Shown: one piece after another, positions 1 to 64,000 of the stretch | Layout: every line of letters begins with the position of its first letter | Numbering within the stretch: the stretch's first letter is position 1 | IMG/VR virus record: IMGVR_UViG_3300032092_003271 | Coordinates: 32,920 to 96,919 of that record | Source of the DNA: a virus | Length of the DNA: 64,000 nt | Strand: one strand, 5' to 3' | Position numbers and translations under genes: made by a program | Notes under the pieces: model-generated | Database searches by the model: none | The model's input: only the letters and a program-made list of their open reading frames with translations | What the model was told of the DNA's origin: nothing

Positions 1-15
1 GTTTTGTTTATCCAT
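1..15 (-). CDS. Start of the next minus-strand gene (partial)
   Basis: A minus-strand ATG followed by four in-frame codons (MDKQN) runs off the left edge. It overlaps the stop codon of the GDP-fucose synthase gene in the same tight way as other gene pairs in this operon. Only five codons are visible, so no function can be given. Confidence 0.4.
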
Positions 16-925
16 TTTTTCTTACAATACTATAATTGTTTTCAAAAAATTCAATAGTTTCCTTCAGACCTTCATAGAATGGTGTGAATTTGAAATTTGG
101 TAGATAATTTTTAATTTTAGTATTGTCTGATGGTTTTCTAAACTGTCCATCGGGTTTTGAGGAGTCAAAAATTACATCTCCTCTGAAGTTCATTAATTCT
201 GTTATTACATCAACAACCTCTTTAATCGATATTTCTTCAGATGTTGATAATATTATTGGTTCATTTTCGTTGTAGTTATATAAAACCCATTCTGTTAATT
301 TTGCAACATCTTTACTAAATATAAATTCACGTAAAGGTTTACCTGATCCCCATATCGTAAGTGGTGTTTTATTTTCTCTTGCCAAATAACACTTGTGAAT
401 TAATGCCGGCAATACATGACCATTTTCAAGATCATAGTTGTCATTTGGTCCGTAGATGTTTGTTGGTATAACGGATTTATAATTTAAACCATATTGTTCA
501 TTGTAAGACCTAATTTGAACGTCCGTCATTCTTTTTGCGTACGCATAAGCATCGTTAGAAAAGTGTGGTTCACCTAAGTGAATCTTTTTTTCTGTTAGTG
601 GGTAATCCACTTTGTCAGGAAAAACACAAGTCGATAAAAATGCTACTAAATTTTTTACACCTGAAAGTCTTGCTCCCTCAATTACATTTGTATTCATCAT
701 TATGTTATTATAAAAGAATTCTCCTTTATAATTCATATTAGCGCCAACACCACCAACTTTGGCGGCACAATGTATAATACCGTCAAAACCTCTCAACATT
801 AATCTGTGGGTTTGATCTCTATCGATCAAATCATATTGGTTTGATGATGGTTTAAAATATTGGTCACCAATAAATTCAGAACCTACTAATCCATTCCCAC
901 CTGTGACTAATATCTTATTTCCCAT
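8..925 (-). CDS. fcl: GDP-L-fucose synthase
   Basis: Predicted NADPH-dependent epimerase/reductase that converts GDP-4-keto-6-deoxymannose to GDP-L-fucose. The 305-residue protein is full length for the family. It shows the extended-SDR Rossmann motif GGNGLVG (residues 9-15), a catalytic-region STC at 98-100 and the Y-x3-K pair Y127/K131. The following NIYGPNDN segment is also typical of Fcl. The gene overlaps the end of gmd by 11 bases, so the two enzymes of the pathway are coupled. The product would feed a fucosyltransferase such as the GT11-like gene in the same operon (inference). Family assignment is strong; the exact sugar made is inferred from the pairing. Confidence 0.93.
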   Translation of the reverse strand: MGNKILVTGGNGLVGSEFIGDQYFKPSSNQYDLIDRDQTHRLMLRGFDGIIHCAAKVGGVGANMNYKGEFFYNNIMMNTNVIEGARLSGVKNLVAFLSTCVFPDKVDYPLTEKKIHLGEPHFSNDAYAYAKRMTDVQIRSYNEQYGLNYKSVIPTNIYGPNDNYDLENGHVLPALIHKCYLARENKTPLTIWGSGKPLREFIFSKDVAKLTEWVLYNYNENEPIILSTSEEISIKEVVDVITELMNFRGDVIFDSSKPDGQFRKPSDNTKIKNYLPNFKFTPFYEGLKETIEFFENNYSIVRKNG

Positions 926-1892
926 AATATTCTAACCAATAGTTTATCATTTCATCTAACATACTTTCAAAAGTATATTCAGGTTGCCATGACAACTCTT
1001 TTTTTAATTTAGATGAATCACCTTTTAAATTTTCTAATTCTTCAGGTCTAAAATGTTTTTCATCAATAACAATATGGTCCATATAATCTAAACCTAATGA
1101 GCTGAAAACATAACTACATAGATCTTGAACGGAGTGAGATACCCCTGTCGCACAAACATAGTCGTCAGGTTTATCTGATTGTAACATTAACCACATAGCA
1201 TAAACATAATCTTTTGCGTGACCCCAATCTCTAGTTGCAGATAGATTACCAATATTTAGTTTATCTTGTAAACCAAGACTAATTCTAACAGCGGCTTTAA
1301 CAACTTTGTTAGTCACAAAATTAGTCCCTCTTCTTGGGGACTCGTGATTAAACAAAATACCATTCCAAATCTTCATCCCGTAAGAATTTCTATAGTTTCT
1401 ACAGATATTGTATGAAAATACTTTAGCACACCCATATGGTGATACGGGATTCATTGGTGTAGTTTCTCTTTGGTACCCGTCTTCGTCAATTGTATTTCCA
1501 AACATCTCGGAGGAAGATGCTTGATATATTTTTGAGTGTTGTGAAACCAATCTAACCGCTTCTAATAGATTTAATGTCCCAACACCTGTAACATTTGTTG
1601 TGTATATTGGTTGGTCAAAACTAATTCTAACATGAGACTGCGCCGCTAAATTATAAACCTCATCTGGTTGTACCATTGATAATACTTTAACTAAAGACGC
1701 CATGTCTGTTAAATCGGCGTATTCAAGATGGATTAAATTACCGTCCCTTAAACTTTCAATCCTTGAAGATTGTGTTTCAGAAACAGAATTTCTTTTTACC
1801 GTTCCCCATACTTCATAACCTTTTTCTAAAAGTAATTCGGCAAGATATGAACCATCTTGACCATTTATTCCTGTTATTAATGCTTTTTTCAT
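915..1892 (-). CDS. gmd: GDP-mannose 4,6-dehydratase
   Basis: Predicted first enzyme of GDP-L-fucose synthesis, converting GDP-mannose to GDP-4-keto-6-deoxymannose. The ATG at 1892 is chosen because it places the Rossmann motif GINGQDG at residues 8-14, as in the family, and lies 2 bases after the upstream stop. A longer reading frame would add an unrelated 31-residue leader. SSSEMFG (126-132), Y153-x3-K157 and the GMD signature FNHESPRRG (181-189) are all present. Length (325 residues) is close to the usual size. It is translationally coupled to fcl. GDP-mannose itself would have to come from the host, since no mannose pyrophosphorylase is visible here. Confidence 0.95.
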   Translation of the reverse strand: MKKALITGINGQDGSYLAELLLEKGYEVWGTVKRNSVSETQSSRIESLRDGNLIHLEYADLTDMASLVKVLSMVQPDEVYNLAAQSHVRISFDQPIYTTNVTGVGTLNLLEAVRLVSQHSKIYQASSSEMFGNTIDEDGYQRETTPMNPVSPYGCAKVFSYNICRNYRNSYGMKIWNGILFNHESPRRGTNFVTNKVVKAAVRISLGLQDKLNIGNLSATRDWGHAKDYVYAMWLMLQSDKPDDYVCATGVSHSVQDLCSYVFSSLGLDYMDHIVIDEKHFRPEELENLKGDSSKLKKELSWQPEYTFESMLDEMINYWLEYYGK

Positions 1893-1893
1893 T

Positions 1894-2496
1894 TTATTTA
1901 TTAAATTTATATAAACATAACCCAACAGAATCATATGGTAAATCATCAAAATCTGAATTCTTTTTATCGGCAAATAATCGTTCAACTAAAGACCATTTTT
2001 CTGAATTTTCAATATAATCTTTTATTTTTATTGATTTTGTGGAATGAGCTTTGTCATACGGTCTATAATGATCCCAATCGTGCATACAAAAATATGTACC
2101 ATCATCAATAAAATTTTCTAAAACAATTATATCATTAAGGGCAACATCAGAATCTTCTGGACCATCAAACATAATAAAATCAGGTATTAAATTATTTTTT
2201 AATAAATCATTTATCATGACATCAGAATTGGTTTTGTAAAATTTTACAAAATCAAAAACATTAAAAAACTCATTATCTGGTTTTCTAACTGGGTCACAAG
2301 TATGTACGGTAGAATTTAGATTATTATCTTTAATTGATTTAGAAATAAAATATGTTGATCCACCACCATTACCAGTACCAACTTCTAAAACTAAGGTTGG
2401 TTTTATTTCTGAGATCCAATTATATAATTTATATCTTTCATATGGTAACATTTCACCATCAAAAATATCATTAAAAAAATTAATTTTTTCAGTCAT
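1894..2496 (-). CDS. Class I SAM-dependent methyltransferase (Methyltransf_24-like)
   Basis: This 200-residue protein has a Rossmann-type SAM-binding motif, LEVGTGNGGGS, near residue 37, and a later FIMFDGPEDSD stretch typical of the small Methyltransf_24/cephalosporin-hydroxylase-like group. These enzymes often methylate sugars or glycan ends in surface-polysaccharide clusters. The gene stop is 1 base from the gmd start and the protein has no membrane segment, so a cytoplasmic sugar-modifying role in the same operon is likely (inference). The acceptor cannot be read from sequence. It is related in fold, but not closely in sequence, to the next methyltransferase gene. Confidence 0.75.
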   Translation of the reverse strand: MTEKINFFNDIFDGEMLPYERYKLYNWISEIKPTLVLEVGTGNGGGSTYFISKSIKDNNLNSTVHTCDPVRKPDNEFFNVFDFVKFYKTNSDVMINDLLKNNLIPDFIMFDGPEDSDVALNDIIVLENFIDDGTYFCMHDWDHYRPYDKAHSTKSIKIKDYIENSEKWSLVERLFADKKNSDFDDLPYDSVGLCLYKFNK

Positions 2497-2514
2497 TGTA
2501 TTAATTATTGTGAT

Positions 2515-3051
2515 TTATTTTTTTATTCCAAAGGTAGGACAACCATCTTTAGTTAAGTAAATTATACTTAAATTATTCTCAACACAAAATTCATCAACGG
2601 CTTTAACAACTTGTGGAAATTTAGTTGGGGAATAATCGTGACCAAATATAAAACCTCCGTTTTTAACTTTCATTAAAGATATATTTAAATCTTTTTTCAC
2701 CCCTTCATATGAGTGATCTCCATCAATGTAGATCAAATCAAAATATTCATCAACAAATTCATTTAATATTTTTTCACTATAACCTTTGTGTATAAAAACT
2801 GAATTATCATTTACAAAATTATTTTTTAGTTTTTCATATTCCTCATTAAGATCGGTCCAAACAACATCATCACCATCTTTGTTCCCTGAACACATCATCC
2901 CTTCAAAAATATCAACTAAGTGAAGTTCTTTAGGGTTTATGTTTTCATATATTATTTTGGAAAACTCCCCCTTGAAGACCCCTATTTCACATATAACTAA
3001 ATTATTGTTTAAATCATTAATTAAGTCGTTTCTTGTTTCGTAAATTTTCAT
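2515..3051 (-). CDS. Class I SAM-dependent methyltransferase (Methyltransf_24-like)
   Basis: A 178-residue protein with the SAM-binding motif CEIGVFKGEFS near residue 21, then an acidic HLVDIF strand and the characteristic YIDGDHSYEGVKKDL motif near residue 108. A conserved FGHDY follows. This pattern is that of Methyltransf_24 proteins commonly found in glycan-modification loci. Its start overlaps the preceding GT8-like gene's stop by 4 bases. The same IDGDHSY motif recurs in the 434-residue fusion on the minus strand at 37.4-38.7 kb, so the phage carries at least two members. The substrate is unknown. Confidence 0.78.
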   Translation of the reverse strand: MKIYETRNDLINDLNNNLVICEIGVFKGEFSKIIYENINPKELHLVDIFEGMMCSGNKDGDDVVWTDLNEEYEKLKNNFVNDNSVFIHKGYSEKILNEFVDEYFDLIYIDGDHSYEGVKKDLNISLMKVKNGGFIFGHDYSPTKFPQVVKAVDEFCVENNLSIIYLTKDGCPTFGIKK

Positions 3052-3803
3052 TTAAAATTTTTATTATAAAAGTTTATCATTTTTTCATATTTTATTGGGA
3101 AATTTCCAGGTCCACCCGCAAAATGTAACACTATACCGTCATATTCTGTTAAATAATAACCAATGTGAGATATTAAATTTGTAAGTTGGTTATCATAAAT
3201 TTTGTTCCTATATAGATAAACGTTAAAAAAAGGTTGCTCTAAACAGTCGTTCACTAAATGCTGATTATTTTTTAAAAACATATCGATGTTTTTTAAATGA
3301 TTAATCATTATTGGTTTGAACCCAAATATACCGGCATTAATCCCTAATATGTTATTTTTTTGTATTTCTTTTTTTTCAGTATCATTTAAAATATCCCCAC
3401 CCCACCAATTTTCAGACATCAAGGAATTTTCATTACTAACATAAAATTTTTCATTTTCTATAATATTAAACATTTTTTCAGGAGAAGATGTCCATAAAAT
3501 ATCAAGATCTGAAAAAATAATTTTATCATACTCATAAGCTTTATCAAACAAATAAATTTTTAGTTTATTTGAACTTGATTCTAGTAACTCCGATTTATCT
3601 AAAACTAAAAAATACGGTTTTTTCTTAAAATTAATTTCATTTAACAATTCTGTTTCTAAATCAGTTATAAACAAAAAATCACCATCATAACCGTTATAAT
3701 ATAGACTATCAATACAAAGCTTTGCTAACTTTATATAATTAACATTATTACCTAATGTAAAATAGATTAAATTTTTTTCTTTAACATCCTTATTTAAATT
3801 CAT
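3048..3803 (-). CDS. GT8-like glycosyltransferase
   Basis: The protein has GT-A features resembling family 8 glycosyltransferases: an SDLDILW segment with the metal-binding D99-x-D101, an NAGIFGFKP motif corresponding to the family's N-(S/A)-G region, and a late HFAGGPGNF that resembles the HFxG motif. At 251 residues it is a single compact domain with no signal peptide or membrane span. It sits inside a continuous run of sugar-modification genes with 3-4 base spacing or overlap. Donor and acceptor sugars are not predictable. A more divergent GT-A family is the alternative. Confidence 0.65.
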   Translation of the reverse strand: MNLNKDVKEKNLIYFTLGNNVNYIKLAKLCIDSLYYNGYDGDFLFITDLETELLNEINFKKKPYFLVLDKSELLESSSNKLKIYLFDKAYEYDKIIFSDLDILWTSSPEKMFNIIENEKFYVSNENSLMSENWWGGDILNDTEKKEIQKNNILGINAGIFGFKPIMINHLKNIDMFLKNNQHLVNDCLEQPFFNVYLYRNKIYDNQLTNLISHIGYYLTEYDGIVLHFAGGPGNFPIKYEKMINFYNKNFK

Positions 3804-3806
3804 CTT

Positions 3807-4610
3807 TTATAATTTTTTAATTTGTTTATTTATCACCTCAACCCAATATCCATATTCCAAACTCTCCCTACTATTTTTTTGAACTTTTTTTATCTCGTCA
3901 GATATAAAATTAAAATCATATAATTTATTCTGATCATCAATAAAAACAACTGGTAGGTTTTTATATATTTTTTCATATATTAAATGGTAGTCTTGTGAGG
4001 AACCAACCACTATTGGAGTGCCACCTAAATATAAAGTTTCATAAGTCCTAATACACTCAATACCATTTCCTCTAGGTGATACAACACCTAAATATGATTT
4101 TACGTGACTTGCAAATTCCTCAAAACTTATTTCATTATAATGATCTATGTGGTTAGATTCTTCACATATTTTTTTTATTTGGGATCTGAATGAAGGATTG
4201 GTCTCAACTCTAAAATTAGAAATTACCTTATTAACTGATTGACCATTCGGAATTAATTCAGGATTTAATAAATATTTTTTTTTATGAAAAATACCTTCAT
4301 TTATTATCCCATGACCTTCTCTTTCAGGTAACATATCAATTTCTACACCAATAGGTATTGGTGTCACTTTATCACTATGACAATTTGTGTTTGTTGAGAA
4401 AATATGAGTTACGTTTTCGGGACAATATGAAAATAAATTATCATCAAAAGTTATATCACCATTAGCTATGATTAGAACACATTTATTCTTTTTAGATTCA
4501 ATACTTTTAAATTCTTGTAATATAAAATCTATTTTACAAAAAATAACATTTTCGTCATTATGAAAGTCATTACAAAATTTAGTCATCTGTAAAAGATTAT
4601 CTTGTGACAT
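3807..4610 (-). CDS. Exostosin/GT47-like glycosyltransferase
   Basis: The C-terminal half of this 267-residue protein contains SPRGNGIECIRTYETLYLGG, followed by TPIVVGSS. This is the typical nucleotide-sugar-binding arrangement of exostosin-like GT-B enzymes (arginine-containing motif, then an acidic residue, then a GG-x-PIV turn). The N-terminal part has alternating strands (CVLIIANGDITF). There is no membrane anchor, unlike eukaryotic exostosins. The stop is 3 bases from the next start in the operon. The family call rests on one motif region, so confidence is moderate. Confidence 0.6.
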   Translation of the reverse strand: MSQDNLLQMTKFCNDFHNDENVIFCKIDFILQEFKSIESKKNKCVLIIANGDITFDDNLFSYCPENVTHIFSTNTNCHSDKVTPIPIGVEIDMLPEREGHGIINEGIFHKKKYLLNPELIPNGQSVNKVISNFRVETNPSFRSQIKKICEESNHIDHYNEISFEEFASHVKSYLGVVSPRGNGIECIRTYETLYLGGTPIVVGSSQDYHLIYEKIYKNLPVVFIDDQNKLYDFNFISDEIKKVQKNSRESLEYGYWVEVINKQIKKL

Positions 4611-4613
4611 AAG

Positions 4614-5624
4614 TTACTTTCTGTATTTTCTATTTGATTTTTCATAAATTTCATCTATCAAAGAAATAACATTCAAAGTCTCTGACATATCAAAATCTTT
4701 TAAGTTTTGATAAACAAATGGATGATTTGGACAAGAACCTTGATAAGAACCGTAATTATTTGGTTCTGTAGATATGTTATATTTTTTTCTGATTTTTTCA
4801 AACTCAGACTGACTTCCGTGAGATAAAAAGTTTGCGGATTCAACTATGTTCAGAGCTTTACCCCCCAACTTTATGTATCCATTTGCGCCTATAACACTTA
4901 AAGAACACTCTAAATTTTGAGGTTCGGCCGCAATTGTAACTTCACAAGTCCCACCAAAATCACCAAAATCAAAAATACTATATATTGTATCCTCAATATC
5001 AACATTAATATGTTTATTTGAATATATTTTTGATGAGTGGACATAAGGTTTACCAAAAAGTTTTTGTAGTACGTCCAAATAATGTATACCCACTTCGTAT
5101 AAAGTTCCACCACCTACATTAGGTAGAGCTCTCCACCCTGTAAAATACTCAAACGGTCTTTGCCATCTTTGTACAAAATTAACAGATCTTATTTTTCCTA
5201 ATAAATTAGAATTTAAAACTTCTCTTAACAATGATACCGTAGGGTTTAATCTAACTTGTAAAACGCAATAAGCCTTTTTATTATTTTTATTTGCGGTTTC
5301 TATTATCTGATCAACCTCTTCTTTAGTAAAAGAAACTGGTTTCTCAACCAAAACATCACAGCCATTTTCTAACGCATATATTGCTTGATTAACGTGAAGT
5401 GAGTTTGGAGTTGCAATAGTTATAAAATTCGAAATACCGCAATCAACTAAATCTTTGTAATTTGTAAAATATTTTACATTATATTTTTTACCTAAGTTTT
5501 TTACTAAATCTTCTTGAATATCACAAACCGCAACCAATTCAAAATCTTCATTTAGTTCAATTGATTCTATGTGTCTTGGTAAAATAGCACCACAACCAAT
5601 TATTGCAACTTTATATTTACTCAT
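4614..5624 (-). CDS. Gfo/Idh/MocA-family NAD(P)-dependent sugar dehydrogenase (WlbA/WbpB-like)
   Basis: Predicted oxidoreductase acting on a nucleotide sugar. The start at 5624 puts the dinucleotide motif IIGCGAILPRH at residues 8-18; an upstream in-frame ATG would add 13 residues overlapping the previous gene. The family EKP motif is at 94-96 and the catalytic-region GIHYLD follows at 179-184 (H181). The usual Asp before it is Glu here (E177). The neighbouring gene encodes a WlbB-like N-acetyltransferase. In bacteria WlbA-type enzymes oxidise C3 of UDP-GlcNAc uronate before transamination and acetylation, so a 3-amino-sugar pathway is likely (inference). The aminotransferase is not adjacent. 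Confidence 0.82.
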   Translation of the reverse strand: MSKYKVAIIGCGAILPRHIESIELNEDFELVAVCDIQEDLVKNLGKKYNVKYFTNYKDLVDCGISNFITIATPNSLHVNQAIYALENGCDVLVEKPVSFTKEEVDQIIETANKNNKKAYCVLQVRLNPTVSLLREVLNSNLLGKIRSVNFVQRWQRPFEYFTGWRALPNVGGGTLYEVGIHYLDVLQKLFGKPYVHSSKIYSNKHINVDIEDTIYSIFDFGDFGGTCEVTIAAEPQNLECSLSVIGANGYIKLGGKALNIVESANFLSHGSQSEFEKIRKKYNISTEPNNYGSYQGSCPNHPFVYQNLKDFDMSETLNVISLIDEIYEKSNRKYRK

Positions 5625-5625
5625 A

Positions 5626-6102
5626 TTATTTATTTTGTTTTTTATATTTTGCTGGATTTCCATAAACTAAACTATCTCTTGGGACATCTTTTGTTACTAC
5701 CGATCCTGCGCCTATCAAACTATTTTCACCAATAGTTACACCACAAATTATAACACTATTGGCCCCAATAGAACACCCTTTTTTAAACAAAGTTTTTTTA
5801 AATCTACCTTCATTCATCCAATCACCGGTTACTTTTGGTGTAAAATCATTTGTTGTTACGGTATTAGGACCAAAAAAAACATCATCTTCCAGTAAAACAC
5901 CTTCATATACTAATGAATTATTTTGAATTTTACAGTTATTCCCAATAACAACATTAGGACCGATATAAACACCTTCACCGATAATACAATTTTTACCTAT
6001 AACCGATCCATTACATATATGGGAAAATGCCCATATTTTAGTACCTTCACCAATATTATCACTTTCTATTATTGAACTTTCGTGGATAAAAACATTTTCC
6101 AT
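5626..6102 (-). CDS. Left-handed beta-helix sugar N-acetyltransferase (WlbB/WbpD-like)
   Basis: The 158-residue protein consists mainly of hexapeptide repeats such as IGEGTKI, IGKNCI, IGPNVVIGNN and IGENSLIGAGSVV, ending in YGNPAKYK. This is the parallel beta-helix fold of trimeric acyl-CoA-dependent acetyltransferases. The N-terminal FIHESSIIESDNIGEGTKIW and central FGPNTVTTND resemble WbpD/WlbB, which acetylate the 3-amino group of UDP-amino-glucuronates. Its partner dehydrogenase gene starts 2 bases beyond its stop. A dTDP-amino-sugar acetyltransferase (FdtC type) is the main alternative. Confidence 0.82.
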   Translation of the reverse strand: MENVFIHESSIIESDNIGEGTKIWAFSHICNGSVIGKNCIIGEGVYIGPNVVIGNNCKIQNNSLVYEGVLLEDDVFFGPNTVTTNDFTPKVTGDWMNEGRFKKTLFKKGCSIGANSVIICGVTIGENSLIGAGSVVTKDVPRDSLVYGNPAKYKKQNK

Positions 6103-6104
6103 AA

Positions 6105-6893
6105 TTAAACAAATTTAGGTATATTATTAAATAGACTGTCTAAATAATTTTTATGATTAGAGTATGGTCTACAGGCATGGCATTCAATAAAATGGTTTGA
6201 GTTTATTAAATCTAAATCGTAACTAACTTCATTATTTCTGTGACAATCAATTCTTCTATTTAAAAAATCTTTAGCTAAACTTAAATCTGACACCCTTCCT
6301 GTATTTTTAAATTCATTTAATTTTAAACAAGCATACGCCTCATCGGTACCCCATTTATTACCCCACATGGTTTTCACATTTAAAGAATTTACCTTCAGTA
6401 CTTCCTCCCAAAAAGAGTCTTCAAAATTAAACACATCACAAAAAGTCTGACCTTTTGCAATATGATAAGCTGATGGACTAAATCCACCTTCATCCCATTT
6501 TTTAGGGTGTTTTCCTTCTAATGTATATTGATTGTCTATCAACATAACATAATTATTATCATCAACATTTGATATAGAATCTTTTAGGAAAAATGTACCT
6601 AATGGTATTTGATCAATCCCCATAATGGCACACACTTCATCTTTATAAAATTTTGTAAAATAAAATAAAGCCCAAGTATATTGCCAAGGTAAAATACCAC
6701 TAACTTCCCTCTCCAATATAATATTACCATATTCCTCAGATAAATTTGCGGACTTTAAATTTTCAGGTGTACCAAAAAAAACCAAGGTTGGGTTTATATT
6801 GAATTTTTCTTTATATGTTTTTGACAAATTATTCCAAAAATCATAATAAAGTGGATCATTATTGGAAACTAAAATAACTCTTTCTACTTTCAT
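6105..6893 (-). CDS. Probable glycosyltransferase-like protein, family not recognised
   Basis: I do not recognise the family. The 262-residue protein begins with a beta-strand ERVILVSNNDPLY, has an internal acidic motif IMGIDQIPLG near residue 91 that could be a metal-binding D-x-x site, a WGTDE motif near residue 182, and a His/Cys-rich end (IECHACRPYSNH). These features and its place between a sugar acetyltransferase and a GT15-like gene suggest a GT-A-type enzyme. No signal peptide or membrane segment is seen. This is inference from context as much as sequence. Confidence 0.4.
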   Translation of the reverse strand: MKVERVILVSNNDPLYYDFWNNLSKTYKEKFNINPTLVFFGTPENLKSANLSEEYGNIILEREVSGILPWQYTWALFYFTKFYKDEVCAIMGIDQIPLGTFFLKDSISNVDDNNYVMLIDNQYTLEGKHPKKWDEGGFSPSAYHIAKGQTFCDVFNFEDSFWEEVLKVNSLNVKTMWGNKWGTDEAYACLKLNEFKNTGRVSDLSLAKDFLNRRIDCHRNNEVSYDLDLINSNHFIECHACRPYSNHKNYLDSLFNNIPKFV

Positions 6894-6898
6894 TTTTG

Positions 6899-7708
6899 TT
6901 AATTTATTTTTTGATTATGACTTCCATGAAAATATTTTATAGTTTTCACTTCTTTATATTGTGTTTTATCTAAAATAGTGTCCAAAATAACACCCCAAAT
7001 TGGTAAGTCACCCCATCGATTACTGTAAATACACCCACAAGAATCAACTTTATTTAAAAAATTTTTTACTTTTAAATTATCATTAATTTCTTTTACATTA
7101 ACAACCATAAAATTGGTGTAAGGGCACATTATTTGATTAAAGTTAGTGGTGTTAGATAAATTATTTTCGGTTATATACTCATTCCTTAAACTTTCCAAAC
7201 CAACAATGACTAAATCAACGTCTTGGTTTTGGAACATTGGTGAAACAAAAACTAAATTTTCAGATTCCATTTCATCTATAATATCAAAATTAAAATCCTC
7301 AACGATACAATCTTCATCTATTCTTATAACATAATTAAAATCTTTTAGATATTCTAAAAAATCTATAGACCAAAAATGACACATATGTTTATACCCTATT
7401 GAAAAATTGTTTGTTAACCAATTTGGTGAACAGAAATCATTAACAATATTTTTGTTGTTATTAAAAGCGGTTTTTGGATCTTTATTTTTTATATCCCAAT
7501 ACTCTATGTTTAAGTTAGGAGTCTTACTTGAAATAAAATTTTGTTGATTTTCGTTTATATTACCTTCATGTAATATTATAAAAGAATAATTATCATTCTT
7601 TTCATTATTTAATAATTTTTCTATCGAAACGTTTCTATTTATAAGGGTTTTATATTGATTTACGTCATTATATCCCCTACTTAGGACACATATTGCAATT
7701 TTTTTCAT
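6899..7708 (-). CDS. GT15 (Kre2/Mnt1)-like mannosyltransferase-type protein
   Basis: The segment GYKHMCHFWS (105-114), followed by a D-x-D-like RIDEDC (129-134), closely resembles the core of family 15 alpha-1,2-mannosyltransferases (Kre2/Mnt1), where a Y-x-H-M-C-R-F motif precedes the catalytic acidic strand. GT15 enzymes use GDP-mannose and are best known from fungi, so a phage copy is unusual. The protein has 269 residues and lacks the fungal membrane anchor. GDP-mannose is also the substrate of Gmd in this operon, so a shared donor pool is plausible (inference). Confidence 0.5.
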   Translation of the reverse strand: MKKIAICVLSRGYNDVNQYKTLINRNVSIEKLLNNEKNDNYSFIILHEGNINENQQNFISSKTPNLNIEYWDIKNKDPKTAFNNNKNIVNDFCSPNWLTNNFSIGYKHMCHFWSIDFLEYLKDFNYVIRIDEDCIVEDFNFDIIDEMESENLVFVSPMFQNQDVDLVIVGLESLRNEYITENNLSNTTNFNQIMCPYTNFMVVNVKEINDNLKVKNFLNKVDSCGCIYSNRWGDLPIWGVILDTILDKTQYKEVKTIKYFHGSHNQKIN

Positions 7709-7710
7709 TA

Positions 7711-8442
7711 TTAAAATAAATCTTTATATTGGGTTTCAAATTTATTTCTACCTATACCTTGAGTGTCGTGTGAGTCAAATTGGAAATGGTGAAGTAAATC
7801 AGGTAAAAAAACATAATTAATATTTTTTAATAAATAAAATATACTAATAGACCTCTCAACTTCGTGACCTGAAAAATTTGAAGTTTTTATATCATCAATC
7901 ATTGGTTCTATCCATTCCATATATTCATTAAAAGTGTTGGTATTAAATGAATGGTTAGAAGTAACTGTAATAACTTTGTTATGAGGTAAAGAATACATTC
8001 GATTATTTAAATTTACATTATAGTTTTTTTCTAATGAAAATCTTAAATGGGATATCCAATGATCTTGACCAATAAAATTAGGTTCTGAAATTAGTATTGG
8101 AACATAACCAATAACATTATAACCTAAACTAAAATTAAAATTTATATGATCCTCAATATCGTCATTTATATTAACATCATACTCGAATAAATTTATAAAA
8201 TTAGATTTTATTAAATTGTTTTTCCATAAAGCATACCATCCGGTAAATGAGGTTAATTTTGGATAATTTTCTAAATTATGTGGTAAATCTCTACAAATTA
8301 TGACATTATCTAAATTTTTAATTTTTTCTATTTCATTATTACCAACAAACACGTACTTTAAATTCTTCATTTTTGAGAATTTGTTTACGTTCATATAATC
8401 TAAAATTATGTTTTCGTCATGGACAAAAATAAAAGTTTCCAT
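7711..8442 (-). CDS. Probable glycosyltransferase-like protein, unassigned family
   Basis: The start at 8442 (METFIFVHDEN) is preferred because it begins with a hydrophobic strand and lies 4 bases after the upstream stop. The longer frame would run 43 codons back into the preceding GT2 gene. The 243-residue product shows FTGWYALWKN, then FINLFEYDVNI with acidic residues that could bind a metal-nucleotide, and a long Asn/Ile-rich middle. I cannot name the family. The position inside the glycosyltransferase run supports a related role, but nothing proves catalysis. Confidence 0.4.
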   Translation of the reverse strand: METFIFVHDENIILDYMNVNKFSKMKNLKYVFVGNNEIEKIKNLDNVIICRDLPHNLENYPKLTSFTGWYALWKNNLIKSNFINLFEYDVNINDDIEDHINFNFSLGYNVIGYVPILISEPNFIGQDHWISHLRFSLEKNYNVNLNNRMYSLPHNKVITVTSNHSFNTNTFNEYMEWIEPMIDDIKTSNFSGHEVERSISIFYLLKNINYVFLPDLLHHFQFDSHDTQGIGRNKFETQYKDLF

Positions 8443-8446
8443 ATTA

Positions 8447-9943
8447 CTAATTAAATAATTTATTTTTGTTATTTTTAACAAAGGGTAATAAAAATTTATT
8501 ATAATCTTCCTGTTCTCCTTTTGAATTTTTTTCGTCTTTACCCCTTGTTTTACTTTCGTAGTGATAAGCAACTAAAGACCCGTCATAATAATTTTTAAGA
8601 CCAAGAAGTCTAACGGATAAATTTAACTCAACATCCTCAAAACAAGTTGTGTAATTTTCATTATAACCACCGGCATTATTAAATGTGTTTTTCCTAATCA
8701 TCATAAGTGCTGCTGTACTACCAACAACTTCTTTTATTCCTGTTGTGTATGAATAGTACGAACCTAACGATGCGTGAGTTAACATAAGTTGATCTTTTCC
8801 TGGTTGTAATTGCATTATAATACCGTCGTGTTGGATTGTATTGTCCTCATAATGTAATCTAGCCCCCACTGTACCAACTTTAGAATTTTCTTTAAAAACT
8901 TTTAACATTCCATAAATAACGTTATTCAGTATTATTATATCATTATTACAAAATAATAAAAACTCGTGCCTGTCAGATAAATGGTTTTTAACCACATCAT
9001 TATTTATTTTTGCAAAATTATAATAATCATACTCAACCAACATAATTTTACCTAAAGGTAAAATTTCATTTTTAATTCTTTCTTTTTCTTCGTTAGTTGA
9101 TCCAGTATCGGCAATAAAAATTTCAAATAAATTATCATTACAGTTATCGTAAAATGATTTCACACAATTAAACAATAAGTCAACATTACCTTTAGTTGGT
9201 ATTATAACCGCGACTTTACCAATGTTTTTTATTTGTTTTTCTTTAATTTCAGGATAATTAACATTTTTTGGTCTTAAATCTAATGGTAATTTATCACCCC
9301 ATTTCTCAACAAATTTTTCTTTACTAACCCAAAATTCTTGATTTGGTTGACCAACAGATTCATGTGTAATTTCAAAAGATGAGGTTACACCAATTTTGAT
9401 ACCATCCAAATAGTTTGGAATACAAAATAGATGATCGTAAAAGTGAAACTTTCCAATTGTCTCATCAAACGTATGTTTAATTTTTGTTTTATCGAAAGAT
9501 ATGAATAAACCATCAATAGTAACAACAGGGATTAAGTAGGGTAATTTAACTGAATATTTGTTTATCCATTTTTTTTGACCTTCGGGGTGATGATATACTT
9601 GACCAACCATTGTCTGATGCATTTTTTCCCAATAGACACCTGACTCAGGAAAGTAACAAGATCCGGCCTTTCCAATAATACCAAATTCAGGATTATTAGA
9701 AAAATCCTCTAAAAGTTTTTTACCCCAATTTTTTTCTAATTTAATGTCGTTGTGGCAACAAACTACAATATCGTAAATTGATTCACTTACCCCACTATTA
9801 TATACTTGAGATAATGAGTATTGGTTATGATTTTCAAATTCTAAAATCTGTACATCCTTTAAACCAACTGTTTGTAACAAATGTTCTTTAAATTTGTTAT
9901 TGTAGTTTTTGTCTTTATGTGTTGAATATATAATAGTTATCAT
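8447..9943 (-). CDS. Two-domain GT2 glycosyltransferase
   Basis: Two GT-A modules are fused. Residues 1-230 resemble the StrF-like/Glyco_tranf_2_5 group (ITIIYSTHKD, then VVCCHNDIKLEKNW with HND at 64-66). Residues 244-498 are a classical family 2 domain beginning VAVIIPTKGN, with FCNNDII as the D-x-D equivalent and an HDGI...ALMMIRKNTF region near the acceptor site. Bifunctional GT2 proteins of this kind extend glycans with two sugars. The 498-residue protein ends in TAG 5 bases before the next start. Sugars are unknown. Confidence 0.85.
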   Translation of the reverse strand: MITIIYSTHKDKNYNNKFKEHLLQTVGLKDVQILEFENHNQYSLSQVYNSGVSESIYDIVVCCHNDIKLEKNWGKKLLEDFSNNPEFGIIGKAGSCYFPESGVYWEKMHQTMVGQVYHHPEGQKKWINKYSVKLPYLIPVVTIDGLFISFDKTKIKHTFDETIGKFHFYDHLFCIPNYLDGIKIGVTSSFEITHESVGQPNQEFWVSKEKFVEKWGDKLPLDLRPKNVNYPEIKEKQIKNIGKVAVIIPTKGNVDLLFNCVKSFYDNCNDNLFEIFIADTGSTNEEKERIKNEILPLGKIMLVEYDYYNFAKINNDVVKNHLSDRHEFLLFCNNDIIILNNVIYGMLKVFKENSKVGTVGARLHYEDNTIQHDGIIMQLQPGKDQLMLTHASLGSYYSYTTGIKEVVGSTAALMMIRKNTFNNAGGYNENYTTCFEDVELNLSVRLLGLKNYYDGSLVAYHYESKTRGKDEKNSKGEQEDYNKFLLPFVKNNKNKLFN

Positions 9944-10833
9944 TTCTTATAATTGTTAAAATAATCTTTTGCTCTTTGTTCGTCTTGTTCATACATGGTT
10001 TTATTGTGCATTGACATATGACCATAACCAACTTCAGAAAAATAACCATGAGTTGAGGATTTATAAATGTCATAATGTTTAAATTTATATCCTTTAGTGA
10101 CCATTTGTTTAAACCATACGTCGGCTAAATCTATCCCATAATAACCACCAAAAGGAAATACGTCACAATTTGGAATTACTTCTTTTTTGTAGTTATCAAC
10201 ATTTATTAATGCACACCATTCGTTAACTCTACATTCCGGCATTGGGAATGGGTTTTGTTTACTAATAAATGGTCTGCCGTGATTGGCACTTCTAGTGTCA
10301 GGGTTTTTATCTACATAATTAATAATCTCGTCATAAGGTAATTGGTTTTCACAATTAGACTCTAATAGATGAGAGTCACATATGTTCTCACGTTTTAATG
10401 GACAATTCCAGCACTGACCAATATGACCAATGGTAAAACAATCCCCAATTTCTGACAACAATTCAGAAACAATATCATTGGTAAATAAAACGTCATTATG
10501 AATGATAAGAAGATGTTTTTTATCCGTGTTCTCTAAACCATATTGATATCTTAAAGATGATCTGTAATCATTATCTGAAATGGTTTTAATAACATCACTA
10601 TTATTTATCCAAAGATGAAACTTAGGTATGAACCTAATTAATTTATCGTAATTTAAATTTTCAGATATAATTTTATAGTCATAATCTTCAGGTTGATCTC
10701 TTTCCTCGATAAAAAATATTTTATCGATTAAATTTCCGGAATGTTCTAATAAAGTTTTTAATGTTATTAACGTTTGATAAGGTTTACCATATACGTTAAT
10801 ACAAACATCAATTTTTTTCATGTTAGATTTCAT
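9940..10833 (-). CDS. GT2-like glycosyltransferase, paralogue A
   Basis: This 297-residue protein is a clear paralogue of the gene at 11678-12511. Both share NVYGKP/HVYGKP near the start, a THND/IHNDVL acidic motif, IGQCWNCP or LGQCWNCP, and MPECRVNEW or LPECRLNEW. The N-terminal strand plus HNDVL looks like a GT-A fold. The conserved CWNCP and a further Cys may form a structural site. Two in-frame ATGs exist four codons apart (10833 and 10821); the first abuts the upstream stop. The two paralogues flank a GT11-like gene, suggesting duplication followed by divergence of acceptor specificity (inference). Confidence 0.6.
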   Translation of the reverse strand: MKSNMKKIDVCINVYGKPYQTLITLKTLLEHSGNLIDKIFFIEERDQPEDYDYKIISENLNYDKLIRFIPKFHLWINNSDVIKTISDNDYRSSLRYQYGLENTDKKHLLIIHNDVLFTNDIVSELLSEIGDCFTIGHIGQCWNCPLKRENICDSHLLESNCENQLPYDEIINYVDKNPDTRSANHGRPFISKQNPFPMPECRVNEWCALINVDNYKKEVIPNCDVFPFGGYYGIDLADVWFKQMVTKGYKFKHYDIYKSSTHGYFSEVGYGHMSMHNKTMYEQDEQRAKDYFNNYKK

Positions 10834-11676
10834 TTAATTTGTTTGATTTATTTCCCAATTTTCAGGATAATAACTAGGACAATAAAACATTTCATAACAC
10901 TGACCATTAAGGTTTTTCCCAGAATGAATTACTCTCCCGTTATTAAAATTTTTAACGTACCACATTTGCCACCAAGTAAAAGTTGAGCTACCCCCAATAA
11001 AATTATCACAAAGAGTGCCTAATATAAATTGATCCATAGGGTTATTTGTGTAGTCTTTAGAAAGTATGTGTGTATTATTAGGTTCGGCAAATAAAAAGTT
11101 TTTACCATTATAATAATTTTTACACCACTCAATATCATCTGAAAAAATTATAATATTATAATCTAAGTAATTTGGAAATTCTTTTTTTAATGTTTCTTCA
11201 TACCAAGTTTCAGGTATTTGATAAAAACAATCATGACCCACAAAATCACCCCTTCTAACACCAATTCCAATTGTTGGTTTTGTAAAAAAATCTTTATATT
11301 TGTTTTTTACCTCTTTAATTTTTTCTTCTTTTATTTCTAAAATATTTTTAATATAATCAACATCATCAATAAACCATTTTTCTGATTGTAATCCAGGATA
11401 TCCTAATATATTAATTATTTTGTCATTATTTAATTTAAAAAACTCAATAAAATTTTCTTTTTCATCATCACTATATTTTGTTATTTGAAATGAATACTCA
11501 ATATCGTAATTCTGATCTTCAGTAACATTAGGTGGATTTTTTAAATAATCCCATAGAAAATATTCAGGAAGTGCAATCTCATTATTAGAATGTTTTGCCA
11601 AGTAGTTTAATCCTGTAAAAAGAAATAACCAATTACCTAATCTTAAGTGGTTACCCCAACCATTGCATTTTATCAT
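10834..11676 (-). CDS. GT11-like alpha-1,2-fucosyltransferase
   Basis: Predicted GDP-fucose-dependent transferase. The ATG at 11676 is chosen because it gives the N-terminal GWGNHLRLGNWLF stretch that matches the family's GGLGNQMFQYA region, and it lies 1 base beyond the upstream stop. Further motifs are IGIGVRRGDF (about 136-145), equivalent to the H-x-R-R-x-D nucleotide-sugar motif, and GGSSTFTWWQMW near the C-terminus, equivalent to the family's S-x-F-S-W-W. The product has 280 residues. The same operon encodes Gmd and Fcl, so synthesis and use of GDP-fucose are genetically linked. Confidence 0.72.
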   Translation of the reverse strand: MIKCNGWGNHLRLGNWLFLFTGLNYLAKHSNNEIALPEYFLWDYLKNPPNVTEDQNYDIEYSFQITKYSDDEKENFIEFFKLNNDKIINILGYPGLQSEKWFIDDVDYIKNILEIKEEKIKEVKNKYKDFFTKPTIGIGVRRGDFVGHDCFYQIPETWYEETLKKEFPNYLDYNIIIFSDDIEWCKNYYNGKNFLFAEPNNTHILSKDYTNNPMDQFILGTLCDNFIGGSSTFTWWQMWYVKNFNNGRVIHSGKNLNGQCYEMFYCPSYYPENWEINQTN

Positions 11677-11677
11677 A

Positions 11678-12511
11678 CTAGTTAAAATTTTCCATGAAAT
11701 ATTTTTTAGCGTTTTCTTCAGCCCCCACATAATAATTGTTATTTAGTGATGTTTGATATCCGCATGATAAATCAGACCAATACGAGTGAACATATTTTTC
11801 AACGTAATTAATGAACTTGTAACCTTTAAGATGTAAACTTCTAAACCAAGCAACCCCGGAGTCAGGACCAAAAACCCCAAAAAGAGGAGTGTCTCCATTT
11901 GGATAGGTTTCTTTATTAGACATTTCTCTATTAATTAAACAAGCCCATTCATTTAATCTACACTCCGGTAATGGTTTAGGATTTGTCCTATCAACATTAT
12001 GTACACCTGTTCTTACATATGGTAAACCTAATGAGATTACCTCATCATATGTTGGGTTCCAATCGTAAAATTTCTCACCACTACATAAGTTAGCTTTGTT
12101 TGCTGGACAATTCCAACATTGACCAAGTTGACCAATACCAATTGAGTCATTTATTTTATTTAACATATCACCAATGATATCGTCAGTGTATAATACATCA
12201 TTGTGAGTTATGAAGATAAATTTCTTATCACTTTTCTCAAATCCATATTGTGAATAACTATTTAAACGATCATTTTCATCGTTCATATTTTTTACCGAAT
12301 ACATTAAAATAGAATGTTTTGGTTCGTACACAATTAAATTATCAAAATAATCTACAACCCAATCAATAGTATCATCGTATGGTTGTTTTGGTTCTTTAAC
12401 AAAAAATATTTTATCAATGTGATTGCCTGAATGTTTCATTAAACTTTTTAATGTACATAATGTTTGCCACGGCTTTCCGTAAACATGAATAACTACATCA
12501 ACCTTTTCCAT
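11678..12511 (-). CDS. GT2-like glycosyltransferase, paralogue B
   Basis: A 277-residue paralogue of the gene at 9940-10833, colinear over almost the whole length. It begins VDVVIHVYGKPWQT, carries the acidic THNDVLYTDDI motif near residue 92, LGQCWNCPANKANLC, and LPECRLNEWACL. The predicted fold is GT-A. It terminates in TAG. It is the first sugar gene downstream of dut, separated by 10 bases without a clear promoter, so it is probably co-transcribed with dut and the exonuclease gene. Donor and acceptor are unknown. Confidence 0.6.
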   Translation of the reverse strand: MEKVDVVIHVYGKPWQTLCTLKSLMKHSGNHIDKIFFVKEPKQPYDDTIDWVVDYFDNLIVYEPKHSILMYSVKNMNDENDRLNSYSQYGFEKSDKKFIFITHNDVLYTDDIIGDMLNKINDSIGIGQLGQCWNCPANKANLCSGEKFYDWNPTYDEVISLGLPYVRTGVHNVDRTNPKPLPECRLNEWACLINREMSNKETYPNGDTPLFGVFGPDSGVAWFRSLHLKGYKFINYVEKYVHSYWSDLSCGYQTSLNNNYYVGAEENAKKYFMENFN

Positions 12512-12521
12512 AATTCTATAA

Positions 12522-13133
12522 CTATTTTAAACCAGTACTCCCAAAACCATTATCGTTTCGATCTTTATTTTCTAATTTATTTTTTTCAACAAACTCAACC
12601 CATTTTCCTGAAACAACAGGACAAAGAACCGCTTGCGCAATTTTTTGACCTTTTTCAATCCTTACTTTCTGATTTGTGGTGTTAAAAAGTATAACCTGTA
12701 TTTCACCTAAATATCCTTGATCTACGGTACCTGGTGAGTTTAAAACCATAAGACCTTGTTTAAGTGCTAAACCACTTTTAGATCTTACTTGTATTTCATA
12801 TCCTTCAGGAATGTCTAAGATTAAACCCGTATTTACTAATTTTCTATCAAATGCGTGTATCCAACACTCCTCAATTGAATACAAATCAAATCCTGAATCA
12901 GAGACATAATTATAAGATGGAGAAACTGTGTCTTCTTTTGATTTTACAAACCCCATTTCAATTTTAGGAATATACTCTTCCATCTCCTTTTCTAATTCAT
13001 CTATATCAATTCCAAAAGAATCCATAATAGCATTGTAATCAATATCTTGGGTTTCATCTATTTCAATATCATCAAGTAATTTCATTAACATGTTTATTTC
13101 TTCCTCGTTAATGTCATCTAATTCTTTACTCAT
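12522..13133 (-). CDS. dut: dUTP diphosphatase (dUTPase)
   Basis: Hydrolyses dUTP to dUMP and pyrophosphate, keeping uracil out of phage DNA and supplying dUMP for dTMP. All five trimeric dUTPase motifs are present: SGFDLYS (80-86), RSKSGLA (117-123), GTVDQGYLG (135-143), GQKIAQ (162-167) and RNDNGFGSTG (192-201). The 203-residue protein carries an unusual acidic N-terminal extension of about 60 residues with no recognised fold. The start codon overlaps the stop of the exonuclease gene (TAATG), indicating translational coupling. Confidence 0.95.
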   Translation of the reverse strand: MSKELDDINEEEINMLMKLLDDIEIDETQDIDYNAIMDSFGIDIDELEKEMEEYIPKIEMGFVKSKEDTVSPSYNYVSDSGFDLYSIEECWIHAFDRKLVNTGLILDIPEGYEIQVRSKSGLALKQGLMVLNSPGTVDQGYLGEIQVILFNTTNQKVRIEKGQKIAQAVLCPVVSGKWVEFVEKNKLENKDRNDNGFGSTGLK

Positions 13134-13858
13134 TATTTTAAACTTTTTAATTTGATTATTGTATCGATCAAAACTTTAACATCTTTCTCACAATACTCAG
13201 ATATTTCTTCCAATCTGTTATGTCCCCAATATGCTTCGTGAACCATTCCTCCGTTTACTTCACCATCTTTTGGTGTTGGGATGTCTAAACATGCACACAT
13301 CAAATCTAATGACCCAATTGCGGTGTATGCACCATACTGCCAAATTTCTTTTGTATCAATTGCTTTTACTTCCCAAGGTTTTGTATCATATGAAGGAAGA
13401 ATCTTTGACGGCATAATTCCATTTACAATCATTCTTTTTGCTAACATCGGGATGTCAAAGTTTTTAAGGTTGTGACCACAAAGATAAAAATCTAATTTAT
13501 GACATCTGTCCAACAAATCCCGAACCTCCAAAAGTAATTTGTGTTCATCATCACCCAAAAATGTTTGTTTTTTGGTTTCACCATTATCTAAAACAAAGGC
13601 CATAGATACACATACGATTTTTGCAAATTCAGGTACAAGTGCTGATCTTTTTCTAAATACAATGTCCATATGTTCTTCGGTTGTTCTATCTTCACCCCAT
13701 TCTTTGTCTTCAGGAAATCTTTTTAAAAACCAATCAAAATATTTGTCGAATTGTTCTGCAATTTTTGGGTTTGATTGAAGACATGTTTGGTAATCAGCGC
13801 AACCACCAACAGTTTCAATGTCTAAAAATAAAATTTTCGTTATTGGTATATTAATCAT
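13133..13858 (-). CDS. 3'-5' exonuclease of the PolB-exonuclease-like type
   Basis: The 241-residue DnaQ-fold protein shows ExoI as LFLDIETVGG (residues 10-19), ExoII as CGHNLKNFDIPML, and ExoIII as YCEKDVKVL near the C-terminus. This arrangement matches the predicted 3'-5' exonucleases related to the exonuclease domain of family B polymerases (PF10108 type). It is separate from the exonuclease domain inside the phage DNA polymerase encoded at 53.7-56.6 kb. A role in DNA repair, recombination or host DNA turnover is possible (inference). It overlaps the nucleotidyltransferase and dut genes by a few bases. Confidence 0.85.
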   Translation of the reverse strand: MINIPITKILFLDIETVGGCADYQTCLQSNPKIAEQFDKYFDWFLKRFPEDKEWGEDRTTEEHMDIVFRKRSALVPEFAKIVCVSMAFVLDNGETKKQTFLGDDEHKLLLEVRDLLDRCHKLDFYLCGHNLKNFDIPMLAKRMIVNGIMPSKILPSYDTKPWEVKAIDTKEIWQYGAYTAIGSLDLMCACLDIPTPKDGEVNGGMVHEAYWGHNRLEEISEYCEKDVKVLIDTIIKLKSLK

Positions 13859-14307
13859 AATTCTGTTTTTTTAATAATTTCAGGATTTTGTTTTAAAGTT
13901 TGTATTGTAATTAAATCTTTAATTTTTGTAGTTGACCATCCGTGAGATCTTGTAGTATAAATAACGTCTATCGGTAAATGGTCTCCCGTAAATCTTTTAC
14001 CGATGTAATCATCACCTAAGATTCTTACATCAGGTTTGTAAAATTCAATTAACCTTTGTAGATCTTCTTCATCGTCATAACATACTACTTCATCAATGTA
14101 TTTGATTGACATTAATGTTTTATATCTTTCGTATAATGGGATGACAGGTTTATATTTTGTATATCTAGTTTCTGATGGATCTCTTTGTAGAAATACCATA
14201 AAATAATCACAATGTTCTTTTGCAGTCTCAAATGTGTAAATGTAACCTGGATGTAACAAGTCAAAGTTACCAGCGGTGAATCCTATTTTTCCTTTTTTCT
14301 GATCCAT
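13855..14307 (-). CDS. TagD-like cytidylyltransferase-family protein
   Basis: A 150-residue single-domain nucleotidyltransferase. It starts with GFTAGNFDLLHPGY (9-22), corresponding to the family's T-x-G-x-F-D-x-x-H-x-G-H, and ends with the STTKIKD motif near residue 128. The ILGDDYIGKRF segment resembles glycerol-3-phosphate cytidylyltransferase (TagD). The second His of the HxGH signature is Tyr here (HPGY), an unusual change in a nucleotide-binding residue. It may make a CDP-activated polyol or sugar precursor for the surrounding transferases, or be altered in activity (inference). Confidence 0.72.
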   Translation of the reverse strand: MDQKKGKIGFTAGNFDLLHPGYIYTFETAKEHCDYFMVFLQRDPSETRYTKYKPVIPLYERYKTLMSIKYIDEVVCYDDEEDLQRLIEFYKPDVRILGDDYIGKRFTGDHLPIDVIYTTRSHGWSTTKIKDLITIQTLKQNPEIIKKTEL

Positions 14308-14309
14308 AA

Positions 14310-15521
14310 TTATTTTATTAAAGATTTATAAAACGATGCTCTTTCGTGAGACACGTTGTTTATGTCGTATTTGTCTTTTACTGTTTCGTATAGTTTTTCA
14401 CCAAGATCTATAATCATATTGGGATTCTCAACAAGTTTTTTAATGTTTTTTACCCAATCACTATGGTTTTTTGTTTCATCAACTAGTAATGCATTACCAT
14501 CAACAAATTGACCATTTTTTAATGAGTGTTTTAAATCAATCGTGTATGGACCAATATTGGAAGCTATAAGTGCTTTTTTATAAAAACCTGCCTCAATAAC
14601 TTTTAACTGAGATTTCATTCTATTAAAGATGTGATTTTTAATTGGTGCTAATGAAATATCAAACTTTGCATAATTTCTTGCGTATGAGTCAGTAGGTCTT
14701 GTCCAAACCCTCACGTAATTTTCAGTTTGAATTGCGGGATAGTCTTCCTCTTTAAATTTATCTAAAAATAATTTATACTCAGGTGAGATAATTTTATAAT
14801 TGTCTGTGAAAATGTTTTCATACATTGCCCACACAGTCTCTTGTGGTTTGATAGGTCTTTGTCTTTTCTCTCCTGTATCTTTGTTGATTTCAGTAACACT
14901 ACCTCTTGTATCGAAACCACAAACATAATATTGTAATTTATCTTTGAGTGGTGAAAGTTTATTAACCATACCATCTAACAATTTTAAATCGTGTAAATGT
15001 GATGATCCTCCTAACCACCCAACACGAATTTTATCTGAAGGTAGCGTAGGTTCGGTAAATTGACCTTCTTTTGGGTCGATTGCGTTAGGGAAAACAACTA
15101 CGTTTTTGTTGAACTTTCTAATTTCGTTTGCAAAGATTTCGGTGGTTGTTGTTACATAATCTGCAGCCTTTAAATTTTCTACAATCTTAAGGTGCATTTT
15201 GTCATTAACAATTAAATTATGGATTGGGTGTTCTTTTGTTGGTAACCAATAATCGTCCATATCTGCGATTACAATTATACCAAGACTCCTAAGTAATTTA
15301 ATAATTGTTGGGCATTGATCTAAATCACCAAAATTTCTGTGAAAATGAACTATTTGGTAATTTTTCCAATAACTTACATCGTTAATTCTTGGTTTATAAT
15401 CGATATCGATATGAAAATCATTAGGATATAAATTTTGTAGATTGATATGCGGATCAACTGAACGATATTTACCAACACCACTTGTGTCGGAAGGTAATAC
15501 TAATACTTTAATTTTAGACAT
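14310..15521 (-). CDS. GT-B (GT4-like) glycosyltransferase
   Basis: The start at 15521 (MSKIKVLVLPSDTSGVGKYR) is preferred over an upstream ATG that adds 15 hydrophobic residues, because the glycine-containing first strand is typical of GT-B enzymes. The 403-residue protein has IVIADMDDYW in the N-terminal lobe, a linker near VFPNAID, IRVGWLGGSSHLHDL at the start of the C-terminal lobe, and KVIEAGFYKKALIASNIGP where family 4 enzymes carry the E-x7-E type motif. It is preceded by a terminator, so its transcription start may lie in the short upstream gap. The specificity is unknown. Confidence 0.75.
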   Translation of the reverse strand: MSKIKVLVLPSDTSGVGKYRSVDPHINLQNLYPNDFHIDIDYKPRINDVSYWKNYQIVHFHRNFGDLDQCPTIIKLLRSLGIIVIADMDDYWLPTKEHPIHNLIVNDKMHLKIVENLKAADYVTTTTEIFANEIRKFNKNVVVFPNAIDPKEGQFTEPTLPSDKIRVGWLGGSSHLHDLKLLDGMVNKLSPLKDKLQYYVCGFDTRGSVTEINKDTGEKRQRPIKPQETVWAMYENIFTDNYKIISPEYKLFLDKFKEEDYPAIQTENYVRVWTRPTDSYARNYAKFDISLAPIKNHIFNRMKSQLKVIEAGFYKKALIASNIGPYTIDLKHSLKNGQFVDGNALLVDETKNHSDWVKNIKKLVENPNMIIDLGEKLYETVKDKYDINNVSHERASFYKSLIK

Positions 15522-15570
15522 AAATTTCTTTTGTAGAAATCTAATAATTTTAAACAAAATAATCAATAAT

Positions 15571-15601
15571 AAAAAAAAATACCCACCATAAGATGAGTAT
15601 T
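15571..15601 (-). terminator. Rho-independent terminator
   Basis: Read on the minus strand, an 8-base stem (AATACTCA paired with TGGGTATT, one G-U pair) encloses an 8-base loop and is followed by a run of eight or more T. It lies about 25 bases past the end of the 205-residue protein gene transcribed in the same direction, so it should end the 15.6-18.3 kb minus-strand transcript. Confidence 0.75.
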
Positions 15602-15625
15602 TAATTTACGCCTGAAAAGTATTTT

Positions 15626-16243
15626 TTATTTTGCGATTTTTTTAACCTTTAAAACTTTACCCTCAAATAAGTGTTGACCAACTCTAAATTTGAACATTTC
15701 TCCACTATTTGATTCTGATTCAACTAAAAGACCATTTTCTTTTAGAACATCCTGAACTGTTTCTCTAACAATTTCTCTTATTTGATTTGAGGTCAATGAA
15801 CTTGATGATTGTACTTGTTGTGTTTGTTGTCTTGGTTTACTCTCAGCAATTTGATCACCTTTTGCATTTGTGTTCATTAATCTTGCCGCCTTCTCAATTA
15901 AATCATTACTTAAAACTGTATCTGTTGACATACCCATTGATGGTTGTTGTATAGGATGTTCCATCATTAATCTTTTAATTTCGTCAGGTAATTTAGAACT
16001 TGCAATTCTATCTTCCATAGGTAGATTAGATTGTCTTGGTTGTGATACAGGTCTTGTTTCTTCCATTAAATCCGCAGGTAAGTTATATCTTGCTGCTGGA
16101 GCCTCATAATTCTCAACCATTGGGCTTGAGTAATCATTACCCATGTTTATGTTACGAGCTTGACCTCTACCCATGTCATTGTGTTTTTCCATGATCTTTT
16201 TTGAGACCATTAATTTTTGTAGTAATTCTGATTCTGAATTCAT
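15626..16243 (-). CDS. Hypothetical phage protein, Gln/Ser-rich with conserved C-terminal segment
   Basis: A 205-residue hydrophilic protein of unknown function. Most of the first 130 residues look disordered (rich in Gln, Pro, Asn, Met). Residues about 145-170 form an amphipathic helix (IREIVRETVQDVLKE), followed by a short basic beta-rich end (FKFRVGQHLFEGKVLKVKKIAK). This layout suits a scaffold-like or tethered virion protein, but no family is recognised. It is the last gene before a terminator in a five-gene minus-strand group. Confidence 0.6.
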   Translation of the reverse strand: MNSESELLQKLMVSKKIMEKHNDMGRGQARNINMGNDYSSPMVENYEAPAARYNLPADLMEETRPVSQPRQSNLPMEDRIASSKLPDEIKRLMMEHPIQQPSMGMSTDTVLSNDLIEKAARLMNTNAKGDQIAESKPRQQTQQVQSSSSLTSNQIREIVRETVQDVLKENGLLVESESNSGEMFKFRVGQHLFEGKVLKVKKIAK

Positions 16244-16244
16244 A

Positions 16245-16643
16245 TTATGTTATATTTTCGTTTCCAAATACTGCGTTAATTATCATTCTTTCCATACTCC
16301 TGTCACCTGTAGGATTATATCCAGGACGAGGAGTGTCAAATACTTCTTGAGTTGGTCTAATGAATTCCATTTTATCCACTCTAAAAAATCTCCAACTAGG
16401 AAGAGGTTTTTTTCCTAAATAAGCTCTATGTGATGATCCTTCTCTATCCCAAGCTCTTAATACGGGATTACCCCTCTTACTATAACCGTAGGCCACGGGT
16501 TCAATAACCCTTAACCCCTTACCTCCAGGTTCGTCACCGTTATAATAAATAACACATACTTTTTTATTTCTTATAGCATCAGTTATTTGATCAGCTGTTG
16601 CTACCTCTAAAATAAGTTTATTTAATGTGTTGTAAAGTTTCAT
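16245..16643 (-). CDS. Small WYL-like domain protein
   Basis: The 132-residue protein contains a WYL-like core: KVCVIYYNG followed by LRVIEPVAYGYSKRGNPVLRAWDREG, and later WRFFRVDKMEFIRPT. In WYL domains the corresponding strands read I-x-Y, R-x-I-x-P and R-x-F-R-x-D-R-I, and the domain binds ligands or nucleic acid in many bacterial regulators. Here it stands alone without a helix-turn-helix, so a direct DNA-binding regulator is not evident. The start overlaps the upstream gene's stop by 1 base. Function is unknown. Confidence 0.55.
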   Translation of the reverse strand: MKLYNTLNKLILEVATADQITDAIRNKKVCVIYYNGDEPGGKGLRVIEPVAYGYSKRGNPVLRAWDREGSSHRAYLGKKPLPSWRFFRVDKMEFIRPTQEVFDTPRPGYNPTGDRSMERMIINAVFGNENIT

Positions 16644-16927
16644 TATGCAGATGGAGTTGTGTATGGTTTGTTTGGTTGGTATTCATTAACTTTTATTTCA
16701 TTTTTTCTTTCAATAATATCAATTGATGAACCACCATTGATCGTATCTAAGAAAATTCCAGTACCTTTACCTGACTCATCACCATCTGATAGTGCATCAG
16801 GGTTAACCGCAGAATATGGATTTACCGTTTTGTAATCATTTTTTACAAGAAGGCTTTTTCTTTGGATGTCAGCAACTGCAGTCAAATCATTTGCTGGTTG
16901 GCTAAAATCTAATCTTTCTGTTTGCAT
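16643..16927 (-). CDS. Hypothetical small phage protein
   Basis: A 94-residue, mostly polar protein with an Asn/Tyr/Pro-rich C-terminus (NEYQPNKPYTTPSA). No recognisable domain, membrane segment or Cys motif. It is coupled by 1-base overlap to the WYL-like gene and ends 1 base from the next upstream gene, so it is a genuine operon member. Function unknown. Confidence 0.6.
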   Translation of the reverse strand: MQTERLDFSQPANDLTAVADIQRKSLLVKNDYKTVNPYSAVNPDALSDGDESGKGTGIFLDTINGGSSIDIIERKNEIKVNEYQPNKPYTTPSA

Positions 16928-16928
16928 T

Positions 16929-17399
16929 TTAAATTATTTGTTTCATTATTTGGTTTATTCTGTCAAGGTCTTCTTTAATTCTAACATCTTGTGTAAAAGT
17001 GCTATGTTCCTTAGAAGGTCTTGACATATCGGCAATAGGTCCTAAATCTTTAATTAATTTATCATCTATTTCGTCCGGCATATAATCGTTTTGTATTTGA
17101 TTTGAAAAATTGTCATTTTTTCTGAGTCCTTGAATTGTATTCTCAACCCAATTTTTCATATAATCGGCTCCATTTAAAACAAATGGTGCGTCAGTCCCAT
17201 CACCTTCATAATTATCAAACCAATTTTTTATCCTACCAAGTTGTTGGTATGTTACATATCCAGTATCCCTTAATTCCTCATTTCTTTTGTGACCTTCAAT
17301 TGATGGGTCTGAATTAGGAATGTGATCAAAACATACTTGAAGATATTCAACTACTTCTTTTGGTAGTTCAATAGTTTTATTATATAAATTACTATTCAC
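16929..17399 (-). CDS. Hypothetical phage protein
   Basis: A 156-residue acidic, helix-rich protein with no recognised family. Visible segments include LPKEVVEYLQVCFDHIPNSD near the start, YQQLGRIKNWFDNYEG, and a helical C-terminus (IKEDLDRINQIMKQII). It overlaps the preceding gene by 8 bases. Codon use and spacing match its neighbours, supporting that it is real. Function unknown; a structural or scaffold role is only a guess. Confidence 0.6.
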   Translation of the reverse strand: MNSNLYNKTIELPKEVVEYLQVCFDHIPNSDPSIEGHKRNEELRDTGYVTYQQLGRIKNWFDNYEGDGTDAPFVLNGADYMKNWVENTIQGLRKNDNFSNQIQNDYMPDEIDDKLIKDLGPIADMSRPSKEHSTFTQDVRIKEDLDRINQIMKQII

Positions 17400-18276
17400 C
17401 TTGTTTTAAATGTTTTACCAATTTATCAATACTAATACCTTCTTTATCTGCAAGTCTTTTAATCGCTTCAATATTTCTTATTAATATTTTAGAGACTGGT
17501 TTAGATAATTTATCGTCTTCTTTTGTTTTTTTTACAACTTCTTTGTCTTTGGATTTTTTTGAAAGTAATATCTCATCAATCAAAGTTTCCATTTTTTCTT
17601 TTTCTAATTCAGACAATCTTCTTTTTGTAAAACAATTTTTACAATGTCCTCGTTTCTTTTCGTTTTTTAATTCTTTATCTAAATTTCTATCAAACCCCAA
17701 TCTTTTTAATCTTTCATCCCTTTCAATAGGATCCTCAACCTCCATCTTTTTTAATATTTTATTTGCAACATCATAAGTAGGTGCAAATTCGGTTTCTTCA
17801 AAACCAAAAGATTCAGATTGATCAACTTCACTTAATGTGTTATTTTTCACATCTTCAGACTCACCATAATAAACACGAATGAATGGCCACTGTTGAGCTC
17901 TAGTCATACGAACAGTTTGGTCCATAGTTTTCTTGGCCAAATTTCTTTGGTTTAATACGGGTATGTTAGAACTTATTAAAGAACCATCAGGGTCAACTAA
18001 TTCATCAATTTCACCGTCATTATGTTTCTTCTTACTATGAGAATCAATTAATTTGTGAACTTGTTGTTTTGTTAACTTTTTACCTGATTTTAATATTTTT
18101 GAAATTAACTTTTGAATTTCTTCAAATACAGATTTATCAACCTCAATAAATTCATCTTCTTTTCTGGATTCAGATAATGTTTCAGATACTGAATAATATA
18201 TACCAACTTTATTCCCTTTATCTTTTAAAAAGAAATAATACGGTTTTTCAAAATACTCTTTATTCAATTCTATCAT
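17392..18276 (-). CDS. Hypothetical charged coiled-coil-like phage protein
   Basis: The start at 18276 is chosen because an upstream ATG would run through the divergent gene's start and both motif copies. The 294-residue protein begins IELNKEYFEKPYYFFLKDKG and becomes very rich in Lys/Glu, with probable coiled-coil stretches around EELQ-like IQKLISKILKSGKKL and ELEKEKMETLIDEILL. A single CKNC pair lies near residue 212. The TRAQQWPFIRVYYGES segment is the only compact-looking part. I do not recognise it. It heads the five-gene minus-strand group. Confidence 0.6.
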   Translation of the reverse strand: MIELNKEYFEKPYYFFLKDKGNKVGIYYSVSETLSESRKEDEFIEVDKSVFEEIQKLISKILKSGKKLTKQQVHKLIDSHSKKKHNDGEIDELVDPDGSLISSNIPVLNQRNLAKKTMDQTVRMTRAQQWPFIRVYYGESEDVKNNTLSEVDQSESFGFEETEFAPTYDVANKILKKMEVEDPIERDERLKRLGFDRNLDKELKNEKKRGHCKNCFTKRRLSELEKEKMETLIDEILLSKKSKDKEVVKKTKEDDKLSKPVSKILIRNIEAIKRLADKEGISIDKLVKHLKQGE

Positions 18277-18291
18277 GGTATAGTTTTTACA

Positions 18292-18319
18292 ATAAATACT
18301 TTCATTTGTTGTATTTATA
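18292..18319. promoter_or_regulatory. Divergent pair of TATTTAT promoter-like motifs
   Basis: The 53-base gap between two divergent genes holds one copy of TATTTAT on each coding strand: minus strand at 18298-18292 (15 bases before the minus gene) and plus strand at 18312-18318 (11 bases before the plus gene). The plus copy extends to TATTTATA, whose complement is the T4 late-promoter core TATAAATA. Which strand each copy serves cannot be told from sequence alone. Confidence 0.5.
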
Positions 18320-18329
18320 AGTAAAACAC

Positions 18330-20576
18330 ATGGCATACCAAAATATAAATCAATATAACTACCCAAAGTTAAAGTTACAACTCATTTATGATGGGCAAGA
18401 TATGTCTTTGGCGTCTGATGAGGTAGACTTTAATCAAGAGGTAGTTTTTTCTCCATATATAATAGGTACAGATAATGGTGAAAAATTACCTGTGAATGTT
18501 GATTTAAATAGTCCATTATCAACTCAAAACTTAACATTGAGCTATGGTGTGTATAACCCTAATAATGTTGTAATCTCAGAATCATTTTATGAACCTAAAG
18601 ATTTAAGAATTGATTGTTTTACTGCAGGAACAACTTGTGATATTGGTTTAACGGGAATAGATAATGGTTTAGTTGATAATATTGTCGGTGAAACTTTAAA
18701 TTATACAAATGGTTTATTCACAGATGCGGTTAAGTTTGATAGGATGTTTTACGATAGACGAATGAAGTTCATTCAAACAACTACAAATGTCCCACAAAAT
18801 AATAGATTTTCAGGTATACCAAAATATACGGCCTATGAAATGGTATCTAAAAATAATCCACAAGTTGGGAGATACGTTGAATTATATGGTGGGTTTTATC
18901 AAGGATTTTATAAATTGTTTGGTTATGATTATGAAATTCTACCCGAAAGAATGAAAAAAGGGTGGTCTGTTGAAATGATCTTGAAACCTAGATTAATTAA
19001 TGAATATACCCCAAAACCTGGATACGAAACACTAAATCAAATTTACCCGAATAATAAAAATACTTTATTTTATTTAGGGACAAGAGCTGAAAATAAATTT
19101 TACCATTATGCCGATGGATCACCAAAATGTGATCCTAATTATGTTAGAGTGACTTCAGAATTAGCGGGATGTTTTCAAACGTGCGCTTGTTGTAATTATG
19201 ACGTAAATAATAGTAGATGTATATACGTATACCCGCCAAGACCAATTGGTGGTGTTTATGACCCACATATTAATTATGGTTGTAATCTTTGTAATGGAAA
19301 TCCTGAGACTAAACTCACTTGTGGATGTGGTTGTGATTTAGATCCTTGTCTCACTTGTGGATGGATGTGTTTTGAACATAAATGTAGCACAGTTATAGTC
19401 CCTTCCCCTACACCAACACCAACTCCTACACCAACCCCTCCTTGTGATACTTACCCAACTGAAGTTTCGTGTCCACCAAAACCTTGTTGTACATCATGCC
19501 CAAGTTGTGGATGCGATACTTGCGGTTGTCCACCACCATACCCATCAGATACATTTTCATCTATTGAGGATACTTGTGAAAAGGACCCCAAGTTTGATGC
19601 ATTATCAAACAATTTTTCAATTAGATTGTGCGGTGACCCAAAGAATCCAGGAATTGGTATTAGAGTTTTAAAAATAACAGGAGATTGTGAAACTACAGGA
19701 ACATGCGTAACAGGACAAACATATGTAACAGGTTATACAATACAAGATATTTGTACACCACCAATTTATCCTTTTTGTTTACAAACTAATCCTGCTTGGT
19801 TGGAGTATGAGCATTGGTTCCAATTAGACGTTGTGTTTGAAAGATACACGTTTATTGATTATTGTGATTTAAGATGGTTTGGAGGTTTAGATCAAATTAC
19901 AAGAGTTGAGTTTTTGGCCTCTCTTGCTAATAACACGGTATCTTTAATTGGACCTCCTGTAACAAATGGTTATGATGTTCCACAACAAGTTGAGATAGTA
20001 CAATTAAATCAAATATGGTTAGATGAGACAAAGTTTAGAAGAGGTAGATTAAGAATTTTTATTAATGGAAGAATATTCTACACAATTGAAGATTTTGAAG
20101 AAGTTATACCAAGAGCTTTAGATACTGATAAAGAAAAACAAGTTGCGGTTCCATTTAATATGTCTTGGGGTGGAGGAACACAAGGTTTACATGAAAATTT
20201 AACTTTATCATCATGTACCGCAACAACTATTGGTGATTATATACAAGATCCTGAATGTTTTCCTGAAAATATTTTAAGTGCAACTACTTTAAATAAATTA
20301 AAAACACACATTCTTTTAGAAGAAAATTTTGCAGGAACTTTTGAAGGTGGAATATCCCAATTTAGATTTTATACTGAACCTTTATCAGCTCCCGAAGTCA
20401 AACATAATTTTAAATTATTGAAAGATAAATTTATGATGTTTGACCCTGATTGCCCTGTTTGTAACACTGAAACTTGTGCGCCTAACGATTACACATATAT
20501 AATTTCTAATGATGTAACAACTACAACCACAACATCATCAGGATCAACAGGTAGAGTTTCTTTTAGTTTAGGTTAA
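18330..20576 (+). CDS. Large virion adhesin with Cys-rich region, Pro-Thr linker and LamG-like region
   Basis: A 748-residue probable tail or capsid adhesin. Residues about 276-410 are extremely Cys-rich with many CxxC and CGCGC patterns, interrupted by a Pro-Thr linker (PTPTPTPTPTPP, about 359-370). The second half (about 425-700) has the beta-rich pattern of a LamG/concanavalin A-like jelly roll, including RGRLRIFINGRIFYTIEDFEE and a late FEGGISQFRFYTEPLS. It ends in a Thr/Ser-rich tail. No signal peptide is present, as expected for a virion protein. The same kinds of linker recur in three other genes here. Exact structural role unknown. Confidence 0.7.
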   Translation: MAYQNINQYNYPKLKLQLIYDGQDMSLASDEVDFNQEVVFSPYIIGTDNGEKLPVNVDLNSPLSTQNLTLSYGVYNPNNVVISESFYEPKDLRIDCFTAGTTCDIGLTGIDNGLVDNIVGETLNYTNGLFTDAVKFDRMFYDRRMKFIQTTTNVPQNNRFSGIPKYTAYEMVSKNNPQVGRYVELYGGFYQGFYKLFGYDYEILPERMKKGWSVEMILKPRLINEYTPKPGYETLNQIYPNNKNTLFYLGTRAENKFYHYADGSPKCDPNYVRVTSELAGCFQTCACCNYDVNNSRCIYVYPPRPIGGVYDPHINYGCNLCNGNPETKLTCGCGCDLDPCLTCGWMCFEHKCSTVIVPSPTPTPTPTPTPPCDTYPTEVSCPPKPCCTSCPSCGCDTCGCPPPYPSDTFSSIEDTCEKDPKFDALSNNFSIRLCGDPKNPGIGIRVLKITGDCETTGTCVTGQTYVTGYTIQDICTPPIYPFCLQTNPAWLEYEHWFQLDVVFERYTFIDYCDLRWFGGLDQITRVEFLASLANNTVSLIGPPVTNGYDVPQQVEIVQLNQIWLDETKFRRGRLRIFINGRIFYTIEDFEEVIPRALDTDKEKQVAVPFNMSWGGGTQGLHENLTLSSCTATTIGDYIQDPECFPENILSATTLNKLKTHILLEENFAGTFEGGISQFRFYTEPLSAPEVKHNFKLLKDKFMMFDPDCPVCNTETCAPNDYTYIISNDVTTTTTTSSGSTGRVSFSLG

Positions 20577-20606
20577 ATCAAAAAGATATAAATAAGGTTA
20601 TGGTTG

Positions 20607-20613
20607 TATTTAT
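20607..20613 (+). promoter_or_regulatory. TATTTAT motif; T4-late-like TATAAATA lies just upstream
   Basis: A TATTTAT copy ends 11 bases before the ATG at 20625. An exact TATAAATA (T4 late-promoter core) lies on the same strand at 20587-20594. Either could start transcription of the fibre genes. Confidence 0.45.
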
Positions 20614-20624
20614 TTAGAAATACA

Positions 20625-21650
20625 ATGAGTCAAATTATTACAATAAATAGTATCAATCACGACGGTGAACTAGCCAATGTTTTGTTCACGCCTGATAATG
20701 ATCCTGTTGTGATAAATTTGGGTGACATAACTTTACCATTTGTTTTTGAACCATCTTTATTAATACCACCAAGAGAAGTTTATGGAACTTACACAATTTA
20801 CACATATGAGGATAAATGTACTAATATATTACAAGTACCACGCCCAACACCTACACCGACACCAACAGTAACACCAACAAGAACTGCAACGCCAACACCT
20901 ACACCAACACCAACAGTAACACCAACATACGAACCTTGTGCTTCTGCAACACCTGCACCAACACAAAATCCTACACCGACGCCAACAAGAACCCCAAGAC
21001 CTACACCGACGCCAACGACTACACTACCACCTTGTTTGTCACAAACACCGACACCAACACCGACACCAACACCGACTACACCTCCGAATTATTTCGCGTA
21101 TTTGTTTATAGAACCTGTTTCAGGATCATCCGCAATTGGTTCGTATATGTATTCGAATGGATCTAACTTCTTCGGATTCACAAACGCTTCCCAACCAACA
21201 CAAAGTCAGACGCAATTCAATATAGATATGAATTTATATATGAACTACTCTTCATGGACTAATGGACAATTCCCTAGCATCATTGTCCAATCTGTTTCAC
21301 AAACTACAGGTGGTGATGATCTATTTGGAAACCCAATCAGTAAATATAATTTCTTTACAACAGAAATTAAATCTGGTACAGTACTTTCAAAAGCTTGGTA
21401 CACTTGGTTTATTCCTGTAATTGCGACAAATAATGAAATACAAACTGAAATCTACATTAATGCAATGGGTAACCCGACCCAACAAGAATCTGTTGGAACT
21501 GAACCTACTATTAATAGTTATTTAGTTAACTACACAGGATCAACGATTCCTTCAGGAACTTATCGAGTTTATACAACATTCCCTAACCAAATATTTAGGT
21601 TAAACAATAATAACAATATTTATTTTAGAGGTAGCGATACCCAACCATAA
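20625..21650 (+). CDS. Virion protein with long Pro-Thr repeat stalk
   Basis: The ATG at 20625 is preferred over an in-frame TTG seven codons earlier, which lies inside the TATTTAT motif. The 341-residue protein has an N-terminal beta domain (residues 1-70), a PTPTPT-type stalk of about 80 residues (about 72-153) and a C-terminal beta-rich domain (FAYLFIEPVSGSSAIGSYMYSNGSN onward) ending in an Asn-rich tip. The stalk resembles mucin-like linkers: Thr in Pro context is a common O-glycan acceptor. A tail fibre or decoration protein is likely; the stalk may be glycosylated by phage enzymes (inference). Confidence 0.65.
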   Translation: MSQIITINSINHDGELANVLFTPDNDPVVINLGDITLPFVFEPSLLIPPREVYGTYTIYTYEDKCTNILQVPRPTPTPTPTVTPTRTATPTPTPTPTVTPTYEPCASATPAPTQNPTPTPTRTPRPTPTPTTTLPPCLSQTPTPTPTPTPTTPPNYFAYLFIEPVSGSSAIGSYMYSNGSNFFGFTNASQPTQSQTQFNIDMNLYMNYSSWTNGQFPSIIVQSVSQTTGGDDLFGNPISKYNFFTTEIKSGTVLSKAWYTWFIPVIATNNEIQTEIYINAMGNPTQQESVGTEPTINSYLVNYTGSTIPSGTYRVYTTFPNQIFRLNNNNNIYFRGSDTQP

Positions 21651-21662
21651 AATTGATATAGA

Positions 21663-24600
21663 ATGGCAAATCCATATAAAAATCCACAAACACCTTTATT
21701 AGCGGTTGGAACTTTCTCAGTTCAACCAAGTCAGACATTTGGTACTAATTTTAGTATATATAGTGTTGGTGGTTATATGGAAGTTTATGAACTTCAGGAT
21801 TTAATTTATACAATCCCAACTGGATCTCAAGGAGATATAGAATTTTCAGGTAATACAATTCCAATACAATTCCAAAAAGGTAGTGGATCGGTTTTCTCAC
21901 CTGACGTTTTAACATTAAATTCGGATAATATTTCGTCAGGTCGTAGAAGACTTGGTATGTTGGCGTATGTTTATTCAACACAAGAAATATTCCAATATAA
22001 TATCCCAAATTATACGACACTTTGGAATAACGCATTGGCGGCTTCAGGACCTGGTGGACCAACCGTACTACAATCAAAATTTGGAACCACAGTAAAAAGT
22101 AATTCAGCTGCAGGACAAGCGTTAATTAATGCTTGGACAGGATCAACAATTCAGGGTCACAGTGGTGGAACTGCCAATTCTAATTGGAGATTATTAGACA
22201 CAGGTGGATGTTGTATTACAGGATTTACATACAACAATGACAATAGTTTCACTATATACGATGATAATGGTGGTGTATTTACCGCATCTTTTGATGTTGT
22301 TACAGGATTGACAGTATCAGGAGGATCTTTAATTGTTAATGGTGTTAATATTACAGGTGACACATTTACAACAGGAGGTACATATTTTAGTGCAACAAGT
22401 ACAATAGATTTATATGACAATCAAGGGGGTATTGTTACAATTACAGGTATAACGGCATCAGGTGTTGCAGGATCAAACGGATCTTCAGGTTCTAGCGGTA
22501 CTTCAGGAACATCAGGAACATCAGGATCTAATGGATCTTCAGGTATATCCGGTTCTTCAGGATCTAGTGGGACTAGCGGAACATCAGGTGTAAGCGGTTT
22601 ATCAGGAACGAGCGGTTCTTCAGGTTCTTCAGGTTCTTCAGGAATTTCAGGATCTTCAGGGACTTCAGGAACTAGAGGTTCTTCAGGGACTTCAGGAACT
22701 TCAGGGACTAGAGGTTCTTCAGGTAGTTCAGGAAGTGGTGGTACAAGCGGTACAAGCGGAGTTAGTGGTGCGTCAGGAACTAGCGGTACAAACGGTACAA
22801 GCGGTAGTTCAGGAACATCAGGAAGTAGTGGTACAAACGGTACTTCAGGAACATCAGGAACTTCTGGTACAGGTGGTACTTCAGGTATAAACGGACAATC
22901 AAATTCATTATTCCCATATAACGCAAGAGTAGATATCCAATCAGGAGATCCAGGTAATACAAATATTATTTGGAATAATGTAACACAATCGGCATCAACA
23001 CAAATAAATATTTCACATTTAGATAATGATAATGATGATATTGATATATTTTTGGGGTTAATTCCAAGTGGAACAACAATTATTATCCAAGACCAAATTA
23101 ATTCAACTGAATTTCAAAAATGGATTGTTGGAGTTGGTGTTGAAGCGGCTCCCAATTCATATTGGACTTTTCCTGTTACATTAGTATCATCAACCATTGA
23201 ATTTACAGGTGGGGAAAATATATTATTTATTATAGGACAATTACCTTCTGGAACAAGTGGGGTATCAGGAACATCAGGAACATCAGGATCTAATGGTTCT
23301 TCAGGTACGTCAGGAAATAGCGGTACAGACGGAACTTCAGGGTCTAGTGGTTCTTCAGGAAGTAGTGGTTCTTCAGGAAGAAGTGGTTCTTCAGGTACGT
23401 CAGGAACTAGCGGTATAGATGGAAACGATTCTTCGAATAGTGGTAGATGGGGATATGAGGGCATTTCTACTACTCCCGGACCTGGTCGTTTTGGGACGGA
23501 TAACCCGGTAATGAGTTTAATTGGGTATGTCTACATAAATTCAGAAGCCGAAAACGGTGTAGATTATTCTACATGGCTTTCAGGAGTAGATAGTATACAA
23601 AACCTTGGATTCCCTGTTTCTTTACAAATTACACAGGTAGGTTCTAACAATATTATCGGTATATGGGAAGTTGTTTCTATTACTTCAACAGGTAGTGTTT
23701 ACGAGTTTCAAGTTGACCCGCCATTTGTTACAAATGGTACTATAACAGATACTTGTACAATATCATGGGTATATAATGGGATCAGTGGTTCTTCAGGTTC
23801 TTCAGGAATTTCAGGATCTTCAGGAATTTCAGGTTCTTCAGGTTCTTCAGGTTCTTCAGGTTCTTCAGGAATTTCAGGATCTTCAGGGACTTCAGGAACT
23901 AGAGGTTCTTCAGGGACTTCAGGGACTAGAGGTTCTTCAGGTAGTTCAGGTTCTTCAGGGACTTCAGGGACTAGAGGTTCTTCAGGGACTTCAGGGGCTT
24001 CAGTTGCCGTTAATGGTATCACAAATTACGTTGTTAAATTTACAGGGTCAACAGGTATCGGTAATAGTCAAATTTTTGATAATGGAACCACAGTAAGTAT
24101 CGGTACATCCGCATCGACTAGTAATTACAAATTAGATGTTCGTGGAGCAACCATTATGTCTGCAACAACAGGAACAAGTCTAACTGTAATTAGTTCAGGT
24201 AACAGTACATCGGCACCCGTACTTTCAGTCCAAGGATCACAAGGCGAATTGTTTAGTGTTACGGATAGTTTAATTGGATCTTTATTTTCCGTTAATGACA
24301 TTTCAGGTTTACCTATACTGGAGGTATTTTCTGATAGTACCACAATAATTGGTAACTATTTAGCGCCTTCATTATATACGACAACAAAAGTAACATCGAT
24401 AACTGCATCAACTGGAACAACAATATATTCAATACCGATCAGTGCATACACATCTTCATTTATTGATTATTATGTAAGTGGAGCCACAGGTATGAGAGCA
24501 GGTAATATTATGGCAATATGGAGCGGGACTACTGTACAATCAACAGATAATTCAACCGCAGACATCGGTAGTACAACACCTTTAACATTTGGGTTTTTGG

Positions 24601-24680
24601 TTTCGGGGTCAACAACATTATTTAGTGCGTCAGCATCAACAGGGAATTGGACTGTTGAGTCCATAATAAGGGCATTGTAA
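21663..24680 (+). CDS. Collagen-like tail fibre with Gly-X-Ser repeats
   Basis: A 1005-residue fibre protein. An N-terminal domain (about 1-265) is followed by three collagen-like blocks of Gly-X-Ser triplets (X is mostly Ser or Thr, also Ile, Val, Arg). A globular NDSSNSGRW module between the second and third blocks (about 593-705) is shared with the fibre at 46.5-48.4 kb. The C-terminal domain (about 780-1005) resembles other fibre tips. Gly at every third position predicts a triple helix, but proline is almost absent, so it would be unusual. Repeated Ser/Thr make it a prime glycosylation target (inference). It lies 12 bases after the preceding stalk protein gene. Confidence 0.8.
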   Translation: MANPYKNPQTPLLAVGTFSVQPSQTFGTNFSIYSVGGYMEVYELQDLIYTIPTGSQGDIEFSGNTIPIQFQKGSGSVFSPDVLTLNSDNISSGRRRLGMLAYVYSTQEIFQYNIPNYTTLWNNALAASGPGGPTVLQSKFGTTVKSNSAAGQALINAWTGSTIQGHSGGTANSNWRLLDTGGCCITGFTYNNDNSFTIYDDNGGVFTASFDVVTGLTVSGGSLIVNGVNITGDTFTTGGTYFSATSTIDLYDNQGGIVTITGITASGVAGSNGSSGSSGTSGTSGTSGSNGSSGISGSSGSSGTSGTSGVSGLSGTSGSSGSSGSSGISGSSGTSGTRGSSGTSGTSGTRGSSGSSGSGGTSGTSGVSGASGTSGTNGTSGSSGTSGSSGTNGTSGTSGTSGTGGTSGINGQSNSLFPYNARVDIQSGDPGNTNIIWNNVTQSASTQINISHLDNDNDDIDIFLGLIPSGTTIIIQDQINSTEFQKWIVGVGVEAAPNSYWTFPVTLVSSTIEFTGGENILFIIGQLPSGTSGVSGTSGTSGSNGSSGTSGNSGTDGTSGSSGSSGSSGSSGRSGSSGTSGTSGIDGNDSSNSGRWGYEGISTTPGPGRFGTDNPVMSLIGYVYINSEAENGVDYSTWLSGVDSIQNLGFPVSLQITQVGSNNIIGIWEVVSITSTGSVYEFQVDPPFVTNGTITDTCTISWVYNGISGSSGSSGISGSSGISGSSGSSGSSGSSGISGSSGTSGTRGSSGTSGTRGSSGSSGSSGTSGTRGSSGTSGASVAVNGITNYVVKFTGSTGIGNSQIFDNGTTVSIGTSASTSNYKLDVRGATIMSATTGTSLTVISSGNSTSAPVLSVQGSQGELFSVTDSLIGSLFSVNDISGLPILEVFSDSTTIIGNYLAPSLYTTTKVTSITASTGTTIYSIPISAYTSSFIDYYVSGATGMRAGNIMAIWSGTTVQSTDNSTADIGSTTPLTFGFLVSGSTTLFSASASTGNWTVESIIRAL
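22461..22893 (+). repeat. Collagen-like Gly-X-Ser block 1
   Basis: About 48 consecutive Gly-X-Ser-type triplets, built from related codons such as TCA-GGA/GGT and AGT/AGC-GGT. Third position is nearly always Ser, with occasional Arg, Asn or Gly. Confidence 0.85.
23245..23425 (+). repeat. Collagen-like Gly-X-Ser block 2
   Basis: About 20 Gly-X-Ser triplets in the same reading frame, ending at the shared NDSSNSGRW module. Confidence 0.85.
23778..24003 (+). repeat. Collagen-like Gly-X-Ser block 3
   Basis: About 25 triplets, dominated by GSS, GIS and GTS with several GTR. It contains near-identical short nucleotide repeats of ggttcttcaggt type, which would be prone to slippage. Confidence 0.85.
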
Positions 24681-24681
24681 T

Positions 24682-25386
24682 ATGGCATTTAATTATTCAC
24701 CTAAAATAGTTACAGATAGATTAGCCATGTATTTAGATGCGGCTAACACCAAATCATATGTTTCAGGTTCAACTACCGCCTATTCATTAACTGGATCGAT
24801 TAACGGTTCATTAATTAATGGAACAGGATATAGTAATATAAATGGAGGGGCTTGGAGGTTTGACGGTATAGATGATAGTATTTTTTATGGTCTTCAACCA
24901 ATTAACTTTAATCCCTCAACTCAACCTTTCTCTATGGGTGGATGGGCCAATTTACTTTCAACCGGAGGAAATGGAAATAGGGCCGTAATATTAGACATAT
25001 GCGGTACTAATACATCTCGTTTATATATTGCTATAGATAAAACTAATTTACGTTTGATTGTTGATATAAGACCACCTGCCGGAACAGTTTACGTTCCAGT
25101 ATCCGGTAATACAAATTCAATTTCATTAGGAAGATGGGTTTATGGTATGGTTACATTCGATGGGGGTACTATTAATTTATATCAAAATGGAGAATTAATT
25201 AGTACCGCAACTGGTTTTACTAATTACCCCGTTATAAATTACAATTGGTATAGCGGATTTCAAGATGATGATGACGCAGATATGAATGGATATATAAGTT
25301 CAGTCTCATTTTATCTAAAAACATTATCGGCATCAGAAGTTCTCCAAAACTATAACGCAATTAAATCACGATACGGATTATTATAA
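24682..25386 (+). CDS. LamG-like (concanavalin A-like) fibre-associated protein 1
   Basis: The 234-residue protein is a single LamG-type jelly roll: MYLDAANTKSYVSGSTT, then FDGIDDSIFYG, QPFSMGGWANL, GRWVYGMVTFDGGTINLYQNGELIS, and a C-terminal EVLQNYNAIKSRYGLL signature shared with the next two genes. Such domains commonly bind carbohydrate and occur at phage fibre ends. Its ATG follows the fibre stop by 1 base and its own stop overlaps the next start (TAATG). It may bind host glycans directly or associate with the collagen-like fibre (inference). Confidence 0.75.
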   Translation: MAFNYSPKIVTDRLAMYLDAANTKSYVSGSTTAYSLTGSINGSLINGTGYSNINGGAWRFDGIDDSIFYGLQPINFNPSTQPFSMGGWANLLSTGGNGNRAVILDICGTNTSRLYIAIDKTNLRLIVDIRPPAGTVYVPVSGNTNSISLGRWVYGMVTFDGGTINLYQNGELISTATGFTNYPVINYNWYSGFQDDDDADMNGYISSVSFYLKTLSASEVLQNYNAIKSRYGLL

Positions 25387-26114
25387 TGGCAGGAAGAATA
25401 ACATATTACGGTGCTGTAGTAAAAGACGGTCTTGTTTTAGATTTAGATGCCGCAAAACGTGATTCATATATTGGAAATGGAATTGTATGGACGGATGTTT
25501 CAGGATTCCAAAATATTGGTACGTTAACAAATGGACCTACATTTGATTCAAACAATGGGGGTAGTATTCTATTTGATGGTGTAGATGATGAGGTTCTTGT
25601 TGGTAATGACCGTTATACTATGGTTTCGGCAATGACTTGGGACATATGGGTTAAAAGAATTTCTGATGGAAATGTATTCAACATGATGATGAGTAATTTT
25701 ATGCCATATATGGCTTTCAGAGGGACTGATAGCGGCTCAGACATAAATAAATTTAATGTTGCATACCGTACAGTCACAGGAGTTACGACAACTCAAAGAA
25801 ATTTATTAACGACAGGCGCAACTTTTAGTAATAACATATGGTATAATTTTACTTACACTTTATTGTATGATTTACAAAATCAACTTGCAACCGCAAAAAT
25901 TTATGTTAACGGAGTATTCAACACGTCATCTTCAAATAACAGTGATTCAGTTTACCAACCATCTGTAGGTAGTAGATTACGTTTAGGTAACTATACGTCA
26001 AATCAATATCCGTTTCCTGGTAACATTAGTAATTTTAAAATCTATCATAAAATACTTTCAGACTCAGAAGTTCTCCAAAACTATAATGCACTAAAAGGGA
26101 GGTACGGACTATGA
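25386..26114 (+). CDS. LamG-like fibre-associated protein 2
   Basis: Second of three tandem paralogues, 242 residues. It has LVLDLDAAKRDSYIGNG, FDGVDDEVLVG, MTWDIWVKRISDG, a YVNGVFNTSSSNN hairpin and the C-terminal EVLQNYNALKGRYGL. Part of its sequence is identical at the DNA level, over 74 bases, to a LamG domain in the gene at 44.2-45.9 kb. Its start overlaps the upstream stop by 1 base and its stop overlaps the next start by 4, so the three are translated together. Carbohydrate binding is expected from the fold but not shown. Confidence 0.75.
   Translation: MAGRITYYGAVVKDGLVLDLDAAKRDSYIGNGIVWTDVSGFQNIGTLTNGPTFDSNNGGSILFDGVDDEVLVGNDRYTMVSAMTWDIWVKRISDGNVFNMMMSNFMPYMAFRGTDSGSDINKFNVAYRTVTGVTTTQRNLLTTGATFSNNIWYNFTYTLLYDLQNQLATAKIYVNGVFNTSSSNNSDSVYQPSVGSRLRLGNYTSNQYPFPGNISNFKIYHKILSDSEVLQNYNALKGRYGL
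25818..25891 (+). repeat. 74-bp perfect repeat, copy 1
   Basis: Identical over 74 bases to 44951-45024 although the flanking DNA has diverged. It encodes a LamG strand region. Recent gene conversion or recombination between fibre genes is the simplest explanation. Confidence 0.9.
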
Positions 26115-26821
26115 GTACTCTATCAGGTGGTCCTAATATTGTGACCAATGGGTTGGTATTGTATTTGGATGCTGCAAACCCAAATTCATATGTTTCCGGA
26201 TCAACTACTTGGAGAGATATTTCTCGTAGTGTAAATAATGGGACATTGATAAATGGACCTACATACAGCAGTGCTAATGGTGGATCTATCGTTTTTGATG
26301 GTTCGGATGATTATGTAAATTTAGGTGTTAATTTAAATAATATTTTTATTGGTTCCTCATTCACCGTAAATATGTGGGTTTCTATTTCTATTAATTTACC
26401 GGACGGCAACGGTTATTCTCTAATATCTAACTATAGTGGTGATATTCCAACAAATAATGGGTTTCAATTAGGTTGGAGAGGTGGTTTGGGGGACACCTTA
26501 TACGCTTTTGGGGATGGGTATTTATCTCGTACACTAGATAACGTCACAGGATTAACCTCCAATGTTTGGTACAATATTACTTTTGTATATGTGAGAAACA
26601 CGTCAGGAAACATTTATTTAGATGGTATAAATAAAACCAATAATTCATTTACGAATACAGTTAACGCACCAAACCAAAATTTAAAATTAGGTGTAAGATC
26701 CGATAATAATACTTTCCCATGGTATGGTAAGATGGCAATCACCCAAGTCTATAATCGTGCACTAAGTGATTCTGAAATTTTACAAAACTATAACGCAATT
26801 AAATCACGATTCGGAGTTTAA
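26111..26821 (+). CDS. LamG-like fibre-associated protein 3
   Basis: Third tandem paralogue, 236 residues. It shows LVLYLDAANPNSYVSGSTT, FDGSDDYVNLG, SFTVNMWVSI, GNIYLDGINKTNNSF and the C-terminal EILQNYNAIKSRFGV. The start overlaps the preceding stop (ATGA). Sequence between the three copies has diverged mostly in predicted loops, as expected if each recognises a different glycan (inference). After it comes a 99-base gap with a promoter-like motif and a hairpin. Confidence 0.75.
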   Translation: MSTLSGGPNIVTNGLVLYLDAANPNSYVSGSTTWRDISRSVNNGTLINGPTYSSANGGSIVFDGSDDYVNLGVNLNNIFIGSSFTVNMWVSISINLPDGNGYSLISNYSGDIPTNNGFQLGWRGGLGDTLYAFGDGYLSRTLDNVTGLTSNVWYNITFVYVRNTSGNIYLDGINKTNNSFTNTVNAPNQNLKLGVRSDNNTFPWYGKMAITQVYNRALSDSEILQNYNAIKSRFGV

Positions 26822-26855
26822 TTTTTTTTTAAGGTAATAAACTTTGATAAGGTAA

Positions 26856-26894
26856 TATTTATCTATAAAACATAAATCAAAAGGTTTTCTTTTG
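26856..26894 (+). promoter_or_regulatory. TATTTAT motif followed by leader hairpin
   Basis: TATTTAT at 26856-26862 is followed by a 6-bp perfect stem (CAAAAG, 26878-26883, with CTTTTG, 26889-26894) around a 5-base loop. It ends 26 bases before the start of the repeat-adhesin gene. There is no T-run after it, so a leader structure fits better than a terminator. Confidence 0.4.
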
Positions 26895-26920
26895 GATAGG
26901 GGAAAAAAGAGAAAGAATAG

Positions 26921-29062
26921 ATGGCAAATGAATTTGTTGCAAGGCGTGGTATAACATCTTTGGGTGGTATTACATTACCATATACGGGAGTAAGCTCCAC
27001 ATATACAATCAATACAAACAATTATTTCATTGATTGTACAAGTGGGACATTTACTGTCACCCTTCCGACTGCGGTTGGTATTGCGGGTCAAACTTTTATA
27101 ATAAAAAATAGCGGAGCAGGAACAATAACCGTTGCAACGACAGGTGGTCAAAGTATAGATGGGACTACAACAAAAACATTAACACAATACGAGTCAATAA
27201 CCGTACAAAGTGACGGATCCAATTGGGCTATTGGTAGTACCGCTGAAACGGGAGGATCGGCAATACCAGGTTCAAACAATCAACTATTAACTTCAGATGG
27301 TGCAGGTGGTGCGATTGCAGAATCATTATTAACGTTTGATGGTACAATTACGTCACCGTATTTAAATGTCAATTCAGTAAAAATCGGAAGGGGTAATAAC
27401 AATGTATCAACAAATATTTCAATTGGCGGGATTGCGTTTAGTTCTGGATCAACAGGGTGTAATAATACTGCGATAGGTTTAAATTCTCTTAGTGCTAACA
27501 CAACAGGATCTTTCAATATTGCGATAGGAGGATCCACTTTAAGCGCATCAACTATAGGTAATAGAAATATTGCAATTGGTCACCAATCTCTTCAATCAGG
27601 TGCCGGACTTTGTAATAACGTAGCGATTGGATATAAGTCAGGGGCTCGTTTAGGTAACAATCTCACTCCAACCGATAATATTTTTATTGGGTGTCAAGCT
27701 GGTTACGGTGCAAATACAGGAAATGTTAGTTTTGGTAATATATTATCTGATAATATTGCTATTGGCAAAAAAGCAGGATGTAGTATAGGAAGTAAATACA
27801 ATCCCTCAATATATTGTGGTAATAGTGGATATCCTGATTATATCAATGAGTATGCCCCGGGTTGGGCAACTAGTGGTAAAAATGTTTTTATAGGAAACTA
27901 CGCAGGACAAAATGCCACACCACCATCACCCTGTTCCCCAGCCGCAACAATAATAGGATATAATACGGCAATTGGTCATTGTTCAATGGCCTCTACCACA
28001 TATGGTAAATTAAATACTGCAATAGGATATGCATCTTTAAAATCTAATACCACAGGTAACTACAACGTAGCGATTGGGTTACATTCTCTTTGTTCTAATA
28101 CGTCGGGAAATTTAAACGTAGCAATAGGTACTTGTGCGTTACGTTTAAATACGACCGGAATTCAAAATAATGCGATGGGGTTTAGATCACTAGGAAAAAA
28201 TACATCCGGGCTTAGGAACACGGCAATAGGATATAATACTTTATACGCAAATACGACAGGTACTGATAACTTGGCACTTGGTCATCGTTCTTTATTATTT
28301 AACACTACGGGAGGTAATAACATTGGTTTAGGGGTTTATGCATTACGAAATAATACTACTGGAAACCGTAATACCGCAATAGGTTCAAACGCGTTACGGT
28401 GCAATACTACATGTTCAGATAACACAGCAATAGGGTACTTTGCTTTAGCTTCAAATGATATCTCAAATTTTAACACAGCTATAGGGTCCAATTCCCAAAG
28501 GAATTCCAGCACAGGTGGTGCTAATACTTCAATAGGAACGGATAGTTTAAGGTTTAACACAACAGGTGGTGGTAATAATGCAATAGGTTCCCGTGCTTTA
28601 TATGCTAACACAACAGGTGATGGTAATACAGCAATAGGTAGGAATACTTTATGTTCAAACACAACTGGATTTTTTAACGTAGCTATAGGATTTTATTCTT
28701 TAAATAAAAATACAAATGGCTCACGTAATATAGCAATAGGTAGAGATTCTTTATATGGAAGAACATCCAATTGTGATACAATTGCTATTGGATATAAGGC
28801 TTTTCGTGGTGGTGGTGGTCCATTTTTTCCTGATACTTGTACTACATCCCACAATATTGGTATTGGTGCATATGTAAATTTTGCATGTAATACAGTAGGT
28901 TCTGTTATTATAGGTAGATGTGCTACATCTACGGCAAGTAATCAATTTGTGATTGGTAGTACTACTAATATAGTAGGAGCCGTTACCACAGAAACTTGTT
29001 CTGCAACTAAAACATGGTCTGTAGTAATTAATGGAGTAGCACAAAAAATTCTACTTGCTTAA
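26921..29062 (+). CDS. Tail fibre with YadA-head-like NxAIG repeats
   Basis: A 713-residue trimeric-adhesin-like fibre. The N-terminal part (1-115) is a beta domain common to phage fibres (TFTVTLPTAVGIAGQTFIIKNSG). From about residue 165 to 615 it is built of 20 or more repeats of the type NTAIG-x-SL-x-NTTG-x-N-x-AIG, the pattern of YadA/trimeric-autotransporter heads, which form left-handed beta-rolls. The C-terminus (VIGSTTNIVGAVTTETC...) could be the trimerisation or attachment end. The repeats are rich in Asn and Thr, similar to autotransporter regions glycosylated by BAHT enzymes (family knowledge), and a BAHT-like domain is encoded 4 kb away. Confidence 0.8.
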   Translation: MANEFVARRGITSLGGITLPYTGVSSTYTINTNNYFIDCTSGTFTVTLPTAVGIAGQTFIIKNSGAGTITVATTGGQSIDGTTTKTLTQYESITVQSDGSNWAIGSTAETGGSAIPGSNNQLLTSDGAGGAIAESLLTFDGTITSPYLNVNSVKIGRGNNNVSTNISIGGIAFSSGSTGCNNTAIGLNSLSANTTGSFNIAIGGSTLSASTIGNRNIAIGHQSLQSGAGLCNNVAIGYKSGARLGNNLTPTDNIFIGCQAGYGANTGNVSFGNILSDNIAIGKKAGCSIGSKYNPSIYCGNSGYPDYINEYAPGWATSGKNVFIGNYAGQNATPPSPCSPAATIIGYNTAIGHCSMASTTYGKLNTAIGYASLKSNTTGNYNVAIGLHSLCSNTSGNLNVAIGTCALRLNTTGIQNNAMGFRSLGKNTSGLRNTAIGYNTLYANTTGTDNLALGHRSLLFNTTGGNNIGLGVYALRNNTTGNRNTAIGSNALRCNTTCSDNTAIGYFALASNDISNFNTAIGSNSQRNSSTGGANTSIGTDSLRFNTTGGGNNAIGSRALYANTTGDGNTAIGRNTLCSNTTGFFNVAIGFYSLNKNTNGSRNIAIGRDSLYGRTSNCDTIAIGYKAFRGGGGPFFPDTCTTSHNIGIGAYVNFACNTVGSVIIGRCATSTASNQFVIGSTTNIVGAVTTETCSATKTWSVVINGVAQKILLA
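27418..28760 (+). repeat. YadA-head-like protein repeats
   Basis: Degenerate repeats of roughly 23 to 24 codons with conserved AIG and NTTG. DNA copies are diverged, so this is an old expansion maintained at the protein level. Confidence 0.75.
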
Positions 29063-29120
29063 AAAATGACTTTGACATTTAAATTGTAACACTTATGTTT
29101 TATTAAACAAAATAAAATTT

Positions 29121-29942
29121 ATGGTGCAAAAAGTATTTTATAATCCATCCATGCCTAGAGCAGGATCAACCTTGATTCAAAACATTTTAATGCAAAATCC
29201 CGATATCTATTCAACCCCTACTTCAGGTGTAATTGAATTTTTATTGAATGCGAGATCAGTATATTCTGCGGGTGATTCATTTAGGGCTCAAGATCAGGAT
29301 GAAATGAAAAAAGGATTCAAAAATTTCTGCAAAACAGGACTATATGGTTTCTTTGACGGAATTACAGACCGTCCATACGTAATAGATAAGAGTAGATCGT
29401 GGTTAGGTCACTTTAACTTCATTGAGTTTTTTACGGATGAAAAACCAAAAATGATTGTTATGGTCCGTGATTTACGAGCAATATTTGCTTCAATGGAGAA
29501 AAATTTCCGTAAACACCCCGACAAAGACCCAATGATTATTAATGGTGTTGAATTAAAAAACATGACTACCGCCGCTCGAGTTGATCATTTTTCAATTTCT
29601 CCACCCATTGGTCCGTCTATTGAGTGGTTATCTGAGGCAATACATCAAGGAATAGATAAAGATATTTTATTTATAAGATTTGAAGATTTGACAGTGGATC
29701 CTGAAACTGAATTAATAAAAATCTATAATTATTTAGAACTACCATATTTTAAACATGACTTTAATAACGTAGAACAACTAACAAATGAAAATGATGTTAT
29801 ACATGGTATTTTTGGAGACCATAAAATTAAACCTCAAGTAAAACCTGTAAAGGATAATTTTATTGAAATTCTTGGAAAAGAACAATGTGATCGTTTACGA
29901 GAACATTATGATTGGTATTTTAGAGCCTTTAACTATATTTAA
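29121..29942 (+). CDS. PAPS-dependent sulfotransferase
   Basis: Predicted transfer of sulfate from PAPS to a hydroxyl of a glycan, or possibly tyrosine. The 273-residue protein has the 5'-phosphosulfate loop as MPRAGSTLIQ (11-20) and the 3'-phosphate motif as VMVRDLRAIFASM near residue 115, with IRFEDLTVDPE following. These define the Sulfotransfer family. It lies just upstream of an APS kinase gene and a nucleotidyltransferase gene, so the phage seems able to help make the sulfate donor. No membrane anchor or signal is present, so the acceptor would be cytoplasmic: a virion protein glycan or a precursor (inference). Confidence 0.85.
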   Translation: MVQKVFYNPSMPRAGSTLIQNILMQNPDIYSTPTSGVIEFLLNARSVYSAGDSFRAQDQDEMKKGFKNFCKTGLYGFFDGITDRPYVIDKSRSWLGHFNFIEFFTDEKPKMIVMVRDLRAIFASMEKNFRKHPDKDPMIINGVELKNMTTAARVDHFSISPPIGPSIEWLSEAIHQGIDKDILFIRFEDLTVDPETELIKIYNYLELPYFKHDFNNVEQLTNENDVIHGIFGDHKIKPQVKPVKDNFIEILGKEQCDRLREHYDWYFRAFNYI

Positions 29943-29949
29943 TATTTAT
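29943..29949 (+). promoter_or_regulatory. TATTTAT motif
   Basis: The copy ends 12 bases before an ATG and is directly after the sulfotransferase stop. All flanking genes point the same way, so it sits on the coding strand. Confidence 0.4.
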
Positions 29950-29961
29950 AAAAAAAACAAA

Positions 29962-30198
29962 ATGGAAGAAACACAAACAACAGAACAAGTGCAACAACAT
30001 ATTAGTGCGGCATTTGACTCGGTTAATTTAATTAACGAAGAAATCACTAAAGAAATGACCGATGAACGTAAAAACACAATAAAACGTAATGGTGATCATC
30101 TTGAAATTATGATGGCAAAAGGTTGGTTTTTATCGGGATGTACTGAACAACAGATTATCGATATTAATAATTCTATTACTACGTCAAAGTCGTATTAA
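29962..30198 (+). CDS. Small hypothetical protein
   Basis: A 78-residue, mostly helical acidic protein (EETQTTEQVQQHISAAFDSVN... IIDINNSITT). The ATG at 29962 is preferred to an upstream one that overlaps the sulfotransferase gene by 80 bases, and it follows a TATTTAT motif. No known family is recognised. Its position between sulfotransferase and GT9-like genes may be incidental. Confidence 0.55.
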   Translation: MEETQTTEQVQQHISAAFDSVNLINEEITKEMTDERKNTIKRNGDHLEIMMAKGWFLSGCTEQQIIDINNSITTSKSY

Positions 30199-30210
30199 AA
30201 AATATTATAA

Positions 30211-31089
30211 ATGGAAGAAAAATATTTAGTGTGGCATATTCAGGGAGGTTTAGGTAAGAATGTTGCTGCAACATCATTAATAGACTCTTTATCTGTAAAA
30301 TATTCAGATAGGAAGATAGTGATAGTGGCATCATATCCCGAAGTATTTTTGAATCAAGAAAACATTTATAGAGTATATGGTTTAGGTAACACTCAATATT
30401 TTTATGATGATTATATAAAGGATAAAGATACTTTAGTATTTAGACACGAACCTTATTATGAGACTAATCATATACTAAAAAATAAACATCTATTATCCAA
30501 TTGGTGCAAATTATTAGGTATTGATTATGATTTTCAAAAACCAAAGTTATCTTTTAATTTTGCACAAAAAAGAATGTCTTTAAAATGGAAACGAGAAAAA
30601 CCAATTTTTTTAATTCAAACAAACGGAGGATCAATGATGTCAGACCAAGAATATTCTTGGGCTAGAGATTTACCATTTTCTATTTCATTAGAGGTTGTAG
30701 AAAAGTTTAAGGAAACTCATCACGTTATTCAAATTTGTAAACCGTCTTCATTAAAAATACCCGGAGTAGAAGTGATAAGTGATAATATGTCATCAATGGA
30801 GTTATTTACATTACTTTCGGTGACAGACAAACGATTGTTAATTGATTCTAGTTTACAACATGTGGCAACAGCAATGAATTTACCATCAACCGTAATTTGG
30901 ATTGCCACATCACCGACAAATTTTGGATATTCAATGCATAATAATATAGTTGCAAATCCACCTTCAGGTAACGTTAAATTAATTGGTTCTTATCTTTTTG
31001 ATTATTCTTTTGATGGTTTACCTCATGAGTGCCCTTATTACAGTTTGGATGAAATGTTCGACATTGATAAAATATTAGAAAGTTTATAA
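30211..31089 (+). CDS. GT9-like (heptosyltransferase-fold) glycosyltransferase
   Basis: The 292-residue protein has the features of a GT-B enzyme of the heptosyltransferase type: an N-terminal HIQGGLGKNVAATSLIDSL strand-loop-helix typical of GT9, and a C-terminal region with LIDSSLQHVATAMNLPSTVIW, corresponding to the donor-site D-S-x-x-x-H-x-A-x-A motif. It lies within the sulfation module, 12 bases downstream of a small gene and 2 bases before the APS kinase gene. Substrate is unknown; ADP-heptose or another NDP-sugar would be in line with the family. Confidence 0.7.
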   Translation: MEEKYLVWHIQGGLGKNVAATSLIDSLSVKYSDRKIVIVASYPEVFLNQENIYRVYGLGNTQYFYDDYIKDKDTLVFRHEPYYETNHILKNKHLLSNWCKLLGIDYDFQKPKLSFNFAQKRMSLKWKREKPIFLIQTNGGSMMSDQEYSWARDLPFSISLEVVEKFKETHHVIQICKPSSLKIPGVEVISDNMSSMELFTLLSVTDKRLLIDSSLQHVATAMNLPSTVIWIATSPTNFGYSMHNNIVANPPSGNVKLIGSYLFDYSFDGLPHECPYYSLDEMFDIDKILESL

Positions 31090-31091
31090 TT

Positions 31092-31544
31092 ATGATATAT
31101 TGGTTTACAGGTCAGCCTGGTGCGGGAAAAACCTCAATCGCAAAATCCTTAATCGAAAAATTACCAAATAACACGTTCCATGTTGATGGTGACGATTTAA
31201 GAGAAATCTTTAATAACAAAGATTATAGTGAAACGGGTAGAAGAAAAAATATTGAGTTAGCTCAACACCTAACACATTTCTTACACAATAAAGGAAATAA
31301 TGTTTTGGTTAGTTTGGTTTCACCGTATAGAGATCAAAGAGAAGACTTTAAAAATAAATTAAATGGGTCTATAATTGAGATATATGTCCATACTGAACAT
31401 ATAAGAGGACGGGAAGATTTCCGTGTCAAAAATTATGAAGAACCTATTGATAATTTTTTAGATATGGATACATCTGATGTTCTAATAGAAACATGTGTTA
31501 ATCAAATTCTAAATTATGAAAAATTACATAGCAAAGGCGGATAA
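31092..31544 (+). CDS. cysC: Adenylylsulfate (APS) kinase
   Basis: Phosphorylates APS to PAPS, the donor used by sulfotransferases. At 150 residues it is compact for CysC. It has the P-loop GQPGAGKT (7-14), the FHVDGDDLRE substrate segment (29-38), NIELAQHLTHFLHNKGNNVLV, and the VSLVSPYRDQRE motif. EIYVHTEHIRGREDFR follows, as in the family lid region. Upstream is a sulfotransferase, downstream a nucleotidyltransferase that overlaps its last 29 bases. Alternatives such as another small-molecule kinase are unlikely given the motif set. Confidence 0.88.
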   Translation: MIYWFTGQPGAGKTSIAKSLIEKLPNNTFHVDGDDLREIFNNKDYSETGRRKNIELAQHLTHFLHNKGNNVLVSLVSPYRDQREDFKNKLNGSIIEIYVHTEHIRGREDFRVKNYEEPIDNFLDMDTSDVLIETCVNQILNYEKLHSKGG

Positions 31545-31914
31545 AAAAACATCATCCACTGATAGACAATATTCTATGTTTGTGGGGCGATGGCAGCCCC
31601 TTCATTTAGGACATCAATGGTTATTTAACCAAGCTTTAGAAGAAGGTAAGAATGTTCTAATTTGTATTAGAGATGTTAAACCTGACGAAAAAAATCCTTT
31701 TACGCCTGAAGAGGTAAAATCTAATATAGAAAACCATTATGGTAATTTAATAACACAAGAACGTGTTAAAGTTATTGTGATTCCTGATATTGAGTCAATC
31801 AATTATGGTAGAGGCGTTGGTTATGATATTATCGAACATGTACCACCCCAAGATATTCACGATATTTCAGCCACTAAAGTTAGAGAACAAATGAGACAGG
31901 AGGGTAAGTTATGA
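31516..31914 (+). CDS. HIGH-type nucleotidyltransferase next to APS kinase
   Basis: A 132-residue nucleotidyltransferase with FVGRWQPLHLGHQWL (HLGH at 30-33) and ISATKVREQ (117-125), the two signatures of the cytidylyltransferase/NMNAT/ATP-sulfurylase superfamily. The start overlaps cysC by 29 bases; an internal ATG at residue 21 would also retain the core motif. Its tight coupling to cysC suggests a role in the same pathway, for example forming APS from ATP and sulfate, but NMN or other substrates are equally allowed by these motifs. It is not full-length ATP sulfurylase. Confidence 0.65.
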   Translation: MKNYIAKADKKTSSTDRQYSMFVGRWQPLHLGHQWLFNQALEEGKNVLICIRDVKPDEKNPFTPEEVKSNIENHYGNLITQERVKVIVIPDIESINYGRGVGYDIIEHVPPQDIHDISATKVREQMRQEGKL

Positions 31915-32354
31915 AAGAAAAAATAAAAAAATTCCAAATTAGATTTAACGTTAATAGCACATCTGAAATTGATCGATGGAGATTAATTACTGATGGTGAT
32001 GAAAAATTGGTTAAAGATATTATAATTGATGGTCACACCTACACTTCTATGGATTGGATGGAGGATATTAATGAATACAAATGGCATGTTAGTTGTGAAG
32101 GTTATGTAACAATAACTAACAATGTTGCATATGTTGTAACCGTAAAAGAAGATGCTGCTATGGTTAGACACATATTAAAAACAATCTCTTATCGTTTTTT
32201 AGGTACTTTAACAACGATTGTTACAGCGTATTCGTTAGGAGTTTCTTTAGAGTTGTCATCTTTATTAGGTATTGGTGAACTCATGATAAAACCAGTTATG
32301 TACTTCTTCCACGAAAGAATTTGGTATAAGTATGTAAGAATAGGTAATAAATAA
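31911..32354 (+). CDS. DUF2061-type small membrane protein with extra N-terminal domain
   Basis: A 147-residue protein. Residues about 86-140 match DUF2061 (AMVRHILKTISYRFLGTLTTIVTAYSLG... ELMIKPVMYFFHERIWYK), with two probable membrane helices separated by a short acidic turn. Residues 1-80 form a soluble domain with a conserved-looking DRWRLITDGDEKLV segment that I do not recognise. DUF2061 genes are often found near sulfate-activation genes in bacteria (from memory, not checked). The gene overlaps its upstream neighbour by 4 bases and its stop directly abuts the stop of the convergent 930-residue gene. Confidence 0.68.
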   Translation: MKEKIKKFQIRFNVNSTSEIDRWRLITDGDEKLVKDIIIDGHTYTSMDWMEDINEYKWHVSCEGYVTITNNVAYVVTVKEDAAMVRHILKTISYRFLGTLTTIVTAYSLGVSLELSSLLGIGELMIKPVMYFFHERIWYKYVRIGNK

Positions 32355-35147
32355 TTACCTATTATCAATATATAAATTTACTTCACTATAATACTCAATA
32401 AAGTGATCGTTCCATAGATCCCACTTTATATCAATACCATCAACTGAAAATACTTGATGGTTTGTAAATTCCTTTAAATATAAATCTCTAAACTTTCTAA
32501 ATTTGTTTTTGGTTTCTTTATTATGAAGATGCCACTCACCTGAGATTTTTTTAACATTGTTTTTAATCCAATTAAAGTTTTCTTCCGTAAAGATATTATA
32601 TTCACCACCTTCAGAATCTGTTTTAAGAAAATCAATTTTAGTAATACCATGTTCTTTAATTAAAGAATCAAATCTAACTGAATCCATTTGTGTTTGTACA
32701 CCAAGTTCTGCAGTAAACATATTACCCGTGTTTACAACCCCATCAGTGTCGGTAATTCCTTTATTAATGTGAACTACAAAATCTTTGTTTGTGTTTTTAA
32801 CTAAGTATGGGAACTCCTCATCACAAGGTTCAATAGAATAAATTACCGAAGGTTTTTTGTTTAATATAGAATATGTGAATGGACCAATACTTGCACCAAT
32901 GTCCATAACAACATCACCTTCTTCTACGGTAAAAAACTTCTCATAAATTCGTTCCTCAAAGATTTCTTTATTAATTGCCCATCTAAACCAATCATTAGAT
33001 TTACCCCAATCAAAATCAATTCTATCCCCAAGTAGTAAGTCAATTTTATCTATGACCATTTGTGATGTTATATTTTTGGTGCACTCAAATTGACGACTTG
33101 TGTTTTTATGTAGTGGACACCAATACCAATCACCAGCATCAAATTTTTCTTTATTAAAACATCCGTGACATACGTTCTCATTAATCACTCGATGAACTCC
33201 TGTTAACATCTCAGCGTTTTTTTCACTAAATCCTGAAATCAAAATTAAAGGTAATCCTGTAGACCATGCCAACCAAGATAATCCTGAACCTAAACCAATG
33301 AAGAATTCACAAGTTGCAAGATCATCAATTACTTCTTGAATTGATCCACCCTTAAATTTAGTTGCTCCATTTGGATTTTTGTTACCCATATATCCACTAT
33401 CTTCTTTTGAATATATCATAACTTCGTATCCTTTGTCTGTTAGATACTTAACCACTTCTTCCCAACCCAAAAGGTTGTTCCAATATTTTGATTGTGCCGT
33501 TGAATGGACCCCAATACCAATTTTCTTTTTCTTTGGTACCTTAGGTATTTTTAATTTTGGTTTCACTTCATTATAAGGTAACCCTAAAATATCAGACGCA
33601 GTTTGTTGTAATGGTATGTGTCTAAAATCATTTGGGTGTAAACTATAATTAACATTATCACCATCAAAGAACCAACCTATTTTATACAACGCATATAAAT
33701 CGTGTACTGGTTCACCAGGGTTTATAAATTTTATTTGTGGATATTGATCAATAAACAACTCATTCATAAATGTAGAAACAATCAATTCACAATTATGTTT
33801 TTTTCTAAACTCCTCACATTGTGGGAACCAAGCCATTGTATCGCCTAATGATTTAGATTCAAGTGCAATATAGACTCTTTTCTTGTTAAAGTTTGGTACG
33901 TGTTCGTAAACTAATTCATCTCCATCAAAAACTTTACAAGTAATATTTTTAAAATACTCAACAATAAGTTTTGACCACATATTTGCCTTAATCTCAGATT
34001 GATACATTAAATTATTTAAATCCCAAAACTCGACTCTATATAATTTTTGTGAACTACCTTTAATATCGATAGTTGGGTTACCAACAAAATGAAAACTAAA
34101 ACTTACATTATCTCTTGGTTCTTTATGCGTAATTTCAGTTTCTTCAAATGTTTTTATGTAAAGATTTTTGGTATCTTCGGATCTATAATGTTTATTGATT
34201 ATTTTAACTGACTTATAGATATCGATTAATCTTTTTGTTATTATCGACCAATCAAAATCAATCCTTGTTTCTATGGTTTCATGAAATAACTTACCCCAAT
34301 TTTCAATAACATATTTAAGACCACTAACTACTGACTCGGTGGATCTTCCAATCTTTCTTAATCCACCTATTTTTGGTGTTCCATCGTAAGTACCAACTGT
34401 TGGTAGTCCACATGACATAGCTTCTAATAATGTTAGATTAGGGTGTCCCGCTTCTAAAATCGATGGGTGTGCAAATATGGTATGTGATCGATATAATTCT
34501 CTTATTGATTCTTCGTCAGGGTTTCCATAAACCACATTTAACTTTTTATATTCTAATAAGTCAGGGTTAGCATCAAAAAAGTTTTTGTTGTTATCAGGAC
34601 CCGCAACTGTAATCTCAAGATCTAATTCTTTTGCTGCTTCTATGGCATATCTAAAACCTTTTCTATCAATTGATTGGTTATATGCAAAACCATTATTTGC
34701 AAGACATAATATTTTATGATTGAGCGATCCTTTTGGGTTTTGGTTATCAAAAAAATTAGTATCAACACCATGAGACAAATAAAATAATTTATCAGTTTCA
34801 ACAAAATAATCTACCAAAAATTCCGCATGACAAAATGATATAACAGAATTCTTTATTGCTTTTAAATTTAAATTATAAAGATCCGATTCTCTTCCATATT
34901 CAACAACGTGATGATCATGTAAAGAGAAAATATATGGTATTCCCATTTCATGGGCCTCAATAGCCAAGTTTGCAACATGGATATGAATTATGTCTGAGTT
35001 TCTATCTACTTCACTTAAATATTTAATTTCAGACTCATGACCTTGTTCTATTGAGTTTAAGTGGTAATTCCAAATTACCTTTTCAATTGCCCCCCAACCA
35101 TTTGGTGGTATTGCTATTAAACCTGGTGTTACTTGTGTTATCTTCAT
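32355..35147 (-). CDS. GT4-like + BAHT-like O-heptosyltransferase + FkbM methyltransferase fusion
   Basis: A 930-residue three-part enzyme. Residues 1-320 are a GT-B family 4-like domain (HPSILEAGHPNLTLLEAMSCG near 227-247). Residues about 420-710 match bacterial autotransporter heptosyltransferases (Aah/TibC): VYIALESKSLGDTMAWFP, IGVHSTAQSKYWNN, FIGLGSGLSWLAWS and four cysteines at 660, 663, 677 and 689 in the family's metal-binding finger order (CHGC...WCP...FEC). Residues about 740-930 are an FkbM-type SAM methyltransferase (VMDIGASIGPF, FLKTDSEGGEY). BAHT enzymes transfer heptose to Ser on autotransporter repeats. Here repeat fibres are encoded nearby, so self-fibre glycosylation is proposed (inference). 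It is the last gene of its operon. Confidence 0.82.
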   Translation of the reverse strand: MKITQVTPGLIAIPPNGWGAIEKVIWNYHLNSIEQGHESEIKYLSEVDRNSDIIHIHVANLAIEAHEMGIPYIFSLHDHHVVEYGRESDLYNLNLKAIKNSVISFCHAEFLVDYFVETDKLFYLSHGVDTNFFDNQNPKGSLNHKILCLANNGFAYNQSIDRKGFRYAIEAAKELDLEITVAGPDNNKNFFDANPDLLEYKKLNVVYGNPDEESIRELYRSHTIFAHPSILEAGHPNLTLLEAMSCGLPTVGTYDGTPKIGGLRKIGRSTESVVSGLKYVIENWGKLFHETIETRIDFDWSIITKRLIDIYKSVKIINKHYRSEDTKNLYIKTFEETEITHKEPRDNVSFSFHFVGNPTIDIKGSSQKLYRVEFWDLNNLMYQSEIKANMWSKLIVEYFKNITCKVFDGDELVYEHVPNFNKKRVYIALESKSLGDTMAWFPQCEEFRKKHNCELIVSTFMNELFIDQYPQIKFINPGEPVHDLYALYKIGWFFDGDNVNYSLHPNDFRHIPLQQTASDILGLPYNEVKPKLKIPKVPKKKKIGIGVHSTAQSKYWNNLLGWEEVVKYLTDKGYEVMIYSKEDSGYMGNKNPNGATKFKGGSIQEVIDDLATCEFFIGLGSGLSWLAWSTGLPLILISGFSEKNAEMLTGVHRVINENVCHGCFNKEKFDAGDWYWCPLHKNTSRQFECTKNITSQMVIDKIDLLLGDRIDFDWGKSNDWFRWAINKEIFEERIYEKFFTVEEGDVVMDIGASIGPFTYSILNKKPSVIYSIEPCDEEFPYLVKNTNKDFVVHINKGITDTDGVVNTGNMFTAELGVQTQMDSVRFDSLIKEHGITKIDFLKTDSEGGEYNIFTEENFNWIKNNVKKISGEWHLHNKETKNKFRKFRDLYLKEFTNHQVFSVDGIDIKWDLWNDHFIEYYSEVNLYIDNR

Positions 35148-35148
35148 A

Positions 35149-36870
35149 TTATGTAAATTCTAAATAACCGTATATGTTTTTATTTTCCATTTCATATAAA
35201 AACTCATCAGTTTCTGAGTTATATACTTTTATTTTTTTAATATTCTCCCAATAGATATTATATGACCACGCCCAAGAATAATTAAGGTAATGTATTATCT
35301 CTTCTTCATGATTATCAAATTCTATTATTATTTTTCTAATAACTCTATGGTTATTATAGTTAAATGATAAAATAGCTAAAGAATCTTGATTGTTAACTTT
35401 ATAAATTTTTGTGGTACAACCTTCATAAAACTCAGCTAAAGTTGATTGACTTGTTTCTGTATTCCACATTGTGTTAGGAAAATCTAAATTCATTTGGTCA
35501 CTACCATACTTACTTAAAATTAAATTGGTATTTGAATTCATTAGATTATGGAACATATAAACCTCTACTGATTTAAACTCATCACCAAATCCGTTATTTT
35601 TTAAATATTTTTTATATGATTCTTCACTATCAACTCTATTTATTTTTTCTAAAAAGAAATCAATTTCTGAGAAAAAATAATGAAAAGATATATCTTTTTC
35701 ATTAAAATAAAATAACGATTTTTTATTTTCGTTTTTACATAGTTCAGGAATTGTTTTCATAAATTCATATGATTCATCAGAAAACAAATCATCAACTTCC
35801 ATTCTTTGGAAATGTGTGTACCCAAGTGATTTTGCTAAATCCAAACAATTAAATAGATTACACATTACTGATAACCCATGTCTTTGTAATTCGGGAGTGA
35901 CTTCATGAATAGTAAATCCTTCATACGATTTCCATAGATCAACATAACTTACATTTTCATATTGTTCTTTAAACAATTTGTTTTCACTATTATATAAAAA
36001 ATAATCAACTTGTTCTATAAGATCTTGTGGTGGAACTTTATTAGAAACTAAAAGAATTTTATGATCGTGTTTTTTTAAATTACTAATTGCATCTCTAAGT
36101 TTAGATAATAAAGAATCATTGGATACAAAGCAATCTATAATTGTAATTGTTTTAATGTTTTTATTATAATCTTCTTTTAATCTATTTTTTACTTTGTTAA
36201 TATTTAATTCTTTTTCTTCCTCCGATAATGTTGAGAATATTCCTTTTTTAGAAATTCTGTAGTGACCCCCAAATATGTTTAAAAATTTTATTTTACCTTG
36301 TTTACTCAATTCATAATTAAGTGGCCAATCAACAAAAGGTAATCCCTCAAAATATTTTTTTATTATATTTTTTTTATTCCTAAAAACCCTACCAAAACCA
36401 ACATAATTAGTTTCTAATAAATCTTCAGTTGTAATATCTTCTTTTAGTGAAATTATAAATGCATCTTCTTCTTTAGGTGATGCATAATCTTCGTATAGAT
36501 ATTTTGTCGCAGTAAAAGTCATTACGTAGTCTGTGTTTTCATCTAAAAAATCAACCTGTTTTTGTAATTTATCTTTATCACCAAACAAATCATCACCATC
36601 TAAATACGCAATATATTCTGATTCAGAATTATCTAAAAGTAGTTTTATATTATTAAGAGCACCTAAATTTTCAGACCCATCCAAAATTTTAATTTCAGGG
36701 TATTTTAATTTTAATTCATTTAATTTTTCTTGAGTTTTATCAGTTGAGTTATCATCTCTAATTATAACATCAAAATCAAAATTAGTTTTTTGTTTAAAAA
36801 TTGAGTCGATACAATCAAAGACGTATTGTTCAAAATTATATAATGGTACTATAACTGATAATTTTTTCAT
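35149..36870 (-). CDS. GT2 glycosyltransferase with second GT-A-like domain
   Basis: The N-terminal part of this 573-residue protein is a classical family 2 domain: LSVIVPLYNFEQYV, IIRDDNSTDKTQ and YLDGDDLFGD (D91-x-D93-D94). From about residue 240 a second domain starts with TITIIDCFVSNDSLL and includes HFQRMEVDDLF, which looks like another GT-A acidic site (D-D near a strand). The C-terminal 100 residues are beta-rich and Trp/Tyr-rich, as in carbohydrate-binding ends. It overlaps the NeuD/PglD-like gene by 4 bases. Donors are unknown. Confidence 0.75.
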   Translation of the reverse strand: MKKLSVIVPLYNFEQYVFDCIDSIFKQKTNFDFDVIIRDDNSTDKTQEKLNELKLKYPEIKILDGSENLGALNNIKLLLDNSESEYIAYLDGDDLFGDKDKLQKQVDFLDENTDYVMTFTATKYLYEDYASPKEEDAFIISLKEDITTEDLLETNYVGFGRVFRNKKNIIKKYFEGLPFVDWPLNYELSKQGKIKFLNIFGGHYRISKKGIFSTLSEEEKELNINKVKNRLKEDYNKNIKTITIIDCFVSNDSLLSKLRDAISNLKKHDHKILLVSNKVPPQDLIEQVDYFLYNSENKLFKEQYENVSYVDLWKSYEGFTIHEVTPELQRHGLSVMCNLFNCLDLAKSLGYTHFQRMEVDDLFSDESYEFMKTIPELCKNENKKSLFYFNEKDISFHYFFSEIDFFLEKINRVDSEESYKKYLKNNGFGDEFKSVEVYMFHNLMNSNTNLILSKYGSDQMNLDFPNTMWNTETSQSTLAEFYEGCTTKIYKVNNQDSLAILSFNYNNHRVIRKIIIEFDNHEEEIIHYLNYSWAWSYNIYWENIKKIKVYNSETDEFLYEMENKNIYGYLEFT

Positions 36871-37445
36871 TTATATATTTTTTTTGCAGGGACACCAACG
36901 TATGTTCCAGGTTCGTTTATATTCGATACTACTGCAGCACCCATACCTATTGTGGATAATGAATGGACACTAATTTTTTCTCTAATAGATGAATTATTTC
37001 CCATATAGACACAATCATATATTTTAACATTACCGGAAACTATTGATCCTGGCATCATAGAAAAATAATCACCTATTTCACAATCATGACCAATTTGGTT
37101 TCCCCTATTTAATAATGCGTGTTTACCAATTTTTATGTTTGTTGTTATTATTGAATTTGCTCCAATAAAAGAACCTTCACCAATTTTGACATCATCAGAT
37201 ATGATTGCGGTTGGGTGTATCCATGTGAAATATTTTGTATTTTTTGGTAATCTATTTGCAACGTCAAATCTATTTTTTGGGTCAGCAATTGCTATGATTA
37301 TTTCATATTCTTTGGTGTTAAATTCTGACAATGGTTTTGTGTGTTCATTAACATATTGGTCATCAACAAAACAAGTAATCTTTTCCCCCATCTGAAACAT
37401 AACCTCTCTTGCGTGGCCTCCATAACCTATCAGTGCTTTTTTCAT
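36867..37445 (-). CDS. NeuD/PglD-like sugar acyltransferase
   Basis: The 192-residue protein has the PglD_N Rossmann-like start LIGYGGHAREV (5-15) and a left-handed beta-helix made of hexapeptides (IGEGSFIGANSIITTNIKIGKHA). The catalytic His is placed at H120 in GNQIGHDCEIGD, as in the PglD family, and the end GVPAKKIYK is typical. Such enzymes acetylate amino-sugar nucleotides (PglD on UDP-4-amino-sugars) or sialic acid derivatives. The start of the downstream GT2 gene overlaps its stop. Together with the WlbB-like gene it gives the phage two sugar acyltransferases. Confidence 0.85.
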   Translation of the reverse strand: MKKALIGYGGHAREVMFQMGEKITCFVDDQYVNEHTKPLSEFNTKEYEIIIAIADPKNRFDVANRLPKNTKYFTWIHPTAIISDDVKIGEGSFIGANSIITTNIKIGKHALLNRGNQIGHDCEIGDYFSMMPGSIVSGNVKIYDCVYMGNNSSIREKISVHSLSTIGMGAAVVSNINEPGTYVGVPAKKIYK

Positions 37446-38749
37446 TAGTTAAATCTATATTTTTTAGGATCAAAATAATGTTCATACCAAGATGAAACAT
37501 TTTCATTATAGTAACTCTTCCAAGTATGTGGGGACATACCAATCCACCTTTCTTGTATTGATCTGTTATTATTAGTTTCAATTTTTAATTTAGATAAATT
37601 GGGTAGTGTATTAATGTAAGAATTATTTGCCCACCAAAAATTACCTGAAAAATAATTTTTAAACTCATATTCTAAAAATTTAAAATACTCAACATATAAG
37701 GCTCCTGACAAGTCACAATCTTTATTTTTTAAGTCTTTAAATGGTATACTCCAATTTTCAATACAAAAATATTCTAAACATTCTCTCCATGATTCTATAT
37801 TAGAATCATAAGGTCTTGAGGTTCCTTTTGTGTGAAAATAAAATGTACTTCCACATGGGTTTAAATATGAATAATTTTGTAATTTAATTAAAGTTAAAAA
37901 TTCATCTTCATTTTTTTCATACCAACAAATATTAATTTTCTTATCAATGTCATGGGTTTTAACAATTTTGTTAAACAAATTAAAATCATCATACGATTCT
38001 GTAATAACATTATAAAATATTTGATCAGATCTTTTATATAATCCAAAATCTGATAACTTTTGGAGTTGAGATTGTAATACGTGAACCCAATTATTTTGTA
38101 AAAAATTATGGGAGAATATGGAAACTTTATGATTTTTTATTAAACCAATTCCTCCCCATAAACTATAATGTGTATTTTGTAGTAATTTATGGAATTCATT
38201 ATCTTTTGAGTATTTGTCGTCTTTTTCTTTTGCAAAAAACGTATAATATTCATTATAGTTTTCTATAATTTCGTCCCAAAATTTGTATACAAAAATATCA
38301 TATTCTTTAGTAACATCACTCTCAACAACATCATGAAATGCCAAATAACCGTCATCTGCCAAAAATTGTTTAAATTTATCATAATCATTTTTCACCCCAT
38401 TGTATGAGTGATCCCCGTCAATAAAAATTAAATCAAATTCAACACCTAAATTTTTAATAATTTCAACTGTGTCGTTTGATGTTGAATCCCCAATAATATA
38501 GTTAAAGTTTGGATATGTTTGTTTTATAGTATCAAAATTTTCGTGGTGTTTAATGTCAATTGCAATTACCTTTTCATATAAATGACATAATGCGACTGAA
38601 GTACCACCAAAGTTACTACCAATTTCTAAGGCGTATTTTCTTTTTTTTGTATTACTTAAATGATCTAAAAACAATTTGAATTCTTCGGGTTTTTGTTCAA
38701 TGTTAAATTTTAAACACGAATTCCAAATAGTATTAAAATTATAATTCAT
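37445..38749 (-). CDS. Methyltransf_24-like methyltransferase fused to a glycosyltransferase-like domain
   Basis: A 434-residue fusion. Residues about 30-190 form a class I SAM methyltransferase with ALEIGSNFGGTSVAL, a VIAIDIK strand and IFIDGDHSYNGVKNDY. The C-terminal half (about 205-434) begins VSIFSHNFLQNNWVHVL and contains FYFHTKGTS, a motif I associate with polysaccharide glycosyltransferase-like proteins, then SGNFWWANNSYI. The second domain's function is therefore tentative. It overlaps the next gene by 1 base. The arrangement suggests that sugar transfer is followed by methylation of the glycan by one polypeptide (inference). Confidence 0.7.
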   Translation of the reverse strand: MNYNFNTIWNSCLKFNIEQKPEEFKLFLDHLSNTKKRKYALEIGSNFGGTSVALCHLYEKVIAIDIKHHENFDTIKQTYPNFNYIIGDSTSNDTVEIIKNLGVEFDLIFIDGDHSYNGVKNDYDKFKQFLADDGYLAFHDVVESDVTKEYDIFVYKFWDEIIENYNEYYTFFAKEKDDKYSKDNEFHKLLQNTHYSLWGGIGLIKNHKVSIFSHNFLQNNWVHVLQSQLQKLSDFGLYKRSDQIFYNVITESYDDFNLFNKIVKTHDIDKKINICWYEKNEDEFLTLIKLQNYSYLNPCGSTFYFHTKGTSRPYDSNIESWRECLEYFCIENWSIPFKDLKNKDCDLSGALYVEYFKFLEYEFKNYFSGNFWWANNSYINTLPNLSKLKIETNNNRSIQERWIGMSPHTWKSYYNENVSSWYEHYFDPKKYRFN

Positions 38750-38750
38750 T

Positions 38751-39545
38751 CTAATTACTGTTGTTTAATGAGTAGGAGCTTTTACTTGAGTCCCAAGCTA
38801 AATTTATAATGTGAAAATTTTTATGACATAAACTTTTATATTTTTTTGACCATCTAATGGCAAACTCTAATTCAGTTCTCATTTCATTTGTGTCGTAATC
38901 GGTTGAAAATTCACCAATACTTAAAAATCTTTTGGCGTGGTTAACACCAGGTCTTAATGAATAACTAGGCCAATTTGTATACATCATCCAAAGAGTTGGG
39001 ATCATTGTTTGTGTTGCCGAAACCTCATCTAAAAATAAATGATCATTTATTGGTCTATTTGGATCATAATACCATTCCCAATAATCTCCAATAGTTTTAG
39101 GTTGTATTTCGGGTGGAAAATTTTTATATGACTGAGAAAACCCAACATAACCATATTCTTCATGGTTTTCTAAAAGGTCTATGGTTTCTTTAATATTAAA
39201 ATGATTCACAAAAAGATAATCATCCTCCAACATAAAAAAATAATCGGTCTCTGTGTCAATTAGTTTTTTTCTCATTTCATTTAAAATTCTTGAGTGTCTA
39301 TACCCATCCTCAAAAGAATTTTTATAAAAATGTGTCACTATTATATTTTTATTTGGAAACTTATCCTGTAATAGATGTTCCATATTTATTTTGTCCATTT
39401 CAGATGACGAGTCATCAAAAAATATAATATTGTCAATAATCTCCAAATCCTTACAAAATGTGACAAAACCACGAAGAGTCATTTGTAATAATTCAAATCT
39501 TTTTGATGACGTTATTGTTAAAGAAATTTTTTTGTTATTGTACAT
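38751..39545 (-). CDS. GT-A (GT2-like) glycosyltransferase
   Basis: The start at 39545 is preferred because it lies 1 base beyond the upstream stop, the usual spacing here; an ATG seven codons earlier would overlap. The 264-residue protein begins with ISLTITSSKRFELL and carries FFDDSSSE, then FFMLEDDYLFVNHF, a metal-binding acidic motif typical of family 2-type enzymes. A YVGFSQSYKNFP loop and conserved Trp residues follow. Donor and acceptor are not predictable. Confidence 0.7.
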   Translation of the reverse strand: MYNNKKISLTITSSKRFELLQMTLRGFVTFCKDLEIIDNIIFFDDSSSEMDKINMEHLLQDKFPNKNIIVTHFYKNSFEDGYRHSRILNEMRKKLIDTETDYFFMLEDDYLFVNHFNIKETIDLLENHEEYGYVGFSQSYKNFPPEIQPKTIGDYWEWYYDPNRPINDHLFLDEVSATQTMIPTLWMMYTNWPSYSLRPGVNHAKRFLSIGEFSTDYDTNEMRTELEFAIRWSKKYKSLCHKNFHIINLAWDSSKSSYSLNNSN

Positions 39546-39546
39546 A

Positions 39547-42144
39547 TTATTGTTTGTATACTTCAAATTTAGATAAGTCAGGATAAGGTAATTCTAAATC
39601 CTCATTATGTTTTGGCATTCCGTCTACTTTATAAAATTGGTTCATAAGAAGTAAACCTCTTGATGCTATTTCTGGCATCATATAAAAATTCCAACCCAAC
39701 ATGTCAAAGTCATCTTCATGATACGAACATTCGTTTCTTCCCGAATATCTCGCTCGTTTAAACCATTTGTATGCCTCATAATCGTCAGTAATAATTGCAC
39801 CACCTTTACCAAGTTTTAAATGTTTGTATGGTCCTGTAAATGACAAACACATATGTGTATTTGGAATGTACATGTCTGTTGTAAATCTTAACGCACTATC
39901 CCATACTCTTGTTGGGTATAATTGATATGCGCCTTTTAATGTTAAACTATTAACTGATTCAAATTCAACCTTTCCCCCTGCATGTATAATCTCACAAGGA
40001 ACTGAAGGGTATGTACGTGATGGAATTCTTATAGTTTGACCTTTTATGTTTTCATACATTAAAGCCAAAAACAAAGCGTTACTTTGGTTATCTACAGTAA
40101 CTGCATATGGGGCTCCTGTGTAATCACAAAGAACTTGTTCAAAATCTTTAGTTACTTGATAAGTTGATTTCCCAAGTGATCCAGGTCTTTTAAATCTTTC
40201 ATTTTTTGGTTTTGCAAAAATAACACCATGTTCAACTGACTCATCAGATCTTATTTGTTTTCCCATTTCAAACACTATAATTTTATATTCAAAATCATTT
40301 CGTTTTAATTTCTCAATTATTGGTGTAATTTCATTGTTATAATTTCCATGAAACTCAACCATAAATCTATCAACTAATTTTATTTGTTCATCAGTCACAG
40401 ATTCAAAGAAAGGATATTCACCACCCTCAATATCACATTTTAATAATGATATTCTTTCATAATTGTTATCTTTTAAAATATCATCTAAAGTTATTGTATC
40501 ACACTCAATAAGATTATTTAATTGACCGTAGTTAGGATCATCAGTTCCAAAATAATTTGACCCAATAGTTGTGTTCTCCATTGAGAATCTAAATGGAATT
40601 TTTGTATGTTCTTTATAAATTGGATTCATGTAGATCACAGATCTTTCATTATCATCGTCCAACAAAGTTTCAATACTATCCCTTAGGTAAGGATTTGCTT
40701 CTACTAATATTACTTTCTTTGCATTAATTGAATACATGTATTTTGCAAATAACCCAACATTGGCACCAATATCTATAACTGTATTCAAATTATCTAAATC
40801 TAAACCACTAAAACATCTGTCAATAAAAAACTCGTGATAATTAACATAGTTACAATCAAATGGTTTAAAATTGAATGATGGGATATTTGGTTTTACATCA
40901 TTAACAACCAATTCTTTTGAACCTAATAATTCATTGTTTAAATTATAAAACTCAATTCTAAATCCTCTGAAATTTTTCATTCCTTCAAATTTCATAACAT
41001 GGGTTGGAATTGGGATAATAAAATAAGATAATGGTTCTATAATATTTAAATTGAACCAATATAGTGGTGCGTTTGATGTCATACATCTTATGGTAATGTT
41101 CAGGTTTATTTTTTCTGAATAACCATAATTTAATATGATTTTATTTTCGATACCAACCCAACTAACATCAAACATATTTCCTACGTTTGATATACCTAAA
41201 GTGTTTAATAGTATTTGTATGTCTTTATTAATGTCTCCTGTCATAAATTTAATATTTTCATCGTTATTATACTTACCACAATAAACGTCCAAATTAAACA
41301 TCATCATTGGTAATTCGTATTTGATTGCTTCTTTAATTGCAATCGGGTTTAGTTCTTTGTTAAATCTGTCTCCTTTTGATGGGAATAAAAATAAATCAGA
41401 TGCTTGTAAAAAAGTATCAACATCTGATCTTTCACCCCAAACCACACAGTTATCTGGTTTGTCTTTCATTAAGGGCTCCCAATAATGTCTGAAGTTGTCG
41501 GCTTGATTTCCAATAAAGTGAAATAATATTTTTTCATCTTTTAATTGTTTTGCCATCTCAAAGACATAACCTTGATTTTTTCTTTCAGTAAATAGACCAA
41601 CAATCACAACATGTTTCCATTCAGGATCCAACATAAATTGTTCTTGAGCCCATTGTTTATCCGGTTTTACAATGTCAATTGGATATTCAATAATTTCGTA
41701 AGGTACATCAAACATTGAGTATCTAAATGCGTTAAATGGACTTACAAAAATAAATTTATCGGGAAACCATCTTTTGTTTGTTACAGGAATACTTGAATCG
41801 TGAGTCGTTTCAAATAGTTTGTATGTTCTTTCTTTAATAAATAATTTCTCATTAATTTCTTCAGGTATAAAATGTTCACAAAATTCTTCCAAACAAACGA
41901 TGTCTGGTTGAAATCCATGGATCAAATCAAATATTTTATTTTTATCTTCCCCTAAAACAAATAAATTTTCAGGTCCAATAAGATCTTTAATTCTATTTTT
42001 TTGAACAACAAAGGCGTCTCCATGCCAACTCCACTCAACACATTTGATTATATAATCATCTTTTAATAATTCTATTTTATTTACCAATACTTGCGGTAAC
42101 CCTCCTGTGGATAGATGAGGTGCGACAAATAAGATCTTTTTCAT
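39547..42144 (-). CDS. GT4-like + FkbM methyltransferase + DegT-like aminotransferase fusion
   Basis: An 865-residue three-part protein. Residues 1-340 are GT-B (FVAPHLSTGGLPQVL, VVIVGLFTERKNQGY, FLFPSKGDRFNKE). About 435-640 is an FkbM methyltransferase (VIDIGANVGLFAKY, LLKCDIEGGEYPFF). About 650-865 resembles the first two-thirds of DegT/DnrJ/EryC1 sugar aminotransferases: AVTVDNQSNALFLAL, RIPSRTYPSVPCEIIHAGG, VWDSAL, a candidate PLP lysine K774 in SFTGPYKHLKLGKGG, and LGWNFYMMPEIASRG. It lacks the family's C-terminal portion and the usual GEGG is GKGG. It could supply the transamination step for a 3-amino sugar, or be a binding domain (inference). It heads the minus-strand operon. Confidence 0.78.
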   Translation of the reverse strand: MKKILFVAPHLSTGGLPQVLVNKIELLKDDYIIKCVEWSWHGDAFVVQKNRIKDLIGPENLFVLGEDKNKIFDLIHGFQPDIVCLEEFCEHFIPEEINEKLFIKERTYKLFETTHDSSIPVTNKRWFPDKFIFVSPFNAFRYSMFDVPYEIIEYPIDIVKPDKQWAQEQFMLDPEWKHVVIVGLFTERKNQGYVFEMAKQLKDEKILFHFIGNQADNFRHYWEPLMKDKPDNCVVWGERSDVDTFLQASDLFLFPSKGDRFNKELNPIAIKEAIKYELPMMMFNLDVYCGKYNNDENIKFMTGDINKDIQILLNTLGISNVGNMFDVSWVGIENKIILNYGYSEKINLNITIRCMTSNAPLYWFNLNIIEPLSYFIIPIPTHVMKFEGMKNFRGFRIEFYNLNNELLGSKELVVNDVKPNIPSFNFKPFDCNYVNYHEFFIDRCFSGLDLDNLNTVIDIGANVGLFAKYMYSINAKKVILVEANPYLRDSIETLLDDDNERSVIYMNPIYKEHTKIPFRFSMENTTIGSNYFGTDDPNYGQLNNLIECDTITLDDILKDNNYERISLLKCDIEGGEYPFFESVTDEQIKLVDRFMVEFHGNYNNEITPIIEKLKRNDFEYKIIVFEMGKQIRSDESVEHGVIFAKPKNERFKRPGSLGKSTYQVTKDFEQVLCDYTGAPYAVTVDNQSNALFLALMYENIKGQTIRIPSRTYPSVPCEIIHAGGKVEFESVNSLTLKGAYQLYPTRVWDSALRFTTDMYIPNTHMCLSFTGPYKHLKLGKGGAIITDDYEAYKWFKRARYSGRNECSYHEDDFDMLGWNFYMMPEIASRGLLLMNQFYKVDGMPKHNEDLELPYPDLSKFEVYKQ

Positions 42145-42180
42145 ATGTAGAATATAGTTAATTGTAACACGAAAGCAAAG

Positions 42181-42187
42181 TATTTAT
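42181..42187 (+). promoter_or_regulatory. TATTTAT motif in divergent intergenic region
   Basis: This is the plus-strand copy 13 bases before the ATG at 42201. The reverse strand reads AATAAATA, directed to the divergent operon starting at 42144. Confidence 0.4.
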
Positions 42188-42200
42188 TGTAATAAAGATT

Positions 42201-43952
42201 ATGGCGAATACAATAAAATACTCAACAACGGGGGATACACTATCAATAAAAAAAGAAAATTTTTTCTTTGGGGTTGGTGATGTTGGAAAGGGTCCAAGTC
42301 AATCAACAGATCATTATCAGGGTATTTCACCACCCTCAGGTGGTTATACAATTTACGCTAACACAAACGGATCTTTTACCGCAATTTTTTGTGCAAATGA
42401 TAACGCTCAATTAATAAACTTTACAAATGGATTCTCAAACCAAAATTTTACTGCCGCAACTCAATGTTTGAATTGGTATCTTAGTCAATCAAATTTTGCT
42501 TGTGTAAACAAAGACTATGAGCCAATTATTACAAGTGGTCTTACACTTTGTTTGGATTCATCTTTTTCACCTTCGTATACTACTTCTGGAAGTGTATGGT
42601 ATGATTTATCGTATAGCGTAAAAAATGCAACATTGAGCGGTTCTCCAACTTATAAACCGTCAGATAAAAGTTTAAGTTTTGTACCGGCACAAAGTCAATA
42701 TGCGACTATTCCTGATTTAGGTAGTTTAACCACATGGACAATAGAATCTTTGGTGAAGTTTACAGCACCATTGGTCGTAGGAAACACAATTTCTGCAGTT
42801 ATAACAAATCAGTACAATGGGGCAGTAAATTTGAATTTTAGTATGGGTACTCTAAACTCACCTACGGATGCGTTAATTAGGGTTGGGTTCTTTGATGGTT
42901 CTTGGAGAATAACATCAGGTTTTGCACCATTGACAGGTGTTACATATTATATTTCAGGTACTTATGATGGAACTACAATAAGACAATACGTTAACGGTGT
43001 TGCGTCAGGTGGTACTTTATCTTATGAAGGTACACCATCTTCAGGAGGTGAAGTAAGATTAATGAGAAAATGGGATGATGTGGTTAATACTACAAATTTA
43101 ATGTCTGGCGATTTAACAATGGTAAGGGTTTATAATAGAGCCTTAAGTGCTTCAGAAATTTTGAGTAATTATAATGCACAGACCACTATATCTTACGATC
43201 CCAATGCGGTTGCATTTATAGTTGCTGCCGGTATAACAAATACAACACAACAATCGGCAATTAACCAACTAGTTCTTGATTTGAAATCGTATTCATTATG
43301 GGATAAATGTAGTGCGATTTATCCATTCGTAGGTGGAACTGCATCATCTCACAAATATAATCTCAAAGACCCAAGAGATTTAGATGTTGCATTTAGAATT
43401 CAATTTTATGGTGGGTGGACTCATAACTCTAATGGAATACAAGGTAACGGGTCAAACGCTTATGCCGATACTTTTGTGGCAATGAATACAAGTGCTTTAT
43501 TGAATTTATCAAACCACCTTAGTTCTTACAATAGAATATTACCACCGTCAACAGGCACATATTATCATGGAATTGTAAATACAAGTAGTGGTATTGCGGT
43601 TTTTGGGGGTTTATGGAATGTTAATTCCCTTACAGGTGGTTTACAAAATTGGCTTTCAGGCGGTGCCGTAGCTGAGTTAGGACTTGTGAATATTACCGTT
43701 ATCAATGAAAGTACATCCAAATTCTATTTAAACGGAACTTTAAGATCTGAACCTAACGATCCAGTTTCAATGACTCTCCAAACTAATTATTATTTAGGAG
43801 CCGCTTATAGTACTTCATCTATGGGTCCTGCGTATTATAATACAACTAATTATGCATTTACCTCTTTAGGTGCGTCTATTACTACAACAGACGCATCCAA
43901 TTTATATACCGCTGTTCAAGCATTTCAAACAACATTAGGAAGACAAGTTTAA
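42201..43952 (+). CDS. LamG-like tail fibre protein with shared N-terminal module
   Basis: A 583-residue probable fibre. The first 95 residues (TIKYSTTGDTLSIKK... ATQCLNWY) are a module shared with the gene at 44.2-45.9 kb, so it probably attaches the protein to the virion. Residues about 110-330 form a LamG-like domain (LTLCLDSSFSPSYTTSGSVWYDLS; ASEILSNYNAQ). Residues about 335-583 are a separate beta-rich region with KCSAIYPFVGGTASSHKYNLKDP, possibly an enzyme-free adhesin tip. It has no signal sequence. Specific receptor unknown. Confidence 0.72.
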   Translation: MANTIKYSTTGDTLSIKKENFFFGVGDVGKGPSQSTDHYQGISPPSGGYTIYANTNGSFTAIFCANDNAQLINFTNGFSNQNFTAATQCLNWYLSQSNFACVNKDYEPIITSGLTLCLDSSFSPSYTTSGSVWYDLSYSVKNATLSGSPTYKPSDKSLSFVPAQSQYATIPDLGSLTTWTIESLVKFTAPLVVGNTISAVITNQYNGAVNLNFSMGTLNSPTDALIRVGFFDGSWRITSGFAPLTGVTYYISGTYDGTTIRQYVNGVASGGTLSYEGTPSSGGEVRLMRKWDDVVNTTNLMSGDLTMVRVYNRALSASEILSNYNAQTTISYDPNAVAFIVAAGITNTTQQSAINQLVLDLKSYSLWDKCSAIYPFVGGTASSHKYNLKDPRDLDVAFRIQFYGGWTHNSNGIQGNGSNAYADTFVAMNTSALLNLSNHLSSYNRILPPSTGTYYHGIVNTSSGIAVFGGLWNVNSLTGGLQNWLSGGAVAELGLVNITVINESTSKFYLNGTLRSEPNDPVSMTLQTNYYLGAAYSTSSMGPAYYNTTNYAFTSLGASITTTDASNLYTAVQAFQTTLGRQV

Positions 43953-43956
43953 TAAT

Positions 43957-44214
43957 ATGAAAATAACAGATATAACACCAAACGACCCAACAATATATGT
44001 TGGTTTGTTGACAGAAGAACAAAAAAATCAATTAAACGGCCAATGGTTTGCACCTGATAGTTATTTCTATGCGGTACAAGATATAAACGATAATTGGTTT
44101 ATATCAATTATAGAAATTATGAATTGTGTAAATCCTGATTTTTTATGGGTTAAAGATTTAGATTTAATCCCTTATGATCCAAAAATTGATAACATGCCCC
44201 TAATAGAAAGTTAA
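43957..44214 (+). CDS. Small hypothetical fibre-linked protein
   Basis: An 85-residue acidic protein starting 4 bases after the preceding fibre stop. It has a compact-looking middle (LNGQWFAPDSYFYAVQDINDNWFISIIEIMNC) and no known domain. A fibre chaperone or small virion component is possible only from context. Confidence 0.5.
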   Translation: MKITDITPNDPTIYVGLLTEEQKNQLNGQWFAPDSYFYAVQDINDNWFISIIEIMNCVNPDFLWVKDLDLIPYDPKIDNMPLIES

Positions 44215-44221
44215 AAATAAA

Positions 44222-45943
44222 ATGCCAAATTTAATTAAATACTCAACAACAGGTGACACTTTATCGTTAAAGAAGGGTAATTTCTTTATTGGTACTGGTG
44301 ATGTCGGTAAAGGACCGACTGAAGTAACCGGATATTGGAATGGTGTCGATGTTCCGAGTGGAGGTTACATTATCCATAAAAACAAATCAGTTAATGGTCC
44401 GGCAATGTGGCTTTGTAAAGATGATGCCGAATTTGTTTATATAACCAACAATATTGAGGGGACCACATTTACAGGTGCAACGCAATCTTTAGTGTATTAT
44501 TCACCTATGAATGATGCGATGGTTTTCAATAGAAATTACAATACGATTACGACAAGTTTACTATCAATTGTTTTGGATCCTAGTTTTACTGTTTCATATC
44601 CTAAGTCAGGAACAACATTTTATAATATTGGTAATAATAACAATTCATTAACATTCAGTTTGTTAAATGGTGTATCCTATTCTTCAGAATCCGGTGGATC
44701 TTTGGTGTTTGATGGTGTTGACGATGAGGTTAGTAGTGACGCGGTTTATACAATGACTTCAGGTACAACTTATGATATTTGGGTTAAAAGGACCTCAAAC
44801 GGGAATGAATTCAACATGATGATGAGTAACTTTATACCATATATGTCATTTAGAGGTACTGGTAGTGGGTCTGACATAAACAGATACCAAGTGGCTTGGT
44901 ATGGAGTGTCAGGAGGTACACAAACACAAAGAAATCTATATTCAACAGGAGCAACTTTTAGTAATAACATATGGTATAATTTTACTTACACTTTATTGTA
45001 TGATTTACAAAATCAACTTGCAACTGGAAGAATTTATATTAACGGAGTTTTTAATGGTACGGATTCAATTTATAGTGATTCTATTTATCAACCATCAAGT
45101 AATAGAAGATTACTATTAGGTAATTATATAAATAACCAATACCCATTTACTGGAAATATTGGTAGATTTTTAGTTTATGAAAGGGTGTTATCTGACTCAG
45201 AAATTATAAATAATTACCAATCTAATTTACCAATAATATTAAATGAAAATATTGTAACAAATGGGTTGGTTAGCTATCTTGATGCCGGATTCAGAACTTC
45301 ATACCCAACAACAGGTACCACTTGGTATGATGTGAGCGGATATGGTCTAAACGGAACATTAACAAATGGTCCGACATATAGCTCATTGGATGGGGGATCA
45401 ATTGTTTTCGACGGTACAAATGATTATGTTAATAGCGTAGGAGCAACAACATCATTTTCATTCATACAAAATACTGGAATTTTTACAATAAGCGCTTGGG
45501 TTAAACTTAATGATTTATCAACCGCAAGATATATTATGGGTAATAATGACGGTCTTACAACAAGTAGAGGGTTCTTTTTGGGATATTCAGGAACTTCTGG
45601 CACATGTTTTTTGGCTATTACACGTGCCCTTTCAAACCAATATACTCTTGATCTAAAAAAACCTAATTTTTTTACTGATAATAATTGGGTATTAGTTACT
45701 TGTGTTGGAAATAGAACAAACTGTCAATTGTATAAAAATGGAATTCCTTTTGATACCCCTGTTAACTTTAGTACCTTTGCAACAACAAACAGTACAAGAG
45801 CATTAAATATTGGTAGAATTAATAGTCTGAATGGTGGCTATTGGTCCGGTAATGTTGCGTTAACTCAGATTTATAATCGAGCTTTATCATCAACAGAAGT
45901 TTTACAAAACTTTAACGCTCAAAAATCAAGATTTGGATTATAA
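44222..45943 (+). CDS. Tail fibre with shared N-terminal module and two LamG-like domains
   Basis: A 573-residue fibre sharing its N-terminal module (LIKYSTTGDTLSLKKGNFF; GATQSLVYY) with the gene at 42.2-44.0 kb. Two LamG-like domains follow: about 115-340 (FDGVDDEVSSDAVYTMTSGTTYDIWVKR) and about 345-573 (LVSYLDAGFRTSYPTTGTTWYDVSG; EVLQNFNAQKSRFGL). The first is closely related to the gene at 25.4-26.1 kb and shares a 74-base identical stretch. It probably recognises surface glycan; no catalytic residues are evident. Confidence 0.75.
   Translation: MPNLIKYSTTGDTLSLKKGNFFIGTGDVGKGPTEVTGYWNGVDVPSGGYIIHKNKSVNGPAMWLCKDDAEFVYITNNIEGTTFTGATQSLVYYSPMNDAMVFNRNYNTITTSLLSIVLDPSFTVSYPKSGTTFYNIGNNNNSLTFSLLNGVSYSSESGGSLVFDGVDDEVSSDAVYTMTSGTTYDIWVKRTSNGNEFNMMMSNFIPYMSFRGTGSGSDINRYQVAWYGVSGGTQTQRNLYSTGATFSNNIWYNFTYTLLYDLQNQLATGRIYINGVFNGTDSIYSDSIYQPSSNRRLLLGNYINNQYPFTGNIGRFLVYERVLSDSEIINNYQSNLPIILNENIVTNGLVSYLDAGFRTSYPTTGTTWYDVSGYGLNGTLTNGPTYSSLDGGSIVFDGTNDYVNSVGATTSFSFIQNTGIFTISAWVKLNDLSTARYIMGNNDGLTTSRGFFLGYSGTSGTCFLAITRALSNQYTLDLKKPNFFTDNNWVLVTCVGNRTNCQLYKNGIPFDTPVNFSTFATTNSTRALNIGRINSLNGGYWSGNVALTQIYNRALSSTEVLQNFNAQKSRFGL
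44951..45024 (+). repeat. 74-bp perfect repeat, copy 2
   Basis: Identical to 25818-25891, in the same relative reading frame and LamG strand position, 19 kb away. Confidence 0.9.
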
Positions 45944-45946
45944 AAA

Positions 45947-45953
45947 TATTTAT
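45947..45953 (+). promoter_or_regulatory. TATTTAT motif close to a start codon
   Basis: It ends only 4 bases before the ATG at 45958. If it is a promoter core, the transcript would be leaderless or nearly so. Confidence 0.35.
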
Positions 45954-45957
45954 TAAT

Positions 45958-46230
45958 ATGGAAACACAAATACAAGAATACGATAACAGAGAATTTATGA
46001 TTTTCTCTGTGACTGAATTAGATCAGATTGATTTTACTCAGGTTTTGGAAACCTCGATAGATACCGTTAGAAAATCAGTTGATGAAACAAAAACATTTGT
46101 TAAGTGGGATGGATCAATGCCTGAGTGTGTAAGTAACCTTACGACAAAAGAAGGTCCTTATAATTACCATGAAATTTTACAAATATTAAATACACCTGAA
46201 TGGACTAACCCAAATCAAATGGAAGGATAA
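45958..46230 (+). CDS. Small hypothetical protein
   Basis: A 90-residue acidic protein (EYDNREFMIFSVTELDQIDFTQVLE... FVKWDGSMPECV). No known domain. Its stop overlaps the next start (TAATG), and it lies between two fibre genes, so a fibre-assembly role is a guess. Confidence 0.55.
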   Translation: METQIQEYDNREFMIFSVTELDQIDFTQVLETSIDTVRKSVDETKTFVKWDGSMPECVSNLTTKEGPYNYHEILQILNTPEWTNPNQMEG

Positions 46231-46532
46231 TGCCAAACTATGTCCAAATAAATTCAATATCAGGAACGTCACCATATACAATATTTGTGTGTGATCAGAC
46301 TTTCACATATTGTTATTTAGCTGCGGGACCCGTAATAATTACAACACCATATACATTTATGGTTCCACCACCATTAACTAATACCACAGATGTGATTGTT
46401 AAAATAATAGATTCAAACGGATGTGACACTTGGGTTCCATTATCTTGTGGTACATATTACGGAAAAGAATTTGAGGACTTTGCAATATTTTTATTTCAAG
46501 ATACAAATATTTATTTATTTGAAGGTCAGTAA
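46230..46532 (+). CDS. Small hypothetical beta-rich protein
   Basis: A 100-residue protein with beta-strand-like segments (YVQINSISGTSPYTIFVCDQTFTYC; VIVKIIDSNGCDTWVPL) and four Cys. It could be a small immunoglobulin-like virion module. It ends 11 bases before the collagen-like fibre start. No family is recognised. Confidence 0.55.
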   Translation: MPNYVQINSISGTSPYTIFVCDQTFTYCYLAAGPVIITTPYTFMVPPPLTNTTDVIVKIIDSNGCDTWVPLSCGTYYGKEFEDFAIFLFQDTNIYLFEGQ

Positions 46533-46539
46533 TATTTAT
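46533..46539 (+). promoter_or_regulatory. TATTTAT motif close to a start codon
   Basis: It ends 4 bases before the ATG of the second collagen-like fibre gene, the same geometry as the copy at 45947. Confidence 0.35.
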
Positions 46540-46543
46540 TAGT

Positions 46544-48409
46544 ATGCCAGTTTATAATAGATTAACGGATAGACAACAGGTTTCCGCGGTAACCTTAAAC
46601 GATATCATTCACGTAGTTGTTACAGGAGATACTTCTCAAAGCCCTCAGGGTTCTTCATATTTTGCCCCATTAAGTTATATACAAGCAATCTTGAGTGGTG
46701 CTAGTGGTACACAAGGTACTTCAGGTACATCAGGTACGAGGGGTAGTTCAGGATCTAGTGGTAGTTCAGGTACATCAGGTACGAGGGGTTCATCAGGAAC
46801 ATCAGGTTCTAGTGGTTCTAGTGGTACATCGGGTACGACAGGATCTAGCGGTAGTAGTGGATCATCAGGTAGTAGTGGTACAAGTGGGACTAGCGGTTCA
46901 TCGGGTTCAAGTGGAACTAGCGGATCTAATGGATCTTCAGGTACTTCAGGAACTAGAGGTTCTTCAGGTACTTCGGGATCAAGTGGTACAACCGGATCTT
47001 CAGGTAGTTCAGGCGTATCTTTTGGTACATCAGGTACAAGTGGTTTATCAGGAAACGATTCTTCAAATAGTGGTAGGTGGAGATATGTAGGAGTAGGTAA
47101 TAACCCCTCACCAGGACTTTTTGAGACGGATAATACAACAATATCTTCAATAGCCTTTGTCTACATAAATACACAGGATGAAAACGGTTCAGATTATACT
47201 AGATGGTTTTTAGGGGTAGATACTATACAAGACCTTGGTAACACTGTCTATTTACAAATCACACAAGTAGGTTCTAATAATATTATTGGTATCTGGACAG
47301 TTAGATCCATTACTTCATCAGGTAGTGTTTACGAGTTTGAAGTTGATAATCCAGCACTTGTTGCAGATGGTACTATAACAGATACTTGCACAATATCATG
47401 GGTATTTAATGGACTAAATGGTGAAACAGGATCAAGTGGAATATCCGGATCTTCAGGATCAAGTGGTAGTTCAGGTACTAGAGGTTCATCAGGTAGTTCA
47501 GGATCAAGTGGAATATCCGGATCTTCAGGATCAAGTGGTAGTTCAGGTACTAGAGGTTCATCAGGTAGTTCAGGATCAAGTGGAATATCCGGATCTTCAG
47601 GATCAAGTGGTACTAGTGGTGTAAATGGTACTGAGGGATCTAACGGTAGTAGTGGATCATCAGGTAGTTCAGGGTCTTCAGGTTCAAGTGGATCATCAGG
47701 AACATCCCCTTTACCCTCAGAAGTTTATACAGTAGAAAATACGGGTAACACTAAGTTTTATGTTACTTTTGTTGATTCAAATAACTTAGTTGCTGCACCT
47801 GAAAGTGTTTATACAAATACGGGTATAAGTTACAATCCAAGTACAGATATTTTAGAACTCATAACAGGATATCGAAGTGGTGATGGAACAGTTTCGGCCC
47901 CACCTTATAGTTTTATTGCAGATACTAATACGGGAATATATAGGATTGGTACCGATAATTTAGGTTTTGCAACAAACGGTACTAGACGAATGTCTATTGA
48001 TAGTACCGGTAGAATTTTAATGGGTAATGGTGATGAATCTTCAGGATCAAACTTTATAATTCCTTTAGGTGGGTACGCGGCAACATCTAATGCAACTCCA
48101 GCAACACTTATAACATTAGCAACAGACACTGATGGTGTGTATACTGTAGAGGCGTTTGTTGCGGGGGCCACAGTAACAGGAAGTAATGCGATCGGTGGAA
48201 TTATAAGCGCAACTTTTTTAAATAACGGAGGATCTCTTAGTCTTATCGGATCGGTACAAGGATCGGTACAAGAAAACTATGCGGGATCACCGACCTTCAC
48301 ACTTCTTGCGTCAGGAACTAATATAATATTACAAGTCACAGGAGTTGCGTCGACCACTATAAATTGGTTTGGTAAAATTAAATATATTACGGGATCTAGA
48401 GCCATTTAA
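46544..48409 (+). CDS. Collagen-like tail fibre with Gly-X-Ser repeats (second copy)
   Basis: A 621-residue fibre. A 50-residue N-terminal anchor (PVYNRLTDRQQVSAVTLNDIIHVVVTGD) leads into a Gly-X-Ser block, then the NDSSNSGRW globular module (about 169-288) also found in the 1005-residue fibre, then a second Gly-X-Ser block including a 72-base perfect tandem repeat. The C-terminal tip contains ADTNTGIYRIGTDNLGFATNGTRRMSIDS, a widespread phage fibre-tip sequence. The gene is followed by a GT60-like glycosyltransferase gene. Ser and Thr in the triplets are candidate glycosylation sites (inference). Confidence 0.82.
   Translation: MPVYNRLTDRQQVSAVTLNDIIHVVVTGDTSQSPQGSSYFAPLSYIQAILSGASGTQGTSGTSGTRGSSGSSGSSGTSGTRGSSGTSGSSGSSGTSGTTGSSGSSGSSGSSGTSGTSGSSGSSGTSGSNGSSGTSGTRGSSGTSGSSGTTGSSGSSGVSFGTSGTSGLSGNDSSNSGRWRYVGVGNNPSPGLFETDNTTISSIAFVYINTQDENGSDYTRWFLGVDTIQDLGNTVYLQITQVGSNNIIGIWTVRSITSSGSVYEFEVDNPALVADGTITDTCTISWVFNGLNGETGSSGISGSSGSSGSSGTRGSSGSSGSSGISGSSGSSGSSGTRGSSGSSGSSGISGSSGSSGTSGVNGTEGSNGSSGSSGSSGSSGSSGSSGTSPLPSEVYTVENTGNTKFYVTFVDSNNLVAAPESVYTNTGISYNPSTDILELITGYRSGDGTVSAPPYSFIADTNTGIYRIGTDNLGFATNGTRRMSIDSTGRILMGNGDESSGSNFIIPLGGYAATSNATPATLITLATDTDGVYTVEAFVAGATVTGSNAIGGIISATFLNNGGSLSLIGSVQGSVQENYAGSPTFTLLASGTNIILQVTGVASTTINWFGKIKYITGSRAI
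46692..47050 (+). repeat. Collagen-like Gly-X-Ser block
   Basis: About 39 Gly-X-Ser-type triplets in frame, ending at the shared NDSSNSGRW module. Confidence 0.85.
47429..47612 (+). repeat. 72-bp perfect tandem repeat, about 2.5 copies
   Basis: Units start at 47429, 47501 and 47573; the third is truncated after about 40 bases. Each unit encodes 24 residues (eight collagen-like triplets), so copy number changes keep the frame and change fibre length. Confidence 0.9.
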
Positions 48410-48456
48410 CTTTTAATTTTCATTTATTTTAGTCATTATTTTTTTATTTTTTCTGT

Positions 48457-49701
48457 ATGAGAATATTTGTGCAGATTGCTGCTTATCGTGACCCCCAACT
48501 TATACCAACAATTAAATCTATGTTGGAGAAAGCAAAAAAACCAAAAAATATTATTATTGGTATTGCAAGACAATTTCATCCTGAAGATGGTTTTGATGAT
48601 TTAACTGAATATGAAAATGATGATCGTTTTCGTATTTTAAATATCCCACACACTGAATCAAAAGGCGTTTGTTGGGCAAGACATCAAGTCCAACAATTAT
48701 ATGGAGGTGAAGAATACACACTTCAAATCGATTCTCATATGAGGTTTGAAAAAGATTGGGATGACACTTTAATCAAAATGATTAAAAGATTACAAAAACT
48801 TGGTTATAAAAAACCTTTGTTAACAGGTTACGTTTCATCTTTTGATCCTGATAATGATCCTGAAGGTAGAGTTAATGAACCTTGGAGAATGGCGTTTGAT
48901 AGATTCACACCTGAAGGTGTTGTATTTTTCTTACCTGAGGTAATTCCTGATTGGAATAAAATTAAAGATCCAATTCCTGCAAGATTTTATTCGGCTCACT
49001 TCTGTTTCACTTTAGGACAATTCTCAACTGAAGTACAACACGATCCCGAATTTTATTTTCATGGTGAAGAAATTTCAATAACCGTTAGAGCATATACTCA
49101 TGGTTATGATTTATTCCACCCAAATAAAGTGGTTATTTGGCATGAATACACAAGAAAAGGTAGGACTAAACAATGGGACGATGATAAAGAATGGTATTTA
49201 AAAAACACCGCATGTCATAAAAAGAATAGACAACTTCTTGGTATTGATGGTGAAAAATATGAAGGAGACTATTATGATTGGTTTGGTAAAGAAAGAACTA
49301 TAAGAGATTATGAAAAATATGCCGGATTGCTATTTGAAACAAGAGCAGTACAACAAGATACTATAGATAAAAAATATCCCCCAAACCATTATGATTTTGA
49401 AAATGAAAATGAATGGAAAAAAAGTTTCTCAACAATATTCAAACACTGTATTGATTTAGATTTAAATCAAGTTCCCGAAACAGACTACGATTTTTGGGTT
49501 GTTGCTTTTCACGATCAAGAACATCAAACAATTTTTAGACAAGATGCCGACGCAAACGAAATAATAAGAATAAAGTCAGACCCTGAGGGATATGGTAAAA
49601 TATGGAGAGAATTCAACACAACAAAAATACCATCGTATTGGGTAGTATGGCCCCACTCAATTTCAAAAGATTGGTGTGATAGAATTGTTGGTAATTTATG
49701 A
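48457..49701 (+). CDS. GT60-like polypeptide GlcNAc-transferase family protein
   Basis: The 414-residue protein resembles the PF11397/GT60 family, whose members add GlcNAc to hydroxyproline of Skp1 in protists or to Thr of mucins in trypanosomes. Visible features are IFVQIAAYRDPQLIPTI at the start, GVCWARHQVQQLYGGEEYTLQIDSHMRF with the D-S-H motif at 92-94, and YSAHFCFTLGQF followed by FHGEEISITVRAYTHG. These enzymes act on protein side chains in the cytosol. The gene lies directly behind a Gly-X-Ser fibre gene, which suggests the fibre as acceptor (inference). No membrane anchor is present. It overlaps the next gene by 4 bases. Confidence 0.78.
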   Translation: MRIFVQIAAYRDPQLIPTIKSMLEKAKKPKNIIIGIARQFHPEDGFDDLTEYENDDRFRILNIPHTESKGVCWARHQVQQLYGGEEYTLQIDSHMRFEKDWDDTLIKMIKRLQKLGYKKPLLTGYVSSFDPDNDPEGRVNEPWRMAFDRFTPEGVVFFLPEVIPDWNKIKDPIPARFYSAHFCFTLGQFSTEVQHDPEFYFHGEEISITVRAYTHGYDLFHPNKVVIWHEYTRKGRTKQWDDDKEWYLKNTACHKKNRQLLGIDGEKYEGDYYDWFGKERTIRDYEKYAGLLFETRAVQQDTIDKKYPPNHYDFENENEWKKSFSTIFKHCIDLDLNQVPETDYDFWVVAFHDQEHQTIFRQDADANEIIRIKSDPEGYGKIWREFNTTKIPSYWVVWPHSISKDWCDRIVGNL

Positions 49702-50585
49702 GAACACTATTTGTAACTTGTTTATACTCAAAACTTTTTGGATCTGAGTTTGGTGGTAGAGATAGTAGAGACGGTCACTACAAAAATTCACTAAAAAGTC
49801 TTTTAAAGATGTCTGACGCTAAATTTATTTGTTATACGTCAGAAGATCAGATAAATGATTTAAAATCTTTTTTCTATAAACAAAACAAATTCAATGAGGA
49901 CCAAATCCAATTCAAAATCTTTGATTTAAAAAATTGTGAATATCATCAAAAAATTTCTGAATTAAGAAAAACTCAAAGTAATTTACTACACGATAGATGT
50001 TATGAAATACAATATTCTAAATTTTTTTGGTGTTTAAAAAATTGTGACAATTCAGATTTTGATTATGTTTTTTGGATAGATGCCGGATTATCACATAGTG
50101 GATTGATACCACCAAAATATTTAGACCAAACAAAAGGATATTGGGAAAAATATTTTGAGTCTGAATTATTTAACAACAAACTTTTAAATAATTTGATTAA
50201 ACATACTGGTGAACAGATTGTGGTGTGCGCAAAAGAAAATCAAAGAAACCATTGGTCAAAAACTTTACCAAAAAAATATTATAACAATTATAGTTTCGAT
50301 AGACATATTATTGGTGGTTTGTTCGGAGGTAAAAAAGAAAATCTAAAAAACTTTTGTAATTTATTTGACGAAAACATCAAAAATGTTTTAAACAACGAAA
50401 CTGAACTTTTCTTAGAGGAAAACATAATGAGTTTAATGTTCTTTAATAATAATGAATTATTCAATCCACTTCTATTTGACATTTGGTGGCATGAGGAAGA
50501 CTTTATACCTGGTGTTGATTTAAAAGAATTGACCTTAAAAGAAAAAAGTTTTTATAAAATTATAGAAAATCTAAATAATATATAA
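49698..50585 (+). CDS. HtrL/YibB-like glycosyltransferase-type protein
   Basis: A 295-residue protein with the central motif YVFWIDAGLSHSGL (123-136), characteristic of the HtrL/YibB/WlaTC family, and a later HIIGGLFGGKKENL. These proteins are found in LPS and surface-glycan loci and are regarded as probable glycosyltransferases. It starts inside the last codons of the GT60-like gene and ends 1 base before the next. A related domain forms the first half of the following protein. Confidence 0.68.
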   Translation: MRTLFVTCLYSKLFGSEFGGRDSRDGHYKNSLKSLLKMSDAKFICYTSEDQINDLKSFFYKQNKFNEDQIQFKIFDLKNCEYHQKISELRKTQSNLLHDRCYEIQYSKFFWCLKNCDNSDFDYVFWIDAGLSHSGLIPPKYLDQTKGYWEKYFESELFNNKLLNNLIKHTGEQIVVCAKENQRNHWSKTLPKKYYNNYSFDRHIIGGLFGGKKENLKNFCNLFDENIKNVLNNETELFLEENIMSLMFFNNNELFNPLLFDIWWHEEDFIPGVDLKELTLKEKSFYKIIENLNNI

Positions 50586-50586
50586 G

Positions 50587-52254
50587 ATGATAACATTAGT
50601 TACAGGATTATGGGACATTGGTAGGGGAGACCTATCAGAAGGATGGTCAAGATCTTTTGATCATTATTTAAGTAAATTCGAACAACTATTACAAGTAGAT
50701 TGTAATATGATAATTTTTGGTGATAGTGAGTTAGAAAAGTTTGTTAATCAAAGACGAAGTGTAACCAACACACAATTTGTATTAAGAGATTTAAATTGGT
50801 TTAGAAATAATGAATTTTATAATCAAATTCAATCAATAAGAACAAATCCAAAATGGTATAATCTTGCAGGTTGGTTAAAAGACTCAACACAGGCAAGATT
50901 AGAAATGTACAACCCATTAGTAATGTCAAAAATGTTTTTATTACATGATGCGGTATTATTAGATAAATTTAATTCTGAAAAACTATATTGGATTGATGCT
51001 GGCTTAGCAAACACTGTTCACATGGGTTACTTAACTCATGATAAAGTATTACCAAGGATTGATGATCTTTTTACTAATTTTACATTTATTTGTTTTCCAT
51101 ATGTTGCAGATAAAGAAATACATGGTTTTGATATTAATAAAATGGATATCATTACAGGAACAAGAGTCGATAAAGTTTGTAGAGGAGGATTCTTTGGGGG
51201 TCCTGTAAATCTAATAAGACAAATGAATACCCTTTATTATAATTTAATAAAATCAACATTAGAAAGAGGATTAATGGGAACGGAAGAAAGCCTGTTTTCA
51301 ATACTACTATATAACAACCCAACGATAATTGATTATGTCGAGATTGAGTCTAACGGTTTAATTTATAAATTTTTTGAGGATGTAAAGAACAATAACTTAG
51401 TTATTAAATCTTTAAAAAAAGAAAGGGTTATTAAAAATAAAACCAACGGTCAAGTTGGTTTATATGTTATAACATTTAATAGTCCAAAACAATTTGAAAC
51501 TCTTATCAATTCTATGTTACTATATGACTCTGAATTTTTAGAAAAAACTAATAAATTTTTATTAAATAACTCAACCGATCTATCGACAACACCTGAATAT
51601 ATTAAGTTATGTGAACAATATGGATTTGAACATATTAAAAAAGATAATATAGGAATTACAGGTGGTAGAGTATTTGTTGCAGATCATTTTGAAAATTCTG
51701 AAATGGAGTACTATTTGTTTTTTGAAGATGACATGTTTTTCAACATGGGTGCGGATGATGTATGTAAAAATGGGTTTAATAGAAATGTAAGACATCTATA
51801 TAGGAAAGTTCTACAAATTATGAGAAAAGAAAATTTTGATTTTCTTAAATTAAATTATACGGAATTTTACGGTAGTCATGAAAGACAATGGTCTTGGTAT
51901 AATGTAGATCAAGAGTTTAGATCAAAACATTGGCCAAACAATCAAAAACTACCAACACACGGACAAGATCCTAACTCTCCTTTTTTAGAATTTAAAAACA
52001 TAAAATCAGTCGACGGTTTACCATACGCAACAGGTGAGATTTATTTATCTAATTGGCCAATTATTTTATCAAGAGAGGGTAATTACAAGTGTTATATTGA
52101 AACTAAATTTGATCATCCTTACGAACAAACTTTAATGTCTCATTGTTATAAACAAACAATCAAAGGTAGAATTCATGCTGGTTTACTTCTCTTAACTCCA
52201 ACAGAACACAATAGGTTTGACTTCTATGATGGTAAATTGAGAAAAGAATTCTAA
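50587..52254 (+). CDS. HtrL/YibB-like domain fused to a GT-A glycosyltransferase domain
   Basis: A 555-residue fusion. The first half (1-280) carries LYWIDAGLANTVH (133-145) and a GGFFGGPVNLI segment parallel to the neighbouring HtrL-like protein. The second half (about 290-555) begins VGLYVITFNSPKQFETLINSM and has a YYLFFEDDMFF acidic motif near residue 377, as in GT2-type enzymes, with SNWPIILSREG later. The two activities may act in succession on the same glycan (inference). It closes the three-gene transferase set behind the second collagen-like fibre. Confidence 0.7.
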   Translation: MITLVTGLWDIGRGDLSEGWSRSFDHYLSKFEQLLQVDCNMIIFGDSELEKFVNQRRSVTNTQFVLRDLNWFRNNEFYNQIQSIRTNPKWYNLAGWLKDSTQARLEMYNPLVMSKMFLLHDAVLLDKFNSEKLYWIDAGLANTVHMGYLTHDKVLPRIDDLFTNFTFICFPYVADKEIHGFDINKMDIITGTRVDKVCRGGFFGGPVNLIRQMNTLYYNLIKSTLERGLMGTEESLFSILLYNNPTIIDYVEIESNGLIYKFFEDVKNNNLVIKSLKKERVIKNKTNGQVGLYVITFNSPKQFETLINSMLLYDSEFLEKTNKFLLNNSTDLSTTPEYIKLCEQYGFEHIKKDNIGITGGRVFVADHFENSEMEYYLFFEDDMFFNMGADDVCKNGFNRNVRHLYRKVLQIMRKENFDFLKLNYTEFYGSHERQWSWYNVDQEFRSKHWPNNQKLPTHGQDPNSPFLEFKNIKSVDGLPYATGEIYLSNWPIILSREGNYKCYIETKFDHPYEQTLMSHCYKQTIKGRIHAGLLLLTPTEHNRFDFYDGKLRKEF

Positions 52255-52260
52255 TCGAAG

Positions 52261-52267
52261 TATTTAT
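52261..52267 (+). promoter_or_regulatory. TATTTAT(A) motif
   Basis: It ends 14 bases before the ATG at 52282. Genes on both sides are plus strand, so the motif is on the coding strand. Confidence 0.4.
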
Positions 52268-52281
52268 AGATAAAAGATTAG

Positions 52282-52794
52282 ATGGAGTTTTTTATCAGAA
52301 AAAATGCAACACTCCCTGTGTTGAAGATTAACGCTATTAAAGACGGAAGAAGTGACTACAATAGGTCTATGAGATTTATTGAAGATACTGATATCTTTTT
52401 TTCTATGGTGGATACAGAAACTAATATTCCTAGAATAACCTCAAGACCTGCCGGTCTCATGAAAAAAGATCCGTTAGATATTAGTACGGACGCTGAGTAT
52501 TATGTGTACTATCAATTCACACCATTTGATACAAAAAAAGTTGCAAGATATAAAGGTCAATTTTTATTTAGAAATGAAACTGGAATATTGACCCTACCTT
52601 TGAGTGAGGAAATATATATAAACGTAATTGAAAGTTTTATAATTGACGATTTTGAATTCCAAAGTTGTTATGTTGTAGATTACCCTTGTTGTTTTGGTCC
52701 CGTACCAATTCCTCCAGGACCTGTTCCACCAGGACCAACAACGACAACAACAACTATAATACCAACAACGACCACAACAAGTATTTATATTTAA
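52282..52794 (+). CDS. Virion protein with Thr-rich C-terminal tail
   Basis: A 170-residue protein whose first 135 residues are paralogous to the N-terminus of the next gene (MEFFIRKNATLPVLKI; AEYYVYYQFTPFD; YINVIESFI). The beta-rich domain is followed by a short Pro-Gly linker and a Thr-rich tail (about 150-166). It may be a baseplate- or fibre-attached small protein. The Thr tail is a possible O-glycan acceptor (inference). No known family is recognised. Confidence 0.6.
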   Translation: MEFFIRKNATLPVLKINAIKDGRSDYNRSMRFIEDTDIFFSMVDTETNIPRITSRPAGLMKKDPLDISTDAEYYVYYQFTPFDTKKVARYKGQFLFRNETGILTLPLSEEIYINVIESFIIDDFEFQSCYVVDYPCCFGPVPIPPGPVPPGPTTTTTTIIPTTTTTSIYI

Positions 52795-52803
52795 ATAAAA
52801 TCT

Positions 52804-53646
52804 ATGGAATTTACAATAGGACAAAATTCAAGTTTACCACTACTTAAATTACAAGTAGTGAATGATGGTACACAAAATTTTGATTCAATGATGAAGTTTA
52901 TTGAGACCTCATCTGTATTTTTTTCAATGATTAGAACGGAAAATGGAATTCCAAAAATATTAACAAAAAGTGCGGGGTTTGTCGAAAAATTAGATATGGA
53001 CCCAAACGCTTCACCTGAATATTATGTTTACTATAGATTTACAACTCAAGACACTTCAAAAGTCGGAAGGTTTGAAGGTCAGTTTTTATTTATAAACGAA
53101 GAAGGTACTTTAGTTTTACCAATAAGAGAAAGTTTATATATTAATGTTATTGAAAGTTTCATTGCGAATGATTTAACTTATGATCCTTGTTATGTTTTAG
53201 AATATAAATGTTGTACAACGCCATTCCCTTCACCAACACCAACACCTACAAAAGAACCGGTAATTAGTCCAACACCAACAACAACCGCCACTCCAACACC
53301 GACAATCACTCCAACACCAACAACAACACCAAATAAACCTGTTTGTATTCACCCAAGATATGAAGAATTAATCTATTCAACAACTTTAGATGGTGATTTC
53401 ACTTCTAGTTTGGTTAGTGCATGTGCGGCATTAAATTGTTTAGAGAGTGCTAACTGTACTTATAATGGATATTATGATAGATACTTTAATATTAATGGAC
53501 CAACGGTTGGGTCATTAGCATTCGAAAACGAAACAACTTGTTACCCAACCAATGACACAGGTTATTTTATAATGTGGTTAAACGGGTCCTTCAGCGTCAT
53601 CCAATTTGTAAATGGAGTTTTACAAAATTCCCCTTGTTTATGTTGA
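52804..53646 (+). CDS. Paralogous virion protein with Pro-Thr stalk and C-terminal domain
   Basis: A 280-residue protein paralogous to its upstream neighbour over residues 1-140 (EFTIGQNSSLPLLKL; PEYYVYYRFTTQD; LYINVIESFI). A Pro-Thr stalk (about 143-180) links this base to a C-terminal Cys-containing domain (VCIHPRYEELIYSTTLDGDF... SPCLC). The short version upstream ends where this one extends, suggesting duplication with tip acquisition (inference). The stop lies 85 bases before the polymerase gene. Confidence 0.62.
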   Translation: MEFTIGQNSSLPLLKLQVVNDGTQNFDSMMKFIETSSVFFSMIRTENGIPKILTKSAGFVEKLDMDPNASPEYYVYYRFTTQDTSKVGRFEGQFLFINEEGTLVLPIRESLYINVIESFIANDLTYDPCYVLEYKCCTTPFPSPTPTPTKEPVISPTPTTTATPTPTITPTPTTTPNKPVCIHPRYEELIYSTTLDGDFTSSLVSACAALNCLESANCTYNGYYDRYFNINGPTVGSLAFENETTCYPTNDTGYFIMWLNGSFSVIQFVNGVLQNSPCLC

Positions 53647-53667
53647 TAAGATAATTCCTTTCATTTA

Positions 53668-53704
53668 TATTTATTTACGAAGGTAAATGCCGACCTAATT
53701 CGGT
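53668..53704 (+). promoter_or_regulatory. TATTTAT motif and leader hairpin upstream of DNA polymerase
   Basis: TATTTAT at 53668-53674 is followed by a 5-bp stem-loop (53689-53693 with 53700-53704, one G-T pair; loop CCTAAT) about 27 bases before the polymerase ATG. In T4, gp43 represses its own translation by binding a hairpin operator in its leader. A similar operator here is a hypothesis. Confidence 0.35.
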
Positions 53705-53731
53705 AGCTAATACACCAAAAGTAAAAAATAT

Positions 53732-56593
53732 ATGATATCACAAGAAGAAATTGAAAACTTCCTTGTGGGTAATGACCCTGAGGAATTTATCGTATCGGTA
53801 GAGTACGATTATGTATCTGACAAAATCTACAAAATCAAAGAAGTTCCTGGTAAAGGTAAACAAATACAACGAGACACATTAATCTCATTTGCTTGGGTTG
53901 GTGATCTACGTGGTCAAAACTTTTACTCTTCATCAAAAGGTTTACAAAAAGAAGCCATGACCAAACATGGTATTATGATTGAGAAACTTAAAACTGAAGG
54001 TAATGATCGTTTAGAACAAGGACTTACCTTTATGGTTAAATCTATGAAAGGTTATAGAAATCTAATACAATTCTTTAGAGAAGGTGGAGTTGATCCTTGG
54101 GGTGAAAAAACAAAAGACCTCATTATGGTCCTTCCCCCCGTTGAGCAATACCTCATCTCTAAAGAGAAACGACTATTTAAAGGATTTGAAGAATACAACG
54201 ACATCACGAGGATGGTATTCGACTTGGAAACGACCTCACTTGAACCTAAGGATGGTCGTATCTTCATGATTGGAATCAAAACAAACAAGGGGTATAAAAA
54301 AGTTATTGAGTGTGCAACACCAGATGATGAAAGAAGAGGACTTGTTGAGTTCTTTAATATCATCGATGATATCAAACCTTCAATCCTTTCAGGTTACAAC
54401 TCATTTAACTTCGATTGGTATTGGATCTATGAAAGATGTAAGGCACTAAACCTCGACATAAAAAAAGTTGCCAAGTCACTAAATCCTGATAAATCAATCT
54501 CAATGAAAGAGTCAATGTTGAAATTGGCAAACGAAGTTGAGAAGTTTAACCAAACACAAATGTGGGGTTATAACATTATTGATATCCTGCACTCAGTTCG
54601 TAGAGCTCAGGCGATCAACTCAAACATCAAGGAAGCCGGTTTGAAGTACATAACCAAGTATATTGAGGCAGAAGCACCTGATCGTGTTTATGTGGATCAT
54701 GATAAGATTGGATCTATGTATCGTGAGAAAGAAGAGTATTGGTTAAACATTGAAAATGGTAAGTACAAGAAGGTAGGCAATGATCCAAAAGTTGATGAGG
54801 TTTGCGGAAGACATTCTCAAGTATATATAAAAACAACTGGGGACGACATTATTGAGCGTTATCTTGACGATGACTTAGAAGAAACTCTATTGGTTGACGA
54901 AGAGTTTAACCAAGGTTCATTCTTGTTGGCATCATTACTTCCAACAACGTATGAAAGAGTCTCAACGATGGGTACTGCCACATTATGGAAAATGTTGATG
55001 TTGGCTTGGTCTTACAAACATAACTTGGCAATACCAGCTAAGAATGATAAAGGGAACTTCGTAGGAGGACTTTCTCGATTGATCCGAACAGGATACTCAA
55101 AAAACGTATTAAAACTTGACTACTCGTCTCTATATCCATCTATTCAGTTGGTACACGATGTATTCCCCGAGTGTGATGTAACAGGTGCGATGAAAGGATT
55201 ATTATCTTACTTCCGTAACACTCGTATTAAATACAAACAACTTGCTGAGGAATATGCAAGTATTGATAAAAAGAAATCAACATCTTATGACCGTAAACAA
55301 TTACCGATTAAGATCTTTATCAACTCGATGTTCGGTGCGTTATCAGCCCCACAAGTATTTCATTGGGGGGATATGGACAAAGGTGAGATGATTACTTGTA
55401 CAGGTCGTCAGTATCTTCGTATGATGATTCACTTCTTCATGGATCGTGGTTACACGCCTCTTGTAATGGATACGGATGGTATTAACTTCTCGGTTCCTGA
55501 AGGTGTGACAGAAAGACGTTATGTTGGTAAAGGTCTAAACTGGAAAGTTGTTGATGGTAAAGAGTATGTTGGTGAAGAAGCAGATGTAATGGAATTTAAT
55601 GATCTCGCAATGAGAGGTGAGATGGCACTTGACACTGATGGACAATGGCCGGCTTGTATTAACTTAGCTCGTAAAAACTACGCTTTGATTACCGCAAAAG
55701 GTAAAATCAAACTTACAGGTAACTCAATCAAATCTAAGAAAATGCCGATCTACATTGAGAAGTTCTTGGATAAAGGAATCAAGTTATTACTTGATGGTAA
55801 AGGACAAGAGTTTGTTGAGTGGTATTATGAATACGTACAAAAAATATTTGATCAGAAAATTCCTTTAATGGATATTGCAAACAAAGCAAAGATCAAACAA
55901 ACTATTGATGATTATATTGCAAGAAGTAAAACCAAAACTAAGTCAGGGGCATTAATGTCACGTCAAGCACATATGGAGTTGGCAATCAAAGACAAACTGA
56001 ATGCTAATCTTGGTGAGGTTATCTTCTATGTCAACAACGGTACAAAAGCATCTCACGGAGATGTGCAAAAAGTTAACAAACCGAAAAAAGGTTGGTCTCA
56101 AGAACATATTGATAATTACATGAGAGATTGGGGAACAACAATACCTGAAAATACAGATTCAATAATTCAGTTAAATTGTTATCGAATTGATCCGTCAGAT
56201 ATTGAAACTAACCCAACGATGACCGGTGAATATAATATTCAGAGAGCAATTGCAACTTTTAACAAACGAGTAGAACCTTTATTAGTCGTGTTCAAACAAG
56301 AAGTTAGAAACGGATTATTAGTTAAGAATCCTGAGGATAGACCATTCTTCACTAAAGATCAATGTGAATTAATTAACGGACAACCATTTGAGGAAGGTGA
56401 TCAAGATAAACTAGAAGATGTAATGGAAATTTCTGATGAAGAAATGTCTTTTTGGAATCGTGTTGGTGAAACACCTTACCACATGTATAAAGATGCGGAT
56501 CAAACTATGTGGAGATATGTACCTGAAAAAGATTTAGTCCATTTTAACTCCATCGGAAGAAAGGATATACCAAACACCGTTGACATTTTGTAA
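53732..56593 (+). CDS. 43: Family B DNA polymerase (T4 gp43-like)
   Basis: The replicative DNA polymerase with 3'-5' proofreading. In the 953-residue protein, ExoI is MVFDLETTSL (D164, E166), ExoII SGYNSFNFDWYW (D228) and ExoIII YNIID (Y280, D284). Polymerase motif A is LDYSSLYPS (D463), motif B RKQLPIKIFINSMFG (521-535) and motif C VMDTDG (D580, D582). Length and order agree with the T4 type, and all catalytic acids are present. The start has no Shine-Dalgarno sequence. The last 60 bases overlap, tail to tail, a small minus-strand gene. Confidence 0.96.
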   Translation: MISQEEIENFLVGNDPEEFIVSVEYDYVSDKIYKIKEVPGKGKQIQRDTLISFAWVGDLRGQNFYSSSKGLQKEAMTKHGIMIEKLKTEGNDRLEQGLTFMVKSMKGYRNLIQFFREGGVDPWGEKTKDLIMVLPPVEQYLISKEKRLFKGFEEYNDITRMVFDLETTSLEPKDGRIFMIGIKTNKGYKKVIECATPDDERRGLVEFFNIIDDIKPSILSGYNSFNFDWYWIYERCKALNLDIKKVAKSLNPDKSISMKESMLKLANEVEKFNQTQMWGYNIIDILHSVRRAQAINSNIKEAGLKYITKYIEAEAPDRVYVDHDKIGSMYREKEEYWLNIENGKYKKVGNDPKVDEVCGRHSQVYIKTTGDDIIERYLDDDLEETLLVDEEFNQGSFLLASLLPTTYERVSTMGTATLWKMLMLAWSYKHNLAIPAKNDKGNFVGGLSRLIRTGYSKNVLKLDYSSLYPSIQLVHDVFPECDVTGAMKGLLSYFRNTRIKYKQLAEEYASIDKKKSTSYDRKQLPIKIFINSMFGALSAPQVFHWGDMDKGEMITCTGRQYLRMMIHFFMDRGYTPLVMDTDGINFSVPEGVTERRYVGKGLNWKVVDGKEYVGEEADVMEFNDLAMRGEMALDTDGQWPACINLARKNYALITAKGKIKLTGNSIKSKKMPIYIEKFLDKGIKLLLDGKGQEFVEWYYEYVQKIFDQKIPLMDIANKAKIKQTIDDYIARSKTKTKSGALMSRQAHMELAIKDKLNANLGEVIFYVNNGTKASHGDVQKVNKPKKGWSQEHIDNYMRDWGTTIPENTDSIIQLNCYRIDPSDIETNPTMTGEYNIQRAIATFNKRVEPLLVVFKQEVRNGLLVKNPEDRPFFTKDQCELINGQPFEEGDQDKLEDVMEISDEEMSFWNRVGETPYHMYKDADQTMWRYVPEKDLVHFNSIGRKDIPNTVDIL

Positions 56594-56881
56594 CTCAACA
56601 CAAGCACCCTTACCAACTGAAATTTCGTCCCATTCTTCGTCTATTCGACCTATATCGGGAATAATCACACAGTTGGTAAGTGTTTTTATTTTAACTCGTT
56701 CTGTTGTTGTTGAATCAAGTTTTACTTTTGATTGTGCAACATCTTTTACGATTAAAAGTGTTTCACCATTTGTTTGATAAATTTCATCACTAATTACAAT
56801 AACTTCAAACGTTTCTAAATTAAATGATCTATCTCCTCTTATTACAGTTTTTCTAACTGCTTTGTTTCTTATAATTGACAT
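56534..56881 (-). CDS. Small hypothetical, probably structural, protein
   Basis: A 115-residue beta-rich protein (TFEVIVISDEIYQTNGETLLIVKD; VELQNVNGVWYILSS) lying directly downstream of the gp13-like neck gene, 4 bases away. Its 3' end overlaps the end of the polymerase gene by 60 bases in convergent orientation. The C-terminal NGVWYILSSDG is reminiscent of phage head-decoration or fibre beta folds. No family is recognised. Confidence 0.65.
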   Translation of the reverse strand: MSIIRNKAVRKTVIRGDRSFNLETFEVIVISDEIYQTNGETLLIVKDVAQSKVKLDSTTTERVKIKTLTNCVIIPDIGRIDEEWDEISVGKGACVELQNVNGVWYILSSDGVKMD

Positions 56882-56885
56882 AAAA

Positions 56886-58013
56886 TTAAATTACATATAT
56901 TTGACGAGGCATGGCTCTAAACTTAAGAGTTTTGTTTAAGTTTTCAGCTAACAAAGCCTCTCTTTCCATAACTTTTTCAGGACGAAGTCTTGTTAATCTT
57001 CCTTCAGGACCGATTAATTCCTCGGCTAATTTAGTCTTTTCATCTTTACCTTCAGTACCTAATGTTGCGTAATCCATAGTTAAGTCGCCATCAGGAGTCT
57101 TTAAGTTACCACTAAATTTACCACGAACTCTTGCCAAAGTTTCTTTACAGTAAGCAATAAACCATCTACGAACCCAAACTTGAGCAGGATTATTTAGTTT
57201 GTACCAACTTATTTTATTAAATGGTACATCGGAAGGTAAAAGAACAATATCAGGATTATCCGCCAAACACTTATCTCTATCACCTTGTGAAGTATCATAA
57301 TACCAATACCAAACTTGACCTTTTGCTAATTCCGCATTACCGAAGTCAAATTTACCACCGGGAGTGTTTAAAAGATGTAATGCTTTTTTACCACCAGGAA
57401 GTGCTGTAATATAGTAAGTTAAATCACCCGCAAATATTCTTCTTTGGATGTTAACTTCTTGCATTCTTAATAATGTATCGAAGGCTGGTGTTAAATAATA
57501 ACTTCCCGCCATATTACCAATTTGTGCAAGACCTCCACCACCACCAAGTCCTGTTCCATTACCAATACCCGCAAAACCACCTAAACCAAACATTAAGTTG
57601 TTTAATGTTGATGGAGTAAACCATAATACTTCATTTATCTCACGACCCGCAGGTATCTCATAAATTTGTTGGTTAGGAACTAACTGTATGTAATCTTTTT
57701 TAATTTCCCAATCACCACCCGCTTGTAAACCAACAATTTTAGAGTATGCGTAAGTATACCTTGTTTCGAAGTCTAAACTTTTAGTGATAAAGGCTCTTGA
57801 TAAAGATTGGGTATCTAAATTTAAATTATTTAATGTGGTCCATTGAGAATCAATTAACCAATCTTGGACATACTGAGAATAATCGTCAATTGAATATTCC
57901 AATAATGTATCCATCATTTCATCTTCCAATTCTACAGATCTTAAAGGTGCACCTAACAAGTGTCTAACTTTTTGATAGAATTGACTTCTTTCTGGTTCGT
58001 CGATTATTGCCAT
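56886..58013 (-). CDS. T4 gp13-like neck protein
   Basis: A 375-residue protein with the layout of T4-like gp13 head-completion proteins: an N-terminal helix pair ending in LLEYSIDDYSQYVQDW, a beta region with IQLVPNQQIYEIPAG and an EVLWF strand, and a C-terminal helical region WVRRWFIAYCKETLARVRGKFSGNLKTPDG. The last resembles the gp13 segment in which the neck protein binds its partner. A Gly-rich insert (FGLGGFAGIGNGTGLGGGGG) is unusual. It probably joins the head to the tail together with the gp14- and gp15-like proteins. The call is by pattern, not alignment. Confidence 0.62.
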   Translation of the reverse strand: MAIIDEPERSQFYQKVRHLLGAPLRSVELEDEMMDTLLEYSIDDYSQYVQDWLIDSQWTTLNNLNLDTQSLSRAFITKSLDFETRYTYAYSKIVGLQAGGDWEIKKDYIQLVPNQQIYEIPAGREINEVLWFTPSTLNNLMFGLGGFAGIGNGTGLGGGGGLAQIGNMAGSYYLTPAFDTLLRMQEVNIQRRIFAGDLTYYITALPGGKKALHLLNTPGGKFDFGNAELAKGQVWYWYYDTSQGDRDKCLADNPDIVLLPSDVPFNKISWYKLNNPAQVWVRRWFIAYCKETLARVRGKFSGNLKTPDGDLTMDYATLGTEGKDEKTKLAEELIGPEGRLTRLRPEKVMEREALLAENLNKTLKFRAMPRQIYVI

Positions 58014-58027
58014 AGAGTTTTTTCTCT

Positions 58028-58034
58028 ATAAATA
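58028..58034 (-). promoter_or_regulatory. TATTTAT(A) motif
   Basis: Minus-strand copy ending 14 bases before the neck gene start. The plus strand reads TATAAATA here, but genes on both sides are minus strand. Confidence 0.4.
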
Positions 58035-58054
58035 TCTTTAATAATTAATTTGTG

Positions 58055-60250
58055 TTAGATAGAACAAACGATCTTCTCTCTATCTTTTGATTTGACATTC
58101 AAAGTGACGGATTCTAAAGTATTTTTGTCTCTGAAGAAATAACCATTAATCGAACTGAATTCAGGTTTTATTCTGAATCTAATTGATAACCTTTTTTCAT
58201 CACATCCTCGTTGACCTTTATTGGACCAATACAGATCAATATATTTGATAGGTACTATTAAATCACCCTCATAAATTATACCGGCCATTTGACTTCTAAC
58301 TTTATCCAAGTACTCCTGTGCAGAAGATTTACTATTTAACCAAGTAAATAATTTATCTATCAACTCATTATACAATTTTATGTAGATTGGTTTTTCATTT
58401 GATAATGAGGTTTGTTTAAAAATAGAAAAGAACTCGGACAAATAGCTATCAATAAACGGGTCCATTTTTTTAACCTCAAAGAATGAACCGACAGGAAATA
58501 TAACATCACCATTCTCATCTTTTAAATCTTGTTTAGTTACTAAATCCGCCTTTATATAATAACTCCCTTTTTTAAAGGATTTAGATAAACAAGAGGTTAT
58601 TTGAAAAAAAGTATAGTTTAAAGTTTCAGTACCCGAATGGATCTTTCGTAACAAATCAATCAACGTTTCTTTCGCATCATCAGAACACTTATAATCTAAT
58701 TGTAATTTTGTAAGATTCTTTTCAAAATATTCTCCTGAAAATCTATCTTCATATTTACTATGTTCTTTCTGTCTAGCATATGCCAACAAACCCTCAATAT
58801 CATTTGGTATTGTTGTTGTGTACCTTTGTTTGTTCAATATTTTTTTTACTTGATCGTTATCATAGTTCTTATCAACAATAAAGTTAGATACTAAATCTAA
58901 AAAGTTTACGGTTCTACTTTTGTCTTGGAGTGATAACTGAATTATTACAGGAAATGTACCAACATTTTTTTTACCAAAAAATTGATCTAATATAAACATT
59001 GATTGTTCCAACTCGTTGACCAAATATTGATCTTCTAAACCATCTCTAAAATTTTTTAATTGACAATATGGTGATCCTTCAACTTTTGATTGTTTACATA
59101 AATAATCTATCTTGGAGTGTCTTCTTAGAGCAATTTCATTTACTTCTTGAGATTCGTTAAGTTTTTTTTTATCGGTACGACCTACAAATAAATCATTAAC
59201 AAATTCCCAATTAACGACATCCCAAAACTTTTGGATATATTCATCACGTTTGTTTTGATATTTCAAGTAGTAAGCATGTTCCCACACATCAAGACCTAAC
59301 AAAGGATAACCACCCTTTTTAACTATATTCATTAATGGATTATCTTGATTTGGTGTAGACATAATTTTTAAATTACCGTCACTGTTAAGATACAACCAAG
59401 CCCATCCTGAACCAAAACGATCCTGAGCGGCTTTGTTGAACTCATCCTTCATTTTTTTAATATTACCAAAATCTTTTTTGATTTTTTTTAAAATCTCACC
59501 ACTTGGTAGTTGTTTTTTAGGGGACAACATTTTCCAAAATAATGCGTGGTTGAAAGCTCCTCCAGCGTTATTCCTAACTTTATTATCAAATTTACTGATA
59601 GTTTTTACGATTTCTTCTAACTCTAAATCACCATCAATATTTTTGATTGCTTTATTTAATTTATCAACATATCCTTTGTAGTGTTTATTGTAATGGATAT
59701 TCATAGTTTTTGAATCTATAAATCTATTCAAAGAGGAATATGAGTAAGGTAACTTTTCAATACCAATTGATTTCATTTCAGAAACCAAATTTTTTTTGAT
59801 TAGTTGTTTTTCGTTTAATAAAATTTGTTCAGATAAAAGACTTACTTTTCCCTCGATACCTTTATGTTCGTACATTAGTTCCTCAAGTTCAGGATATTTT
59901 TTTTCAAATTTTTTGACAATCTGTCCTGCAAAGGCATTTGCTTCGTCTTCATTAATACCACCGATATTAGGTCCGTGTTCTCTACCAAGAATTGTCATTT
60001 GATATTCATGAACCCATTCATGAGCCAATGTTCTCATGATGTCACGATTTAATCTTCCCTTAGCAAGAACTTTAATTAGGTGATCACCTCTTCTACTACC
60101 TGTAGACATCTCACCTTTCCTACCATTTAAAAACATAATTTTTAAATCATTCTTAAGTGGGTATTCATCTTGTAGTAAGGAAATAAACTTTTTAACAAAG
60201 TCTTTTCGATTTTTAATATCGGGATTTTCGTATTTGATAGAAACTTTCAT
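58055..60250 (-). CDS. Zincin protease domain + Fe/Mn superoxide dismutase domain + unknown C-terminal region
   Basis: A 731-residue fusion. Residues about 30-125 hold LAHEWVHEYQ (HEWVH, 77-81) and EDEANAFAG (E103), a zinc-metallopeptidase pattern like ImmA/IrrE-type zincins. Residues about 165-355 are a complete Fe/Mn superoxide dismutase: LPYSYSSLNRFIDSKTM, NNAGGAFNHALFW, FGSGWAWL and GLDVWEHAYYLKYQN. All four metal ligands are present (H186, H235, D321, H325), as well as H190 and Y194. The remaining 370 residues are unrecognised. The gene lies between the neck gene and the helicase gene. Function could be a virion- or scaffold-associated protease with a metal or redox domain (inference). 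Confidence 0.85.
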   Translation of the reverse strand: MKVSIKYENPDIKNRKDFVKKFISLLQDEYPLKNDLKIMFLNGRKGEMSTGSRRGDHLIKVLAKGRLNRDIMRTLAHEWVHEYQMTILGREHGPNIGGINEDEANAFAGQIVKKFEKKYPELEELMYEHKGIEGKVSLLSEQILLNEKQLIKKNLVSEMKSIGIEKLPYSYSSLNRFIDSKTMNIHYNKHYKGYVDKLNKAIKNIDGDLELEEIVKTISKFDNKVRNNAGGAFNHALFWKMLSPKKQLPSGEILKKIKKDFGNIKKMKDEFNKAAQDRFGSGWAWLYLNSDGNLKIMSTPNQDNPLMNIVKKGGYPLLGLDVWEHAYYLKYQNKRDEYIQKFWDVVNWEFVNDLFVGRTDKKKLNESQEVNEIALRRHSKIDYLCKQSKVEGSPYCQLKNFRDGLEDQYLVNELEQSMFILDQFFGKKNVGTFPVIIQLSLQDKSRTVNFLDLVSNFIVDKNYDNDQVKKILNKQRYTTTIPNDIEGLLAYARQKEHSKYEDRFSGEYFEKNLTKLQLDYKCSDDAKETLIDLLRKIHSGTETLNYTFFQITSCLSKSFKKGSYYIKADLVTKQDLKDENGDVIFPVGSFFEVKKMDPFIDSYLSEFFSIFKQTSLSNEKPIYIKLYNELIDKLFTWLNSKSSAQEYLDKVRSQMAGIIYEGDLIVPIKYIDLYWSNKGQRGCDEKRLSIRFRIKPEFSSINGYFFRDKNTLESVTLNVKSKDREKIVCSI

Positions 60251-60255
60251 CTTTG

Positions 60256-60262
60256 ATAAATA
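60256..60262 (-). promoter_or_regulatory. TATTTAT motif
   Basis: Minus-strand copy ending 5 bases before the start of the protease-SOD gene; flanking genes are minus strand. Confidence 0.4.
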
Positions 60263-60279
60263 TTGTACCGATCAAAAGA

Positions 60280-62046
60280 TTATCGCCTATTGTTGATTAG
60301 ATTCAATATTTCTTCAACAATGTCACCTGTATTTTCTACAATACCATCACCCATTACGGTTCTAATGATTTCTTTTTTACGATTAAGTATATCATAAATT
60401 GCACCCTCAATAGTGTTTTCAAATAGTGGGTAGTAAACCAATACGTTTGATTTTTGACCATAACGATAAGCTCTATCTTCAGCTTGTGCGTGTTCTGCAG
60501 GAACAAAAGATAAATCATTCATAATCACAGCTTCTGCAGAAGTTAAAGTCAAACCAACACCCGCAGCTTTTAAGTTACCAACAAAAACTTTGATTTTATC
60601 ATCGTTTTGAAATTGATCTACAGCTTGTTGACGCATGGCATTAGAACAACTACCATCAAGGTAAACTGCTTGTTTTGAGAAATGTTGGTATATTGTTTGA
60701 AGGGTGTCAGTAAAGTTTGTGAATATTATAACTTTCTTTCCCTGTTCTATAATGTTTTCAGCAAACTCAATTGTTTGTTTTGTTTTTTCATTTGCAATTA
60801 CTTTTCTAACTTTCATAAGTTTAGAAAACTGAACTGTTAAAGATGACGACTCGTCAGGATTTTTATCGTACCAATCAAAATATTCACCCATTAAATCTTC
60901 GTACTCTTTTGACTTTAATCTCAAATAAACAGGTGTAATGATTTTATCAGGTAAATCTAAAACATCTTCTTTTAATCTTCTAAGAATTTGTTTTGATGTA
61001 CGATCTCTTAATTCCTCTAAATTAGATGCCCCTGTCACATTCCATACTTTTCTTTTACCTGCTGTAAATTGGAATCCTTGACAATACCTAATTGCATAAG
61101 CTTTCCAATTCTGAGCAACAGGACTTTCAATTAGATTTAACAAATTATAATAATTCATTGGTCTAGAAGTCATCGGTGTTCCTGTCAATAACCAAACTCG
61201 TTCTACTTTTTTTGCAAAACTATTAATGATCTTTGTTCTTTGTGCCTGAACATTTGATATCATGTGAGCCTCATCTAAGATCACCAAGTCAAATCCACTT
61301 TGTAATAATAGAGACTCATCTTTTTTCTTTGCATCTGAGTCGTGGAAGTTTTTAAGGATATCATAATTAACGATTACAAAATCATCTTCAGTTGAGAATT
61401 TTTTACCTTCCGCAATAAAAACAGGTCTATCTGAATAATTTGCAATTTCTCTTTGCCAATTTATTTTTAAAGATGCGGGGCAAACAATTAATATTTTTTT
61501 CGCACCTGTCTCTAACGCGGCAATAATAGTTGAGGTTGTTTTACCAAGACCCATGTCATCGGCAAGAATAAATCTTTTAGATCCTGCCAGTTTTTCAATC
61601 GCAATTTTTTGATGATCAAGAGGAGGACGATGAGAATATTTAGAATAATCAACACTAACGGACTGAACGTTATGGGTTTTAATTAATGCAGATTTTGGAA
61701 TCCAAAATTCTGATAGTTTATCCCTTTCAAAAAATTTACCCCAAACATGATAAGACTTTTCTTTTTCAACTAAAAGTTTTTCAATATAAATATGGTCTGG
61801 TACTTGAATCAAATATTTTTCTTCTGCGAATTTTTTAGAGAAGTAAGTGTCAAGCTCAACCCATTTACGTGCAATTTTAGGTGTTGAGTTGTGATATGTT
61901 GTAATATATTCCGATTGACTTCTAGTTGGGTAAAATTTACTAGAGACTTCTTTTTTATGTTTGAGATATAGTATATAATTATTTGCACCACTATAACTTT
62001 CGAGCAACTCTAATGCTTTATGTTCTATCAGTGTTTTTGTTTCCAA
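60280..62046 (-). CDS. SNF2-family DNA helicase/translocase
   Basis: A 588-residue superfamily 2 ATPase. Motif I is ADDMGLGKT (162-170), motif II LDEAH (257-261), motif III LTGTP (287-291), and motif V/VI NLKAAGVGLTLTSAEAVI followed by QAEDRAYRYGQ. This is the SMARCAL1/SNF2 type rather than the UvsW type. The first 130 residues form a beta-rich domain probably contacting DNA. Phage SNF2 helicases are thought to remodel replication forks or recombination intermediates. It starts 57 bases from the divergent neck gene, with a TATTTAT motif between them. Confidence 0.92.
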   Translation of the reverse strand: METKTLIEHKALELLESYSGANNYILYLKHKKEVSSKFYPTRSQSEYITTYHNSTPKIARKWVELDTYFSKKFAEEKYLIQVPDHIYIEKLLVEKEKSYHVWGKFFERDKLSEFWIPKSALIKTHNVQSVSVDYSKYSHRPPLDHQKIAIEKLAGSKRFILADDMGLGKTTSTIIAALETGAKKILIVCPASLKINWQREIANYSDRPVFIAEGKKFSTEDDFVIVNYDILKNFHDSDAKKKDESLLLQSGFDLVILDEAHMISNVQAQRTKIINSFAKKVERVWLLTGTPMTSRPMNYYNLLNLIESPVAQNWKAYAIRYCQGFQFTAGKRKVWNVTGASNLEELRDRTSKQILRRLKEDVLDLPDKIITPVYLRLKSKEYEDLMGEYFDWYDKNPDESSSLTVQFSKLMKVRKVIANEKTKQTIEFAENIIEQGKKVIIFTNFTDTLQTIYQHFSKQAVYLDGSCSNAMRQQAVDQFQNDDKIKVFVGNLKAAGVGLTLTSAEAVIMNDLSFVPAEHAQAEDRAYRYGQKSNVLVYYPLFENTIEGAIYDILNRKKEIIRTVMGDGIVENTGDIVEEILNLINNRR

Positions 62047-62080
62047 TTAATCTTTTTTAAAAAAATACTAATAAAAAAGA

Positions 62081-62087
62081 TATTTAT
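62081..62087 (+). promoter_or_regulatory. TATTTAT motif in divergent gap
   Basis: Plus-strand copy ending 15 bases before the ATG at 62103, in the gap between helicase (minus) and neck/tail (plus) genes. Confidence 0.4.
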
Positions 62088-62102
62088 CAATAAAATCGTA
62101 TT

Positions 62103-62615
62103 ATGAGAAGTAATGTTCCTATTACAAGATTTGGTAAATTCTTTGGTGATCGTGATTTCGAACTAGAAATTGGTATGGGTCAAGAATGGTTAATTGGTGA
62201 TATGAACTTCACTTGTGTTTTGTATAGAGTAGATAAAAACAAAATAAAAACTGATGACGTATATGGTGAGGCGGTAACAGACGGAATTAAATTTTTACCA
62301 CCTGTAGAGTTTAATGCCTATGTTGGGATTGCGGCACCTGAAAACAAAATGATCGGTTCTACTCGTATGGATCAACTTGAGCCAGGTAATATAACAATGT
62401 CTGTTTATATGAAAACTCTTGAGGATTTAGATATTGAAATTGACTTTGGTGATTACGTTGGTTACTACGATAGTGAAAATTTTGTAAGATATTACACAGT
62501 TGTTAACGATGGTCGTGTAACTTCAGATATAAAACATACCTATAAAGGATTTAAACCTTTTTATAGAACAATAATTGCGGCTCCTGTTGGGCCAAATGAA
62601 TTTAGAGGATTATAA
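62103..62615 (+). CDS. Probable neck/head-closure protein (gp14 position)
   Basis: A 170-residue protein with beta-rich segments (DVYGEAVTDGIKFLPPVEFNAYVGI; IEIDFGDYVGYYD; RYYTVVNDG; YRTIIAAPVG). The DFGDYVGYYD pattern recalls the head-closure or neck proteins of other phages. Its place immediately before a gp15-like gene and a gp18-like gene is where T4 has gp14, so a neck role is likely. It is shorter than T4 gp14 and sequence identity is not visible. Its stop overlaps the next start (TAATG). Confidence 0.5.
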   Translation: MRSNVPITRFGKFFGDRDFELEIGMGQEWLIGDMNFTCVLYRVDKNKIKTDDVYGEAVTDGIKFLPPVEFNAYVGIAAPENKMIGSTRMDQLEPGNITMSVYMKTLEDLDIEIDFGDYVGYYDSENFVRYYTVVNDGRVTSDIKHTYKGFKPFYRTIIAAPVGPNEFRGL

Positions 62616-63658
62616 TGGCATTACCAAAAAAACATCCGGTAAAACCGGCAATACCCTTAACATACCCTAAAACTCTTTTACCAAGAAGGGAAGAGATTAA
62701 GGATATGATAACTAAGGATGGTACGTACCTTCCTAAGTCATTATTACATGCCGATTTGGATGGTGGTTTTTTAGAGTTTGTTAAAAATACTTTAAAAATT
62801 TCATCAGAGGGAAAAACTGTACCTGTTGCTGACATACTAATTACAACACAAAACTGGTCTCAGTTTGTCGAAACTTGGGATTTTCAAAACATTGATAAAA
62901 ACATTGAGCCTCCATTTATTACTGTAATTAGAAATCCTGAAGTGAAATACGGAAATAATCCTGCTGTTATGTACAACATACCAAACAGGAGAATGTATTA
63001 TTACATGGAAGTTCCTACTTGGGACGGTAATAGGGTTGGTGCTGACATTTATAAAATACCACAACCTGTACCTGCAGATTTTAAATACACGGTTGCAATT
63101 GTTTGTAATAGAATGAGAGAATTAAACTCTTTTAATAAAAAAGTTTTAGAAACGTTTGCATCAAGACAGGCCTATCAAGTTATTAAAGGTCACTACATCC
63201 CGATTATAAATGATAGTATGACCGATGAATCGGTTTTGGATTTAGAAAAAAGAAAATACTACATACAAAAATATGAATTTACAATGATGGGATTCTTAAT
63301 AGACGAAGATGAGTTTGAGGTGTACCCTGCGTTATCAAGAACTTTTCAAATGTATGAAGTCGATCAAAGACCCGTTAAACGACCTCAGAAAAAACAAATG
63401 CCAGTACAACCCGAAACAATTAGTTTGGTATATCCTGTAGATAATTTGTCTCAAGAATACTTTTTTGAATACACGTGTGATTTAAATTTCGATACCTCAG
63501 ATAATTTAGAAAGTTATTCCGTATTCATAAATGACCAATATTATGGTGATGATGTTGACAAAATTCAAATCAATACTAACGACACATTAAGGATTGATGT
63601 TATTAAACAAGTGAGTGCTGCAGAATCTTCATTAACATTCACACAATTTTTAGTTTAA
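62615..63658 (+). CDS. T4 gp15-like tail terminator protein
   Basis: A 347-residue protein. The region FKYTVAIVCNRMRELNSFNKKVLETFASRQAY, then KRKYYIQKYEFTMMGFLIDEDEFEVYPALSR, parallels the T4 gp15 core (a strand-helix of Y-E-L-S-I-F-T-R-Y type, a proline-rich loop, and a final strand before a Pro-containing exit). gp15 caps the tail tube and sheath and joins the neck. An extra C-terminal 70-residue domain (VYPVDNLSQEYFFEY... FTQFLV) is not in T4. The following sheath gene supports the assignment. Similarity is by eye and should be confirmed by a profile search. Confidence 0.6.
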   Translation: MALPKKHPVKPAIPLTYPKTLLPRREEIKDMITKDGTYLPKSLLHADLDGGFLEFVKNTLKISSEGKTVPVADILITTQNWSQFVETWDFQNIDKNIEPPFITVIRNPEVKYGNNPAVMYNIPNRRMYYYMEVPTWDGNRVGADIYKIPQPVPADFKYTVAIVCNRMRELNSFNKKVLETFASRQAYQVIKGHYIPIINDSMTDESVLDLEKRKYYIQKYEFTMMGFLIDEDEFEVYPALSRTFQMYEVDQRPVKRPQKKQMPVQPETISLVYPVDNLSQEYFFEYTCDLNFDTSDNLESYSVFINDQYYGDDVDKIQINTNDTLRIDVIKQVSAAESSLTFTQFLV

Positions 63659-63816
63659 CTTTCCCCGTATATATCTTTCTTCTCCTTACATTTTTCAAGT
63701 ATAAGGTTCTCTAAAAATTTATACATTTTAATACCTCTCTTATCACAATATTTTTTTAGGACATCGTGTACTTCGGCATCAATTTTTAAGTTTTTTATCT
63801 TCTTAGGTTCTTTCAT
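63655..63816 (-). CDS. Small ribbon-helix-helix-like protein
   Basis: The ATG at 63816 gives a 53-residue basic protein (IKNLKIDAEVHDVLKKYCDKRGIKMYKFLENLILEKCKE). The first strand followed by two helices with a VH-x-x-L...K-x-x-K pattern is that of CopG/Arc-type ribbon-helix-helix DNA-binding proteins. An upstream ATG adds 13 residues that are less consistent. It lies antisense between the gp15-like and sheath genes, overlapping the gp15-like stop by 4 bases. It may regulate late genes (inference). Confidence 0.5.
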   Translation of the reverse strand: MKEPKKIKNLKIDAEVHDVLKKYCDKRGIKMYKFLENLILEKCKEKKDIYGES

Positions 63817-63857
63817 AACGGTAGGCAGAAAAAAGGCAGAATAAAATCTTACCAAAA

Positions 63858-63908
63858 TATAAATAGTTTGTGCAATGTAAAGTTTTTACTAAAAACTCGA
63901 ATATTTAT
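63858..63908. promoter_or_regulatory. T4-late-like TATAAATA and TATTTAT motifs upstream of the sheath gene
   Basis: TATAAATA on the plus strand at 63858-63865 and TATTTAT on the plus strand at 63902-63908 precede the sheath ATG at 63941. The minus strand reads TATTTATA over the first copy, upstream of the ribbon-helix-helix gene. Direction of use is not certain. Confidence 0.45.
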
Positions 63909-63940
63909 AGGTAAAATAAATAAGTAAAGACATTTTAAAC

Positions 63941-64000
63941 ATGGCAACAAACAGTAAAGTTTTCGTTTCACCTGGTGTTTATACTTCTGAAGTAGATTTG
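63941..64000 (+). CDS. 18: Tail sheath protein (gp18-like), N-terminal fragment
   Basis: Only the first 20 codons are in the window: ATNSKVFVSPGVYTSEVDL follows the start Met. The V-S-P-G-V-Y-x-S-E-x-D pattern is the typical N-terminus of T4-like contractile sheath proteins. The gene follows the gp15-like terminator, as in T4 where 15 and 18 are close. It confirms a contractile-tail (myovirus) phage. Confidence 0.8.
   Translation, partial: MATNSKVFVSPGVYTSEVDL

Follow-up and report, generated by a model that had tools for sequence, protein, structure and literature searches.

A small HIGH-superfamily nucleotidyltransferase as a candidate ATP-sulfurylase-like partner of APS kinase in uncultured phages

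Gene organisation of the locus

The window analysed here is a 64,000-nt stretch (record positions 32,920–96,919) of the 96.9-kb uncultured tailed-phage record IMGVR_UViG_3300032092_003271. On its + strand, the gene for a PAPS-dependent sulfotransferase (ST; 29121..29942) is followed by a small ORF, a GT9-like gene, a minimal APS kinase gene (31092..31544), the gene for a HIGH-superfamily nucleotidyltransferase (NT; 31516..31914) and that for a DUF2061 small membrane protein (31911..32354). The kinase and NT genes overlap by 29 nt, and the NT and DUF2061 genes by 4 nt. ST, kinase, NT and the DUF2061 protein are confirmed as real genes, each being an open frame that scores above its Pfam cut-off. 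An earlier note on this DNA, which had named these four genes and the overlaps among the last three, is borne out on both points; its list lacked the two genes between ST and the kinase.

The first of these is a small conserved ORF on the + strand (about 29962..30198; ~78 aa), listed as 29863–30198 with a TTG start, for which an internal ATG is the inferred start. It matches no Pfam family, and its homologues lie close to ST in most viral loci that carry ST. The second encodes a GT9-like (heptosyltransferase-type) protein of 292 aa (30211..31089, + strand) with a weak match to Glyco_transf_9 (19.1 bits, below the cut-off of 22), and in related loci it is found either 5′ or 3′ of the kinase–NT–DUF2061 trio. 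Immediately upstream of ST, also on the + strand, lies the gene for a repetitive tail spike/fibre-like virion protein (26921..29062; phrog_6002, 3.1e-68; phrog_4636, 1.3e-64). Downstream, a convergent block of glycan genes on the − strand (32355..37445) encodes a GT1/GT9/FkbM protein (32355–35147), a GT2 (35149–36870) and a PglD-like protein (36867–37445).

In published surveys (PMC10914622, PMC12713726), phage cysC is placed among the genes of assimilatory sulfate reduction, and the locus could be read in that way, as auxiliary metabolic genes for sulfate reduction and cysteine supply. Such a role is very unlikely here. A search of the record for the PAPS reductase family PF01507 found no gene, for which reason the cysteine-assimilation reading is rejected; furthermore, the record holds no CysD-like gene, and the surrounding genes encode a sulfotransferase, fibre proteins and glycosyltransferases.

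Sulfotransferase and APS kinase

ST (273 aa) matches Sulfotransfer_3 (PF13469; 50.3 bits against a cut-off of 27, 4.7e-13) and Sulfotransfer_1 (PF00685; 1.9e-10). Its 5′ motif (P12, R13, G15, S16 and T17) and 3′ motif (R116-x7-S124) are invariant among 18 viral relatives, in agreement with the earlier description of a sulfotransferase with PAPS-binding motifs.

The kinase (150 aa, + strand) scores 64.1 bits against APS_kinase (PF01583; cut-off 21.1; 2e-17). Against the curated NCBIfam apsK equivalog TIGR00455 it reaches 70.6 bits, below the 138.7 required, and by that rule it is classed as a divergent relative. Residues G7, G12, K13, D32, G33, D34, R37, R50, N53 and P78 are invariant in an alignment that includes canonical enzymes, and the P-loop, DGDxxR, R..N and SPY motifs are all present. 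The canonical DPKGLYKKA/FTG lid is replaced by a short RGRExFHV segment. In searches of the PDB with an AF2 model (pLDDT 91.9), the best 30 rows were all APS kinases or bifunctional forms (Z 17.3–21.6, 132–150 residues aligned), and the first other row was a gluconate kinase (Z 16.1). The protein shares both the family and the predicted fold of APS kinases, and phosphorylation of APS is its predicted activity.

Recurrence of the gene cluster in viruses

Within 6-kb flanks of viral kinase relatives, NT was found at 80/80 loci, DUF2061 at 70/80 and ST at 40/80, the loci being not fully independent, as several contigs are near-duplicates. Kinase and NT lie on the same strand in all 156 loci compared, at a median spacing of −27 nt. 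The arrangement of kinase, NT, DUF2061 and ST is far beyond chance. Conversely, the trio is missing at 38 of the 80 viral ST loci. Relatives of the kinase or the DUF2061 protein were all but absent from a collection of isolated phages; fused kinase–NT proteins occur in Stenotrophomonas phages, among replication genes and with no sulfotransferase listed.

The nucleotidyltransferase

NT (132 aa, + strand) matches CTP_transf_like (29.1 bits against 21; 1.3e-6), and its relatives span 110–136 aa, compared with about 380 for the ATP sulfurylase Sat. In Sat, the HXXH, GRD-loop and SGTxxR motifs bind substrate (PMC3779200). The elements HxxH, GR and S[AG]TxxR occur in the same order, with different spacings, in 49/49 NT and 13/13 Sat sequences; the NT loop reads GRG in most sequences and GRD in some. 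The predicted fold is of the HIGH type, and ATP sulfurylase 1v47 is among the structure matches (Z 6.5, 94 residues, rmsd 4.2). NT scores 17.2 bits against the Sat family PF01747, below the cut-off of 24.3, and lacks both the N-terminal domain and the QTRNP loop of Sat (GRWQP instead). As an hhalign comparison with Sat aligned the SGTxxR stretch only (19 columns, probability 8), no global homology between NT and Sat is claimed.

The closest sequence matches to NT are NMN adenylyltransferases (2qjo, E 5.5e-8). This is consistent with NT being some other nucleotidyltransferase, of the NMN, sugar-phosphate or alcohol-phosphate type; the kinase–NT pair would then activate a small molecule other than sulfate for glycan decoration, with ST brought alongside by cassette shuffling. 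We consider this unlikely: against the curated NMN adenylyltransferase families (NadM/NadR), NT reaches only 38 and 35.4 bits, compared with cut-offs of 409 and 127, and the context outside viruses, described below, points to APS.

Another possibility is that the host supplies APS and the kinase converts it into PAPS, leaving NT with a regulatory or non-catalytic part, such as sensing sulfate or APS. One virus (L250) fits this arrangement, as it carries sulfotransferase-like ORFs with a canonical APS kinase and DUF2061 and has no NT, a module swap that also speaks for the cluster as a source of PAPS. However, the HIGH, GR and SxTxxR positions are invariant across 49 NT sequences, which suggests catalysis by NT, and together with the scarcity of other ATP sulfurylases in NT genomes (below) this makes a purely regulatory NT quite improbable. 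NT is probably a small ATP-sulfurylase-like enzyme, and a candidate for the APS-forming partner of the kinase. The earlier label of HIGH-type nucleotidyltransferase stands, given the match above cut-off, but overlooked this probable role.

Genomic context of NT outside viruses

On haloarchaeal plasmids, a canonical APS kinase and NT form a single fused protein (nine matched, five opened), and a sulfotransferase gene lies just upstream of the fusion in all five opened loci. In two Marinimicrobia genomes (loci L089 and L096), NT directly follows a canonical APS kinase. Both arrangements argue against a substrate other than sulfate.

Among 150 Marinimicrobia genomes, a gene of the APS kinase family accompanies NT in all 13 that carry it, and none of these 13 has Sat or CysD; of the 74 NT-less genomes with an APS kinase, 72 carry Sat or CysD (Fisher p 1e-13, in a test that ignores shared descent). 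In this complementarity count the minimal kinase is scored as an APS kinase, only one of the 13 NT genomes (G015) having a canonical one. The NT genomes are all small (0.7–1.0 Mb). Sat was absent from 16 of 18 NT genomes and CysD from 18 of 18, these genomes being incomplete; the two with Sat are G008 and G013. A search of NT genomes with TIGR02039 gave no match, and their PF01507 matches were discounted as CysD, being weak and in 370–522-aa frames. Presence of a sulfotransferase was dropped as a discriminator in Marinimicrobia, PF13469 being found in 113/150 genomes, many with no APS kinase at all.

Divergent kinase–NT pairs, in which N-A-D replaces D-G-D, would suit a substrate other than sulfate: one (L130) adjoins a HAD gene, and others occur in isolated phages away from sulfotransferases. 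Even so, the divergent kinase–NT fusion of Microvirga sits with a sulfotransferase, CysD and CysN. With CysDN present there, the NT part of this fusion no longer carries the GR and SxTxxR residues, a pattern that would fit a regulatory NT.

DUF2061 and sulfate activation

The DUF2061 protein (+ strand) scores 51 bits against PF09834 (cut-off 23.1). The domain covers residues 88–138 (1.9e-13) after an N-terminal extension of ~87 aa, and a hydrophobic stretch spans residues ~97–133. In two Microvirga plasmids, DUF2061 is fused to CysN, and in a Mesorhizobium nod cluster for Nod sulfation it lies between a sulfotransferase and cysD-cysN. This fusion and this operon tie DUF2061, too, to sulfate activation, a link overlooked in the earlier note. 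In Marinoscillum, the genes of CysN and CysD size near DUF2061 encode a subunit of a 2-oxoacid dehydrogenase and a formyltransferase, and this neighbourhood was rejected as a sulfur locus, although a gene of the TauE-type sulfite exporter family lies close by.

Proposed mechanism and significance

It is proposed that the phage carries a module that both makes and uses PAPS, a reading held with modest confidence. From the fusion and the phyletic pattern, we infer that NT would join ATP and sulfate to form APS, like ATP sulfurylase but in a far smaller protein. The adjoining minimal kinase would convert APS into PAPS, and ST would then move the sulfate group of PAPS onto an acceptor. The likeliest acceptor is a glycan of the phage fibre or of the host surface, assembled by the glycosyltransferases encoded alongside. 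The DUF2061 protein may associate with the activation enzymes at the membrane, perhaps as their tether. A supply of PAPS for sulfation is well supported, and in viruses, Marinimicrobia, haloarchaea and rhizobia the gene context supports the earlier suggestion that this supply is raised and coupled to a sulfotransferase. A fibre glycan or host surface sugar may be the sulfated target, candidates suggested by the fibre genes upstream and the glycosyltransferases alongside.

To our knowledge, the ATP sulfurylase reaction is known from two protein types only. On balance, we lean towards NT being a third kind, of ~110 residues and distinct from Sat and CysDN. Together with APS kinase it would provide the PAPS used for sulfation in haloarchaea, streamlined marine bacteria and uncultured phages, and DUF2061 would be the partner of sulfate activation in the membrane. 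The open-licence literature searched gave no account of an APS kinase fused to NT, nor of DUF2061 in sulfation.

Should NT indeed form APS, the ATP sulfurylase reaction would gain a very small enzyme, and organisms with APS kinase and no known ATP sulfurylase would have their missing first step of sulfate activation accounted for. Phage cysC, widely counted as sulfur assimilation, would then represent sulfation genes in these phages, and viral sulfur metabolism would be read differently from metagenomes. The little-studied DUF2061 family would gain a concrete pathway, and sulfated phage or host glycans become a directly testable idea.

Comparison with known systems

The closest parallel is PAPS synthetase (fused Sat–APS kinase, as in PAPSS1 and Aquifex 2gks) or adjacent sat-apsK genes. 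The proposed two steps, from ATP and sulfate to APS and then PAPS, are the same, the activities are likewise joined or adjacent, and the phage kinase belongs to the same family and fold. However, the proposed first enzyme is a 110–136-aa HIGH protein that lacks the N-terminal domain, RNP loop and family score of Sat, and the phage kinase is shorter and without the usual lid. NadM-type NMN adenylyltransferase, the closest to NT by sequence, shares the HIGH fold and a final SGTxxR-like motif; NT differs in being shorter and far below the family cut-offs, in its GR(G/D)VGY loop and in its linkage to APS kinase.

Among phages, cysC genes from freshwater metagenomes (COBRA, PMC10914622) are likewise of the APS kinase family, and are common in lakes and large phages, but were reported as sulfate assimilation, in a paper whose text mentions neither a nucleotidyltransferase nor DUF2061. 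The sulfotransferases of cyanophages S-SCSM1, S-SRM01 and S-SKS1 are homologous to ST (26–27% identity), whereas these phages gave no match to the phage kinase or DUF2061 at E 1e-5. In the rhizobial NodP–NodQ–NodH system, CysD/CysN are used, and the Mesorhizobium stretch searched contained no NT; there too, sulfate activation genes adjoin a glycan-decorating sulfotransferase, with DUF2061 in the Mesorhizobium gene group.

Organisation of the proposed sulfate-activation cluster

The window spans bases 32920–96919 of a 96,919-base virus record. The cluster lies downstream of tail-fibre and virion proteins and opens with a PAPS-type sulfotransferase (29121–29942, + strand). On the same strand follow a small conserved ORF (about 29962–30198), a GT9-like gene whose GT9 match falls under the Pfam cut-off (30211–31089), a minimal APS kinase (31092–31544), a small HIGH-superfamily nucleotidyltransferase (NT; 31516–31914) and a DUF2061 gene (31911–32354). 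Sulfotransferase, kinase, NT and DUF2061 protein all passed their Pfam cut-offs, which bears out the four gene identities proposed in the earlier note. Glycosyltransferase, FkbM and PglD-like genes on the − strand converge toward the cluster. Upstream, 26921–29062 encodes a tail-spike-like protein rich in short repeats of the NTAIG type, and opposite-strand ORFs there have the appearance of repeat artefacts; three tandem related proteins ahead of the fibre gene (24682–26821) are LamG-like by eye. Local profiles detected none of the known ATP sulfurylase genes Sat, CysD and CysN in the whole 96,919-base record, and no PAPS-reductase family gene was found across the same record.

Recurrence in viruses

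A scan of IMG/VR returned 390 kinase relatives. Among the best 80 of these 390, taken for counts, NT was present in 80/80, DUF2061 in 70/80 and this sulfotransferase family in 40/80. The kinase was present in 76/78 NT-seeded loci, NT in 71/78 DUF2061-seeded loci, and the full trio of kinase, NT and DUF2061 in 39/80 sulfotransferase-seeded loci. Kinase and NT share order and strand in all 156 of 156 loci (median overlap 27 nt), while the sulfotransferase and GT9 genes vary in position around the trio among related loci. These counts, the fixed kinase–NT order and the mobile flanking genes thus mark kinase–NT as the core, DUF2061 as a frequent third member and the sulfotransferase as a common but separable user. 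Kinase and DUF2061 are nearly absent from isolated phages.

Assignment of the kinase and the nucleotidyltransferase

In an alignment including canonical APS kinases, the kinase retains the P-loop, the DGDxxR and SPY motifs, and the arginine and asparagine of the substrate motif; it lacks the canonical lid segment and scores below the NCBIfam equivalog cut-off. Its confident model (pLDDT 91.9) matches APS kinases first (Z 17.3–21.6) and gluconate kinases thereafter (Z 16.1). Judged by predicted fold and motifs, APS kinase is the best assignment.

Taken alone, NT resembles NMN-adenylyltransferase relatives in sequence. Its moderate model (pLDDT 79.9) matches PPAT (Z 9.6), NMNAT (Z 7) and ATP sulfurylase (Z 6.5), matches that do not discriminate among these enzymes. 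HxxH, GR and S[AG]TxxR occur in that order in 49/49 NT sequences and 13/13 Sat proteins; in Sat, substrates are bound by the corresponding HXXH and SGTxxR motifs and the GRD loop (PMC3779200). Membership of the Sat family was rejected, as the Pfam score is below the cut-off and the RNP loop is absent, and the NT–Sat profile alignment is restricted to the last motif. The proposal is that NT probably works like Sat, which stops short of saying that it is a Sat.

Gene context argues for the same activity. On haloarchaeal plasmids, one protein annotated cysC joins a complete APS kinase, FTG lid included (E about 1e-44), to a C-terminal NT with 40–46% identity to Marinimicrobia NT, and a sulfotransferase gene stands just upstream in all five regions opened (5/5). 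Given its fusion to APS kinase and the sulfotransferase next to it, NT is best read, from sequence, as the putative APS-forming half of a PAPS synthase. A YqcI/YcgG family gene usually lies beside these haloarchaeal genes (L143–L146, L148).

Distribution in Marinimicrobia

Scanning 84,980 species genomes identified 18 NT relatives beyond viruses, mostly in Marinimicrobia. A kinase gene lies directly 5′ of NT in most of them, and at two loci (L089, L096) it is a full canonical APS kinase. Neighbours in Marinimicrobia include sulfotransferases (L089, L086, L082) and polysaccharide genes. Near the kinase–NT locus, an aminotransferase class IV gene and a Sulfotransfer_5 gene also form a conserved pair (L089:1110–2745, L131:80–1701), and in L099 (genome G018) NT is split over two frames by a frameshift or sequencing error.

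Sat is absent from 16/18 NT genomes and CysD from 18/18. Among 150 same-class genomes, each of the 13 with a strong NT (13/13) has a gene of the APS kinase family but lacks both Sat and CysD, while Sat or CysD occurs in 72/74 other APS-kinase genomes (Fisher p 1e-13, ignoring shared descent). Minimal kinases were counted as APS kinases, the canonical form occurring in only one of the 13 (G015), and the NT genomes are small.

Possible module exchange and divergent forms

In one virus contig (L250:5416–6432), sulfotransferase-like ORFs precede a canonical APS kinase and the same DUF2061 type, with no NT at the locus. Given this gene order, the minimal kinase–NT pair and an ordinary APS kinase seem to be interchangeable.

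Divergent kinase–NT pairs or fusions (phrog_10255; L135:4590–5321, L136:4584–5324, L129, L130), in which N-A-D replaces D-G-D, are found in MAG contigs and, close to replication genes, in Stenotrophomonas phages; they may act on a different substrate. In Microvirga, a single divergent fusion is flanked by a sulfotransferase on one side and CysD–CysN on the other; the GR and SxTxxR residues are gone from its NT part.

DUF2061 is a C-terminal domain of CysN in two Microvirga plasmids (L147:7734–9323, L390:3393–5231). In the nod cluster of a Mesorhizobium huakuii nod plasmid (L385, 4008–8248) it sits between a sulfotransferase and cysD–cysN, and the same DUF2061 recurs in four other Mesorhizobium plasmids. 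As some DUF2061 genes stand apart from sulfate-activation genes, the link is limited to some members.

Possible sulfate acceptor and relation to known systems

A prophage-like stretch of a Rhodoferax ferrireducens T118 plasmid (L392:2519–4582) carries overlapping genes for tail-fibre assembly, a sulfotransferase and an 'adenylyl-sulfate kinase' of the divergent type in a row. Together with the upstream tail-fibre gene and adjacent glycosyltransferases, this favours a fibre or surface glycan as the putative sulfate acceptor.

Within the open-licence literature, no description of NT together with APS kinase was found, and DUF2061 is mentioned in four papers, in none of them in the title or abstract. 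Earlier papers have assigned phage cysC to assimilation (PMC10914622; PMC12713726), and phage sulfotransferase function has been called unclear (PMC10580990). PAPS supply and sulfotransfer are already known; a small APS-forming enzyme and a DUF2061 partner would, if true, be new.

What the first reader, a model, noticed from the sequence alone, without database searches (positions are those of the whole stretch)
32355..35147. BAHT-like O-heptosyltransferase domain with four-Cys metal finger inside a phage three-enzyme fusion
Residues about 420-710 contain the Aah/TibC-type pattern (IGVHSTAQSKYWNN, GLGSGLSWLAWS) and the CHGC...C...C finger (660, 663, 677, 689). That family glycosylates Ser on autotransporter adhesin repeats in bacteria. 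Here it is fused to a GT4-like domain and an FkbM methyltransferase, and encoded 3-10 kb from repeat-rich, YadA-like and collagen-like fibres. The whole protein could start, extend and cap (methylate) an O-glycan.
Basis: partly seen in the sequence, partly recalled or inferred. Interest (0 to 1): 0.85.

Follow-up and report, generated by a model that had tools for sequence, protein, structure and literature searches.

The report
Phage enzyme likely sugar-coating serine-collagen fibres
A large water-borne virus of bacteria carries a relative of the bacterial enzyme that puts sugars on adhesin serines, and related viruses usually carry it alongside long collagen-like fibres made almost only of glycine, serine and threonine, so the virus probably sugar-coats its own fibres.

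Summary
The minus-strand ORF 32355-35147 (930 aa) is a GT4 + TibC-type + FkbM fusion. Residues 369-703 score 288 bits against TIGR04414 (cut-off 200; ordinary bacterial GT9 enzymes reach at most 45). The PDB match is TibC (E 2e-63), and the AlphaFold domain superposes on TibC (TM 0.87; GT9 WaaC about 0.5). The catalytic Asp, donor Thr/Lys/Trp and all four finger cysteines are kept. The Arg that contacts adenine in TibC is Val here, and is missing in 47 of 52 viral relatives but present in all 10 bacterial TibC-type sequences, so an ADP-heptose donor is not assured.

The new point is the partner. At least 499 viral loci encode relatives. Of 52 non-redundant viral loci, 42 have a (Gly-Ser/Thr-Ser)n proline-free collagen-like fibre gene within about 10 kb. 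In 20 phages picked only by DNA polymerase, the same 4 have both and 16 have neither. Of 33 contigs picked only by a Gly-Ser-type run, 18 carry the enzyme. TibC glycosylates Ser, not Thr.

Best explanation: a phage-type TibC relative that O-glycosylates serines of the phage's own collagen-like fibres. Donor, site and activity are inferred. In the window the fibres lie 7.7 and 11.4 kb away.

The parts
32355..35147 (-). 930-aa fusion: GT4-like + TibC-type (TIGR04414) + FkbM methyltransferase
34158..35147 (-). N-terminal GT4-like glycosyltransferase domain, residues about 1-330
   Evidence: Pfam PF13692/PF00534; Foldseek BshA/PimA-type GT4 folds
33030..34106 (-). TibC-type domain, residues about 348-706: N-terminal beta-barrel (348-416) and GT-B catalytic core
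   Evidence: TIGR04414 288 bits; TibC phmmer E 2e-63; AF2 pLDDT 89, TM 0.87 to 4RAP
33840..33842 (-). Asp436, equivalent of TibC catalytic base Asp110
   Evidence: alignment; role from PMC4358343
33486..33500 (-). Thr550 and Lys554, equivalents of TibC Thr226 and Lys230 (donor beta-phosphate)
33273..33275 (-). Trp625, equivalent of TibC Trp305 (sugar O4 contact)
33081..33170 (-). four-Cys metal finger, Cys660/663/677/689
   Evidence: iron ligands in TibC
32358..33005 (-). C-terminal FkbM methyltransferase domain, residues about 715-930
   Evidence: PF05050 E 3e-12 for the protein; 46% identical region in Synechococcus phage DSL-LC02 fibre cluster
35149..36870 (-). GT2 glycosyltransferase, same cassette
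   Evidence: PF00535 E 1e-25; conserved order in L006
36867..37445 (-). NeuD/PglD-type sugar acetyltransferase, same cassette
   Evidence: TIGR03570 172 bits, cut-off 160.8
37445..38749 (-). Methyltransferase (Methyltransf_24/CmcI type), same cassette
   Evidence: PF13578 E 4e-14
38751..39566 (-). protein of unknown family between cassette genes; sequence looks GT-A-like by eye
   Evidence: no Pfam match; conserved in L006
39547..42144 (-). second fusion: GT4 + FkbM + DegT/DnrJ/EryC1 aminotransferase part, head of the cassette
22461..24002 (+). candidate acceptor: (Gly-Ser/Thr-Ser)n runs (49, 20 and 25 triplets) of fibre 21663-24680
46697..47707 (+). candidate acceptor: (Gly-Ser/Thr-Ser)n runs (36 and 33 triplets) of fibre 46544-48409
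26921..29062 (+). YadA-like fibre; its N-terminal 104 aa are 71% identical to those of a (Gly-Xaa-Ser)334 fibre next to the relative's enzyme in L006

Best explanation
The gene encodes a phage-type member of the TIGR04414 (Aah/TibC) glycosyltransferase family fused to a GT4 glycosyltransferase and an FkbM methyltransferase. In the infected cell the middle domain, probably as a metal-finger-stabilised oligomer like TibC, transfers a sugar from a nucleotide sugar to serine side chains of the phage's own (Gly-Ser/Thr-Ser)n collagen-like fibres. The GT4 and FkbM domains, with the GT2, acetyltransferase and methyltransferase genes of the same run, may extend or decorate that glycan. The sugars would stabilise and shield fibres that contain no proline. 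Shown: the domain identity and fold, conserved catalytic and finger residues, the recurrent fusion, and genetic linkage and co-occurrence with Ser-collagen fibres across phages. Inferred: enzyme activity, the donor sugar (heptose or another; the adenine-contact Arg is lost), which Ser is modified, oligomer state, chain extension and methylation, and the stabilising role.
For: TIGR04414 288 bits against a 200 cut-off. TibC is the only PDB family found by sequence. AF2 domain pLDDT 89, TM 0.87 to TibC against about 0.5 to WaaC. Asp110, Lys230 and Trp305 equivalents are in 61/61 relatives, all four Cys in 60/61. Of 52 non-redundant viral loci, 42 have a Gly-Xaa-Ser fibre ORF within about 10 kb, 33 within 2.5 kb, 12 within 200 bp. 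The Y position is 77% Ser and X is 89% Ser/Thr, with almost no proline. Same-contig position test in 19 contigs: combined p 3e-7. Among 20 phages picked only by DNA polymerase, the same four have enzyme and collagen over their cut-offs and 16 have neither (Fisher p 2e-4, 1e-3 after removing a near-duplicate). Of 33 contigs picked only by a Gly-Ser/Thr run, 18 have the enzyme. TibC modifies Ser, not Thr (PMC4358343), matching the Ser bias; the one long Gly-Xaa-Thr contig in the sample lacked the enzyme.
Against: In the window contig the gene is no nearer a collagen gene than chance (p 0.42). The 636-kb phage LR756504 has the enzyme and no collagen match. Linkage could partly reflect general clustering of fibre and glycan genes, and the sampled phages are not independent. 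Contigs are fragments. The adenine-contact Arg286 equivalent is Val, so the donor may differ or activity may be changed. No TIGR04415-type target repeat was found in the window fibres. No activity has been measured.
Confidence: 0.65

Rival explanations
1. The fusion and its cassette modify the host's surface polysaccharide (LPS, capsule or S-layer glycan), for example to block superinfection, and their place near fibre genes is only the usual clustering of host-interaction genes.
For: The cassette (GT2, GT4, NeuD-type acetyltransferase, methyltransferases) resembles O-antigen genes. GDP-fucose-type genes and a GT11 lie further left. Phage heptosyltransferases have been read this way before (PMC10747093).
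Against: The domain is TibC-like, not WaaC-like, by profile, sequence and fold. It keeps the barrel needed for TibC activity and the metal finger. It co-occurs with Ser-collagen fibres in two independent samplings.
Confidence: 0.2
2. The enzyme glycosylates another virion protein, such as the YadA-like fibre 26921-29062 (loops rich in Asn-Thr-Thr-Gly) or the LamG-like proteins, and the collagen linkage is secondary.
For: The YadA-like fibre is the nearest repeat fibre (3.3 kb). The 636-kb phage has the enzyme without collagen.
Against: No homologue of the YadA-like fibre passed the threshold near 51 viral relatives, whereas Ser-collagen is near 42 of 52. TibC prefers Ser to Thr, and this fibre's conserved loop is Thr-rich.
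Confidence: 0.1
3. The PF11397 glycosyltransferase 48457-49701, 47 bp after a collagen-like fibre, is the enzyme that glycosylates that fibre.
For: Immediate adjacency in the window; PF11397 E 1e-69.
Against: Its relatives accompany the DNA polymerase (34 of 80 polymerase loci) and none were found in the 80 (shorter) Gly-Ser loci.
Confidence: 0.05

Closest known systems
BAHT family: TibC (ETEC), AAH (TIGR04414; PDB 4RAP, 4RB4)
   Same: Same fold including barrel, catalytic Asp, donor Thr/Lys/Trp, four-Cys finger, hydrophobic thumb pair (Tyr586-Met587 for Phe265-Val266), family profile above cut-off.
   Different: Phage gene; fused to GT4 and FkbM; partner is a collagen-like fibre, not an autotransporter; Arg286 equivalent is Val, Pro300 equivalent is Gly; separate clade (100/100 support).
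Mimivirus collagen lysyl hydroxylase/glycosyltransferase (Luther 2011, cited in PMC8968730)
   Same: A virus glycosylating its own collagen.
   Different: Hydroxylysine chemistry and, to my knowledge, an unrelated enzyme; eukaryotic virus. Here Ser O-glycosylation is proposed with no hydroxylase.
BclA of Bacillus anthracis, BclA1 and BclA3 of Clostridioides difficile
   Same: Prokaryotic collagen-like proteins that carry glycans (PMC8968730, PMC7157674).
   Different: Different glycosyltransferases (SgtA for BclA3); spore surface, not virion.
Mycobacteriophage virion glycosylation (Freeman 2023, cited in PMC12619734)
   Same: Glycosylated virion structural proteins in a phage.
   Different: Capsid and tail tube C-termini; no TibC-type enzyme or collagen pairing described in the passage read.
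WaaC/WaaF LPS heptosyltransferases (GT9)
   Same: GT-B core, distant homology (PF01075 E 5e-5).
   Different: No barrel, no metal finger; TM about 0.5 against 0.87 for TibC.

Membership tests
TIGR04414 hepto_Aah_TibC (sequence family) | Score above curated cut-off (200 bits) | tested here: met
   288 bits; 291 in six-frame search
BAHT (TibC/AAH) | N-terminal flattened eight-strand beta-barrel plus GT-B core | tested here: met
   AF2 strands 348-416; TM 0.87 to TibC over about 375 columns
BAHT (TibC/AAH) | Catalytic base Asp110 | tested here: met
   Asp436; 61/61 relatives
BAHT (TibC/AAH) | Donor contacts Thr226, Lys230, Trp305 | tested here: met
   Thr550, Lys554, Trp625
BAHT (TibC/AAH) | Adenine contact Arg286 | tested here: not met
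   Val606; Arg in 5/52 viral relatives but 10/10 bacterial TibC-type sequences
BAHT (TibC/AAH) | Four Cys metal finger | tested here: met
   Cys660/663/677/689; metal identity not testable
BAHT (TibC/AAH) | Thumb and Phe368 contacts for dodecamer | tested here: inconclusive
   Tyr586-Met587 and Phe687 keep hydrophobic character; oligomer state not tested
BAHT (TibC/AAH) | Neighbouring autotransporter partner | tested here: not met
   No autotransporter among the annotated neighbours in the window; partner genes are phage fibres
BAHT (TibC/AAH) | Heptose transfer from ADP-heptose to Ser | not testable with these tools
   Needs in vitro assay
GT9 LPS heptosyltransferase | Best match to plain GT9 (WaaC/WaaF), no finger | tested here: not met
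   PF01075 only 23 bits; TIGR04414 and TibC far better
FkbM methyltransferase (C-terminal domain) | PF05050 / TIGR01444 above cut-off | tested here: met
   47.3 bits (cut-off 22.7) and 41.6 bits (cut-off 37.7)

The most novel reading that the evidence does not exclude
A large undescribed class of aquatic phages builds fibres from proline-free Gly-Ser/Thr-Ser collagen and sugar-coats most of their serines with a TibC-type enzyme that has left ADP-heptose for another nucleotide sugar, so that dense O-glycosylation replaces hydroxyproline in holding a viral triple helix together.
Probability: 0.3. Interest if true: 0.9.

Novelty: new variant of a known kind. Interest (0 to 1): 0.74.

Why it matters
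TibC-type enzymes are known as helpers of bacterial adhesins. Here they appear in hundreds of phage contigs as a separate clade tied to a fibre type made of little but Gly, Ser and Thr. If the pairing is functional, it names a substrate class and a reason for these otherwise puzzling proline-free collagens, adds a clear enzyme-substrate pair to phage virion glycosylation, and offers a compact system for making glycosylated collagen-like polymers. It can be tested now on an isolated phage (Microcystis phage Mel-JY01) and by co-expression in laboratory E. coli.

Tried and rejected
Plain GT9 reading: rejected by profile, sequence and fold. Target repeat of autotransporters (TIGR04415, strand-loop-strand) in window fibres: no hit at E 0.1. 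PF11397 enzyme as the collagen modifier: its relatives travel with the DNA polymerase, not with Gly-Ser loci. YadA-like fibre as the usual partner: no homologue near relatives. ADP-heptose synthesis genes: the window epimerase 8-925 is closest to GDP-fucose synthase (229.6 bits, below its 500 cut-off), not HldD (33.5 bits); not all genes of the record were scanned, so absence is not shown. Literature search for phage + heptosyltransferase + collagen-like + glycosylation in the held library: no paper. Polymerase-locus control looked weaker at first because several of its collagen-positive loci lie on contigs already known to carry the enzyme; the whole-contig test replaced it.

Full report
What is there. 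The ORF at 32355-35147 lies on the minus strand, runs from ATG to stop and encodes 930 aa. Pfam finds a GT4 domain (161-258), a weak GT9 match (539-640) and an FkbM methyltransferase (749-890). NCBIfam finds TIGR04414 (hepto_Aah_TibC) over 369-703 with 288 bits against a cut-off of 200. The only PDB matches by sequence are the two TibC entries, E 2e-63 over 376-701. An AlphaFold model of the domain (pLDDT 89, pTM 0.88) superposes on TibC with TM 0.87, while WaaC and other GT9 enzymes give about 0.5. The model of the whole protein shows an eight-strand barrel at 348-416 in front of the core, as in TibC, where deletion of the barrel abolishes activity (PMC4358343). AlphaFold was trained on the PDB, TibC included, so the fold result is not independent of that structure; the sequence results are.

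Residues. TibC numbering was checked on the alignment. Asp110, Thr226, Lys230, Trp305 and Cys339/342/358/370 correspond to Asp436, Thr550, Lys554, Trp625 and Cys660/663/677/689. In TibC these are the candidate base, donor contacts and iron ligands, and mutants of Asp110, Lys230, Trp305 or any of the four Cys lose most or all activity. One contact is not kept: Arg286, which binds the adenine N1 and whose loss abolishes or greatly reduces TibC activity, is Val606. Pro300, which sets heptose stereoselectivity, is Gly620.

The family in phages. In 795 bacterial genomes sampled from two phyla only nine passed the cut-off, two of them the genomes used as centres. Scores fall in three bands: the bacterial TibC group 484-650 bits, phage proteins about 206-380, ordinary GT9 17-45. 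A maximum-likelihood tree splits TibC and its bacterial relatives (13 rows) from a phage-type group (58 rows, six of them from metagenome-assembled genomes) with 100/100 support. Arg286 is present in 10/10 of the bacterial TibC-type sequences and 5/52 viral ones (the eleventh row counted as bacterial there, L218, duplicates a phage-type MAG row, L101). Most phage proteins carry an N-terminal extension of at least 250 aa (43 of 52), and 8 of 52 a C-terminal extension of at least 150 aa, so the three-part fusion of the window recurs (lengths about 970 aa in L017, L022, L030, L031).

The partner. In the closest relative (L006, 77% identical over residues 1-708) the six-gene cassette is in the same order, and the next genes are two giant fibres with 334 and 383 collagen-like triplets, Y position nearly 90% Ser/Thr. 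This generalises: 42 of 52 non-redundant viral loci have such an ORF, 33 within 2.5 kb and 12 within 200 bp. Over 10,304 triplets, GSS and GTS make up 73%, and proline is below 1%.

Controls. (a) Within 19 contigs the enzyme lies closer to a collagen match than random positions do (combined p 3e-7), but not in the window contig itself (p 0.42). (b) Twenty contigs of at least 68 kb were chosen only because they encode a relative of the window's DNA polymerase. Four pass the TIGR04414 cut-off and four pass the collagen cut-off, and these are the same four; sixteen pass neither. Fisher p is 2e-4, or 1e-3 if two near-identical contigs count once. (c) Thirty-three contigs were chosen because they contain a ten-triplet Gly-[Ser/Thr-like]2 DNA pattern; 18 carry the enzyme above cut-off, one of which was known before. 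The long Gly-Xaa-Thr contig (L285, 125 of 142 Y positions Thr) has none. TibC and AAH were found to modify Ser and not Thr (PMC4358343). Limits: phages are related, contigs are fragments, fibre and glycan genes cluster anyway, and the 636-kb phage has the enzyme without any collagen match.

In the window. The candidate acceptors are fibres 21663-24680 (94 triplets) and 46544-48409 (69 triplets), 7.7 and 11.4 kb away. The N-terminus of 21663-24680 is 51% identical to that of the 383-triplet fibre of L006. The YadA-like fibre 26921-29062 shares its N-terminal 104 aa (71%) with the 334-triplet collagen fibre of L006, so the same adaptor carries a YadA-type shaft in one phage and a Ser-collagen shaft in the other.

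Mechanism proposed. The TibC-type domain adds a first sugar to fibre serines in the infected cell; the GT4 domain and the cassette GT2 may extend it, and FkbM, the second methyltransferase and the NeuD-type acetyltransferase may decorate it. Glycosylation is known to stabilise collagen (Bann 2000, cited in PMC3368898), prokaryotic collagen-like BclA proteins are glycosylated, and these fibres lack the proline on which other collagens rely. The donor is open. ADP-heptose is the default from homology, but the adenine contact is gone in most of the phage clade, and the record encodes GDP-fucose-type genes, though 30 kb away. No step of catalysis has been shown here.

Placement. It belongs to the TIGR04414 sequence family. 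It should not be filed as a BAHT in the strict sense, because two features of that family (the adenine-contact Arg and an autotransporter partner) were tested and not met. It most likely works like one. No description of TibC-type enzymes in phages, or of their pairing with collagen-like fibres, was found in the held library, which lacks most subscription papers.

Noticed in passing
L135:2254-3159, L132:111-1025 (and records G834, G835, G838, G839, G844, G846): Short relatives (about 303 aa, 110-125 bits, below the TIGR04414 cut-off) without the N-terminal barrel but with LGD and the Cys-finger cysteines, in phages that have the same DNA polymerase but no collagen match; in L132 and L135 the next gene is a relative of window 30211-31089.
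   Followed up: partly
window 26921-29062 and L006:12757-16674: The same N-terminal adaptor (71% identity, 104 aa) carries a YadA-like shaft in one phage and a 334-triplet Ser-collagen shaft in the other.
   Followed up: partly
window 29121-31914 (+): Sulfotransferase, GT9-like protein, APS-kinase-like protein and a small nucleotidyltransferase in a row: the phage may also make PAPS and sulfate a glycan or fibre.
   Followed up: no
window 8-1985 and 10834-11730 (-): GDP-mannose 4,6-dehydratase-like and GDP-fucose-synthase-like genes and a GT11 (fucosyltransferase family) protein: a possible phage GDP-fucose pathway.
   Followed up: no
window 39547-42144 (-): A second unusual fusion, GT4 + FkbM + part of a DegT/DnrJ/EryC1 aminotransferase, 865 aa, conserved in L006.
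   Followed up: no
window 48457-52254 (+): PF11397 (GlcNAc) glycosyltransferase 47 bp after a collagen-like fibre, followed downstream by a protein with a YibB-like domain; relatives accompany the DNA polymerase in other phages.
   Followed up: partly
L002:2-3049 (PP395634.1, Microcystis phage Mel-JY01): The record appears to start inside a plus-strand Ser-collagen ORF (202 triplets) and annotates antisense hypothetical proteins over it; the neighbouring enzyme WWT39291.1 is labelled only 'methyltransferase FkbM'.
   Followed up: partly
L285: A long (Gly-Xaa-Thr)n fibre, Y position 125 of 142 Thr, on a 210-kb contig without a TIGR04414 match.
   Followed up: no
L106:4126-9207: Four tandem TIGR04414-type genes in an uncultured Selenomonadales genome.
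   Followed up: no

What the first reader, a model, noticed from the sequence alone, without database searches (positions are those of the whole stretch)
48457..49701. GT60-like polypeptide GlcNAc-transferase directly behind a collagen-like fibre gene
The D-S-H motif in IDSHMRF and flanking conserved segments resemble the Skp1-hydroxyproline/mucin-Thr GlcNAc-transferase family (PF11397), whose members modify protein side chains in the cytosol. The fibre upstream is made of Gly-X-Ser/Thr triplets. A phage-encoded enzyme that glycosylates a bacterial-type collagen in the cytoplasm would be a new system.
Basis: partly seen in the sequence, partly recalled or inferred. Interest (0 to 1): 0.75.

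Follow-up and report, generated by a model that had tools for sequence, protein, structure and literature searches.

The report
Phage mucin-type protein-glycosylation gene cassette
Giant bacterial viruses carry a conserved set of sugar-transfer genes, led by an enzyme related to those that start mucin sugar coats, next to their threonine/serine-rich fibre genes, so they probably sugar-coat their own particles; the neighbouring collagen-like fibre is only one of the likely targets.

Summary
ORF 48457-49701 (+, 414 aa) is a clear PF11397/GT60 member (E 1e-69). Its predicted fold matches mucin-initiating polypeptide GalNAc-transferases best (Z 20; next family 16). The collagen-like gene (69 Gly-X-Y triplets, no proline) ends 47 bp upstream. 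GT60 opens a conserved cassette: GT60, 0-8 variable sugar genes, then a two-domain HtrL_YibB glycosyltransferase. It recurs in hundreds of jumbo-phage contigs, in isolates XacN1, CM1 and RAS14, and on a Saprospiraceae chromosomal contig. Collagen is not the constant partner: it sits directly upstream in 1 of 27 window-lineage representatives and 5 of 26 in a second deep lineage. The commoner neighbour is a Pro/Thr-rich mucin-like segment: a mucin-like or collagen-like gene lies near the cassette in 22/28 and 23/28 loci, against 11% of random genes. In reverse, 10 of 30 contigs chosen only for a (Pro-Thr)5 DNA pattern encode PF11397, against 0/17 (Pro-Ala) and 3/24 (Gly-Thr-Ser). XacN1 virions are reported to contain glycoproteins. 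Best reading: a phage-encoded mucin-type O-glycosylation system for Thr/Ser-rich virion proteins, collagen-like fibres included. Chemistry and acceptor remain untested. New variant of virion glycosylation.

The parts
48457..49701 (+). GT60 / PF11397 polypeptide glycosyltransferase-like protein, 414 aa
   Evidence: AlphaFold2 pLDDT 80.6, best PDB matches GT27 ppGalNAc-T
48730..48738 (+). D92-S93-H94 (DxH) putative metal/nucleotide-binding motif
   Evidence: invariant in alignments A1 and A2; DxH is the shared GT27/GT60 variant of DxD (PMC7185993)
46544..48409 (+). collagen-like fibre protein, 621 aa, two runs of Gly-(Ser/Thr)-Ser triplets, proline-free; candidate acceptor
   Evidence: PF01391 6e-30; triplet count
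46230..46532 (+). small 'SPYxxxxCD' fibre-associated protein; homologues precede the fibre gene in both GT60 lineages
   Evidence: cluster 6, C6 hits
49698..50585 (+). HtrL_YibB-like paralogue (cluster 5), overlaps GT60 by 4 bp; homologue in XacN1 and RAS14
   Evidence: no Pfam match; blastp to cassette genes
50587..52254 (+). two-domain glycosyltransferase (HtrL_YibB PF09612 plus C-terminal GT-A domain), the constant last member of the cassette in the window and XacN1 lineages
   Evidence: AlphaFold2 pLDDT 86.7; GT6-like N domain and GT12/GT13-like C domain
52282..52794 (+). 170-aa protein with C-terminal mucin-like tail PGPVPPGPTTTTTTIIPTTTTTSIY (coding 52714-52788); candidate acceptor
52804..53646 (+). 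280-aa protein with mucin-like stretch PSPTPTPTKEPVISPTPTTTATPTPTITPTPTTTPNKPV (coding 53227-53343); candidate acceptor
32355..42144 (-). second glycan block: GT4/GT9/FkbM fusion, GT2, PglD-like acetyltransferase, RMNT_CmcI-type O-methyltransferase, GT4/FkbM/DegT aminotransferase fusion; possible supplier of further sugars and decorations
20604..24680 (+). second mucin-like (20604-21650) and collagen-like (21663-24680, 1005 aa) fibre pair; candidate acceptors

Best explanation
The ORF encodes a cytosolic GT60-type polypeptide transferase that adds the first sugar (most likely GlcNAc from UDP-GlcNAc) to Thr/Ser in low-complexity Thr/Ser-rich stretches of the phage's own virion fibre proteins. 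The candidate stretches are the Pro/Thr mucin-like segments downstream and elsewhere, and the proline-free Gly-Ser/Thr-Ser collagen-like fibre just upstream. The following genes (an HtrL_YibB-like protein and a two-domain GT-A enzyme, with a lineage-specific set of GT10, GT25, GT2, methyl- and carbamoyl-transferases between them in relatives) extend and decorate the glycan. SHOWN: family, predicted fold, cassette conservation, association with Thr/Ser-rich genes. INFERRED: donor, acceptor, order of addition, virion location, and purpose (protease or antibody shielding, solubility or stiffening of extended fibres, or altered adsorption).
For: (1) PF11397 1e-69; DxH invariant, the variant shared by GT27 and GT60, which share Ser/Thr polypeptide O-glycosylation (PMC7185993). 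(2) Predicted fold: the top 29 rows are all ppGalNAc-T, Z 17.7-20.3, then SpsA at 16.1; Foldseek 1.9e-10. (3) Cassette: in the IMG/VR loci GT60 precedes the two-domain GT, with 0-8 genes between them. Among 50,697 isolate records, GT60 and the full-length two-domain GT occur in exactly the same three. (4) Neighbours: a mucin-like segment in the gene immediately upstream in 14/27 and immediately downstream of the cassette in 11/24 lineage-1 representatives, against 38/1592 genes. Within three genes (mucin-like or collagen-like): 22/28 and, in lineage 2, 23/28, against 11% of random genes. (5) Reverse test: 10/30 contigs chosen only for a (PT)5 DNA pattern encode PF11397, from lineages 31-73% identical to the window's, against 0/17 for (PA)5. 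(6) The Saprospiraceae chromosomal contig pairs GT60 and the two-domain GT with a divergent surface protein carrying SPTPTTSVSPSNS repeats and a T9SS sorting tail, plus a sulfotransferase. [quoted passage not shown] (8) The T. cruzi pp-alpha-GlcNAcT uses KPPTTTTTTTTKPP with Mn (PMC3769586), close to PTTTTTTIIPTTTTTS here.
Against: No biochemistry was found for any phage member. The XacN1 glycoproteins were not identified in the main text. Neighbouring loci share ancestry, so the p-values overstate. Six of 28 lineage-1 representatives have no such gene within three genes of either end. Mucin-like segments also occur far from the cassette and in phages without PF11397 (20/30 of the pattern set). 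Fibre loci are hot spots for glycosyltransferase morons of other purposes.
Confidence: 0.6

Rival explanations
1. One reading: the enzyme is dedicated to the adjacent collagen-like fibre.
For: Collagen-like gene 47 bp upstream, 88% Ser/Thr at X and 84% at Y, no proline. The same order (small SPY protein, proline-free GTS/GTN collagen, GT60) recurs in a GT60 lineage 42% identical to the window's, with collagen immediately upstream in 5/26 representatives. GTS-pattern contigs: 3/24 PF11397-positive.
Against: Only 1/27 lineage-1 representatives has collagen immediately upstream. 304, 272 and 192 kb contigs carry GT60 without any collagen hit. Collagen-like repeats similar to the window's occur in the 735 kb LR756501, which has no GT60 hit. 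The upstream slot is hypervariable.
Confidence: 0.15
2. The cassette modifies the host's surface polysaccharide or LPS (receptor masking, superinfection exclusion), as proposed for glycosyltransferases in tail-fibre hypervariable regions of pelagimyophages.
For: GT9, GT10, GT25 and GT2 families are typical of LPS/capsule. Published interpretation for similar regions (PMC7029224). Variable gene content resembles O-antigen polymorphism.
Against: The constant first enzyme is of a polypeptide-initiating family. No lipid-carrier initiator, flippase or polymerase was seen in the Pfam results obtained for cassette genes. Association with Thr/Ser-rich genes in three lineages and on a bacterial contig is not expected.
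Confidence: 0.2
3. The enzymes glycosylate phage DNA bases.
For: DNA glycosylation is a known role of phage glycosyltransferases and was listed as an option for the moraphage core enzymes (PMC12619734).
Against: GT60/GT27 type, fibre-locus position, and the presence of methyl-, carbamoyl-, fucosyl- and sulfo-type decorators. A hydroxymethyl-pyrimidine pathway was not searched for here.
Confidence: 0.05

Closest known systems
Trypanosoma cruzi UDP-GlcNAc:polypeptide alpha-GlcNAc-transferase and Dictyostelium Skp1 GnT1 (CAZy GT60, Pfam PF11397)
   Same: Same Pfam family with DxH motif; the T. cruzi enzyme acts on the Thr-rich mucin peptide KPPTTTTTTTTKPP (PMC3769586)
   Different: Eukaryotic; the T. 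cruzi enzyme is Golgi-located. The phage enzyme is cytosolic by inference, sits in a phage gene cassette, and its donor and acceptor are untested
ppGalNAc-transferases (CAZy GT27)
   Same: Closest solved folds (Z up to 20.3), DxH motif, polypeptide Ser/Thr initiation
   Different: No detectable sequence match in the PDB profile search; no sign of a GT27-type C-terminal ricin lectin domain in the annotations obtained
Clostridioides difficile SgtA / BclA3
   Same: Glycosyltransferase gene beside a collagen-like gene; adds GlcNAc to Thr/Ser of the collagen repeat in vitro (PMC7157674)
   Different: Bacterial spore system, Gly-Pro-Thr triplets, beta linkage, enzyme gene upstream; SgtA family membership not tested here
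Mycobacteriophage virion glycosylation (Freeman et al. 2023, cited in PMC12619734) and XacN1 virion glycoproteins (PMC5852040)
   Same: Phage-encoded glycosyltransferases and glycosylated virion proteins; XacN1 ORF334 is a homologue of this enzyme; the F1 mycobacteriophage WIVsmall also lists an HtrL/YibB protein with glycosyltransferases (PMC10453261)
   Different: In mycobacteriophages the C-termini of capsid and tail-tube subunits are modified; no mucin-like or collagen-like acceptor described
Moraphages (PMC12619734)
   Same: Large aquatic Bacteroidota phages of 200-307 kb with PolB; four core orthogroups annotated as putative glycosyltransferases
   Different: In the passages read, the paper does not name GT60, the cassette, or a protein acceptor; identity of this window's lineage with moraphages not tested

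Membership tests
Pfam PF11397 / CAZy GT60 | Profile match above curated cut-off over the catalytic domain | tested here: met
   1.1e-69, 236 bits vs cut-off 21, profile positions 95-348 plus 2-43
Pfam PF11397 / CAZy GT60 | DxH in place of DxD | tested here: met
   D92-S93-H94 invariant; literature PMC7185993
Pfam PF11397 / CAZy GT60 | GT-A fold close to GT27 | tested here: met
   Z 17.7-20.3 to ppGalNAc-T, next family 16.1
Pfam PF11397 / CAZy GT60 | Transfers GlcNAc from UDP-GlcNAc to a protein hydroxyl (Thr or hydroxyproline) | not testable with these tools
   Needs enzyme assay
HtrL_YibB (PF09612) | Profile match, N-terminal 249 residues of the 555-aa protein | tested here: met
   9.8e-18, 65 bits vs cut-off 24.1
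Collagen triple helix (PF01391) | Gly-X-Y profile above cut-off | tested here: met
   6e-30, 103 bits vs cut-off 27.2
Collagen triple helix (PF01391) | Imino-acid content or other stabilisation giving a real triple helix | tested here: inconclusive
   0 Pro in 163 triplets of two window genes; helix formation not testable
SgtA/BclA3-type collagen glycosylation | Glycosyltransferase gene adjacent to collagen-like gene | tested here: met
   Window; also 5/26 lineage-2 representatives, but 1/27 in lineage 1
SgtA/BclA3-type collagen glycosylation | GlcNAc on Thr/Ser of the collagen repeat | not testable with these tools
   Needs mass spectrometry or assay
Phage virion glycosylation | Sugar-modified virion protein | not testable with these tools
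   Reported for the homologue-bearing phage XacN1 only (PMC5852040)
Anti-phage defence (PADLOC) | Any defence model match in the three cassette proteins | tested here: not met
   0 families

The most novel reading that the evidence does not exclude
Jumbo phages of Bacteroidota and Pseudomonadota encode a complete mucin-type O-glycosylation pathway (a GT60 initiator of GT27-like fold, a two-domain extender and interchangeable decorators) that coats Pro/Thr mucin-like and proline-free collagen-like fibres. This would make 'phage mucins' with lineage-specific glycans, and sugar on Thr/Ser may substitute for proline or hydroxyproline in stabilising the collagen-like rods.
Probability: 0.45. Interest if true: 0.85.

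Novelty: new variant of a known kind. Interest (0 to 1): 0.7.

Why it matters
If true, mucin-type protein O-glycosylation, usually thought of as eukaryotic, is a widespread self-coating system of giant phages, with a movable sugar code that may affect adsorption, neutralisation and particle stability. It gives a testable function to the glycosyltransferases annotated in large aquatic phages, a role to the HtrL_YibB family (annotated as unknown function), and a source of cytosolic polypeptide glycosyltransferases for making O-glycoproteins in E. coli.

Tried and rejected
Collagen as the obligate partner: rejected by its absence near or in several large GT60 contigs, though retained as one acceptor class after it recurred in lineage 2. 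A sequence link from the family profile to solved structures found nothing meaningful (T7 RNA polymerase at E 0.4), so the GT27 link rests on predicted fold only. Bacterial PF11397 in 395 sampled genomes of the Saprospiraceae MAG's phylum: apart from that MAG only weak partial hits, so no wider bacterial comparison was possible. Defence-system reading: no PADLOC hit. Promoter/terminator scan around the cassette: promoter-like sites at shuffle level, terminator-like sites within about one standard deviation of it. Literature on a phage mucin/GT60 system: none found in the held library. Freeman et al. 2023 is not held, so it is cited second-hand.

Full report
OBSERVATION. The window is bases 32920-96919 of a 96,919-base virus record. 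ORF 48457-49701 on the + strand encodes 414 aa and matches PF11397 'Glycosyltransferase (GlcNAc)' with E 1.1e-69 and phrog_24687 with E 1.4e-158. The IDSHMRF motif is present at residues 91-97. D92-S93-H94 is invariant among 25 relatives down to 65% identity and in the comparison with XacN1, 50% identical. The upstream gene 46544-48409 is collagen-like by profile. It has 69 Gly-X-Y triplets, mostly Gly-Ser-Ser and Gly-Thr-Ser, with no proline. Downstream genes follow with a 4-base overlap and a 1-base gap, which suggests one transcription unit (inference).

WHAT THE ENZYME IS. An AlphaFold2 model from 25 sequences (pLDDT 80.6) has polypeptide GalNAc-transferases as its nearest solved structures: Z 20.3 for ppGalNAc-T10, and the top 29 entries are all of this family. 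The first unrelated entry (SpsA, GT2) is at 16.1 (Foldseek 1.9e-10). A published GT-A analysis places GT60 with GT27, notes the shared DxH motif, and cites shared Ser/Thr polypeptide O-glycosylation (PMC7185993). Sequence alone does not reach GalNAc-transferases in the PDB.

THE CASSETTE. A scan of IMG/VR gave 330 relatives; the best 80 were read. GT60 is followed by 0-8 variable genes and then a ~555-aa protein with an N-terminal HtrL_YibB domain, often followed by small structural genes and a family B DNA polymerase. The variable genes include GT25, GT10, GT2, GT34, GT7C-like, methyltransferase, DegT aminotransferase and nucleotidyltransferase types. The two-domain protein folds as two GT-A units: the N-terminal one is closest to GT6 enzymes, the C-terminal one to B4GALNT1, GnT-I and POMGnT1. 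In 50,697 phage records GT60 occurs in three isolates (XacN1, CM1, RAS14), and the full-length two-domain enzyme in exactly the same three. There the order is GT60, carbamoyltransferase, HtrL-like gene, two-domain enzyme.

WHAT SITS NEXT TO IT. Collagen-like genes adjoin GT60 in this window's closest relatives but in only 1 of 27 dereplicated lineage-1 loci. Large contigs G010 (304 kb), G025 (272 kb) and G024 (192 kb) have GT60 and no collagen hit. The commoner neighbour is a Pro/Thr/Ser-rich 'mucin-like' stretch. It was defined as a 20-residue window with at least 75% S+T+P, at least 45% S+T and at most 2 Gly; this rule was set after a first look at Ser/Thr content in some of the same loci, so it is not blind for lineage 1, but lineage 2, the XacN1 lineage and the reverse test were examined afterwards. 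Such a stretch is in the gene just upstream in 14/27 and just downstream of the cassette in 11/24 loci, against 38 of 1592 genes in five large genomes. Counting mucin-like or collagen-like genes within three genes: 22/28, against 11% of random genes. A second GT60 lineage (48 relatives found, 28 representatives; separated from the others on the tree, 100/99) gives 23/28, with collagen-like genes immediately upstream in 5/26. A member of it, L396, repeats the window's order of small 'SPY' gene, proline-free collagen, GT60. In this window the mucin-like tails are in the proteins at 52282-52794 and 52804-53646.

REVERSE TEST. Contigs were taken from IMG/VR only because they hold a DNA pattern for (Pro-Thr)5. 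Of 30 of at least 44 kb, 10 encode PF11397 above its cut-off. The control pattern (Pro-Ala)5 gave 0 of 17 and a Gly-Thr-Ser pattern 3 of 24. Fisher p is 0.006 for PT against PA and 0.07 for PT against GTS. The ten enzymes range from 73% to 31% identity to the window's, so several lineages contribute.

A BACTERIAL VERSION. Locus L083, a contig of an uncultured Saprospiraceae bacterium with uvrB and other chromosomal genes, has GT60 and the two-domain enzyme. Divergent to them is a protein with a signal-like N-terminus, long SPTPTTSVSPSNS repeats and a Por_Secre_tail sorting domain, followed by a sulfotransferase. This suggests that the acceptor class is the mucin-like repeat, independently of phage fibres.

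EXPERIMENTAL TOUCHPOINTS FROM PAPERS. [quoted passage not shown] ORF334 is the GT60 homologue. T. cruzi: the alpha-GlcNAc-transferase uses KPPTTTTTTTTKPP with Mn (PMC3769586). C. difficile SgtA adds GlcNAc to Thr and Ser of collagen-repeat peptides of BclA3, encoded next door (PMC7157674). Moraphages: four core orthogroups annotated as putative glycosyltransferases in large Bacteroidota phages, role open (PMC12619734). From general knowledge, not tested here: glycosylated threonine can stabilise collagen helices that lack hydroxyproline, which fits a proline-free, Thr/Ser-saturated collagen-like rod.

MECHANISM. Most likely (0.6): GT60 primes Thr/Ser of extended repeats on virion fibre proteins in the host cytosol, and the downstream enzymes extend and cap. 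Shown: family, predicted fold, cassette, association. Inferred: donor, acceptor, direction, function. Rivals: collagen-only (0.15), host surface polysaccharide (0.2), DNA (0.05).

NOVELTY. Phage-encoded virion glycosylation and collagen-repeat O-GlcNAc are both known, so this is not categorically new. A conserved mucin-type initiation cassette tied to mucin-like and proline-free collagen-like phage proteins was not found in the held literature.

LIMITS. Representatives are related and share orthologous neighbours, so p-values are indicative. Gene calls are from a simple ORF caller. The background set is five genomes of the same broad group.

Noticed in passing
window 20604-26821: A second fibre block: protein with two mucin-like stretches, a 1005-aa proline-free collagen-like protein, and three laminin-G-domain proteins in a row.
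   Followed up: partly
window 29121-31089: A sulfotransferase (PF13469) and a weak GT9-like gene follow the second fibre block; a sulfotransferase also accompanies the bacterial GT60 locus L083.
   Followed up: partly
window 32355-42144 (-): Block of large fused glycan enzymes, including GT4/GT9/FkbM and GT4/FkbM/DegT three-domain fusions, a GT2, a PglD-like acetyltransferase and a rhamnosyl-O-methyltransferase-like gene, facing the fibre locus.
   Followed up: partly
G016 (290,710 b), gene at 42567; also G007, G015, G027: Collagen-like ORFs of 2,800-3,400 aa in related phages; the G016 protein has 877 Gly-X-Y triplets, 98% Thr/Ser at X, almost no proline, and lies a few kb upstream of the GT60 cassette.
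   Followed up: partly
L399 2233-3558 (-): Next to a distant GT60 relative (31% identity, DAH motif): a protein with long VGVGVG runs and an intein/Hint-like C-terminal stretch; not explained.
   Followed up: no
L398 48-1055: The most divergent full-length phage GT60 (32% identity) sits beside a GDP-mannose 4,6-dehydratase-like gene and sugar genes, not an obvious fibre; it may be a different use of the family.
   Followed up: no
L049 489-1706: One GT60 copy carries an in-frame stop codon; possibly a decaying or frameshifted copy at a contig edge.
   Followed up: no
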